From: a virus
DNA length: 29,349 nt
Virus record (IMG/VR): IMGVR_UViG_3300014720_000126
Location: 1 to 29,349 of that record
Reading direction: 5' to 3' (one strand)
The translations under genes and the position numbers were made by a program. Position 1 is the stretch's first letter. Each line of letters starts with the position of its first letter. The notes under the pieces were generated by a model that saw only the letters and a program-made list of their open reading frames with translations, searched no databases and was not told the origin of the DNA. Shown here piece by piece: positions 1 through 29,349 of the stretch.

Positions 1-162
1 CCCCGCTCCGGCCAGACCGAGGGCGACCTGATCGACGGCACCCCCGGCGGCGTCGAACTCGGTGCGGACCTGTTGCGCGAGACGGTCCACGGCGGTCCCC
101 ATCGACCGAAGCGCGCTGGTGAGCTGGTCCCTGGCCCGGACGACGATTTCGAGTTCCGCCAT
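1..162 (-). CDS. Tail tape measure protein, N-terminal fragment (runs off left edge)
   Basis: The first 54 residues of a protein begin at the ATG at 162 and continue past the left edge. The start MAELEIVVRARDQLTSALRS, with no signal sequence and an amphipathic helical look, resembles the beginning of phage tape-measure proteins. The call rests mainly on position: it follows the two tail-assembly chaperone-like genes on the same strand, exactly where the tape measure lies in siphovirus tail clusters. A clear Shine-Dalgarno AGGAG sits about 7 bases before the ATG. A diverged copy of the repeated element found upstream of the portal and protease genes begins 25 bases upstream (187). The family normally determines tail length and is very long; only the start is visible. 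Another long tail protein is the alternative. Confidence 0.6.
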   Translation of the reverse strand, partial: MAELEIVVRARDQLTSALRSMGTAVDRLAQQVRTEFDAAGGAVDQVALGLAGAG

Positions 163-186
163 AGGCTCCTGGGGACGCTAGCGGAT

Positions 187-219
187 CCTTGGGGAGCGGC
201 CTAGAGGGACGGCCCGGTC
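187..219 (-). repeat. Diverged third copy of upstream repeat element
   Basis: The plus strand reads CCTTGGGGAG, then a CCTAGAGGG-like block and a final GGTC. This parallels the two better copies at 10680-10708 and 13024-13052. It ends 25 bases upstream of the tape-measure start. The match beyond the first 10 bases is loose, so membership in the family is an inference. The rest of the 131-base gap (163-293) shows the tape-measure ribosome-binding site and purine-rich sequence before the plus-strand gene, and nothing else I recognise. Confidence 0.35.
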
Positions 220-293
220 AAGTCCAGCGGATTCCGGCTTGCGCGGAAGGAGGGAGCGGGGCTAGGGTCGGGGCGGAAGGACCCACCTACCAC

Positions 294-884
294 ATGAAGG
301 CAGTCGCAGGTTTTTTCGCCGGTTTGCTCGTCGCCAGCCTGGCGGTCGTAGCCACGAGGTTCCGCAGCTCACAGGAAGAGGAGCGTGCAGACCAAATCAC
401 GTCCATTGCCTTGCCTGTTGTTGCGGAGCCGACTTCCGAAGATGTGCATGAATCGCAGCTCCTCGATCTTGCCAAGAAGGCCGAGGACAACCTGGTTCGG
501 TTTCAGGCTCGCGGAGTACCCGCCTACACGGTCAGAGAGTCGGACTCTGCGAGAGATCGGCTGAGGAGAGCGTCAGGATGCTTGATCGCAATCGCATGCT
601 TCAGCGCCTGGGATGAGGTTTGCGACGCAGAGGAGTACGTTCACATACCGGAGTCCATTTGGAAGTACGAAGAGTTCGGAGAGCGCGTCATCTCGTCGAA
701 CGGAACCACGGTCGCTTGGATGCGGTGCAAGGCCGAGATCCGCCCATACGTCAAGGCATCCGTACGCGGTCAGGCGCTTCCCGACATGGCCGAGACGGTC
801 GGATTGATGCAGTGGGAGGCCGCCGCTCGATCCATGGCGTCTCCCCTCCTGTCCAGCTTCTACGGGTCGGGCCTGTTCGACTAG
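294..884 (+). CDS. Putative moron: membrane-anchored or secreted protein of unknown function
   Basis: A 196-residue protein of unrecognised family. From the ATG at 294 it has one Lys and then a hydrophobic stretch (about residues 3-22, rich in Ala, Val, Leu and Phe) followed by Arg and acidic residues. This looks like a signal anchor or an uncleaved signal peptide, so the bulk would lie outside the cytoplasm. Three Cys lie around residues 97-110 and one more near residue 146. It is the only plus-strand gene inside the long minus-strand tail cluster, between the chaperones and the tape measure. Its base composition is visibly less GC-rich than its neighbours. These are the usual marks of a moron carried for lysogenic conversion or superinfection exclusion. 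It ends tail-to-tail with the next minus-strand gene: a CTAG at 881-884 supplies both stop codons. In-frame starts exist upstream (from 189), but the hydrophobic N-terminus favours 294. Confidence 0.6.
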   Translation: MKAVAGFFAGLLVASLAVVATRFRSSQEEERADQITSIALPVVAEPTSEDVHESQLLDLAKKAEDNLVRFQARGVPAYTVRESDSARDRLRRASGCLIAIACFSAWDEVCDAEEYVHIPESIWKYEEFGERVISSNGTTVAWMRCKAEIRPYVKASVRGQALPDMAETVGLMQWEAAARSMASPLLSSFYGSGLFD

Positions 885-1384
885 CCAGGCGGCGCAACCT
901 GCCCGCGCCGCGACGCCTTAGACTGCCCGCCGCGCCTCGACATCACGTCGGCCCGCTTCGTGTCCGTCTTCGCCTTCTCGCGCGCCTCCGCCTCCAGCGC
1001 CAGCGACTCGGAGCGGAACACCTCGAACGCGCCAACGAGCGAGGCCGTCTGGTCCATCATCCCGCCATCGCTCGGCAGCACCCCGTGCTCCTTGAACCAG
1101 CAGAACGCGCGGAACGCCCGCTCGATGTCGGGCCTCTCCTTGCACATCCGGCGCGGACAGCGATAGACCGCCGCCCACCCGTTCATGCATCGCCGGTCGT
1201 ACGGCGTCGGGTCGCCCTTCGGGTACTCGCACCCGGCACCCCCGCACGCATCGCACACGATCCGGTACAACGGGCGCGGAGCGGGCTCGTCGAGACAGCC
1301 CAGCTCGCGCGCCACGTCCGGGTCACGCTTGCACCTCGTGCAGTCCGGTACGCCCTCGTGCCCGAGATACACGAGGGCCCGCAT
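881..1384 (-). CDS. Cys-rich tail assembly chaperone-like protein (gpT position)
   Basis: A 167-residue protein carrying several Cys pairs: CTRC near residue 15, CDACGGAGC near 50, and C..CPRRMC near 77-84. These could form one or two zinc-binding knuckles. The C-terminal third (from about residue 125) is rich in Lys, Arg, Glu and Ala and is probably helical. It sits between a gpG-like chaperone and the tape measure, where lambda-type phages encode the second chaperone (gpT), which binds the tape measure during tail assembly. In lambda gpT is made by a -1 frameshift. Here the upstream stop and this ATG overlap as TGATG (1382-1386), so translational coupling is more likely. The function is inferred from position. 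Confidence 0.5.
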   Translation of the reverse strand: MRALVYLGHEGVPDCTRCKRDPDVARELGCLDEPAPRPLYRIVCDACGGAGCEYPKGDPTPYDRRCMNGWAAVYRCPRRMCKERPDIERAFRAFCWFKEHGVLPSDGGMMDQTASLVGAFEVFRSESLALEAEAREKAKTDTKRADVMSRRGGQSKASRRGQVAPPG

Positions 1385-1785
1385 CAGTCCAGTGCGTCTA
1401 CCTTCACCCGACCGCTGATCGCGTTGGACAGTTCCACGCGGTGACGCGAGCTGAGCCGGTCGAGGAAGTCGAGATCGGCCACGTCCTTGCCGCCCGCGCT
1501 CGTGCGGCGACGAATCGAGATCTCGTTGCCCTTCTCGTCGCGCCAGTTCTCGACGCTCACCACGCCGTGCTCGAGCACAAGCCGCTCGATGGTGCCTCGG
1601 TTGGCGTGGACGAGCTGGCCGTCGCCGGTCAGCTCGAAGCGGATGAGGTCTTGGACCTGCGCCTCGATGAAGGCCGGGAGTGCGCGGAGGACCCACCACG
1701 TCCCGTTCGGGTCGGGCTTGCCGTCCTTGTAGTCGTCCTGGAGCTGGAAGCGCCAGGTCTCGTGCGGAGTCAGAGCGATAGGCAT
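1384..1785 (-). CDS. Tail assembly chaperone-like protein (gpG position)
   Basis: A 133-residue protein beginning MPIALTPHETWRFQLQDD. This 'MPI-L-P.E' opening followed by a beta-rich N-terminal half is typical of small phage tail-assembly proteins encoded just before the tape measure. A conserved-looking Trp pair (GTWWVL) lies near residue 29, and the C-terminal half is charged (RRRTSAGGKDVADLDFLDRL). It lies downstream of the tail-tube-like genes and is coupled by a TGATG overlap to the next gene. I see no slippery heptamer at its 3' end that would support a frameshift fusion. The start is the ATG at 1785. No strong Shine-Dalgarno is visible, only a pyrimidine-rich leader. It probably binds and keeps the tape measure soluble until tube polymerisation. 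Confidence 0.55.
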   Translation of the reverse strand: MPIALTPHETWRFQLQDDYKDGKPDPNGTWWVLRALPAFIEAQVQDLIRFELTGDGQLVHANRGTIERLVLEHGVVSVENWRDEKGNEISIRRRTSAGGKDVADLDFLDRLSSRHRVELSNAISGRVKVDALD

Positions 1786-1866
1786 GAAGGTGAAGGGGGC
1801 TATGCCTGCCCGGCTCTGTTCGAGTCGCGCGCGCCGCCGGGCAAGAGCGACGCGCGACCGTGTGCG

Positions 1867-3204
1867 TCAGCGGTGGACGATCACGAGCTCGTTGTCCGTG
1901 CCCGGAGCTTCCTCGATGCCCGATGCGTAGTCCGTGCCCGTCAGGTCGAAGCTCGCATCCCACACGTTGATCCCGTCGCGGTCCGCGTCAGCGAGGCCGC
2001 TGAACACCATGCCGGGCATGATGAAGTCGAAGCCGTTCTGGTTCTGCGTGCTCGGATCGTCGTAGGCCCAGGTGGTCGAGCCGGGGCCGACCGCCCAGAT
2101 GCGCCCACGGATGGGCGTGCCGGCGATGAAGCGCGAGACGAAGGCGAACTCCGTCGAGTTGGCCATTTCGTCCGGGTTGAACTTGCCCTTGGGCTGGCGC
2201 GCCGTGATCTGGCCGAAGCCGACGCCGTTCGCGTCGAGCGAGTTCTCGTGGAAGATGATCGAGTTGCCGCTCTCCACGTCGATCTGGTTCAGCGCGCCCG
2301 TGATGACGCCCGTACCGCCGCCGTCCGAGCCGTACTTGTTGGCCAAGGTCGGGGCGTTGATGGCCTGGCGGAACGTCGCGCGCGTGCCGAGGAACGTCGG
2401 CGGGAACTTGTGCGCTTCGTTCGGGCTCGTCGGGAGCGCCACGTCGCCGTAGTCCACCACGACGCCCGTGAAGTTGCAGACGACCACGATCGCGTCGCCG
2501 TGCCGGAACTCGAAGCGGAAGTTGCCGACCGCGCCCTTGACGCGCAGCCGCTTCCCGTCCGCCCAGACCGAGATCGAGAGCGAGGTCAGCGTGCTCGTCG
2601 TGGCGTGGGCCGAGTTGGGCGTCCAGCCGAAGCACTCGGTCACGTTGCGCGAGCCGAGACCGAACACGCTACCGCTGGTCGCGCCGGTGATGTTCGTGCT
2701 CACCCAGGCCGTGCTGTTTGGCTGGTCGATGAAGACCGCGCCGTCATCCGCGAATGTGTCGCCGATGACGATGCCGGTGCCGCTGGTCGAGCCAGTGACG
2801 GACTCGCCGTGGCGCAGCGGGCCGTTGTCGGTCGTGATCGCCCCGGTCAGGTCGTAGGCGTACACGTTCGAAGACTCGGACAGGTGCCCGTAGCCGCAGC
2901 CCTGCATGATGCGCGTCAGGTGCGGGCGCATCGCCGAGGTCACGCCCGCGCCCGAGACGTACGTCGAGTTTGCGTGCAGCTCGAAGCTGAACTCGATGTC
3001 TGCCAGGGACTTGCCCGGGTAGATGTCGGGCATGTCCGTGAGGGACAGGCGCAGCGTAGGCCGGTCCACGCTGGTCGGCCGGACGGTGAACTTGGCCGAC
3101 CGCAGCAGCGGAAGGCAGTCCGACGCGCCCGGGTCCGAGTGCGTGCCGCGCGTCGATTCGACGACGACGCCGACGACGCGCTTCTGAGAAAGGGAGATGG
3201 CCAT
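1867..3204 (-). CDS. Major tail (tube) protein paralog B
   Basis: A 445-residue protein, the second of two tandem paralogs. Blocks shared with its neighbour include the start MAISLS, TLRLSLTxMPDIYPG (about residues 50-64), LRHGE, GDTFADD, DGKRLRxKGxxGNF, an FTG..YGDVA.PT..NE block, PPTFLG, FNPDE, PGMVFSG.AD.DRDGIN, and a C-terminal DASFDLTG followed by PGTDNE. Its position between connector/completion genes and tail chaperones suggests a tail-tube subunit or tube-related structural protein. At about 450 residues it is longer than a simple tube protein and may carry extra domains on the tube surface. It starts at the ATG at 3204, with GAGGA about 9 bases upstream. The tail-tube assignment is inferred from context; the paralogy is directly visible. 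Confidence 0.6.
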   Translation of the reverse strand: MAISLSQKRVVGVVVESTRGTHSDPGASDCLPLLRSAKFTVRPTSVDRPTLRLSLTDMPDIYPGKSLADIEFSFELHANSTYVSGAGVTSAMRPHLTRIMQGCGYGHLSESSNVYAYDLTGAITTDNGPLRHGESVTGSTSGTGIVIGDTFADDGAVFIDQPNSTAWVSTNITGATSGSVFGLGSRNVTECFGWTPNSAHATTSTLTSLSISVWADGKRLRVKGAVGNFRFEFRHGDAIVVVCNFTGVVVDYGDVALPTSPNEAHKFPPTFLGTRATFRQAINAPTLANKYGSDGGGTGVITGALNQIDVESGNSIIFHENSLDANGVGFGQITARQPKGKFNPDEMANSTEFAFVSRFIAGTPIRGRIWAVGPGSTTWAYDDPSTQNQNGFDFIMPGMVFSGLADADRDGINVWDASFDLTGTDYASGIEEAPGTDNELVIVHR

Positions 3205-3225
3205 GCGGGCGCGTCCTCGTTGGGA

Positions 3226-4596
3226 TCAGCGGTAAATGAGCGTGATCTCGTTGTCGGTGCCCGGGATCTCGGTCGTGGCCGAGCTGTCGTAGTCGCCGCC
3301 CGTCAGGTCGAACGAGGCGTCGAAGATGTTGATGCCGTCACGGTCGCCGTCGGCCATGCCGGAGAACACCATGCCCGGCGTGATGATGTCGATGGAGTTG
3401 CCGTCACCGGTCGAGTTCGAGCCGAAAAGCGCCTTGCCGCGAATCGAGCGGCCGTTGATGAAGGCGTTGATGAACGAGAACTCGGATTCGCTCACTTCGT
3501 CGGGGTTGAACGAGCCGCCCGGCTTCCGGTCGGTGATGTACGCGAAGGAGTACCCGCTCGAGCTAAGCGAGTTCTCGCGCATGACGATGTTGTTGCCCGA
3601 CGAGTATCGGACGTTGTTCAGGGCACCGACGTTGACCGACGAGCCCGTGTCCTTGCCGTACGTCTTCGACCCGTCGATCTCGCGGAAGCGGATGTCCTTG
3701 CCGAGGAAGGTCGGCGGCAGGTAGTGCGACTCGTTCGCGTTGGTCGGCATGGCCACGTCGCCGTAGGATTCGACGATGCCGGTGAACTTGAACTCGGCGT
3801 GGAGCACGTCGCCGTGGACCATGCGGATCTCGAAGTTGCCCATGCACCCCTTGAGGCGCAGGCGCTTCCCGTCGAGGTACGCCTCGAGCGAGATCGTCTC
3901 CATGAGGTTGAGGTCGCTCTGGAGCTTGAGCGCGACGACGACGGTCGTATCGCGGGTGGGCGCGGTGCCGCTCGTGGCGCGCCCGGACGTTGCGCCGGTG
4001 ATCGTGATGGCACCGGTGCCAGCCGTTCCGCTCGTCTCCTGGACGCAGAGCAGGTCGTCATCGGCGAAGGTGTCGCCCACCATGACGCCCGCGATGGGGC
4101 CGCCCGTGGTGGCGTAGGCAACGCTCACCGTCTCGCCGTGACGCAGGGCCGAGCCCGTGCCGCCCGTCTGGTTGGCGAAGGTGTAGATGCGGGGCGAACT
4201 TGCCACGGCTGCGCCAGTCGGAGCCGAGGTGGGCGAGCCCTGGTTCGAGACCTCGACGTACCCGCACGCGCGGATGAGGTCGGTCCACACCGGCGAGGTT
4301 AGGGTCGCGCTGCCGGCCGCGTTGCTCGGCACGCCGCCGATCTCCGCGACGAACGTAAGCTCGGCGATGGCCACACCGGGGTAGATGTCGGGCATCCCAG
4401 TCAGCGAGAGGCGCAGAGTCTCGCGCTCGACCTTCACCGGCTCGAAGCGCGTGATCTTCGCTTCGCGGATGGTCGGGATCGCGTCAGCCGCGACGTTGGG
4501 AGCGCGGAAGATGCCCCGGTCGATGACGTTCGGCGTGCCGCCCAGGGCTTCCAGATTGCACGCGACGATCCGACGCTTCGAGAGTGAAATGGCCAT
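3226..4596 (-). CDS. Major tail (tube) protein paralog A
   Basis: A 456-residue protein, the first of the tandem pair, with the same block order as its downstream paralog: MAISLS start, TLRLSLTGMPDIYPG near residue 77, GDTFADD, DGKRLRLKG, YGDVA with NE and PPTFLG, FNPDE, PGMVFSGMADGDRDGIN, DASFDLTG and PGTDNE. Between the blocks it differs, notably in the region around residues 115-215, rich in Gly, Ser, Thr and Ala, which could be a surface domain. The two genes are separated by only 21 bases. Phages with two tube-like proteins may use one for the shaft and another for a terminal or decorated portion; that is speculation here. The ATG at 4596 follows the preceding stop by 9 bases. Confidence 0.6.
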   Translation of the reverse strand: MAISLSKRRIVACNLEALGGTPNVIDRGIFRAPNVAADAIPTIREAKITRFEPVKVERETLRLSLTGMPDIYPGVAIAELTFVAEIGGVPSNAAGSATLTSPVWTDLIRACGYVEVSNQGSPTSAPTGAAVASSPRIYTFANQTGGTGSALRHGETVSVAYATTGGPIAGVMVGDTFADDDLLCVQETSGTAGTGAITITGATSGRATSGTAPTRDTTVVVALKLQSDLNLMETISLEAYLDGKRLRLKGCMGNFEIRMVHGDVLHAEFKFTGIVESYGDVAMPTNANESHYLPPTFLGKDIRFREIDGSKTYGKDTGSSVNVGALNNVRYSSGNNIVMRENSLSSSGYSFAYITDRKPGGSFNPDEVSESEFSFINAFINGRSIRGKALFGSNSTGDGNSIDIITPGMVFSGMADGDRDGINIFDASFDLTGGDYDSSATTEIPGTDNEITLIYR

Positions 4597-4605
4597 GGGT
4601 TGAGA

Positions 4606-4821
4606 TCAGGCGGAGGGCTTGAGCTTGTGGGAGTAGGCCGACGTGCCCGTGGCCGTGTATGCGGACTGGTCGAACGCCGCGTCCTGCGCAGCGTCCGACA
4701 GATCGACCTCGACGACCTCGCCATGGCGCACGCGCAGGCGGATCTGAGTCGAGCCGTCGAGGAAGGTCAGCAGGTCGGAACCTGCGGCGTCGCCGTTGCG
4801 GCGGTAGGAAGCGTTGGCCAT
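4606..4821 (-). CDS. Small phage structural protein, unknown
   Basis: A 71-residue protein, MANASYRRNGDAAGSDLL at its start, with a likely beta-strand core (TFLDGSTQIRLRVRHGEVVEVDL). I do not recognise the family. It lies between the tail-completion genes and the tail-tube paralogs on the same strand, with gaps of 7 and 9 bases, so it is almost certainly co-transcribed with tail genes and may be a small tail or joining component. It has no Cys, signal or membrane segment. Confidence 0.5.
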   Translation of the reverse strand: MANASYRRNGDAAGSDLLTFLDGSTQIRLRVRHGEVVEVDLSDAAQDAAFDQSAYTATGTSAYSHKLKPSA

Positions 4822-4828
4822 GTTCGAG

Positions 4829-5044
4829 CTACTCCTTGGTCGTCTCGGGTTCGGTCGTCTTGGGCGCGGCGGGTTCGGCTTGCTCGCCTTCGGGCGGGCG
4901 GATCAGGCGCAGCGAGGGGTCCGGCGCGTCGCGGTACACGATGCGCCCGGTCGTCTCCGCGTACTTCCAGCGCGCGAGGTGCGCCGGGCGGGTCGAGACC
5001 ACGCGCGTCTGCGACTGCCACTTGCTCGGTTCTTTCGCGCTCAT
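4829..5044 (-). CDS. Small charged protein, unknown
   Basis: A 71-residue hydrophilic protein (starts MSAKEPSKWQSQTRVVST). The C-terminal quarter is Pro/Glu/Thr-rich (PEGEQAEPAAPKTTEPETTKE minus its ends) and probably disordered. The ATG at 5044 overlaps the upstream stop as ATGA, indicating translational coupling with the tail-terminator-like gene. No family is recognised. Its place before the tube genes suggests a minor tail role. Confidence 0.5.
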   Translation of the reverse strand: MSAKEPSKWQSQTRVVSTRPAHLARWKYAETTGRIVYRDAPDPSLRLIRPPEGEQAEPAAPKTTEPETTKE

Positions 5045-5538
5045 GTGGGCGTCACCATCTCCGTGTCCTTCGTTCTGAAGATGATCCGCACGATCACTGC
5101 CACCCAGGGCCGACCTTGCGTCTCACTCTGCGGGCCGAGGATTGTCCACCCTTGGGGAGCGGTCAATACCGCCAGCCCGCCGCGCGTGTAATCGACCATC
5201 ACCGCGCGGTAGATGTCCGCCGCGAGCCGCTGGAGCTGCCGGTACGCATCGGACCCGCCGCCCACGTCCTGAATCACCCCGAAGATCGGGATGTCCCAGT
5301 ACCATGTGCCGTGCCACAGGACGCGCCGATTCTCCGCCGTCTCCGAGTAGTGGCCGATCTCGCCCGGCTCGCCCAGGAACACGGCGGGATAGCCGTTGAT
5401 CGCCGGGGCCGTGATGTCCTTGCCCCACCCGGCGACATGCACCGCGTGGTAGTAGTCCGCCCCGCCGTCGGGCAGAGCGAGCGCCGTCTCGAGGTTTTCG
5501 AGGATGCGCAGCGGGACCGGATCCGTCGCGGGAGGCAC
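5041..5538 (-). CDS. Tail terminator / completion-like protein
   Basis: A 165-residue protein. It follows an HK97-gp10-like protein and another completion-like gene and precedes the tail-tube genes. That is the slot of the tail terminator (lambda gpU, HK97 gp11 type), which caps the polymerised tube and joins it to the head. A mixed alpha/beta pattern fits: an N-terminal helix (RILENLETALAL), then strands, then a helix (DAYRQLQRLAADIYRAVM), and C-terminal strands ending in VAVIVRIIFRTKD. The start is a GTG at 5538, directly abutting the preceding TAG. No strong Shine-Dalgarno is seen, so coupling is likely. The assignment is by order and size, not by motif. Confidence 0.45.
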   Translation of the reverse strand: MPPATDPVPLRILENLETALALPDGGADYYHAVHVAGWGKDITAPAINGYPAVFLGEPGEIGHYSETAENRRVLWHGTWYWDIPIFGVIQDVGGGSDAYRQLQRLAADIYRAVMVDYTRGGLAVLTAPQGWTILGPQSETQGRPWVAVIVRIIFRTKDTEMVTPT

Positions 5539-5907
5539 CTAGCAGACCTCCTCGAGCATGACCTCGGCTCGGAACTGCGATCCGCCGCGCTTCTGGACGC
5601 GCAGGGTGCCTTCCATGAAGCGCACGGGGATCGCCGAGTTGTCCGGTGCGGGCGGCGTCCATTCGAGCGGGAGCGCGTCGCCCTTGGCCGCGTCGAATGC
5701 GGCGAGGAGCGAGCTGAGCCCGTCCGGTCCGAACACGACGCGCCAGACCCGAGTTTGCGGCTGGCCGCTCTGGCGAGACACGTTCTCGCGCACGTTGCGG
5801 AAGGCCACCATGCCCGTCTCCGAGTCGGTCGAGCGCATGTCCCGCACCAACTCGACCTCGACGGGGAAGCCGATGACGCCGCTGAGCGTGCCGTAGGTGG
5901 TCGTCAC
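5539..5907 (-). CDS. Phage protein in head-tail joining region, unknown
   Basis: A 122-residue protein starting at a GTG at 5907 (VTTTYGTLSGVIGFPVEV), which overlaps the stop of the preceding micro-ORF as GTGA. A longer reading from 5949 would add an Arg/Gly-rich stretch that belongs to the micro-ORF in another frame, so the shorter form is preferred. The sequence is beta-rich (RVWRVVFGPDGLSSLLAAFD, then PIRFMEGTLRVQKR-like strands) and ends in Cys. It lies between the HK97-gp10-like and terminator-like genes, so a role in the neck or tail completion is likely. The family is not recognised with confidence. Confidence 0.5.
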   Translation of the reverse strand: MTTTYGTLSGVIGFPVEVELVRDMRSTDSETGMVAFRNVRENVSRQSGQPQTRVWRVVFGPDGLSSLLAAFDAAKGDALPLEWTPPAPDNSAIPVRFMEGTLRVQKRGGSQFRAEVMLEEVC

Positions 5908-5978
5908 GCGGCACCCCCAGCCGGGCGCGCCCTGCCCCGCTCGATCCACGCCAGGACTGCGCGCACGAGTTCGGTCAC
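5904..5978 (-). CDS. Micro-ORF (24 aa) bridging two structural genes
   Basis: A GTG at 5978 overlaps the stop of the HK97-gp10-like gene as GTGA. The 24-codon frame ends in a TGA that overlaps the GTG of the next gene, again as GTGA. The peptide begins VTELVRAVLAWIERG and ends in RARPAGGAA, a possible short amphipathic helix. The exact fit at both ends makes translation plausible, either as a real micropeptide or as a relay that carries ribosomes from one gene to the next. No homology can be judged by eye. Confidence 0.4.
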   Translation of the reverse strand: MTELVRAVLAWIERGRARPAGGAA

Positions 5979-6583
5979 CCCAGCACGCTCCCGCCGAGCT
6001 CGCCCTTGGCGAACGGGACGGACTTCTCCAGCTCGCCCATGATGAACGGCGCGGTCTTGTCCGCGAAGGTCGCGCGGAACCCGAGCTTGGCCTTGAGCGT
6101 GACGCTGGTCTTGAGCGTGTAGAGCAGTTTCCGCCGGCCGTTCTGCGCCTCGGAACCGATCAGTAGGTTCCCGCGCTTGGACCGGAAGATGAAGGTCGGA
6201 TCGCCGTCGGCGGTGAAGTACCGCGAGCCCCGCTGCACGAGCCGCGCGCCGCCCTTGAGCGCGCCGGCCGGCGTCTTCGCGTCCGGGAGCGGGACGGTCA
6301 GGAACCGCTTGGTCTTGGGCTTGATCGTCCCGCCGTACTCCTGGATGGCCGCATAGGGCGTGCCCTGCGAGAACACGCGCAGCTCCGAGGTCAGACCCTG
6401 GCCGCGAACCTCGTGGCCGAACGAGCGGCGCAGCGTGCCGGTGCGGACCGGGGCCTCGCGCGCCATCTGCCTGACGTGGAACAGGCCCCCGCGCTCGAGC
6501 GACTGCCGCACGCCAGCCGACGCGCGCGCGATCAGGTCGTTCAGGGCCTTCTGGGTGCCAGACGGGTCGGCCTCGGCGTACAT
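5975..6583 (-). CDS. HK97-gp10-like neck / tail-joining protein
   Basis: A 202-residue protein with the hallmarks of the HK97 gp10 family: an N-terminal helical region, the REAPVRTGTLRRSF block near residue 41 and a following YAAIQEYGGTI segment. This family is a head-tail joining (tail-completion) protein found between the gp6-like connector and the terminator. The C-terminal part (from about residue 105) is an extra Lys/Arg-rich region beyond the core, ending in KGELGGSVLG. The ATG at 6583 shares TGATG with the stop of the upstream gene, which fixes the start over a longer in-frame reading. Confidence 0.75.
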   Translation of the reverse strand: MYAEADPSGTQKALNDLIARASAGVRQSLERGGLFHVRQMAREAPVRTGTLRRSFGHEVRGQGLTSELRVFSQGTPYAAIQEYGGTIKPKTKRFLTVPLPDAKTPAGALKGGARLVQRGSRYFTADGDPTFIFRSKRGNLLIGSEAQNGRRKLLYTLKTSVTLKAKLGFRATFADKTAPFIMGELEKSVPFAKGELGGSVLG

Positions 6584-7167
6584 CAGACCGCCAGCCTTCG
6601 GTAGCGGCTGAGCAGCTCGACCACGCGCGGCATGAAGCGCACGGGCGCGGCGAGAGTCTTCGCCCCTTTCGGCCCGGGGATGCTGAGCGCGCTCGGGTCG
6701 AACCGACGCCGCCAGTCCTCGGCCACTTGCAGGTCGCACGCGAGCGCCAGGTCCGGGGCTGCCACGATAACCGCCGCATCGTCCGAGCCGAGCCCAGCAG
6801 TGTAGGTCACGCGCGCGTTCTCGAAGCCCTTGCGCGTCGGGAAGTTCCAGTAGATCAGCCCGCTACCGCCGACGTGGTAGTCCGTGTCGGCGGTGAGCGC
6901 GTCGATGCTGGCCCAGTCCCACGAGCCGAGCGCCGAGACCTTGACCTCGGCGACGCTCACGACGGGGATGACGTTCAGGAACAGGAATCGGTCGTTCTGT
7001 CCGAGCGAGTAGAGTTCGGTCCGCGCCGCCTGCGTGACGGGGTAGCCGATCCACGCCTCGATCTCCTTCGACACGCTGCCGATCAGCGAGGTCAGGAGCG
7101 TCTCGTTGGCAGTGCCAGTGTCGCCGAGCAGCGCCTTGACGCGCGCGAGGGTGGTGCAGTTCGCCAT
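6583..7167 (-). CDS. Head-tail connector protein (HK97 gp6-like)
   Basis: A 194-residue protein starting MANCTTLARVKALLGDTG. The N-terminal helix pair (TLARVKALLG...LLTSLIGSVSKEIEAWIG), followed by a YPV/YSLGQND segment and a beta insertion, matches the pattern of gp6-like or gp15-like adaptor proteins that form a ring under the portal. Further helices (ALACDLQVAEDWRRR, PRVVELLSRYRRL) end the protein. It follows the capsid and decoration-like genes and precedes HK97-gp10, which fits. A short GAG lies just before the ATG at 7167. Confidence 0.65.
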   Translation of the reverse strand: MANCTTLARVKALLGDTGTANETLLTSLIGSVSKEIEAWIGYPVTQAARTELYSLGQNDRFLFLNVIPVVSVAEVKVSALGSWDWASIDALTADTDYHVGGSGLIYWNFPTRKGFENARVTYTAGLGSDDAAVIVAAPDLALACDLQVAEDWRRRFDPSALSIPGPKGAKTLAAPVRFMPRVVELLSRYRRLAV

Positions 7168-7175
7168 CTACTCGA

Positions 7176-7655
7176 TCACGAGAATCCGATGTGCGCGACC
7201 TTGCGCGTCGCGGTAACGTCAGCCGAGGCGAGCGGCGCGACGTAGCGGTCGGCCACGCGAGTCGGGGCCGAGTCGCGGAAGCCGAGCACGATGACCGTGT
7301 AGGAGTTCGTGCCGCCCAGCACTTCCTCGAAGCCGAGCCACTGGCCCGGAAGCCCCTTGGTGCGGATCTCGATGCACGCGCCGAGGTTGTCGTTCGTGCC
7401 CGAGTAGGCGATGGTCAGGTCCGGGTTGCCGTTCGTGCCGTCGCAGCGCGTGCCGGTGCCGCCGGTTGCCGCCGCGTACATGACCGGCGTGAGCGTGGCC
7501 GTACCGCCCAGCGCGGCCGCGCTGATAAGCACGAGAATGTAGTCGTAGACGCCAACGTCGATGCGCGTGCTTTGGTTGCGCGTCGCAGCCGTGGCCGAGG
7601 TCGGGCGGCGGACGTGGTGAAAGTCGATGTAGTCGGAAGGCGCGAGCATCGGCAT
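7176..7655 (-). CDS. Capsid-associated / decoration-like protein 2
   Basis: A 159-residue, beta-rich protein. A YDYILVLISA strand near residue 37, a Gly/Thr-rich middle and a late IVLGFRDSAP strand echo the layout of the next gene upstream (YEYLLFVVVSA, then IAVYGVGPRD). The two may be distant paralogs. They stand between the major capsid and the connector, where siphoviruses carry head decoration or head-fibre proteins. I recognise no named family. The start is the ATG at 7655; no clear ribosome-binding site is seen, but a strong hairpin lies 26-59 bases upstream. Confidence 0.5.
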   Translation of the reverse strand: MPMLAPSDYIDFHHVRRPTSATAATRNQSTRIDVGVYDYILVLISAAALGGTATLTPVMYAAATGGTGTRCDGTNGNPDLTIAYSGTNDNLGACIEIRTKGLPGQWLGFEEVLGGTNSYTVIVLGFRDSAPTRVADRYVAPLASADVTATRKVAHIGFS

Positions 7656-7680
7656 GGTGCGGGTCGTGGTTGAAGGGACA

Positions 7681-7714
7681 GGCGGCGCGCCGGGGGTTTG
7701 CCCAGCGCGCCGCC
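7681..7714 (-). other. Strong intergenic hairpin
   Basis: A perfect 10-bp inverted repeat, GGCGGCGCGC (7681-7690) and GCGCGCCGCC (7705-7714), surrounds a 14-base loop that can itself form a short GGG/CCC stem. It sits just after the stop of one decoration-like gene and before the start of the next. No T-tract follows on the minus strand, so it is more likely an mRNA-stability or processing element, or a weak attenuator, than an intrinsic terminator. Confidence 0.6.
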
Positions 7715-7724
7715 CTTGGCGTCA

Positions 7725-8198
7725 CTACGCCGTCGCGATGCCAGCCACGGACGCACCGGCCTCATCGGTCCAGTGCGACCTGATCTCGGACGTGTCGCGC
7801 GGGCCGACGCCGTAGACCGCAATCGAGCACGTCACCACGGCACCGGTAGCCGCCAGCGTCGGGGAGACGTACTTCTTCCGGCCACGGCAGCGGACCTGCA
7901 TCGAGACGCCCTGGCCCGCCGCAGCGGAGTTGCCGAGCGCCACGGACAGGGCCGAACCAGAGGGGTCGTTCACGGCGGAAGGCGAAGAGCCGTTCGACTC
8001 ATCCGACTCGCGGCAGGTCAGCGTCACGTCGGTACCCGTCTCGGCGGCGAGCTTGGCGCTCACGACGACGAAGAGCAGGTACTCGTAGGCGCTGGCGTCC
8101 ACGAATGTCGCCAGGTCCTCGGCGATCGTGTCGATGGGCTGGTTCGACGAAGCGAGGAGCTTCATCGACGAAGAGGGAGCCTTGCTGTAGTTGCTCAT
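7725..8198 (-). CDS. Capsid-associated / decoration-like protein 1
   Basis: A 157-residue protein directly downstream of the major capsid gene (14-base gap). After a Ser-rich N-terminus it looks like a beta sandwich: YEYLLFVVVSAKLAAETG near residue 38, a hydrophilic Ser/Asn loop, GVSMQVRCRGRKKY, then VVTCSIAVYGVGPRD. The position immediately after the capsid gene is typical for a decoration or head-fibre protein. A GGAG motif about 10 bases before the ATG at 8198 supports the start. It may be a distant relative of the following gene. Confidence 0.5.
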   Translation of the reverse strand: MSNYSKAPSSSMKLLASSNQPIDTIAEDLATFVDASAYEYLLFVVVSAKLAAETGTDVTLTCRESDESNGSSPSAVNDPSGSALSVALGNSAAAGQGVSMQVRCRGRKKYVSPTLAATGAVVTCSIAVYGVGPRDTSEIRSHWTDEAGASVAGIATA

Positions 8199-8212
8199 TG
8201 GTCAGGCTCCGG

Positions 8213-9475
8213 TTAGAGGGTCGTCGGGATGGCCGCACCCGAGTTGAACCCGGACGCCTTCGTGAATGCGGCGGCCTGAAGCACGCCCGCGTCGTAGTCG
8301 AAGAGCCCGCGAACGGTGCCGCGCGCCTTCATGAAGTTCGTGTCCGACTCGGTGTTGAGCACGAGTTCGAGCGTGCCCCACTCGCCGATCAGACCGCTCG
8401 ACCACGGACCGAACGCGAAGACGCGGTTGGCAGCGTCGCTCGACGTGATCTGCGCCGTGTCTTCGAGCTGATAGCCCATGATCTGCTTCGGGATGCCCGT
8501 GCTCGAAGCGCTGCCGTTCATCAGCGTGTCGAACAGCGGACGACCGTTCAGGTCGAGGATGCGGGCCAGCCAGAATCGCGCAGCGGGCTCGCACACCCAG
8601 CCCAGGCCGTCGAGGTCGAGAGCGAAGGCGTTGCGCACGTCTTCGACCGCCTCGATCAGCGATCCCCACACGCCCGAGATGCTCGCCTCGGCGAACGTGA
8701 AGGTGCCGACGCTCGGGTGGTTCAGCACGCCGCGAGGCGCACCAGCCGTGCCCGTGCCGACGAAGAACTGCTTGTCCTGGAGCAGAGCGATCTGCTTCGC
8801 GATCTCGCCGCGCACCCACGGCTCGATGGCTTCCGCGCTCTGGTTCATCATCCCGCGCGTCATCGGGACGAAGGCCGCAGCGGTGCGCGGCGAGAGCGTG
8901 ATCTGGTCGAACGTCGGAACCGACTCGGTTCCCGACTGCTCTTCCTCGGTGTTGATGTGAACGGCGGTGATGCCGCCACGCGACTTCGCGAACTGGTGCG
9001 CGCCCGGCGTCAGGCCGGTCAGCACCGTCGCGCCCAGCTTGCGCGCCACCGACCGCTCACGCAGCTCCGGCACGATGCCGGCCATGAGCGTCGTTGGGAC
9101 GAGGAAGCCACCAGCCGCGCCCGTACCGGCGTTGATCGCCGTCTTGCGCGCGTACTCGATCGCTTCCTTCTCGGGACCGTAGTCCTTGTGGTTGAGGCGC
9201 TGAGGTTCCGCGACGGCCTGAATCAGGCGCGTCCACGTCACCTTATCCTTCTCGCCCTTCGCCCCGTACTCGATGCCGGTGATGGCATGCTTCTGGTGCG
9301 TCGCGAGCTGCGCCTTGACCTCGCCGAGCTGGGTTTCCAGCTTGGCCAGCGTCAGGTCGATCTCCTTCTTGCGCGATTCGTCGGCCGTCGCGCGTTCGGC
9401 CTTGTCCTTCGAGATCTGGTCGGCGAGGCTCTTCACCTCACCGGCGATCAGCTCGCCGTAGTTGATTTCGGGCAT
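8213..9475 (-). CDS. Major capsid protein, HK97 fold
   Basis: A 420-residue protein of typical length for an HK97-type capsid precursor. Residues from about 10 to 65 are charged and helical (KSLADQISKDKAERATADES, then KKEIDLTLAKLETQL), resembling the scaffolding delta domain removed by the protease. After that come family-like segments: GTGAAGGFLVP near 118, an MNQSAEAIEPWVRGEIAKQI helix (spine), FFVGTGTAGAPRGVLN, an ALDLDGLGWVCEPAARFWLA region, and a C-terminal RGLFDYDAGVLQAAAFTKA. It follows the prohead protease and portal, the standard order. The ATG at 9475 has no obvious Shine-Dalgarno; a small CCCGG/CCGGG hairpin (9488-9504) lies in its leader. Confidence 0.9.
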   Translation of the reverse strand: MPEINYGELIAGEVKSLADQISKDKAERATADESRKKEIDLTLAKLETQLGEVKAQLATHQKHAITGIEYGAKGEKDKVTWTRLIQAVAEPQRLNHKDYGPEKEAIEYARKTAINAGTGAAGGFLVPTTLMAGIVPELRERSVARKLGATVLTGLTPGAHQFAKSRGGITAVHINTEEEQSGTESVPTFDQITLSPRTAAAFVPMTRGMMNQSAEAIEPWVRGEIAKQIALLQDKQFFVGTGTAGAPRGVLNHPSVGTFTFAEASISGVWGSLIEAVEDVRNAFALDLDGLGWVCEPAARFWLARILDLNGRPLFDTLMNGSASSTGIPKQIMGYQLEDTAQITSSDAANRVFAFGPWSSGLIGEWGTLELVLNTESDTNFMKARGTVRGLFDYDAGVLQAAAFTKASGFNSGAAIPTTL

Positions 9476-9487
9476 TGATGATGCGGG

Positions 9488-9504
9488 CCCGGTTCTTATC
9501 CGGG
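9488..9504 (-). other. Small hairpin in capsid gene leader
   Basis: CCCGG (9488-9492) and CCGGG (9500-9504) can pair around a 7-base AT-rich loop, 13 bases before the capsid ATG. It could influence initiation of the most highly translated phage gene. The 5-bp stem is short, so this is tentative. Confidence 0.3.
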
Positions 9505-9538
9505 AAGCCGCGTTCGGGTTGTCGGAGCGGGTGCGGCC

Positions 9539-10657
9539 CTACTTGGCCTTCATGCCTTGCAGAGCCTGGCGGATCTTCTCGGCGTCCGATGCCGTCAGTC
9601 CCCCCTCCGCACTTGCCGGCCGCTGCACGGAATCCACCGTGGCGAGCCTCGCGCTGAGGTCGGTGATCGCGGAAGTCAGGCCACGAGCGGCGCGCGCGTA
9701 GGCGTCCTGCGCCGCAGCCTGAGCGGACAGCGCCTCGGCGAGCTTGCCGATGCTGTCCGAGAACGCACGCGCATCCTCGGCGCGCACGATTGCAAACGGG
9801 GCGCTCCCTGCATCGTCCCCTGCGTTACTTGCTGAACGCCCTTCATGTCTGGACGCGGGAGCGCCCCGATCCGGAACGGCAGACAGCGCCACCCACGAGC
9901 GCGCGCGGCGACGGAGATACTTCTCCATCTCGCGCTCCGTCGGGTCGCTGAGGGCCGCCAGGAGGTCCGCATCGGCCTCCTCGATCTTGCGCGACTTGAC
10001 CGAGTTCTGCACCGCGTTCGGGTTGCACGGGATCGCGCACAGGCTGAACTCGAGCAGCTCGTTCCGCTCGTACACGGCCCCCCACCGGCCAAGCCCGAGC
10101 TTCTCGCGCTCGGCCTGGTCCTCGACGAATCGGACCTCCATCGGGCGGAAGCCGACCGATCCGGCCTTGATGTACCCGGCGGCGGCAAGGCGATGGATTC
10201 GCGCCGCGCGTTCCGACTCGGCCACGGCGAACTCGATGGTGCCGACGAGCTTCTTCGACGCGACGGCCAGTTCGACGGTGCGCCCGATGGGCTCGTCCGC
10301 GATGCTGTCCGACCCGAAGGCGTGCCCCCACAGGATGACCGGGTTCTGCTTGTAGTTCTCCAGCTCCCAGTTCTGGCGCACGATGTCGCCCGCGCGGTCC
10401 ACCGTCTCGTCGGAGTAGACCCAGCGGATTCGGTTCGAGCCTTCCTCGGCCTCTTCGGCCTTGCCGAGCGTGCCCCAGCCGAGACGGCCCAGCTTCGACG
10501 CCTTGACGCCGCGCACGAAGTCGGCACCGGCCGCCTCGAGCTCGCGGTCGGCGCGTACGCCCGTGGCGATCAGACCGACGGCGCGGCGCTGCTCGGGCGT
10601 GAGGTCTTCGAGCGGCTCCCCGCGAAGAAAGGCGTCGGCGATGGCGTCGAACTTCAT
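9539..10657 (-). CDS. Prohead protease (HK97 / U35 type) with long C-terminal extension
   Basis: A 372-residue protein. Family features lie in about residues 75-215: RIRWVYSDETVDRAGDIV, then NPVILWGHAFG with the candidate catalytic His112, AAAGYIKAGSVGF with Ser167, and NELLEFSLCAIPCNPNA with Ser205. Either Ser could be the nucleophile. The first 70 residues and the last 140 exceed the roughly 200-residue protease core. The C-terminal part has Ala/Gln/Glu-rich helical stretches (KLAEALSAQAAAQDAYARAA), possibly a scaffold-like region, as seen in phages that fuse protease and scaffold. It matures the capsid by removing the delta domain. The gene lies between the portal and capsid genes and is preceded by the repeat element at 10680-10708. 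Confidence 0.85.
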   Translation of the reverse strand: MKFDAIADAFLRGEPLEDLTPEQRRAVGLIATGVRADRELEAAGADFVRGVKASKLGRLGWGTLGKAEEAEEGSNRIRWVYSDETVDRAGDIVRQNWELENYKQNPVILWGHAFGSDSIADEPIGRTVELAVASKKLVGTIEFAVAESERAARIHRLAAAGYIKAGSVGFRPMEVRFVEDQAEREKLGLGRWGAVYERNELLEFSLCAIPCNPNAVQNSVKSRKIEEADADLLAALSDPTEREMEKYLRRRARSWVALSAVPDRGAPASRHEGRSASNAGDDAGSAPFAIVRAEDARAFSDSIGKLAEALSAQAAAQDAYARAARGLTSAITDLSARLATVDSVQRPASAEGGLTASDAEKIRQALQGMKAK

Positions 10658-10679
10658 CGTGCTCGTAGGTCTAGGGGTA

Positions 10680-10708
10680 CCTTGGGGAGGTGTCCACGGG
10701 TGCGGGTC
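10680..10708 (-). promoter_or_regulatory. 29-bp repeat element upstream of prohead protease
   Basis: This segment matches 13024-13052 at 25 of 29 positions (both begin CCT.GGGGAG.TGTC and end GGGTGCGGGTC on the plus strand). It ends 23 bases before the protease start and slightly overlaps the portal stop codon. Equivalent placement before three late genes suggests a late promoter, an operator or an RNA processing signal on the minus strand. I could not identify -35/-10 boxes, so the role is inferred. Confidence 0.5.
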
Positions 10709-12992
10709 AGGCGTCGGGAAGCACCGGGGCAGTCAGGCACCGGCAGTTGATGACCTGCCCGGCGGGCGCGCCGTCGTCGTGCGGCTTGCGCATCCCGTTC
10801 GAAAAGCTCTCCCCGATGACCGCCTTCTCACCGTCGATCTGGTGTCCGTCGCGCACGAGGTCATCCCCGGCGGTGATCCACTCGTGCTGCACGACACCGC
10901 CCGATCGGAACTGCTCGACCCGCGCCGCGTTGGAAGCGCCGGCAGACTCGGTTCGGGCAATCATCATCGAGCGCGTGCCGAGTTGGTCGCGCAGCGCCTG
11001 GAGCGATCCTTCCAGGTCTTCCAAGACATCCCGCACGCGGTCGGCCAGCGAAACAGCCGTGCTCGTGCCATCCGCCATCGTCTGAGCGAGCACGCGCTTG
11101 ATGCGCGCCGCGACGATGGACGTTGGGCCCTCGACGATCTGGATCTGTTTCCGCGCCATGTAGCGCACGACGGCGGGGTGTGTCGCCTTGACCAGCTCGC
11201 CGCCCACCGCCTTCTGCGCAGCCTTGGCCGCGTCTTCGAGCGCGCCCGTGATCGCGCCCTTGATGGCGTTCCACAGCTCATCGCCCCACGCCTTCTGTCC
11301 GGTCACGAGGAGCCGCTCGAGCTCGTCCTCATCGATGCCGCGCACGGTGACGATGCCGGCCTTGCCTAGGTGCGGCACGAGGTCGAGCTCGCGCGCGTAG
11401 GCGTGGGTCGCCTTGGACCAGTGCGCGAAGGTCGGGAGCAGGTCCCACTCGCCGACGCTGCGTGGCTCGATGTCATCCGGCTCGGCGCTGTCCGCTATCT
11501 CGCGCAGTTTGGCGAGCTGAGCGTCCACCATCTCGTGGAAGACCTTGCGGGCCCCGGCGGCGATGCGGTTGTCGGCGCGGCGGAGGCGCTTCTCCTCGGC
11601 CTCGGCGATGGCGCGGCGGCGCGCGTCGGCTGAGCGCGTGACGGACTTCTCCGGCTCCTCCGCGTCGGCCTCGGGCGCGTCCGGCTCGCCCTCGGGATCC
11701 TCCTCGGCGTCCGGGTCATCCTGTTCCGGGTCGGCCTGGTCGAGGCCGGCCTGAGCCGCGTCGGCAGGGCGCAGCGACCCGCCGATCCAACGCTCGCCCT
11801 CGGGAACGCCCTCGATGGAGATGCCGGCGATTCGCGCCGCTTCGTTCGTCGGCACCCCGAGCGCCACGAGCTTCTCCATGCGCCCGATTTGCGCGTCCGC
11901 GTCCTCGCGCATCGCCGCCGTGCTCGCGTAGTCGAGCTGCACCTGGACGCGCGCCGCCTCGGCAGGCAGGCGCGGCATGAGCTGCGTCGCCAGCTCCTCC
12001 ACGATGAAGTCGGCGCGCGGGATGACCGTGTTCTCGTAGTAGACCCGACGCAGCTCGCGCAGGCTCGAGCGGTTCGCGTCCTCGAGGTGCCCAAGCATCA
12101 CGGGCGGCACGCCGAAGGTCCGCGCGATCTCGTCGCGCTTCTCCCGGCGCATCTTCTCCGCCTGCATATCCACCGGAGACCAGCTCGTCTGAGTGAACTG
12201 GACCCCGGCCGGCAGGATGATCTTCTTGCGGTCGTTCTGCGGGCGCGAGTGGTTCTGATGGATGCGGGCTTCGAGCGCCTCGCGGTCCTTCGGATCCATC
12301 GCCTTGTTGTCGTGCGTGAAGACGCCGCCGATCTGGCCGCCGTTCTCGACCAGGCCGTCATCGAACGCCTCGACGCGGAAGAGGTGATCGGCGGAGCGCC
12401 ACGCGGCCTGCATCGGCCCGCATCCACGGAACGGGTCTGCCGGGTCGGGCCAGTAGACGTGGACCACGGCGTGATCAGGGAACTCGATCTCGGCGTTCCC
12501 GTTGCGCGTCTTCCATGCGACGGGAACCGGGTTCTGCCCCACGCGCACCGGCTCGACGAGCTCGTCCCGGATCGGCCAGATAGCCTCGGGCCACTTGCCC
12601 GACGAGATCGGATCACCCCCCTTCGTGGCCAGGAACAGGAAGACGCCGCCCGAGTAGTCCAGGGCGGAGCTGATCGCGCGGCGGAACTTCGCCCCGCCCA
12701 TGAGCGGGTTCGGGCGCTCCAGGAGCTGCCAGAGCGGGTGGGCGCGGTCGGCCTCGGTCTCGGCGTCGTCGGCCAGCGCGACCCGCCACGGGATCGCGGC
12801 GAGGCTGTCCGCGTTGACCCGGACGCAGGCGTAGACGATGGGGCTCTGGACGTGCGGATGGGTCAGGCGCGCCGACTGGGAGAGCCGGATCGCCTGGCCG
12901 AAGAGCCGACCTGAGCCGAACGAGAACTCACCTGCGACCTTCTCGACGTAGGTCTCGCTCGCCATTGCCCGGTAGTCCGGGCGCTTGTCCAC
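10707..12992 (-). CDS. Portal protein fused to Mu gpF-like head morphogenesis domain
   Basis: A 761-residue protein, far longer than the roughly 400 residues of an HK97-type portal. Residues up to about 420 are portal: SPIVYACVRVNADSLAAIPW near 50, GCGPMQAAWRSADHLF, LPAGVQFTQTSWSPVDMQ, and IARTFGVPPVMLGHLEDANR followed by ENTVIPRADFIVEELATQLM. A long acidic linker (Asp, Glu and Pro rich, about 425-460) leads to a helical region. The C-terminal 90 residues are Mu gpF/SPP1 gp7-like: MMIARTESAGASNAARVEQF, EWITAGDDLVRDGHQIDG and QVINCRCLTAPV. The portal forms the DNA-entry dodecamer; gpF-type domains are minor head proteins. The annotated start is a GTG at 12992; an ATG at 12965 is a reasonable alternative, and neither has a strong Shine-Dalgarno. 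Confidence 0.88.
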   Translation of the reverse strand: MDKRPDYRAMASETYVEKVAGEFSFGSGRLFGQAIRLSQSARLTHPHVQSPIVYACVRVNADSLAAIPWRVALADDAETEADRAHPLWQLLERPNPLMGGAKFRRAISSALDYSGGVFLFLATKGGDPISSGKWPEAIWPIRDELVEPVRVGQNPVPVAWKTRNGNAEIEFPDHAVVHVYWPDPADPFRGCGPMQAAWRSADHLFRVEAFDDGLVENGGQIGGVFTHDNKAMDPKDREALEARIHQNHSRPQNDRKKIILPAGVQFTQTSWSPVDMQAEKMRREKRDEIARTFGVPPVMLGHLEDANRSSLRELRRVYYENTVIPRADFIVEELATQLMPRLPAEAARVQVQLDYASTAAMREDADAQIGRMEKLVALGVPTNEAARIAGISIEGVPEGERWIGGSLRPADAAQAGLDQADPEQDDPDAEEDPEGEPDAPEADAEEPEKSVTRSADARRRAIAEAEEKRLRRADNRIAAGARKVFHEMVDAQLAKLREIADSAEPDDIEPRSVGEWDLLPTFAHWSKATHAYARELDLVPHLGKAGIVTVRGIDEDELERLLVTGQKAWGDELWNAIKGAITGALEDAAKAAQKAVGGELVKATHPAVVRYMARKQIQIVEGPTSIVAARIKRVLAQTMADGTSTAVSLADRVRDVLEDLEGSLQALRDQLGTRSMMIARTESAGASNAARVEQFRSGGVVQHEWITAGDDLVRDGHQIDGEKAVIGESFSNGMRKPHDDGAPAGQVINCRCLTAPVLPDA

Positions 12993-13023
12993 GGGGGAAG
13001 CTATGCCGTGGAAGGTGGAGCGG

Positions 13024-13052
13024 CCTAGGGGAGATGTCTAGGGGTGCGGGTC
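13024..13052 (-). promoter_or_regulatory. 29-bp repeat element upstream of portal
   Basis: A near copy (25/29) of the element at 10680-10708. Two CTAGGGG words (13025-13031 and 13038-13044) lie inside. It ends 32 bases upstream of the portal GTG. It is a candidate minus-strand late-gene control element, inferred from position and conservation. Confidence 0.5.
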
Positions 13053-13139
13053 GAGGTTGCCGGCCGCCGTGGATAGGCTCTCGCGGGCCGGCTCGCGATG
13101 GGAAAGGAGGGTTTCTGCCTCGGCTCTCACGGCTTACCG

Positions 13140-13159
13140 CCGGAGCGGTGAAGCTCCGG
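13140..13159 (-). other. Hairpin after the ParB-like gene
   Basis: CCGGAGC (13140-13146) and GCTCCGG (13153-13159) form a perfect 7-bp stem with a 6-base loop, 28 bases after the stop at 13188. It lacks a following T-run on the minus strand, so termination is possible but unproven. Together with the repeat at 13024-13052 it fills the 195-base gap before the portal gene. Confidence 0.45.
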
Positions 13160-13187
13160 GTTGATCGGGGTCGAGCTACGCACGCCG

Positions 13188-14051
13188 CTAGTCTTCGAGT
13201 GGAAGCTCGACCTCTTGATTCTGGCCGAGGCGAAGAACCGACACACTGAGCCCCTTCACAGTCAGATTCCACGCCTTCCATGCCAGCGCACACGCCATCG
13301 GCGTATCGAGGCGCATAGAGTCGTAGCCCGAAAGGACGCGCTCGCGCAACGCAAACGCCGGATCTCCCTTTCGTCCGCCCTCTCCAGTCTCCAGATACGC
13401 GAGGAACGGGGTGAGCTTCGGGCTCGTCGCGGCGCGGTAGGAGATGAGGGCGAGCGACAGGCACGGCATGCGCGTGACTCGCAGTGCGGGCCGGACAGCG
13501 GAAACCGCCCGTTCCAGGTTGTCCTTGTCCTGCTCGATGCACAGCACCATCTCGGAGATGTCGGTGAACCGCTCCTTCATCAGTCGAGCAGCGGGAAGCC
13601 CGCGCCGCAGCAGTATGAGCGCCTTGACGAGGGTAGACACGCCATGGGCCTCCTTCGTGCCAGATGCCCTCACGACCTGAGCCGCGGTGCGGCGACGCTG
13701 GCCGGAATCGACGGCCATGACGTTCCTGCGCGGAAACCCATACACAACCAGAGTTCCGAACGCGACTTTAGCGTTCACGCAGGCTCGAAGGCGATGCTCT
13801 CCGTCAACGACGTAGCCATCTTCGTCGATCAGGACAGTAGCGCCGTTCGGCGTCCACGTCCCGTTCTTCATCGCGCGAGACATGCCCGCGACGTGCTCTC
13901 TATTCACTTGCCGCACGTTCGAGCAGCGCTTGAGCATCTCTTCCGCACGCGCGGGCGTGATGGTCTCCCACACGGAATGGAACGGCTCCACGCTGGCCGT
14001 TCGCGGCCTAGTTGAATCAGTAGAATTCCCTACGGGCATGGTAGTTAGCAC
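13188..14051 (-). CDS. ParB/sulfiredoxin-like domain protein of unknown function
   Basis: A 287-residue protein. Residues about 45-125 carry the recognisable block: REHVAGMSRAMKNGTW, then LIDEDGYVVDGEHRLRACV (a DG.HRL motif as in ParB N-terminal domains) and a VAFGTLVVYGFPRRNVMAVDSGQRRR-like stretch, in which the 'D.GQ.RR' segment is typical of prophage proteins of this kind. The remainder is helical. The role is unknown; ParB-like folds may bind DNA or hydrolyse nucleotides. The start is a GTG at 14051, with AGGAG nine bases upstream inside the end of the kinase gene; the ATG at 14039 lacks a Shine-Dalgarno. Its sequence is less GC-rich than neighbouring genes, and it interrupts the terminase-portal order, so it is probably an acquired cargo gene. 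Confidence 0.6.
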   Translation of the reverse strand: MLTTMPVGNSTDSTRPRTASVEPFHSVWETITPARAEEMLKRCSNVRQVNREHVAGMSRAMKNGTWTPNGATVLIDEDGYVVDGEHRLRACVNAKVAFGTLVVYGFPRRNVMAVDSGQRRRTAAQVVRASGTKEAHGVSTLVKALILLRRGLPAARLMKERFTDISEMVLCIEQDKDNLERAVSAVRPALRVTRMPCLSLALISYRAATSPKLTPFLAYLETGEGGRKGDPAFALRERVLSGYDSMRLDTPMACALAWKAWNLTVKGLSVSVLRLGQNQEVELPLED

Positions 14052-14057
14052 TAGTTT

Positions 14058-14672
14058 TCACTCCTGTTTTGCCCACGACACGACGGACTCCAGCACGCGC
14101 TCGTAGGCTTCCAGCGTGCCAGGGTTGACGATCTCCAGCGTGCTCCGCTCTGGGCCGTGCGGCGCGCGCCAGTTCCAGTAGTCCCGAGAGTCGCCCTCGA
14201 ACGTGCAGCCCTCGCGGTGAATGTGGACCAAGAGGCACCGCTCCGCCATCGCCGCCAGCGGTTCGGACTCCGCGCGGAATCCCGAGTCGGTCACGATCAC
14301 CGCGCGCGGCTTCGGGTAGGCCGGATCGTTCAGCGTCGCCGCCACGTCATCGGCCAGCATCTTCCCAAGCACGTCCTCACCGTGCATCGGCTTCAGGTAG
14401 CGCTCCGAGACGGCGATGTACGCCTGGCGCGGGGTCAGCCCGAGGAACTCCGGGCGAGGCGAGTCCTTCGAGGTCTCGTACTCCGCGTGCCCCTTCGGCG
14501 CTCCGGTGCGGTCCACGATGCCGTAGAGCGCGTGGGTCCGCTCCTTCAACAGCCGAGACATCTTCTCGACCCAGACAACCGAGCCGTCGCCACCGATGCG
14601 CCGCTCAAGCACGAATCCCGCCGTGTCCTTCCCGCACCGGGGCGGGCCGTTCAGGAGGATGAGGGACTTCAC
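14058..14672 (-). CDS. P-loop (deoxy)nucleoside monophosphate kinase-like protein
   Basis: A 204-residue protein from a GTG at 14672, which overlaps the previous stop as GTGA. A longer in-frame reading exists, but the overlap and the immediate VKSLILLNGPPRCGKDT start favour this one. Residues 9-17 are a Walker A loop (GPPRCGKDT), near the N-terminus as in nucleotide kinases. AVIVTDSGFRAE near residue 127 could be the Walker B-equivalent strand, and VHIHREGCTFEGDSRDYW follows. The pattern resembles phage dNMP kinases and P-loop kinases that raise nucleotide pools or phosphorylate modified bases. The substrate cannot be told from sequence alone. Confidence 0.65.
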   Translation of the reverse strand: MKSLILLNGPPRCGKDTAGFVLERRIGGDGSVVWVEKMSRLLKERTHALYGIVDRTGAPKGHAEYETSKDSPRPEFLGLTPRQAYIAVSERYLKPMHGEDVLGKMLADDVAATLNDPAYPKPRAVIVTDSGFRAESEPLAAMAERCLLVHIHREGCTFEGDSRDYWNWRAPHGPERSTLEIVNPGTLEAYERVLESVVSWAKQE

Positions 14673-14875
14673 GACGCCCGCACCGGAACGCGATGCGTCC
14701 ACGGCCCCTGCCTGCTCGTCTCGACCCACTGCGCCACCGCGCTCGGGCGGAAGAAGTACCGCCAGCGCCGACGCTGATTGCCAGCGAGACGCCAGTCAGC
14801 GCCGAGCTTCGCCAGCCCCGCACGGTTCCGCCAGCGCAGCTCGCGCTTCTCGTGCCTCGTCTTGAGCTTCAACAT
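14669..14875 (-). CDS. Small basic protein, unknown
   Basis: A 68-residue, very basic and Trp-rich protein (EKRELRWRNRAGLAKLGADW, then a RRRWRYFFRPSAVAQWVE segment). A strong AAGGAG lies about 7 bases before the ATG at 14875, one of the clearest ribosome-binding sites in the block. Its TGA overlaps the GTG of the kinase gene. The positive charge suggests nucleic-acid binding, but no family is recognised. Confidence 0.55.
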   Translation of the reverse strand: MLKLKTRHEKRELRWRNRAGLAKLGADWRLAGNQRRRWRYFFRPSAVAQWVETSRQGPWTHRVPVRAS

Positions 14876-14891
14876 GCGTCGTCTCCTTCGT

Positions 14892-14984
14892 TCAAGCCCG
14901 AGCGGTCCGGTGTTTCATGCGGCCACCAATCAAGGCCTGTCGCGGGATCTCCCCGCGCACCATGCCGGACCGCTCGGTGTTCAT
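14892..14984 (-). CDS. Micro-ORF (30 aa)
   Basis: The ATG at 14984 overlaps the preceding stop as ATGA, giving a 30-residue basic peptide (begins MNTERSGMVRGEIPRQALIG). Only the overlap supports translation; the peptide has no recognisable motif. It may be a genuine small protein or an accidental reading between two genes. Confidence 0.3.
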   Translation of the reverse strand: MNTERSGMVRGEIPRQALIGGRMKHRTARA

Positions 14985-15322
14985 CGAATCCCCCGCGTCT
15001 CGTTCCACTCGCGACGCTTCTCCTCGGTCCGCATTGCGTCCGGAAGCCACCGCGCGACATCCTCTTGCAGAGCCAACAGCCCCGAGAGGATCCACTTCCG
15101 CGCTTCCGTCTCGTTCCGAGTCGTGCGGCGCTCGTCCCCCTCGTCGTACTCCATCGCCTCCAACGCGGCCTTGAACGCCATGCGCTGCCGGGTCAACAGC
15201 ACCAGCACGAGGTCGCCCTCCTTGATCGACGGGCCGACATCCGGCGGCTTGCGCTGCCGTAGACGGAGCGGCGGAATCTGCCCCGTGCGACGCATACCGC
15301 CGCTGGATCGGTCGAGGTTCAC
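14981..15322 (-). CDS. Phage protein of unknown function
   Basis: A 113-residue protein from a GTG at 15322 that overlaps the stop of the GroES-like gene as GTGA; longer in-frame readings run into that gene and are disfavoured. The N-terminal 35 residues are basic. The middle (SIKEGDLVLVLLTRQRMAFK) and the C-terminal half (RKWILSGLLALQEDVARWLP) look helical. No family is recognised. It is coupled to the GroES-like gene. Confidence 0.5.
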   Translation of the reverse strand: MNLDRSSGGMRRTGQIPPLRLRQRKPPDVGPSIKEGDLVLVLLTRQRMAFKAALEAMEYDEGDERRTTRNETEARKWILSGLLALQEDVARWLPDAMRTEEKRREWNETRGIR

Positions 15323-16173
15323 GCGGCACTCGGCTCCGCCCCGGGCAGTATCACCCCGCGAATGCATGGGTACTCGCGGATCATCAGCACGCGGCCCGGA
15401 GCGTTCCACCCCTCGTCCATGTCGATTGGCTGAGCGTTCGGCGCGGTGCCCTTCGCGATGGCGCGATCCCCCACCTTGACGATGTGCGGCGCGCGGCCCA
15501 TCCGGTCACCGTCGAGGCATCGAGTGATCGTGTTCAGCCCCGGCCCGCGCTTGAGCACCTGAACCGTCCAAGTGTTCTCGCGGCGCTCCTGGTCGCGGTC
15601 CGGGCCAAGGTGGATCCGCAGCGGCCGGCCCGACAGGTCCACGAGGCGCGGACCGGCGCGGACGACGTGCTCGCTCTGCCGCTCGTCCATCCGCACGAGT
15701 AGCCAGTCCTGCACCGGCTCGAGCCGATCAGCCCAGCCCGGCACGTCGTACCGCCCGCGAATCGACACCGGCACGGGTCCGGGCGCGGGTGGGAGTTCCT
15801 CGTCGCCATCTTCGGCCTCGCCCGCGCCGGCCACGGTCGCGATGACCGAGCCGTCGCGGATGAGCTTGTAGCCGTACCCCGTCGGCGTCGTTTCGCGCGG
15901 CACCAGCGGCAGGAAGTCGCCCGCGCCGACCTCGAACAGGACGCGATGCCCGACCTCGCACGTCGTGGGCATCCGCGTGCGCCCGTCATCGGAGAGCTTG
16001 CCCGGACCGCGCTGCACCACGAGTCCCGTGCGCGAGCTCGGCTTGATCGTCCCGGGGATCTCGATGCCGCCCTTTGTGCGCGCAATCGGCGGGTCCAGGC
16101 GGATGAGGATGAAGTCCTCGTGCAACGTCACGTGCGTCTCGAGCTTTTCGTAGCTGATTCCGACAGTAGCCAT
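15319..16173 (-). CDS. Tandem GroES (Cpn10)-like domain protein
   Basis: A 284-residue protein that appears to hold two GroES-type domains. Domain 1 (about 16-116): HEDFILIRLDPPIARTKGGI, where TKGGIEIP (33-40) matches the mobile loop that binds GroEL, then TGLVVQRGPGK (49-59), EVGHRVLFE (73-81) and YKLIRDGSVIATV (102-114). A Pro/Glu/Asp-rich linker (117-150) follows. Domain 2 (about 153-277) repeats the order: VQDWLLVRMDERQ, VLKRGPG, VKVGDRAIAKG and RVLMIREYPCIRGVI. Its mobile-loop region is longer and lacks GGI. A normal GroES is about 95 residues. Phage co-chaperonins such as T4 gp31 help fold capsid protein; position beside terminase and upstream of the head genes fits. The ATG is at 16173, with a long inverted repeat in the leader. 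Confidence 0.7.
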   Translation of the reverse strand: MATVGISYEKLETHVTLHEDFILIRLDPPIARTKGGIEIPGTIKPSSRTGLVVQRGPGKLSDDGRTRMPTTCEVGHRVLFEVGAGDFLPLVPRETTPTGYGYKLIRDGSVIATVAGAGEAEDGDEELPPAPGPVPVSIRGRYDVPGWADRLEPVQDWLLVRMDERQSEHVVRAGPRLVDLSGRPLRIHLGPDRDQERRENTWTVQVLKRGPGLNTITRCLDGDRMGRAPHIVKVGDRAIAKGTAPNAQPIDMDEGWNAPGRVLMIREYPCIRGVILPGAEPSAA

Positions 16174-16182
16174 GTGGTGGGT

Positions 16183-16246
16183 GACGGTCGCGCCGCCGGG
16201 GGTGCGGGAGAACTGAGTAGCGGGTCAGTTTGGCGACGCGACCGTC
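16183..16246 (-). promoter_or_regulatory. Long inverted repeat in leader of GroES-like gene
   Basis: GACGGTCGCG (16183-16192) and CGCGACCGTC (16237-16246) are perfect 10-bp inverted arms enclosing 44 bases. On the minus strand the structure ends 9 bases before the ATG at 16173, so it could hide or expose the initiation region. It does not match the CIRCE element of bacterial groES operons. The rest of the 164-base gap holds only the small GC hairpin after the terminase stop. Confidence 0.5.
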
Positions 16247-16320
16247 GAAGGCGCGTGCTATGCGCAGGACCATGCGCCATCAAGCACAATCCCGCGAAAG
16301 CTTGGCCCTTCGTTCAGGCC

Positions 16321-16336
16321 CGGGCGGGCTCGCCCG
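16321..16336 (-). terminator. GC hairpin directly after large terminase stop
   Basis: CGGGCG (16321-16326) and CGCCCG (16331-16336) pair around GGCT, one base after the terminase stop at 16338. No T-run follows, so if it terminates at all it would be partial, or it may protect mRNA ends. Confidence 0.3.
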
Positions 16337-16337
16337 A

Positions 16338-17663
16338 TCAGAACTCCACGACCTCGAAGCCACGGCCCGCGTCCTTCGCCGCCCACGCCGCAAGCATCAG
16401 CGCGCACACACAGTCGTCATGCTGGCCGTTCGGCGCGCTGGTCTTGACCGCGCCGGCCTCGGTCACCGTGAACTCGAACGCCTCAAGCTCCTCGATGCCC
16501 TCCGGCCACAGCTCGTACCGGGGCAGCGCGATCTCGCCACGCTCGCACAGGAGCGCCAGGTTGTTCACCAGAGCGGCCTTGCTCGCCGCCGTGAACGGGT
16601 ATCCGTCCGCGCGAATGCCCGCCTCGAGCAGCGCCTCGTATACCGGCTCGCCCGCGCCCGTCGAGTCTACGAGCGTGTAGCAGTGCCCGAAGCGCTCCGT
16701 CGTGGCGTGGATCCGCGAGACCTGGACCTTCCAGTCCACGCGCGTGAACCGCTCGACGTGGACAACCCGCCTCGCCCGAGCGTCCATCACCACGAGCACC
16801 GTGTAGTCGTTCACGCGCGCGAGGTCGAGGCCCGCGACGTAGCGGACATCCGGCATCGGTGCCGACCACGCATCGACCGTCGCAAGGTCTCGCACGTTGC
16901 GGAACACCGCACCCGCTCCCTCGATGAACTCGGCCAGGTACTCCTGGCGGAAGATCGCCTCGGGGATGCGCTGGCGGATCGCCTCGAGCTCGGCAGGGTC
17001 GATCTTCGGATTCGTGACAGTCGGGCTGTTCCACGACTCGAAGCCTCCGAGCTTTTTTTGTCCCATGCGCCACGCCTCGTAGAACCAGCCCTTGCCCTTG
17101 GGGCTCGATATCAAGAGCGCCCAGCCCTTCTTATCGAGCAAGCGCGCCGAGAGGAACCTCTCCCATGTGTCGGCCTTGACTCGGCTGGCCTCGTCGATGA
17201 TGAGGAAGTCGAGGCCCTCGCCGAGCAGCGAGACCGGGTTATCCGCCGACTTCCCGCGCAGCTCGGTGAAGCCGCCCCCCATGTTCCGCACGATGATCGT
17301 CCGCTCGTGCTCGGACACCCGCACCACGAACGGCATGAGCTGGCTCTGGAAGATCAGGGCCAGCTCGCGGAACACCTTGTCGCAGAGGTCGTAGAACGGC
17401 GCGGCGATCCACCCGCGACGGAACGTGTCCGGCGGGCTCGGCTGGAGCGCGGCGGCGACAGCCTCGCCGGCGGCGCATGTCGTTTTCCCCCATCGCACCC
17501 CGCAGGCCAGCACGCGCCTCGGCGCAAGCGACTCATGCACCGGACGCTGCCCCGCGTGCGGCTCGTAACCGATGCTCCGGAAGATGCGGAACTTGTCGAG
17601 CGGATCCGGCGCGCGAATCAGCGCAGGGACACTACCCATCCGCGCACGACGCTTCGCCAGCAC
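16338..17663 (-). CDS. terL: Terminase large subunit
   Basis: A 441-residue protein with the two-domain terminase layout. The ATPase part has a Walker A-like GVRWGKTT (55-62), Walker B LDFLIIDEAS (D157, E158) and a coupling-motif SSPKGKG. The nuclease part has acidic residues in AGLDLARVNDYTVLVVMD, DSTGAGEPVYEALLEAG and NGQHDDCVCALMLAAW, as expected for RNase H-type metal ligands. It cuts concatemeric DNA and powers packaging through the portal. The reading shown starts at a GTG at 17663; an ATG at 17639 (MGSVPALIR) is equally plausible, and neither has a clear Shine-Dalgarno. The small-subunit candidate lies 66 bases upstream. Confidence 0.9.
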   Translation of the reverse strand: MLAKRRARMGSVPALIRAPDPLDKFRIFRSIGYEPHAGQRPVHESLAPRRVLACGVRWGKTTCAAGEAVAAALQPSPPDTFRRGWIAAPFYDLCDKVFRELALIFQSQLMPFVVRVSEHERTIIVRNMGGGFTELRGKSADNPVSLLGEGLDFLIIDEASRVKADTWERFLSARLLDKKGWALLISSPKGKGWFYEAWRMGQKKLGGFESWNSPTVTNPKIDPAELEAIRQRIPEAIFRQEYLAEFIEGAGAVFRNVRDLATVDAWSAPMPDVRYVAGLDLARVNDYTVLVVMDARARRVVHVERFTRVDWKVQVSRIHATTERFGHCYTLVDSTGAGEPVYEALLEAGIRADGYPFTAASKAALVNNLALLCERGEIALPRYELWPEGIEELEAFEFTVTEAGAVKTSAPNGQHDDCVCALMLAAWAAKDAGRGFEVVEF

Positions 17664-17729
17664 GCGAGCGGGAACCGCTGCGCGGTCGTGAGCGTATCCT
17701 GTCCGTCAAGCGAGCGGAAGAGCCGCAGG

Positions 17730-18125
17730 TCACGGCCTACCCTCTGGCTGGCCGTCCTTGTCCGGCTTCGCCACGAACTCGGCGTCCTCCACCGGACCAG
17801 CACCAGGCCGAGGCGATGCCCACTCGCGCCACAGTCGAGCCATCAGCGCCGACACGTCCTGCTGAGCGTCCGGCGGGGCCGGCACGGCCTTGCCCATCAT
17901 CCGGTCCAGGAACTCGTGGATCGCCCACGGCTCGCCGCCTTTCGCGTTGCGGATCAGCTCCGCCCAGACCTCCAGCATGTCCTGGTCGGTCGTCGCGTCA
18001 AATGCCAACGCGCGCCACCTCGACTGCGTTTTCGCCGCCCCGCCGACCCCTACCGCAGCCTGATTGCCTACGACGAAGCGGCCCTTGCCGTCCCTGCCGT
18101 CATCTTTCCGTGCATTCGGTTCCAC
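17730..18125 (-). CDS. Probable terminase small subunit
   Basis: A 131-residue protein immediately upstream of the large terminase. The N-terminus has a DGKGRFVVGNQAAVG segment, as in several phage proteins at this place. A helical core (DQDMLEVWAELIRNAKGG, then PWAIHEFLDRMMGK near residues 60-80) and a charged C-terminal tail follow. Small terminase subunits bind the packaging site and stimulate the large subunit. No clear N-terminal HTH can be seen, so the call depends on order and size. It starts at a GTG at 18125. A small CTCGCC/GGCGAG hairpin (18139-18157) lies in its leader. Confidence 0.55.
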   Translation of the reverse strand: MEPNARKDDGRDGKGRFVVGNQAAVGVGGAAKTQSRWRALAFDATTDQDMLEVWAELIRNAKGGEPWAIHEFLDRMMGKAVPAPPDAQQDVSALMARLWREWASPRPGAGPVEDAEFVAKPDKDGQPEGRP

Positions 18126-18186
18126 GAACGGATGGATACTCGCCTATGCGCGGCGAGCAATAGCGGCATGGATAGATCCGGGGTTG

Positions 18187-18399
18187 CTACGCGCCCGGTC
18201 GCTTCGACTTCGGCCAGTCGAAGATGCGATTCAGGATGACGCTCTGGACCCGTCGGTTGCACGGCGCGCACAGCGTCGGCGCTCGAGACGACCCGGGCGG
18301 CGCGGAGCTGGTGCGGACCGCGCCACACTGGCATACGTAGGTGTAGGTCCGATCCTTCGATGGTTCGGTGGGGTACTTGTGGCGTCTTGCGCGGGTCAT
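18187..18399 (-). CDS. Small zinc-ribbon protein, paralog 2
   Basis: A 70-residue protein with two Cys pairs: YVCQCGAVR near residue 22 and LCAPCNRR near 45, with no other Cys. Its layout (KYPT.P, then C.CG.VR, then AP..CA.C, then L.RI) repeats that of the gene upstream. The ATG at 18399 overlaps the upstream stop as ATGA, which decides the start. Both proteins resemble small zinc-binding phage proteins before the terminase genes, where HNH nucleases are common, but no HNH His residues are evident. A role in DNA binding or packaging is a guess. Confidence 0.55.
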   Translation of the reverse strand: MTRARRHKYPTEPSKDRTYTYVCQCGAVRTSSAPPGSSRAPTLCAPCNRRVQSVILNRIFDWPKSKRPGA

Positions 18400-18629
18400 T
18401 GCTTGGCCATGGGTTGATGGAGTCCTGCTTTTCGGCCCTTGCGTGGTCGCTTCGCCATGATCCGCTTCAGCGCCATGCGCTGCGCGTTGTTGTGACAGGT
18501 CGCGCACGTCTTTGGCGCGTAGTGCGCATCGGGCCTGCAAGCGTGGAGTCGAACCGATCCGCATCGGTTGCAGACGTGCTCATGTTGCGCGGCTCGAGGC
18601 GGCGTGGTCGGGTACTTGAAGCGCGGCAC
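18396..18629 (-). CDS. Small zinc-ribbon protein, paralog 1
   Basis: A 77-residue basic protein with CNRCGSVR near residue 20 and CATCHNN near 42, likely one structural zinc site. The C-terminus is strongly basic (KRIMAKRPRKGRKAG). It is a tandem paralog of the downstream gene. The start is a GTG at 18629; a TGA lies two codons upstream in frame, so it cannot be longer. This is the first gene after the hairpin at 18653-18686, and so probably the first of the packaging block. Confidence 0.55.
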   Translation of the reverse strand: MPRFKYPTTPPRAAQHEHVCNRCGSVRLHACRPDAHYAPKTCATCHNNAQRMALKRIMAKRPRKGRKAGLHQPMAKQ

Positions 18630-18644
18630 GGGTCAGATCTGGCG

Positions 18645-18686
18645 GAAAAGAAGGAGGCCGACCCGCCCCTGCGCGGATCGGCCTCC
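18645..18686 (-). terminator. Probable intrinsic terminator between early-left and packaging genes
   Basis: GGAGGCCGA (18653-18661) and TCGGCCTCC (18678-18686) form a perfect 9-bp stem with a 16-base loop. On the minus strand the stem is followed directly by TTCTTTTCC. This is the only hairpin with a T-rich tail I found in the minus-strand block. It lies between the membrane micro-protein gene and the zinc-ribbon pair. The gap 18630-18747 holds nothing else I recognise. Confidence 0.6.
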
Positions 18687-18747
18687 AGGAAGCGATGGAT
18701 CGGCCATGCAAACCGAGCCGCGCTTCACACCGGGAGAGTGCATCGGG

Positions 18748-18903
18748 TCACGCCAGCGTCAGGATGACGGCGGCGATGATGGGGACGGCGATGAGGCCAA
18801 GGAAGAACCGCGCGTCTTGAGCGCGGGTCTGGAACATGCCGGGCGTCTCGGCACCGTGGTAGGTGTGGACGATGCGTCCGTTGCGGAGGACGTGGTTAGC
18901 CAC
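18748..18903 (-). CDS. Small single-pass membrane protein
   Basis: A 51-residue protein from a GTG at 18903 overlapping the end of the previous gene by 8 bases. After a hydrophilic first 32 residues (with MFQTRAQDAR), residues about 33-51 form a hydrophobic helix (FFLGLIAVPIIAAVILTLA) that ends the protein. This fits a C-terminal tail anchor. No known small phage membrane family (such as a holin) is recognised, and one helix with no charged tail makes a holin uncertain. It is the last gene before the terminator. Confidence 0.5.
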   Translation of the reverse strand: MANHVLRNGRIVHTYHGAETPGMFQTRAQDARFFLGLIAVPIIAAVILTLA

Positions 18904-19144
18904 GGGTGGCCTCCGTGGATACGTACGGCGCTACGTTGTCCGGGCCCCAGATGCGACCGTTGTAGCTGACGTGCGCTACGGTTTGCCACGTCACGGAGTC
19001 CACCACAGTGAGGCGCGGGAACTTGCTCGCGCCGACGTTGAGCTTCTTGCGCAAATCGGCGCAGAAGTCGGATGCGTCCTCGACGCGCTCCAGCGGGATC
19101 ATCTCGGGCCGCTTTCCGACGCGGAGAGCGTACTTGGCCTTCAC
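18896..19144 (-). CDS. Small phage protein, unknown
   Basis: An 82-residue protein from a GTG at 19144 overlapping the previous stop as GTGA. It begins VKAKYALRVGKRPEMIPLER and has a basic segment (DLRKKLNVGASKF), then beta-like stretches (RLTVVDSVTWQTVAHVSYNG). No family recognised. It is part of the overlapping early-left operon. Confidence 0.5.
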   Translation of the reverse strand: MKAKYALRVGKRPEMIPLERVEDASDFCADLRKKLNVGASKFPRLTVVDSVTWQTVAHVSYNGRIWGPDNVAPYVSTEATRG

Positions 19145-19707
19145 GCCAACCTCCGCAGGCTGGCGCGACCGTGGCGCAGCAGGAACGCGCCGACCTCGGT
19201 CGCGCTCCCCGTCTTCGTCTCGGCGATAACGCGCTTCACCAGCTCGCCCAGCGCGAGCGTGCGCAGCGTCTCGACCGTGAATCGCTCGTCGCACTCCTGG
19301 CACTCCGCCACGCGCGGCTCCTTGTGCGCCCACTTGAGCTTCCCGGTGCAGCCCTCGACCAGGCACGCGCCCGGACGGCTACCCAGCGCGCGGCAGCCCT
19401 CGCAGTCGTGGCCCGGCGCGTCCGTGAAGTGCTCGCGCCCGCACTCGGTGCAGCTCTCGCGGCGCTCCGGCGCGAAACGGCCAAGCTCGTCGCAATCCAT
19501 GTCGTAGCCCTCGTGATCGGTGTGCATGTCGTTCATGGAGCACCCTACACTCCGCCGCGCCCGATCCTTCACGCCCGATTGGGATTTTTTCTGCGGGCGT
19601 GAACTTCCGGCCTTTGGGCACCCCGGGCAGGTCCACGCGCGCCCGGGCAGCCACGGGAAAGGGCTGGCCGTCTCGCGCATCCGGCGGCGGCACGCTGGGC
19701 ACCTCAC
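19141..19707 (-). CDS. Cys-rich multi-zinc-ribbon protein
   Basis: A 188-residue protein from a GTG at 19707, which overlaps the preceding stop as GTGA. Cys pairs recur through it: CPAC near residue 3, CPGC near 27, then CTECGREH, CEGC, C...C and CQEC in the middle, suggesting two or three zinc sites. The C-terminal part (TLRTLALGELVKRVIAETKT) is helical. A shorter protein from the ATG at 19536 (MNDMHTDHEGYDMD) is possible and would lose the first ribbon; I favour the long form because the ribbon is well formed. The likely role is nucleic-acid binding, but the family is not recognised. Confidence 0.5.
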   Translation of the reverse strand: MRCPACRRRMRETASPFPWLPGRAWTCPGCPKAGSSRPQKKSQSGVKDRARRSVGCSMNDMHTDHEGYDMDCDELGRFAPERRESCTECGREHFTDAPGHDCEGCRALGSRPGACLVEGCTGKLKWAHKEPRVAECQECDERFTVETLRTLALGELVKRVIAETKTGSATEVGAFLLRHGRASLRRLA

Positions 19708-20003
19708 CGTCGCGCCCTCCCGCACCCCGCGCAGACCGTCCAGGACGGCACGTTCCGCTTGTGTCCACAAGCTGGACACTCCGCGCCTTGCCTGTAAACG
19801 CTCCCAGATGCGCCAGGAGACGACTTCGGCGCGCGGGGGTCCGGACGGTCGGCCACGCGGCGATCTTCGCCTGGCGTGGCCTTTCCGGAAGCGCCCGCCC
19901 GTTCCGGCCCGTTCAGCGCATCCCCAGCGCGCGCCAACACCTGGGCGGGCAGGATCGGGCGGGGCTCCCCGTCGTGCTCCGGGCGGATTTCAGCGCGTGC
20001 CAT
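19704..20003 (-). CDS. Protein with C-terminal zinc ribbon, unknown
   Basis: A 99-residue protein. The first 70 residues are Pro-, Arg- and Glu-rich and probably disordered. The last 25 carry a zinc ribbon, CPACGHKRN followed by VCAGCGRARR. The same spacing appears at the C-terminus of the adjacent replication protein (CRACGH..., VCASCGR). The ATG at 20003 overlaps the end of that gene by 14 bases. It may act with the initiator, for example by binding the same DNA, but this is inference. Confidence 0.5.
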   Translation of the reverse strand: MARAEIRPEHDGEPRPILPAQVLARAGDALNGPERAGASGKATPGEDRRVADRPDPRAPKSSPGASGSVYRQGAECPACGHKRNVPSWTVCAGCGRARR

Positions 20004-20895
20004 TCAGGCTCGTCTCGCTGGTGGCAGCGTGCAGGGGGCGTCCACAGGATGCGCAGACGATTGCCGTCGGTGCGCTGACATGCCCGCATGCTCGACACCC
20101 GGCATCAGCCTTCCATGCTTCGTGGCCTCTAGCGCGAGAAAGGCTTAAGGCCGGACGACCAGGCCGGCCAAAGGATCGAAGATCATCGCCAGTAGGCTCG
20201 ACCAGGTTTTTCCAGCCGCGCGCGATGGTGTGGTCGATGGCGGCAAGCGCCCGGGGTATGCCCCACGATGCGAGTTCGGCGAGGGACTGGTCGCCGCTGG
20301 ACTGAGTGACCGGCTTCTGGATTTCGACCCGGTGCTTGAGCCAGCGGTCCCACGCTGCGGCGAATGAGTTTCCGGAAAGCGCGTCCGGGATCGTTCCCTT
20401 CCAGACCCGTTTTTTCCTGCGCTCGGCCGGAGCCGGCACAGCCGGCGGAGGAGGGGTCCCCGCGCCAGCGGGGGGCTGTACAGGGGGATCTTCTTCTCTT
20501 CTCTCCTCTCCTCTCCTCTGGTCACGCTCGACCGTGACAGGCCCGTCACGCTCGACCGTGACGCGCTTTTTGCGCTGCCGTTCAGATGCGAGCGCCCGCG
20601 CTTTCGCGCCGGCCTCGTTGTGCCTATCCCATTTCGGGAACACGAGATAGGTGTCGCCGACCTCGAGCCATCCGGCCTCCTTCATGGCGGCGGCAAGGCC
20701 GGGCGTCTGCGTGATCTTGTCGAGCAGCGCAGGCGTGGCGAGCGGCACTTTCCCGTCGTCAGAAAGGCGACCCGCCCAGCTCCACGCGGCGGCAAGCGCG
20801 CCGACAACGTGTAGGGCTGTCACGCTGCACCGTGACGCGATGAAGTCCACCGCCGGATCGGCGTGGATGTCGTCCCGGACCTTGATCCAGCTCAT
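19990..20895 (-). CDS. Phage replication initiator / replisome organizer-like protein
   Basis: A 301-residue protein from the ATG at 20895 (overlapping the upstream stop as ATGA). Residues 1-115 look like the winged-helix N-terminal domain of phage replication proteins of the O/DnaD type: MSWIKVRDDIHADPAV, then LLDKITQTPGLAAAMKEAGW, and the typical PKWDRHNEAGAKARALASER followed by RQRKKR. A low-complexity linker (Glu/Arg, then Pro-rich, about 115-165) follows. A C-terminal helical domain (FAAAWDRWLKHRVEIQ, SLAELASWGIPRALAAIDHT) and a final zinc ribbon (CRACGH...VCASCGR) end it. The gene contains dyad repeats and a polypyrimidine tract suited to an internal origin, as in lambda O. It probably loads the host helicase. 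Confidence 0.65.
   Translation of the reverse strand: MSWIKVRDDIHADPAVDFIASRCSVTALHVVGALAAAWSWAGRLSDDGKVPLATPALLDKITQTPGLAAAMKEAGWLEVGDTYLVFPKWDRHNEAGAKARALASERQRKKRVTVERDGPVTVERDQRRGEERREEDPPVQPPAGAGTPPPPAVPAPAERRKKRVWKGTIPDALSGNSFAAAWDRWLKHRVEIQKPVTQSSGDQSLAELASWGIPRALAAIDHTIARGWKNLVEPTGDDLRSFGRPGRPALSLSRARGHEAWKADAGCRACGHVSAPTAIVCASCGRPLHAATSETSLNGTR
20490..20562. other. Putative replication origin: two 18-bp iterons and polypyrimidine tract
   Basis: The 18-mer GTCACGCTCGACCGTGAC occurs exactly at 20521-20538 and 20545-20562, a 24-base period. Each copy is itself an inverted repeat (GTCACG / CGTGAC). Directly alongside is a pure pyrimidine run of 30 bases (20490-20519). All lie inside the replication initiator gene, as lambda's iterons lie inside gene O. 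A third, slightly changed copy is at 20819-20836. Function is inferred from the pattern. Confidence 0.55.
20819..20836. repeat. Third iteron copy (two bases changed)
   Basis: GTCACGCTGCACCGTGAC keeps both GTCACG/CGTGAC arms of the iterons at 20521 and 20545 and differs only in the two central bases. It lies 257 bases from the pair, near the 5' end of the same gene. Confidence 0.55.
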
Positions 20896-21107
20896 GCCTC
20901 TCCCGCCCCCCTCTTCCGCTCTGCGAGCATCGCGTCGGCGAACCCGTAGGCGTCGCTGGCGGCATCCTCGAACTTCCGGCACCCGTACGCGCAGATTCCA
21001 GCGAGCGCCTGGGACGCGAAGTAGTCGCGGAGCGTCATGCCCTTGAACTGAGAGCCCAGGTCGGGAGGGAACGCCGGCCCGCCGTCGTCGATGGGTTCGC
21101 CACTCAC
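20892..21107 (-). CDS. Small conserved phage protein (GMTLRDYFA type)
   Basis: A 71-residue protein from a GTG at 21107 overlapping the upstream stop as GTGA. It has the familiar order of a widespread small phage protein: DDGGPAFPPDL, then GMTLRDYFASQALAG, and a C-terminal DAYGFADAMLAERKR. Its function is unknown in any phage I can name; it usually lies among replication-region genes, as here. Confidence 0.65.
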   Translation of the reverse strand: MSGEPIDDGGPAFPPDLGSQFKGMTLRDYFASQALAGICAYGCRKFEDAASDAYGFADAMLAERKRGAGEA

Positions 21108-21334
21108 GCCGCACCGCCCATCTTCCGCTCGACCACGAGCGAGGACTCGCGCGCGGCGTCGTTGCCCTGCTTGATCTTTGCCTGGCCCATCTTCGACAGA
21201 TCGACGAAGCGCGACCCGCAGGCCGTGCACTTGACTCCGCCGGCCCGAAGCGTCTCGTGACGCATCACGCAGAACCGCGTCGAGCACTCGGCGCAGGTGA
21301 ACACGACCGAACCGGTGGGGCGGCGACGGCTCAC
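21104..21334 (-). CDS. Small zinc-ribbon protein
   Basis: A 76-residue protein from a GTG at 21334 (GTGA overlap). FTCAECSTRFCVMRH (about 12-26) and VKCTACGSRFVDLSK (about 34-48) form a classical CxxC...CxxC zinc ribbon. The C-terminal half is polar and helical. It may be a DNA- or RNA-binding regulator of the early-left operon, but no family is recognised. Confidence 0.55.
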   Translation of the reverse strand: MSRRRPTGSVVFTCAECSTRFCVMRHETLRAGGVKCTACGSRFVDLSKMGQAKIKQGNDAARESSLVVERKMGGAA

Positions 21335-21630
21335 GGCGCCACCTCCGCAGCCTCGGCGCAGTCCAGCGCGACATCGAGCGCCGAGACGAGCCCGCCCCGG
21401 GTGACCTTGTTCACGAGCGGCGTGCAGCCGCGCATCAGCTCGACCTCCCAGTCACCGTTGACGTGCTCCGCCGCCTCGAGCGACGTGACGCCGGCCTCGG
21501 CCAGGCGGGCGAAGATCCGCGCGCAGCGGACCAGGAGGAGCAACTCGGCGGGCGCGAGACAAACCGCCCCGGGGCCGCCGAACATGCCCTTGGCGCAGAA
21601 CGCCAGCTCGTCCAGTCGTGCAACCTTCAC
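21331..21630 (-). CDS. Small phage protein, unknown
   Basis: A 99-residue protein from a GTG at 21630 overlapping the previous stop as GTGA; the longer in-frame reading upstream is antisense-like and Arg/Pro-rich, so it is rejected. It is helical (LAPAELLLLVRCARIFARLA) with a later WEVELMRGCTPLVNKVTRGG segment. No known family. Second gene of the leftward operon. Confidence 0.5.
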   Translation of the reverse strand: MKVARLDELAFCAKGMFGGPGAVCLAPAELLLLVRCARIFARLAEAGVTSLEAAEHVNGDWEVELMRGCTPLVNKVTRGGLVSALDVALDCAEAAEVAP

Positions 21631-21893
21631 CGGGCCACCCCCATCCGGTTCGCGCAGGTCCCGAGCGTGAGCGAAGAAAGCCCCCTCGCCGCAGCTTCTC
21701 GCACGACTCGGGAGATTCCGTCGAGCGCAGTGCCGAGCTGGCCGCCGGACAGTCGCAGTACGTTGGCGACGGCGAGGGGGTGATGGAGTTCGGATTCGCG
21801 TTCGGGGCGGATGCCGGCGGAGCGGCAAGCGCAGTCGAAGGCGTGGTCGAGGGTGGCGACGACCTTGGACGGGACGGAACGGGCGCGGGCCAT
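21627..21893 (-). CDS. Small phage protein, first gene of leftward operon
   Basis: An 88-residue protein starting MARARSVPSKVVATLDHAFD, mainly helical, with no recognised family. The ATG at 21893 has a strong GGGAGG Shine-Dalgarno about 6 bases upstream, one of the best in the window, as expected for the leading cistron. That Shine-Dalgarno lies between two arms (GACACC 21896-21901 and GGTGTC 21907-21912) that could pair and modulate initiation. Every gene from here to 18748 overlaps the next. Confidence 0.5.
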   Translation of the reverse strand: MARARSVPSKVVATLDHAFDCACRSAGIRPERESELHHPLAVANVLRLSGGQLGTALDGISRVVREAAARGLSSLTLGTCANRMGVAR

Positions 21894-21917
21894 GGGACAC
21901 CTCCCGGGTGTCTCCGA

Positions 21918-21952
21918 GCGTCACCGCGCGTCACCGGCTCCCACCGTGGGAG
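21918..21952 (-). promoter_or_regulatory. Operator-like repeats upstream of leftward operon
   Basis: CTCCCAC (21938-21944) and GTGGGAG (21946-21952) form a perfect 7-bp inverted repeat with a single-base centre. Next to it GCGTCACCG occurs twice (21918-21926, 21928-21936), 10 bases apart and so on one face of the helix. They lie 25-59 bases upstream of the first gene. I could not define -35/-10 boxes. Probably a promoter/operator; which protein binds is unknown. Confidence 0.45.
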
Positions 21953-21968
21953 TCAGATCGGCCCGGGG

Positions 21969-21980
21969 CCTATCCGGCCC
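21969..21980. repeat. 12-bp repeat flanking attP core, copy 1
   Basis: CCTATCCGGCCC occurs here, just left of the attachment core, and again exactly at 22217-22228 on the other side, over the integrase stop codon. This suggests one class of recombinase or accessory-protein arm site. Confidence 0.45.
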
Positions 21981-21999
21981 TCTCATCCTGCCTGAACCT

Positions 22000-22049
22000 T
22001 GGTAGCGGGGGCAGGATTCGAACCTGCGACCTCCGGGTTATGAGCCCGA
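22000..22049 (-). other. attP: attP core: 3' half of initiator tRNA-Met gene
   Basis: Read on the minus strand, this is the 3' part of an initiator-type tRNA-Met: an anticodon arm with CAT at 22042-22040 and the GGG/CCC stem typical of initiators, a variable loop, a T-arm with stem GCAGG/CCTGC and loop TTCGAAT, an acceptor strand CCCCGCT, and encoded CCA ending at 22000. Upstream sequence (22050-22076) cannot form the D-arm or the 5' acceptor strand, so it is not a complete tRNA gene. Phage attP sites that use tRNA genes carry just such a 3' half, which rebuilds the host tRNA on insertion. The integrase gene lies 168 bases away. Confidence 0.75.
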
Positions 22050-22165
22050 AGGTCACGGGATGGTCGGATGTCGGGCGGTCTCGGAACCGCTCGACTCGGC
22101 GGGGCCTAGTACGCCACTCGCTGCCGCGACATGCAAGCGGAGCGGGAAAAATCCGCGCGCGGTCG

Positions 22166-22272
22166 GTCCGGCAACAGGTCCGGCAAGGTGCCAGACCCGG
22201 AACCGCCCGTGGCGACCCTATCCGGCCCGGTCCGGCAGCTTGTCCGGCAGCTTGTCCGGCAGAGGTCCGGCA
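22166..22272. repeat. Six direct GTCCGGCA repeats (integrase arm-site candidates)
   Basis: GTCCGGCA occurs at 22166, 22178, 22230, 22242, 22254 and 22265, with spacings of 12, 52, 12, 12 and 11 bases. An inverted near-copy (TGCCAGAC, 22190-22197) pairs with the second to make a 9-bp hairpin. Two copies lie outside the integrase gene and four inside its 3' end, where they encode the PDKLPDKLPDR tail. Position next to the attP core suits arm-type binding sites of a tyrosine recombinase. The remaining attP-side sequence, 22050-22165, shows nothing further I recognise. Confidence 0.55.
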
Positions 22273-23279
22273 ACGTCCCGCCTCTTCCCGACCTTGGGCA
22301 GCGTCCCGAGAAATCCGCGCGCCGCCTCGGCCTGAATGTGCGCGTAGACTCGGAGCGTCATCTGCGGTGAGGCGTGCCCCATGACGGCCTGAACGACCGG
22401 AACCGGGACGGCGGCGGTCAGGAGCCGGGTGCAGCAGGTGTGCCGGAGCGTGTGGACGTTGAGCGCGTAGCCGTCCCTCGAGCGGAACCTGCCCGCCTCG
22501 TCGCGCTCGAGCAGGCCCGCGCGCTCGTAGGCTGGACCGATGATGCGCCGCCGGAAGTTCGGCGCGGCCTTGGTCCAAGTCCGGCCCGTGGGCGACAGGA
22601 AGATCCGATCCCGCGCCGCCGGCATCGCCCCGAGGATGCGCGCGCAGTCCAGGCGGTACCGCTCGAGCTCGCGGGCCGTCTCGGTCAGGATCGGGATGGC
22701 GCGGAGCGTGTCGGTCTTGGTCGTCTCGGCGCGGAAGGTCAAGGTCTCGCCGGCGAGGTCGAGGTCGGCCCAGGTGGCGAGGGTCAGCTCGCCCCATCGC
22801 GCGCCCGTCTCGAAGAGGACCCGGACGACGATGGCCTGAGGGATGCGCGGCCCTCGGCTACCCGTCTCGGCGTCCATCTCGGCCACGGCGGCGAGGAGCT
22901 TCTCCAGCTCCCAGTCGGCGAGCGCGCGTGGCCGGCGTCGCTGGTGCCTCGGTCCGACCGGAAGCGCCTCGAAGCCGGCGAGCGGGTGCGCCGGGATCAG
23001 CTCGTCATCGACCGCGCAGGCCAGCGCGGCGAGGAGCACGGCGAGCTGGTTGTTCGCGGTCTTGTTCGACGCGCCCGCCGCGAGGAGACCGTTGCGCCAG
23101 ACCTTGACGCGCGCCCGGGAGATCTCGGCTACCGTCTCGACGCCGAGCCCCGCGATGACACGCTGGAGAATCGCACGGGACTCCTTGACCGTCCTCGGAC
23201 GTGCCCGCGCCGAGAGTCCGGCGAGGTAGTGCTCGGCCAACTGCGCGACCAACATCCCCTGTGGAGAGGACAGTACCAC
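22218..23279 (-). CDS. int: Tyrosine integrase (site-specific recombinase)
   Basis: A 353-residue tyrosine recombinase with a complete catalytic set: Arg161 in FETGARWGEL, Lys188 in the TTKTD beta-turn, His276 and Arg279 in VHTLRHTC, His302 in MGHASPQMT, and Tyr312 in LRVYAH. Residues about 10-95 form the core-binding (SAM-like) domain. A basic stretch (RHQRRRPR) precedes the catalytic domain. It integrates the phage at attP, which adjoins its 3' end. The short C-terminal PDKLPDKLPDR repeat is unusual and coincides with the GTCCGGCA DNA repeats. The start is a GTG at 23279 or an ATG at 23255; neither has a well-spaced Shine-Dalgarno. Inverted repeats with CCCGA arms lie just upstream, so repressor control is likely. 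Confidence 0.93.
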   Translation of the reverse strand: MVLSSPQGMLVAQLAEHYLAGLSARARPRTVKESRAILQRVIAGLGVETVAEISRARVKVWRNGLLAAGASNKTANNQLAVLLAALACAVDDELIPAHPLAGFEALPVGPRHQRRRPRALADWELEKLLAAVAEMDAETGSRGPRIPQAIVVRVLFETGARWGELTLATWADLDLAGETLTFRAETTKTDTLRAIPILTETARELERYRLDCARILGAMPAARDRIFLSPTGRTWTKAAPNFRRRIIGPAYERAGLLERDEAGRFRSRDGYALNVHTLRHTCCTRLLTAAVPVPVVQAVMGHASPQMTLRVYAHIQAEAARGFLGTLPKVGKRRDVAGPLPDKLPDKLPDRAG

Positions 23280-23294
23280 GCCCGAAAAGGTAGG

Positions 23295-23337
23295 CCCGAT
23301 TGGGCGGACGTGTGGCGAAAAGTCCCGAGATCGGGAC
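23295..23337. promoter_or_regulatory. Operator-like inverted repeats upstream of integrase
   Basis: GTCCCGA (23322-23328) and TCGGGAC (23331-23337) are perfect 7-bp arms around two bases. Nearby, CCCGATTGGG (23295-23304) shares the CCCGA half-site. The same 10-mer is found at 23770-23779 in the repressor/early-gene region. These fit binding sites for the XRE repressor upstream of int. The rest of 23280-23432 shows no gene. Confidence 0.5.
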
Positions 23338-23432
23338 GGTTCGCGCGGTCTGCGCGTGTCGGCTCTTGCGCGTCAGATGCGAACTTCGCTAGCGCATCGC
23401 ACCTCTAGTCCCGCGTGCGTGCGCGCGAGCAT

Positions 23433-23717
23433 CTAGGATCGCGGTCGCTTGTCCTGCGTGAGCCCGAGCAGGTAGTCGGCGGAGACATCGAGGGCGCGCG
23501 CGAGTCGAAGCAGGATCTGCACACTCATGCCCTGGTCGGCGGTGACGATGCGCGAGACCTTCGTGATCGAGACGTTGGCGCGCCAGGCGAGTTCCTGCTG
23601 GCTCCACCCGCGCGACTCGTAGAGGTCGCGGATGCGCTTGCCCATGGACTCGGCGAGGTCCCCGTCGATTTCTTCGCGCCCGAGGTCGGCCTTCGAGGAT
23701 GTGGATCGTTTCGGCAT
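23433..23717 (-). CDS. XRE-family phage repressor
   Basis: A 94-residue protein from the ATG at 23717 (MPKRSTSSKADLGREEID). A lambda-repressor-like HTH spans about residues 25-82: IRDLYESRGWSQQELAWRAN, VSITKVSRIVTADQGMS and ILLRLARALDVSADYLLGL. It lacks a C-terminal LexA-like peptidase domain, so induction by self-cleavage is unlikely. It is divergent from the rightward early operon and next to the integrase, the classic lysogeny-switch layout. A minus-strand TTGATA (23753-23748) 17 bases before TACTTG (23730-23725) would start transcription almost at the ATG, suggesting a leaderless mRNA. A TCGGGAG half-site lies between these boxes. Confidence 0.8.
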   Translation of the reverse strand: MPKRSTSSKADLGREEIDGDLAESMGKRIRDLYESRGWSQQELAWRANVSITKVSRIVTADQGMSVQILLRLARALDVSADYLLGLTQDKRPRS

Positions 23718-23724
23718 GACGCCA

Positions 23725-23810
23725 CAAGTACCTAGCTGGTCGGGAGTTATCAAGCGCCGTCCGTTTTCTCCCGATTGGGCTTGAAGGTCCATGGCTGGCC
23801 GGTCGTAATG
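23725..23810. promoter_or_regulatory. Divergent promoter/operator region of the lysogeny switch
   Basis: TCGGGAG (23740-23746) and CTCCCGA (23768-23774) are inverted arms 21 bases apart. The second merges with CCCGATTGGG (23770-23779). Leftward boxes TTGATA (23753-23748) and TACTTG (23730-23725) face the repressor. Rightward TTGAAG (23781-23786), with 18 bases to GTAATG (23805-23810), faces the gene at 23818. Both would give nearly leaderless transcripts, consistent with the lack of Shine-Dalgarno sequences. The boxes are read by eye and are weak matches. Confidence 0.45.
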
Positions 23811-23817
23811 GCGCGGC

Positions 23818-24180
23818 ATGAATGCCACGACAGACACCGACCCTCTACCCCTCCTGGACTTCATCGACCGGACGGACGCCATCCGCGCCGGGCAGGCCCG
23901 CGCCGATCAGGCGATGGCCAAGGCCGAGGAGGCCGAACCGGGCTTCAAGGCCCTCGCGCTCGAAGCGGTCCGCCGTCACGCGCTGAGGGTCGAGCGGTTC
24001 CTGGCCGAGCACGTCACGCTTCCCCCGCTCCCCTCCGGTCGGAAGCGGAACGGCGTCATGGGGTCGCTCATGCCCGAGGCGGTCCGACGCGGCTATGTCG
24101 CTGCGGACGGGTTCGCCATCGACAGCCACGGTAGCCCCAAGACGGCGTGGAAGTCGCTCATCGTCGGGGGTGCGGCGTGA
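23818..24180 (+). CDS. Small conserved phage protein, first rightward gene
   Basis: A 120-residue protein starting MNATTDTDPLPLLDFIDR. A helix (RADQAMAKAEEAEPGFKALA) is followed by HALRVERFLAEHVTLPP and RRGYVAADGFAIDSHG. The second half has the shape of small phage winged-helix-like proteins near integrases (an R.NGVMGSLMPEAVRRGYV turn and a C-terminal Trp), whose role is not established. No Shine-Dalgarno precedes the ATG; a promoter-like pair immediately upstream suggests leaderless translation. Its TGA overlaps the next GTG as GTGA. Confidence 0.55.
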   Translation: MNATTDTDPLPLLDFIDRTDAIRAGQARADQAMAKAEEAEPGFKALALEAVRRHALRVERFLAEHVTLPPLPSGRKRNGVMGSLMPEAVRRGYVAADGFAIDSHGSPKTAWKSLIVGGAA

Positions 24181-26486
24181 GCTACCAGAAGTTCCTCGCG
24201 CAGAAGCTGGAGCGGTTCGAGCCGATGGGATTCGAGCCGACGGGACTTCCGCCGATGCTGTTCGAGTTCCAGCGCTTGATCGTGGACTGGACGGTCCGCC
24301 GTGGACGCTGCGCGATCTTCGCTGGATGCGGGCTCGGCAAGACTCCGATGCAGCTAGCGTGGGCGGAGCAGGTGCGCCGCAAGACCGGGCGGCACGTCCT
24401 CGTTCTCGCGCCTCTCGCCGTGACAGCGCAGACCGTGCGCGAGGGCGAGAAGTTCGGCGTGGCCGTCGTGCCGATCAAGTCGATGGCCGATCTGCCGAGC
24501 GAGCCGAGCGTGTGCGTCGCCAACTACCACAAGCTCCTCGGTGGGCACATCGACGCCGCGGCCTTCTCCGGCGTCGTCTTGGACGAGTCGAGCATCCTCA
24601 AGAGCTACATGGGGAAGACGAAGCGGCTCCTCATCGAGTTGTTCTCGCAGCACGAGTACCGTCTCTGCTGCACCGCGACGCCCGCGCCGAACGACTACAC
24701 CGAGATCGGGAATCACTCCGAGTTCCTCGGCGTCATGGACTCGAACGAGATGCTCTCGCGCTGGTTCATCGCGGACCAGTCCGACTGCGGCAACTACCGG
24801 CTCAAGGGACACGGAGCAAAGGACTTCTGGGAATGGGTCTCGTCGTGGGCCGTTTGCATTGATCGCCCTTCCGATGTCGGGTGCGCCGACGCCGGCTTGG
24901 AGCTTCCGCCCCTGAACGTCTCGCAGCACATCGTCGAGGTGGATATCACGAGCGGGGCCGCTGACGGAACGCTGTTCCGTACGCCCGACCTCGCCGCAAC
25001 TGGACTGCATCGCGAGATGCGCCTGACGGCAGAGGCGCGCGCGGCGAAGGTCGCGGCGCTTGTGGCATCTCCCGGGCCGTGGATCGTCTGGTGCAACACA
25101 AACTACGAGGCGGACGCGCTCGTGTCGCTCATCCCGGGCGCGCTCGAAGTTCGCGGCAGCGAGGACGAAGACGAGAAGGAGCGGAAGCTCCTGGCCTTCT
25201 CGAATCAGGAGGCGCGCGTGCTCGTCACCAAGCCGAGCATCGCCGGCTTCGGCATGAACTGGCAACACTGTGCGCAAGTCGCGTTTGTCGGCCTGAGCTA
25301 CTCGCACGAGCAGTACTACCAGGCCGTGCGCCGCTCGTGGCGCTTCGGACAAACGCGCCCGGTCGAGTGCCACATCGTCCGAGCAGAGACGGAGGGCGCT
25401 GTGCTCTCCGCGATCCAACGCAAGGAGCGGGACGCCGAGGAGATGCGCGCGGAGATGATCGCAGCCTCTCGTCGCGGCCTGAAAGACACGAAGGTCAGGA
25501 AGCTCAATATGTCGGAACGGGATGCAGTCAAGACGGACAAGTTCGAGATGATCCTCGGCGACTCCTGCGAGGTCGTGAAGGAGATGCCGGAGAAGTCCGT
25601 CGACTTCACGATCTTCTCGCCGCCGTTCGTCGGCCTCTACATCTACTCCGAGGCCGCGGCGGACATGGGGAACTCCGCCGACTGGGAGGAGTTCTTCCGT
25701 CACTACGAGTACCTAGCGCCCGAGCTGCTTCGCGTTACTGTCCCGGGCCGACTCTGCGCGGTCCACTGCAAGGACCTGCCGCGCTACGCGAACCGCGACG
25801 GCACGGCAGGACTGCTCGACTTCCCCGGCGCGCTGGTCGCATCGATGGAGAAGAGCGGCTGGAGCTTTCACTCGCGCGTGACCGTGTGGAAGTGCCCCGT
25901 GACGGAGCGCGAGCGCACCAACAACAACGGCCTGCTCTTCAAGACGGTGCAGCGCGATTCGACCCAACTCCGCATGGGCATGGCGGACTACCTGCTCCTG
26001 TTCCGCCGACCTCCGGAGGACGGACTCCTCTCGTCGAAGCCGATCGCGCGCAAGGGCGGATGGAGCGAGTACGCCGGCGAGGTCGATCCGCGCACAGAGT
26101 CGAGCGCGCACCCGGCGAAGTACGCAAGGAAGTCCTCGGATAACCACGGCCTCGCGATCTGGCAGCGGTACGCCGAGCCCGTCTGGTGGGACATCGAGCA
26201 GACGGACACGCTGAACGAGACGCTGGCGCGCGAGTCGAAGGACCAGAAGCACATCTGCCCGCTTCAGCTCGGACTGATCCGCCGCGCGCTCCACATATGG
26301 AGCCAGCCCGGAGATGTCGTGTTCTCTCCGTTCGGAGGCATCGGCAGCGAGGGCGTGGTGTCGCTCCAGGAAGGCCGGCGCTTCGTCGGCGTCGAGCTGA
26401 AACGCGCGTACTGGGAGAAGGCCGTCGGGTTCCTGCGCGGCGTGAGCGTCCAGCCGTCGCTCTTCGCCGAGGACGGTGCCGCATGA
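24177..26486 (+). CDS. SNF2-like helicase fused to DNA methyltransferase
   Basis: A 769-residue protein from a GTG at 24177 (GTGA overlap). Helicase part, about 1-435: motif I GCGLGKTPM (50-58), motif II VLDESSIL (DESS at 136), motif III CTATPAPND (165-173), motif V RVLVTKPSIAGFGMNWQ (347-363) and motif VI YYQAVRRSWRFGQTRPVE (380-397). Methyltransferase part, about 455-755: ILGDSCEVVKEMPEKSVDF followed by catalytic SPPF (481-484), and the SAM-binding FGGIGSEG (719-726) near the C-terminus. Catalytic motif before SAM motif is the beta order; SPPF is commonest in N4-cytosine enzymes, though N6-adenine is possible. It probably modifies phage DNA against restriction, with ATP-driven movement or remodelling. 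No nuclease domain or separate restriction gene is seen. Confidence 0.85.
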   Translation: MSYQKFLAQKLERFEPMGFEPTGLPPMLFEFQRLIVDWTVRRGRCAIFAGCGLGKTPMQLAWAEQVRRKTGRHVLVLAPLAVTAQTVREGEKFGVAVVPIKSMADLPSEPSVCVANYHKLLGGHIDAAAFSGVVLDESSILKSYMGKTKRLLIELFSQHEYRLCCTATPAPNDYTEIGNHSEFLGVMDSNEMLSRWFIADQSDCGNYRLKGHGAKDFWEWVSSWAVCIDRPSDVGCADAGLELPPLNVSQHIVEVDITSGAADGTLFRTPDLAATGLHREMRLTAEARAAKVAALVASPGPWIVWCNTNYEADALVSLIPGALEVRGSEDEDEKERKLLAFSNQEARVLVTKPSIAGFGMNWQHCAQVAFVGLSYSHEQYYQAVRRSWRFGQTRPVECHIVRAETEGAVLSAIQRKERDAEEMRAEMIAASRRGLKDTKVRKLNMSERDAVKTDKFEMILGDSCEVVKEMPEKSVDFTIFSPPFVGLYIYSEAAADMGNSADWEEFFRHYEYLAPELLRVTVPGRLCAVHCKDLPRYANRDGTAGLLDFPGALVASMEKSGWSFHSRVTVWKCPVTERERTNNNGLLFKTVQRDSTQLRMGMADYLLLFRRPPEDGLLSSKPIARKGGWSEYAGEVDPRTESSAHPAKYARKSSDNHGLAIWQRYAEPVWWDIEQTDTLNETLARESKDQKHICPLQLGLIRRALHIWSQPGDVVFSPFGGIGSEGVVSLQEGRRFVGVELKRAYWEKAVGFLRGVSVQPSLFAEDGAA

Positions 26487-26827
26487 AGCTCGTCTTCATC
26501 GCCTCGCCATTCCGCGCCCCTACCGAGTGGGGCCGCGTCGAGAACGTGCGGCTCGCCGAGCGCCTGGCCCTAGAAGTCTGGAAGGCCGGTGCCGTGGCGA
26601 TTTGCCCGCAGGCGAACTCGGCCCACTTCCAGGACGAGTGCCCGGATCGCGTCTTCCTCGACGGATACCTCGAACTGCTACGCCGTTGCGATGCGGTCCT
26701 GTTCACCGACGAGTCCAACATCTCGGCGGGCGTCGGCGCGGAGATCGAGGAGGCGCGCCACATCGGCCTGCCCATCTTCTCCTACGTCGAGCAGGTAGCG
26801 CGGTGGGTCAAGGAGTCCGCCTCGTGA
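26483..26827 (+). CDS. Nucleoside 2-deoxyribosyltransferase-fold protein (DUF4406-like)
   Basis: A 114-residue protein from the ATG at 26483 (ATGA overlap). It begins MKLVFIASPFRAPTEWGRVE; the 'hASPF/Y' strand, then VWKAGAVAICPQANSAHFQD, LDGYLELLRRCDAVLF and GVGAEIEEARHIGLPIF follow the Rossmann-like order of small deoxyribosyltransferase-related proteins. The GVGAEIEEA block holds the Glu that would be the nucleophile in active enzymes. Such proteins often sit in phage early operons; substrates are mostly unknown. It could act in nucleotide metabolism or on NAD-like signals. Confidence 0.6.
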   Translation: MKLVFIASPFRAPTEWGRVENVRLAERLALEVWKAGAVAICPQANSAHFQDECPDRVFLDGYLELLRRCDAVLFTDESNISAGVGAEIEEARHIGLPIFSYVEQVARWVKESAS

Positions 26828-27729
26828 ATCCTCCCCTTCGTGTGAAGCCTTCCGTGCTTGCCCGCGTAGACGTTGCCATGAAAGACACGACCCCGACCGG
26901 CCTGCAACTGCGCGTCCCGTTCTCGGCCTACCTGGCGCACGAAGCATGGGGCAGCTCGTCCCTGCACGCCATGCGCATCGGCCCCCCGGCCCGGGTCATA
27001 TGGGACCGCGAGAACTCGCGCGAAGACACGGACGCGACGCGCCTCGGCCACGCGGTTCATTGCCTCCTGCTGACCCCGGACCTGTTCGCCTCGACCTACG
27101 CGCACAAGCCCGAGGGCATGACGTTCGCCTCGAAGGATGGCAAGGCGTGGCGCGACGCTCATGCCGGCCTGTGCATCCTGAGCGATGACGAGTGGCACCG
27201 CGTCGAGGCCATCGTCGATTCGCTGCACGCGAAGCGCGCCGTCTCGGAGTCGCTGGCGCAGTCCGACGCGACGGAGGGCACGCTGTTCTGGACGTGCCCG
27301 GCCTCGGGCGAGTCGTGCAAGGCGCGCCCGGACTGGATCGAGGGGCGCAGCATCTACGATCTCAAGGTGTCGCGGGTCGCGTCGAACCGGGGCACGCTGC
27401 CGCTGCGCGCGTTCGCCTCGGGCTGGATGCACCAGCTCGCGCACTACCGCACGGGCGCGCTCGTCAACGGCCTGGACATCACGCGCGGTCGTCTCGTGAT
27501 TGTCGATCCTGAGCCGCCCCACTTCGTCTGGACGGTCGAGGTCAAGACGGACGCGCTGGACCTGCTCGAGCTGGAGAACCTCGAGACGCTCAAGGCGATG
27601 CGCGCTTGCCGGATGTCGGAGGACTGGCCCGGGACGCCGGAGGAATGGGTCAAGGTTGAACCGCCCGCGAGTGCGATGGTCGCGCTCGGCGGATCTTTCG
27701 AAGGCATGGACACGGAGAGTGAGGCTTAG
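26824..27729 (+). CDS. RecE-like PD-(D/E)xK exonuclease
   Basis: A 301-residue protein from a GTG at 26824 (GTGA overlap); an ATG at 26878 is the alternative. Features of the phage exodeoxyribonuclease VIII-like family: TRLGHAVHCLLLTPDLF (72-88, with the HxxH pair), then CKARPDWIEGRSIYDLKVS with Pro169-Asp170 and Asp179-x-Lys181 as the PD...DxK metal site, and a later GWMHQLAHYRTG helix with a Gln and Tyr that usually follow the active site. It probably resects double-strand ends for recombination. A separate annealing protein (RecT, Erf or Rad52 type) is not obvious next to it. Confidence 0.8.
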   Translation: MNPPLRVKPSVLARVDVAMKDTTPTGLQLRVPFSAYLAHEAWGSSSLHAMRIGPPARVIWDRENSREDTDATRLGHAVHCLLLTPDLFASTYAHKPEGMTFASKDGKAWRDAHAGLCILSDDEWHRVEAIVDSLHAKRAVSESLAQSDATEGTLFWTCPASGESCKARPDWIEGRSIYDLKVSRVASNRGTLPLRAFASGWMHQLAHYRTGALVNGLDITRGRLVIVDPEPPHFVWTVEVKTDALDLLELENLETLKAMRACRMSEDWPGTPEEWVKVEPPASAMVALGGSFEGMDTESEA

Positions 27730-27731
27730 CC

Positions 27732-28202
27732 ATGGGTGAGAAACTGGAAGCAGGCGAGATCTACAAGGGCCCGTGCGGAGTCTTGAAGGACTCGAACTGG
27801 CTGACCGCCGAGACGCTGCCGACGGACCGAGATACGGTCGTGCAGATCGAGGCTGTTGTCGTGCGGCGCGAGGTCAAGTTCAAGAACGAGACGAAACACC
27901 GCTACGGATCTCTGCGGTTCAAGGGCAAAGAGAAGGAACTCGGCCTGAACTCGACGCACCTGCGCGTGCTCAAGGCCCTTTTCGGCCCGGACACGTCGGC
28001 ATGGTTCGGCCAGTGGATCGCGCTCTACGTCGATCCGGACGTGAGCGCGTTCGGCCAGATCGTGTCGGCGGTGCGGATCCGCGCGAAGCGGGTCGATCCG
28101 CCGGCGAAGGGCAAGCAGGCCGCTCCGCCCCCGAGTGACGCGCCGATGACCGAAGCGGAGATGCGCGCGAACGACGAGCGGCTCGACCGAGGGGAGGGCT
28201 AG
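27732..28202 (+). CDS. Small recombination-region protein, possibly ssDNA-binding
   Basis: A 156-residue protein directly after the exonuclease, with GAGG about 8 bases before the ATG at 27732. The central block (HLRVLKALFGPDTSAWFGQW, then IALYVDPDVSAFGQIVSAVR) resembles a family of uncharacterised phage proteins next to RecE-type exonucleases, with 'W.G..I.LY.D' and 'G..V.AIR' elements. The beta-rich core could be an OB-like fold, and the C-terminus is Pro/Ala-rich then acidic, as in single-strand-binding proteins. Function is inferred from place and shape. Confidence 0.5.
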   Translation: MGEKLEAGEIYKGPCGVLKDSNWLTAETLPTDRDTVVQIEAVVVRREVKFKNETKHRYGSLRFKGKEKELGLNSTHLRVLKALFGPDTSAWFGQWIALYVDPDVSAFGQIVSAVRIRAKRVDPPAKGKQAAPPPSDAPMTEAEMRANDERLDRGEG

Positions 28203-28205
28203 CCG

Positions 28206-28433
28206 ATGCCTTCCCCCGCTGGCCGAGGCCGTTCCATCGCGCTCCGGCGCGAGGCGCGCGACTGGTCGCAAGAAGACCTGGCGCGCGTCTGCTCCTGCTC
28301 GGTGCGGACGATCCAGCGCATCGAGAGTGACTACGGCGAGTCGATCTCGAATCGGATCGCCGACGCGCTGCACCGCCACCTCGGCGTGCCGCTGCGCGAG
28401 CTCGTGTCGGCGCGGAAGGAGCCTGCCGCGTGA
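28206..28433 (+). CDS. Small XRE-type HTH (Cro-like) regulator
   Basis: A 75-residue protein with an HTH over about residues 9-65: IALRREARDWSQEDLARVC, SCSVRTIQRIESDYGESIS and NRIADALHRHLGVPLREL. It is little more than the DNA-binding domain, like Cro or small phage antirepressor-type regulators. GGAGGG lies about 10 bases before the ATG at 28206. It sits in the middle of the rightward operon rather than next to the switch, so it may regulate later genes. Confidence 0.75.
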   Translation: MPSPAGRGRSIALRREARDWSQEDLARVCSCSVRTIQRIESDYGESISNRIADALHRHLGVPLRELVSARKEPAA

Positions 28434-28924
28434 TCTCCTTCACGGTGCTGGGCAAGCCCGCGACGGCTGGGAACAAGCGGGCGCTCCCGTTCCGTCGCAG
28501 CGACGGGAAGCTCGGGGTGCGCGTGATCGAGGGGCGCGACAAGAAGGCGAACGAGCACTCGAAGACCTGGCGCTCGGATGTCCGTGACGCCGCGCTGTCG
28601 GCGCATCCTGGCGTGCCGCCGCTGGCCGGACCGCTGCGGCTCGAGCTGACGTTCACGATGCCGCGCCCGTCCGGTCACCTGCGGGCGAGCGGCGAGCTGT
28701 CCAAGGCTGGCCAGGCGATGCCGTACCCCACGACTCGGCCCGACACGACGAAGCTGCTGCGCGCGTTCGAGGACGCTCTGACCGGGATCACCTGGGAGGA
28801 TGACTCGCAGATCGTCGAGCACGTCGTGCGCAAGGTCTACGGCGCGCGCTTCGAGACGAGCTGCAAGATTTCGCTCCTTTCCGTGTATGCCCGTTCGGGC
28901 GTTGTGGTACAGGAGCGCGCATGA
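28430..28924 (+). CDS. RusA-like Holliday junction resolvase
   Basis: A 164-residue protein from a GTG at 28430 (GTGA overlap). The first strand has the FTVLGKPATAGNKRALPF opening, with a Lys/Gly-rich loop. The later RPDTTKLLRAFEDALTGITW and EDDSQIVE segments match the RusA active-site order: Asp105, Lys108, Asp115 and the Asp124-Asp125 pair. RusA enzymes resolve branched DNA before packaging. At 164 residues it is slightly longer than RusA (about 120) because of an insertion around residues 55-95. Confidence 0.8.
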   Translation: MISFTVLGKPATAGNKRALPFRRSDGKLGVRVIEGRDKKANEHSKTWRSDVRDAALSAHPGVPPLAGPLRLELTFTMPRPSGHLRASGELSKAGQAMPYPTTRPDTTKLLRAFEDALTGITWEDDSQIVEHVVRKVYGARFETSCKISLLSVYARSGVVVQERA

Positions 28925-29148
28925 GTACCTATCACGCTGAACGGCTGGACCTGCTCGCCTCGCGCGAGTTCGGTGACATCGAGGAGGCGCTGAGCTGGTG
29001 CGGTCTTTCCCTGTCGTGGTCGCACCTGCAACCGCGCCCGGGCCGGACGATGCTGACCGGGTGCGAATCCGGCGAGGTGCGGGCCGTCGTGACAGGCCCG
29101 TTGCTGGCGGTTCTGCCCGAGAGCGTGAAGGTTGAGGTGATCCGGTGA
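28921..29148 (+). CDS. Small phage protein, unknown
   Basis: A 75-residue protein from the ATG at 28921, overlapping the RusA stop as ATGA. It begins MSTYHAERLDLLASREFGDI and has one helix followed by a probable beta hairpin (VRAVVTGPLLAVLPESVKVE). No known family. Coupled at both ends. Confidence 0.45.
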   Translation: MSTYHAERLDLLASREFGDIEEALSWCGLSLSWSHLQPRPGRTMLTGCESGEVRAVVTGPLLAVLPESVKVEVIR

Positions 29149-29336
29149 GCAATCGAGACGAGAGGCGAGTGGACTACTTCGTGGCGAGCGTGTCCTTTGC
29201 GGCATTCTCCGCGTTCGCGCTGTGGCTTCTGGACGACCGCTTCGACCGCGCGGAGGAGCGGATCATGGCGCTGGAGAGCAAGCCGTGCCTTCTTTCCGGC
29301 GCGCACACGAGCTGCGCGAAGGAAGGTGCGCGATGA
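29145..29336 (+). CDS. Small membrane protein, unknown
   Basis: A 63-residue protein from a GTG at 29145 (GTGA overlap). A hydrophobic segment (VASVSFAAFSAFALWLLDD, about 13-31) follows a charged N-terminus and is followed by a charged helix (RFDRAEERIMALESK). This suggests one membrane span. Two Cys lie near the C-terminus. Function is not recognised. Confidence 0.45.
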   Translation: MSNRDERRVDYFVASVSFAAFSAFALWLLDDRFDRAEERIMALESKPCLLSGAHTSCAKEGAR

Positions 29337-29349
29337 GCCGCGACGCTGA
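29333..29349 (+). CDS. Start of next rightward gene (truncated at edge)
   Basis: An ATG at 29333 overlaps the previous stop as ATGA and reads MSRDA before the window ends. It follows the operon's overlap rule, so it is probably the next gene, but five codons do not allow identification. Confidence 0.3.

Follow-up and report, generated by a model that had tools for sequence, protein, structure and literature searches.

Why a short DNA repeat should run from intergenic sequence into the 3′ end of an integrase gene, and whether the DNA or the encoded peptide is what is kept there, is the question raised by this locus. The window, i.e., the whole stretch of DNA analyzed, is a 29,349-base viral contig that encodes the portal and capsid genes of a phage. 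A preliminary description had reported six exact copies of GTCCGGCA, and all six were found on the + strand within positions 22166-22272 (Table 1). Its "mostly 11-12-base spacing" describes four of the steps between starts (12, 52, 12, 12, and 11 bases), the remaining one being a 52-base gap. In 200 dinucleotide shuffles of the whole window, no 8-mer of any sequence occurred more than 3 times within 107 bases, versus the 6 copies observed. The spacings of 12, 12, 12, and 11 bp are slightly above one helical turn. The linkers vary in sequence and length (ACAG, AGGT, GCTT, GCTT, GAG, and ACGT; 3 to 4 bases), and the 8-mer is constant. Only 22230-22262 is a perfect tandem (12-bp period, 2.8 copies by TRF), and thus recent duplication can account for three copies, which may indeed stem from such an expansion, but not for the whole array. 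For the 3′ end of int, RNA folding yielded a z score of -1.8. Elsewhere in the window, the left-end region contains an internal duplication (1888-2559 versus 3247-3873, approximately 75% identity), seen as off-diagonal self-matches, and the open reading frame (ORF) at 24147-26486 combines SNF2/helicase and N6/N4 DNA methyltransferase parts.

Table 1. Features of the window around the repeat array and the integrase gene (int).
Feature	Position	Strand	Basis or remark
Replication-initiation ORF	19990-21114		
Far-arm direct repeat GCGTCACCG, two copies 10 bp apart, motif different from the array	21918-21936	+	TRF 21910-21936, period 10; sequence reading
Lone degenerate ATCCGGCC, far arm	21972-21979	+	
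attP core, initiator tRNA-fMet 3′ half from the anticodon stem-loop through CCA	22000-22049	-	Exact 50-bp match and ARAGORN
Array copy 1, outside int	22166-22173	+	
Array copy 2, outside int	22178-22185	+	
Tyrosine integrase (int), 353 aa, core-binding and catalytic domains, without arm-binding domain	22218-23279	-	PF00589, PHROG phrog_1, relatives' alignment
Degenerate copy ATCCGGCC, over the int stop codon	22220-22227	+	Inside a 12-base exact repeat of 21969-21980 (other arm)
Array copy 3, within int, translated LPD	22230-22237	+	
Array copy 4, within int, translated LPD	22242-22249	+	
Array copy 5, within int, translated LPD	22254-22261	+	
Array copy 6, within int, other codon phase (AGP)	22265-22272	+	
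Cro/C1-type helix-turn-helix regulator, upstream of int	23433-23717	-	PF13560, E 3.1e-11; longer ORF 23433-23882
Helicase-methyltransferase ORF	24147-26486		

The integrase gene ends in ...AGPLPDKLPDKLPDRAG followed by its stop codon. Two copies of the repeat lie beyond the stop and four inside the gene, of which three share one codon phase (LPDKLPDKLPD), and the one at 22265 is read as AGP. The array had been described as entering the gene as PDKLPDKLPDR; four copies do lie in the gene, but only three are in frame, and the tetrapeptide repeat is made by those three. Selection on the peptide, with the LPDK repeats forming a functional C-terminal tail, would agree with three copies in one frame at a 12-base period, but hardly with two copies past the stop and one out of frame, nor with the tails of related integrases, which lack a shared sequence and in many cases continue through the tRNA itself; we regard this explanation as extremely improbable. 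The position of two copies past the stop, the out-of-frame copy, and the constancy of the 8-mer with changing linkers argue for DNA-level selection. As had been proposed, it thus appears from these features that the DNA, not the peptide, is kept in the array.

We identified the DNA that the array adjoins by matching it to host genomes. The 50 bases of the core are matched exactly by 74 GTDB genome stretches, the majority of them from Planctomycetota, and a whole tRNA-Met gene was present at the core match in 12 of 12 loci checked with ARAGORN. The GGGCTCATAACCC anticodon arm, a known feature of initiator tRNAs, identifies the gene as initiator tRNA-fMet. The identity of the 50-bp core with tRNA genes found chiefly in Planctomycetota makes the locus an attP, of the kind that targets a tRNA by carrying a segment of its gene, and because phage genes lie on either side of the core, the contig shows this attP in its unintegrated state. 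The host is likely, but not certainly, a member of the Planctomycetota, as some Myxococcota, Chloroflexota, and others carry this tRNA segment too. The array sits between int and the tRNA-derived core, with phage genes flanking both sides in the window; the core is 117 bases from the start of the array and 168 bp from the int stop codon.

We propose, with a probability of roughly 70%, that the array is the integrase-side arm of attP, composed of short, direct, putative protein-binding sites spaced about one helical turn apart. The sites would help to assemble the complex for integration or excision at the tRNA-derived core. With the stop codon of int falling inside this arm, a portion of the array is also read as a protein tail, and the tail peptide would be a by-product. 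We infer both protein binding by the window array and the identity of the binder.

The placement of arm sites within the recombinase gene had been put forward in the preliminary description, and two features of such sites can be compared with the window. Short repeated sites near the core and adjoining int are present. In contrast, the recurrence of one motif on both sides of the core, typical of Int arm-type sites, fails in the window, where the far side holds only a degenerate ATCCGGCC; the + strand contains no GTCCGGCA at one mismatch or fewer in the 300 bp beyond the core. A direct repeat of a different motif, the GCGTCACCG pair, lies there (Table 1).

Both ends of the integrated element could be located through the duplicated tRNA 3′ end in three islands of related integrases (G016, G269, and G415, carrying integrase loci L103, L128, and L118, respectively). 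In all three, the motif of the integrase end recurs 53 to 86 bp inside the far end, as a 12-bp-spaced pair in G016 and G269 and as a single copy in G415. Elsewhere in the 16 to 37 kb of these islands, at most one copy of the motif was found, at a stringency set per motif. Judged from these sequences, candidate arm-type sites thus flank the core on both sides in each island. For the integrase of L103, which has an arm domain, TGTGTCGGTG is the putative binding target. On contig C111 of G415 (12462-22684), a single tRNA-Met gene is occupied by two islands in tandem, and the same arm motif, AACTGACCG, is present at each integrase end as well as at the junction that the islands share.

In a survey of 64 integrase loci of Planctomycetota, we aligned the sequence that follows the catalytic domain; some of these loci share a genome or clade and are thus partly non-independent. 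A repeat spaced by 11 or 12 bp, with one mismatch in 11 allowed and the regions anchored on the catalytic domain, was found within 300 nt past this domain in 21 of the 64 loci, versus 0.78 expected from shuffles, the 11/12-bp spacing having been picked once the spacing profile had been seen. The catalytic domain itself, used as a control stretch, yielded such repeats in 3 loci. An initial scan for exact 9-mers around the stop codon, at spacings of 10 to 13 bp picked after an initial look, had found repeats in 10 of 46 loci (0.43 expected from shuffles) and in none of 18 Xer-type genes. The spacing profile has its maximum at 12 bp (16 loci), and the repeats lie at a median distance of 94 nt from the catalytic domain (10-90% range, 69 to 138). 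They are associated with an adjacent tRNA (16/26 versus 8/37; Fisher P = 0.002). A detectable repeat is missing from about 39 to 43 of the roughly 64 relatives, depending on the criterion.

The repeats lie inside int in 15 of the 21 loci and past the stop codon in the other 6, at similar distances from the catalytic domain, and this suggests a stop codon that drifts over a DNA element fixed in its position, probably the att arm. Att-arm repeats in the integrase tail thus appear to be a recurrent layout of Planctomycetota elements (15 of 21 repeat-bearing loci). The suggestion that att structure is coupled to the evolution of the protein tail is better put in terms of this drift. Alignment of related integrases, which had been recommended for seeing whether the tail repeat is absent where the DNA repeat is absent, showed tails that differ freely, unrelated to each other, and that simply translate the underlying DNA. 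The reading frame runs into tRNA or antisense sequence in L087, L114, L124, L127, L128, L130, L132, L158, L160, L161, and L167. Many Planctomycetota tails have tRNA-derived ends, with peptides such as GTRTRNLQIDSLVL, so that annotated tails are partly translated tRNA genes. A motif resembling A-R/K-T-G-T-D/A occurs shortly before the repeats in otherwise unrelated tails (L118, L124, L126, L127, L128, L132, and L150).

The survey also bears on whether the repeats are iterons or operators of a nearby gene. The replication-initiation ORF and the Cro/C1-type regulator gene both lie within 1 to 2 kb of the array, and 11- to 12-bp direct repeats would fit a regulator too, but the repeats of the relatives track the integrase 3′ end and adjacent tRNAs, which makes this origin quite improbable.

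We then considered the integrase as a possible reader of the array. Its catalytic domain matches PF00589 (E 8.5e-20), and the R...K...HxxR...H...Y catalytic residues align with those of relatives (ARWGE, TTKT, HTLRH, MGHA, and RVYAH), which identifies the predicted product as a tyrosine recombinase of the phage integrase type. The match to phrog_1, the PHROG integrase family, starts only at model position 163. In relatives, an arm-binding domain of approximately 70 residues immediately precedes the aligned start of the window integrase, and all 13 close relatives from which the domain profile was built have it just before the core-binding domain. The int ORF opens at the core-binding domain, with at most 31 codons to the upstream in-frame stop, and the regulator gene lies 153 bases upstream of int. 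A search of the six frames of the window with the relatives' profile gave nothing convincing for an arm-binding domain, the best hit (1455-1643, E 0.005) being distant; region 21784-22002, a candidate for this domain, was rejected at E 0.64 under the clean profile. The window integrase therefore lacks the N-terminal arm-binding domain that defines lambda-type integrases, and a gel shift with that domain, as had been recommended, has nothing to use. AlphaFold on the single integrase sequence gave a mean pLDDT of 36, too poor to inform on the domain.

Phylogenetically, the window integrase falls among arm-domain integrases, together with L157 and L161, with support of 95/77, which is under the usual SH-aLRT threshold. 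Both of these nearest relatives have the arm-binding domain (E 2.4e-8 and 2e-18, respectively), and both have 11-bp-spaced repeats in the int tail adjoining a tRNA. This placement suggests that the arm-binding domain was lost secondarily in the window integrase. A GGCA motif common to the window and L157/L161 was discarded, because its strand with respect to int is opposite in the two cases. Outside this trio, L159 (G500:C297) is a second integrase of the wider group without an arm-binding domain, with none in the other upstream frames either; a tRNA-like integrase-tail peptide, GIEPTTFSLG, is located upstream of it. Searches for close integrase relatives in viral contigs, genome contigs, phages, and plasmids found none, Planctomycetota genomes yielding relatives at up to approximately 40% identity; likewise, no close relative of the window attP was found beyond these kin of at most 40% identity. 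Over 19.5 kb (within window 1-21339), the contig IMGVR_UViG_3300013132_000293 (L008/L135) shares 99.95% identity with the window, and it stops at position 21339, short of attP; searches with capsid and portal recovered this single near-identical contig. It adds approximately 500 bases leftward of the window, the same phage having been met twice. The attP-int region is thus known from one contig, and the absence of the arm-binding domain from int may reflect an assembly deletion.

An integrase without the domain that would read the array also fits a neutral tandem duplication in GC-rich DNA that is now functionless. Consistent with this, six viral contigs unrelated to the window carry the triple GTCCGGCA at 12-bp steps, five of them lacking any integrase match, and 22230-22262 is a perfect tandem. 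However, copies 1, 2, and 6 keep the 8-mer despite other linkers and spacings, and the place and spacing of the array agree with those of relatives, which renders neutral duplication improbable. Simple tandem expansion absent from relatives, which the preliminary description had named as evidence against its own proposal, could thus cover three copies but not the whole array, the layout of which recurs. The six viral contigs were dropped as kin of the array, given that they bear no relation to integrase 3′ ends, and a triple GTCCGGCA array was absent from the 392 Planctomycetota genomes searched. Two viral contigs without an integrase match carry 12-bp-periodic GTCCGGCA/TGCCGGAC arrays with varying linkers (L002:1411-1460 and L003:2775-2830).

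If the array is an att arm, it would descend from that of a lambda-type ancestor, the integrase of which read it through an N-terminal arm-binding domain, this domain being the most likely ancestral reader. With the domain gone, the present reader would be a directionality factor or a domain supplied in trans, or else the array is a recent relic. Taking the att arm as given, a recombination directionality factor has a little under an even chance of being the reader; an Int-class domain acting in trans or from a sister phage is conceivable but unlikely, and a relic is rather unlikely. Among the ORFs scanned, no recognized family of directionality factors was found, such proteins being small and diverse.

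In a narrower form of the att-arm reading, the array would be a filament site for an Xis/Cox/Apl-like directionality factor rather than a set of Int arm sites, one-sided, with one helical turn per monomer, and acting in excision. The missing arm-binding domain and the confinement of the array to one side of the core point that way, as does the binding of such factors to direct repeats one turn apart, e.g., Apl at the attP of phage 186 (PMC7498355). Conversely, the 12-bp repeats of relatives flank the core on both sides as pairs, in the manner of Int arms, the array spacing is 12 and 11 bp versus 10 to 11, and no such factor is recognized in the window; we hold this version as a tentative alternative.

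Int arm-type sites are, as far as the sequences tell, the right class for the integrase family, in which the layout recurs. The idea of attP arm sites within the recombinase gene is thus partly supported: the tRNA-derived core beside the array, the spacing and place shared with relatives, and the two arms of the three islands uphold it, but the window integrase is without an arm-binding domain, and the other arm contains no GTCCGGCA. A bolder version, distinctly unlikely in our estimation, is that the arm-less integrase retains an enlarged one-sided array inside its own gene, now read by a different protein; if true, directional control would have moved from the recombinase to a separate factor, the binding sites staying embedded in the recombinase gene. 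Arm sites in the int tail would explain the lack of conservation among Planctomycetota integrase tails and the translated tRNA sequence at many of their ends. They also offer a simple attP-arm finder for genomes, which is to seek 11- to 12-bp repeats just past the catalytic domain. An arm-less integrase with a strong array lends itself to testing whether arm sites can outlive their reader or switch to another.

The Int arm-type sites of mycobacteriophages CrimD and Pixie adjoin int and lie to either side of the core (PMC3203893), and the attP of ICEMlSymR7A has five arm sites (PMC11963761). Like these and other lambda-type arm sites, the window array consists of short direct repeats beside the core and adjoining int; Pixie, whose core likewise derives from a tRNA, has a set of three direct sites on one side (PMC3203893). 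However, those integrases have an arm-binding domain and sites on both sides, whereas the window has a one-sided array and no such domain. Overlap of attP and int is already known from Myxococcus phage Mx8 and from SSV of Sulfolobus, in which the integrase gene runs across attP (PMC6070905, PMC4383910). Similarly, attP overlaps the int 3′ end in the window, and att DNA is also coding, but the core is inside the gene in those systems, whereas here the arm sites alone are inside and the core lies past the stop; integration alters the end of the Mx8 protein and leaves the window integrase unchanged. In the literature covered, which includes few subscription papers, we found no account of arm-type sites in the integrase tail as a recurrent layout.

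The attP of phage 186 carries five 10- to 11-bp-spaced sites for Apl (PMC7498355). As in those sites and in lambda Xis sites, the direct repeats of the window follow one another in tandem to one side of the core, at steps of about one helical turn; they differ in their spacing of 12 and 11 versus 10 to 11 bp and in that no such protein is recognized in the window. Arm-less phage integrases are known from the IntBrujita group (PMC8138268; see also Lunt and Hatfull 2016, as cited in PMC8138268 and PMC6109161). The window integrase similarly has core-binding and catalytic domains only, but unlike the IntBrujita group, it groups among arm-domain integrases and keeps a large repeat array.
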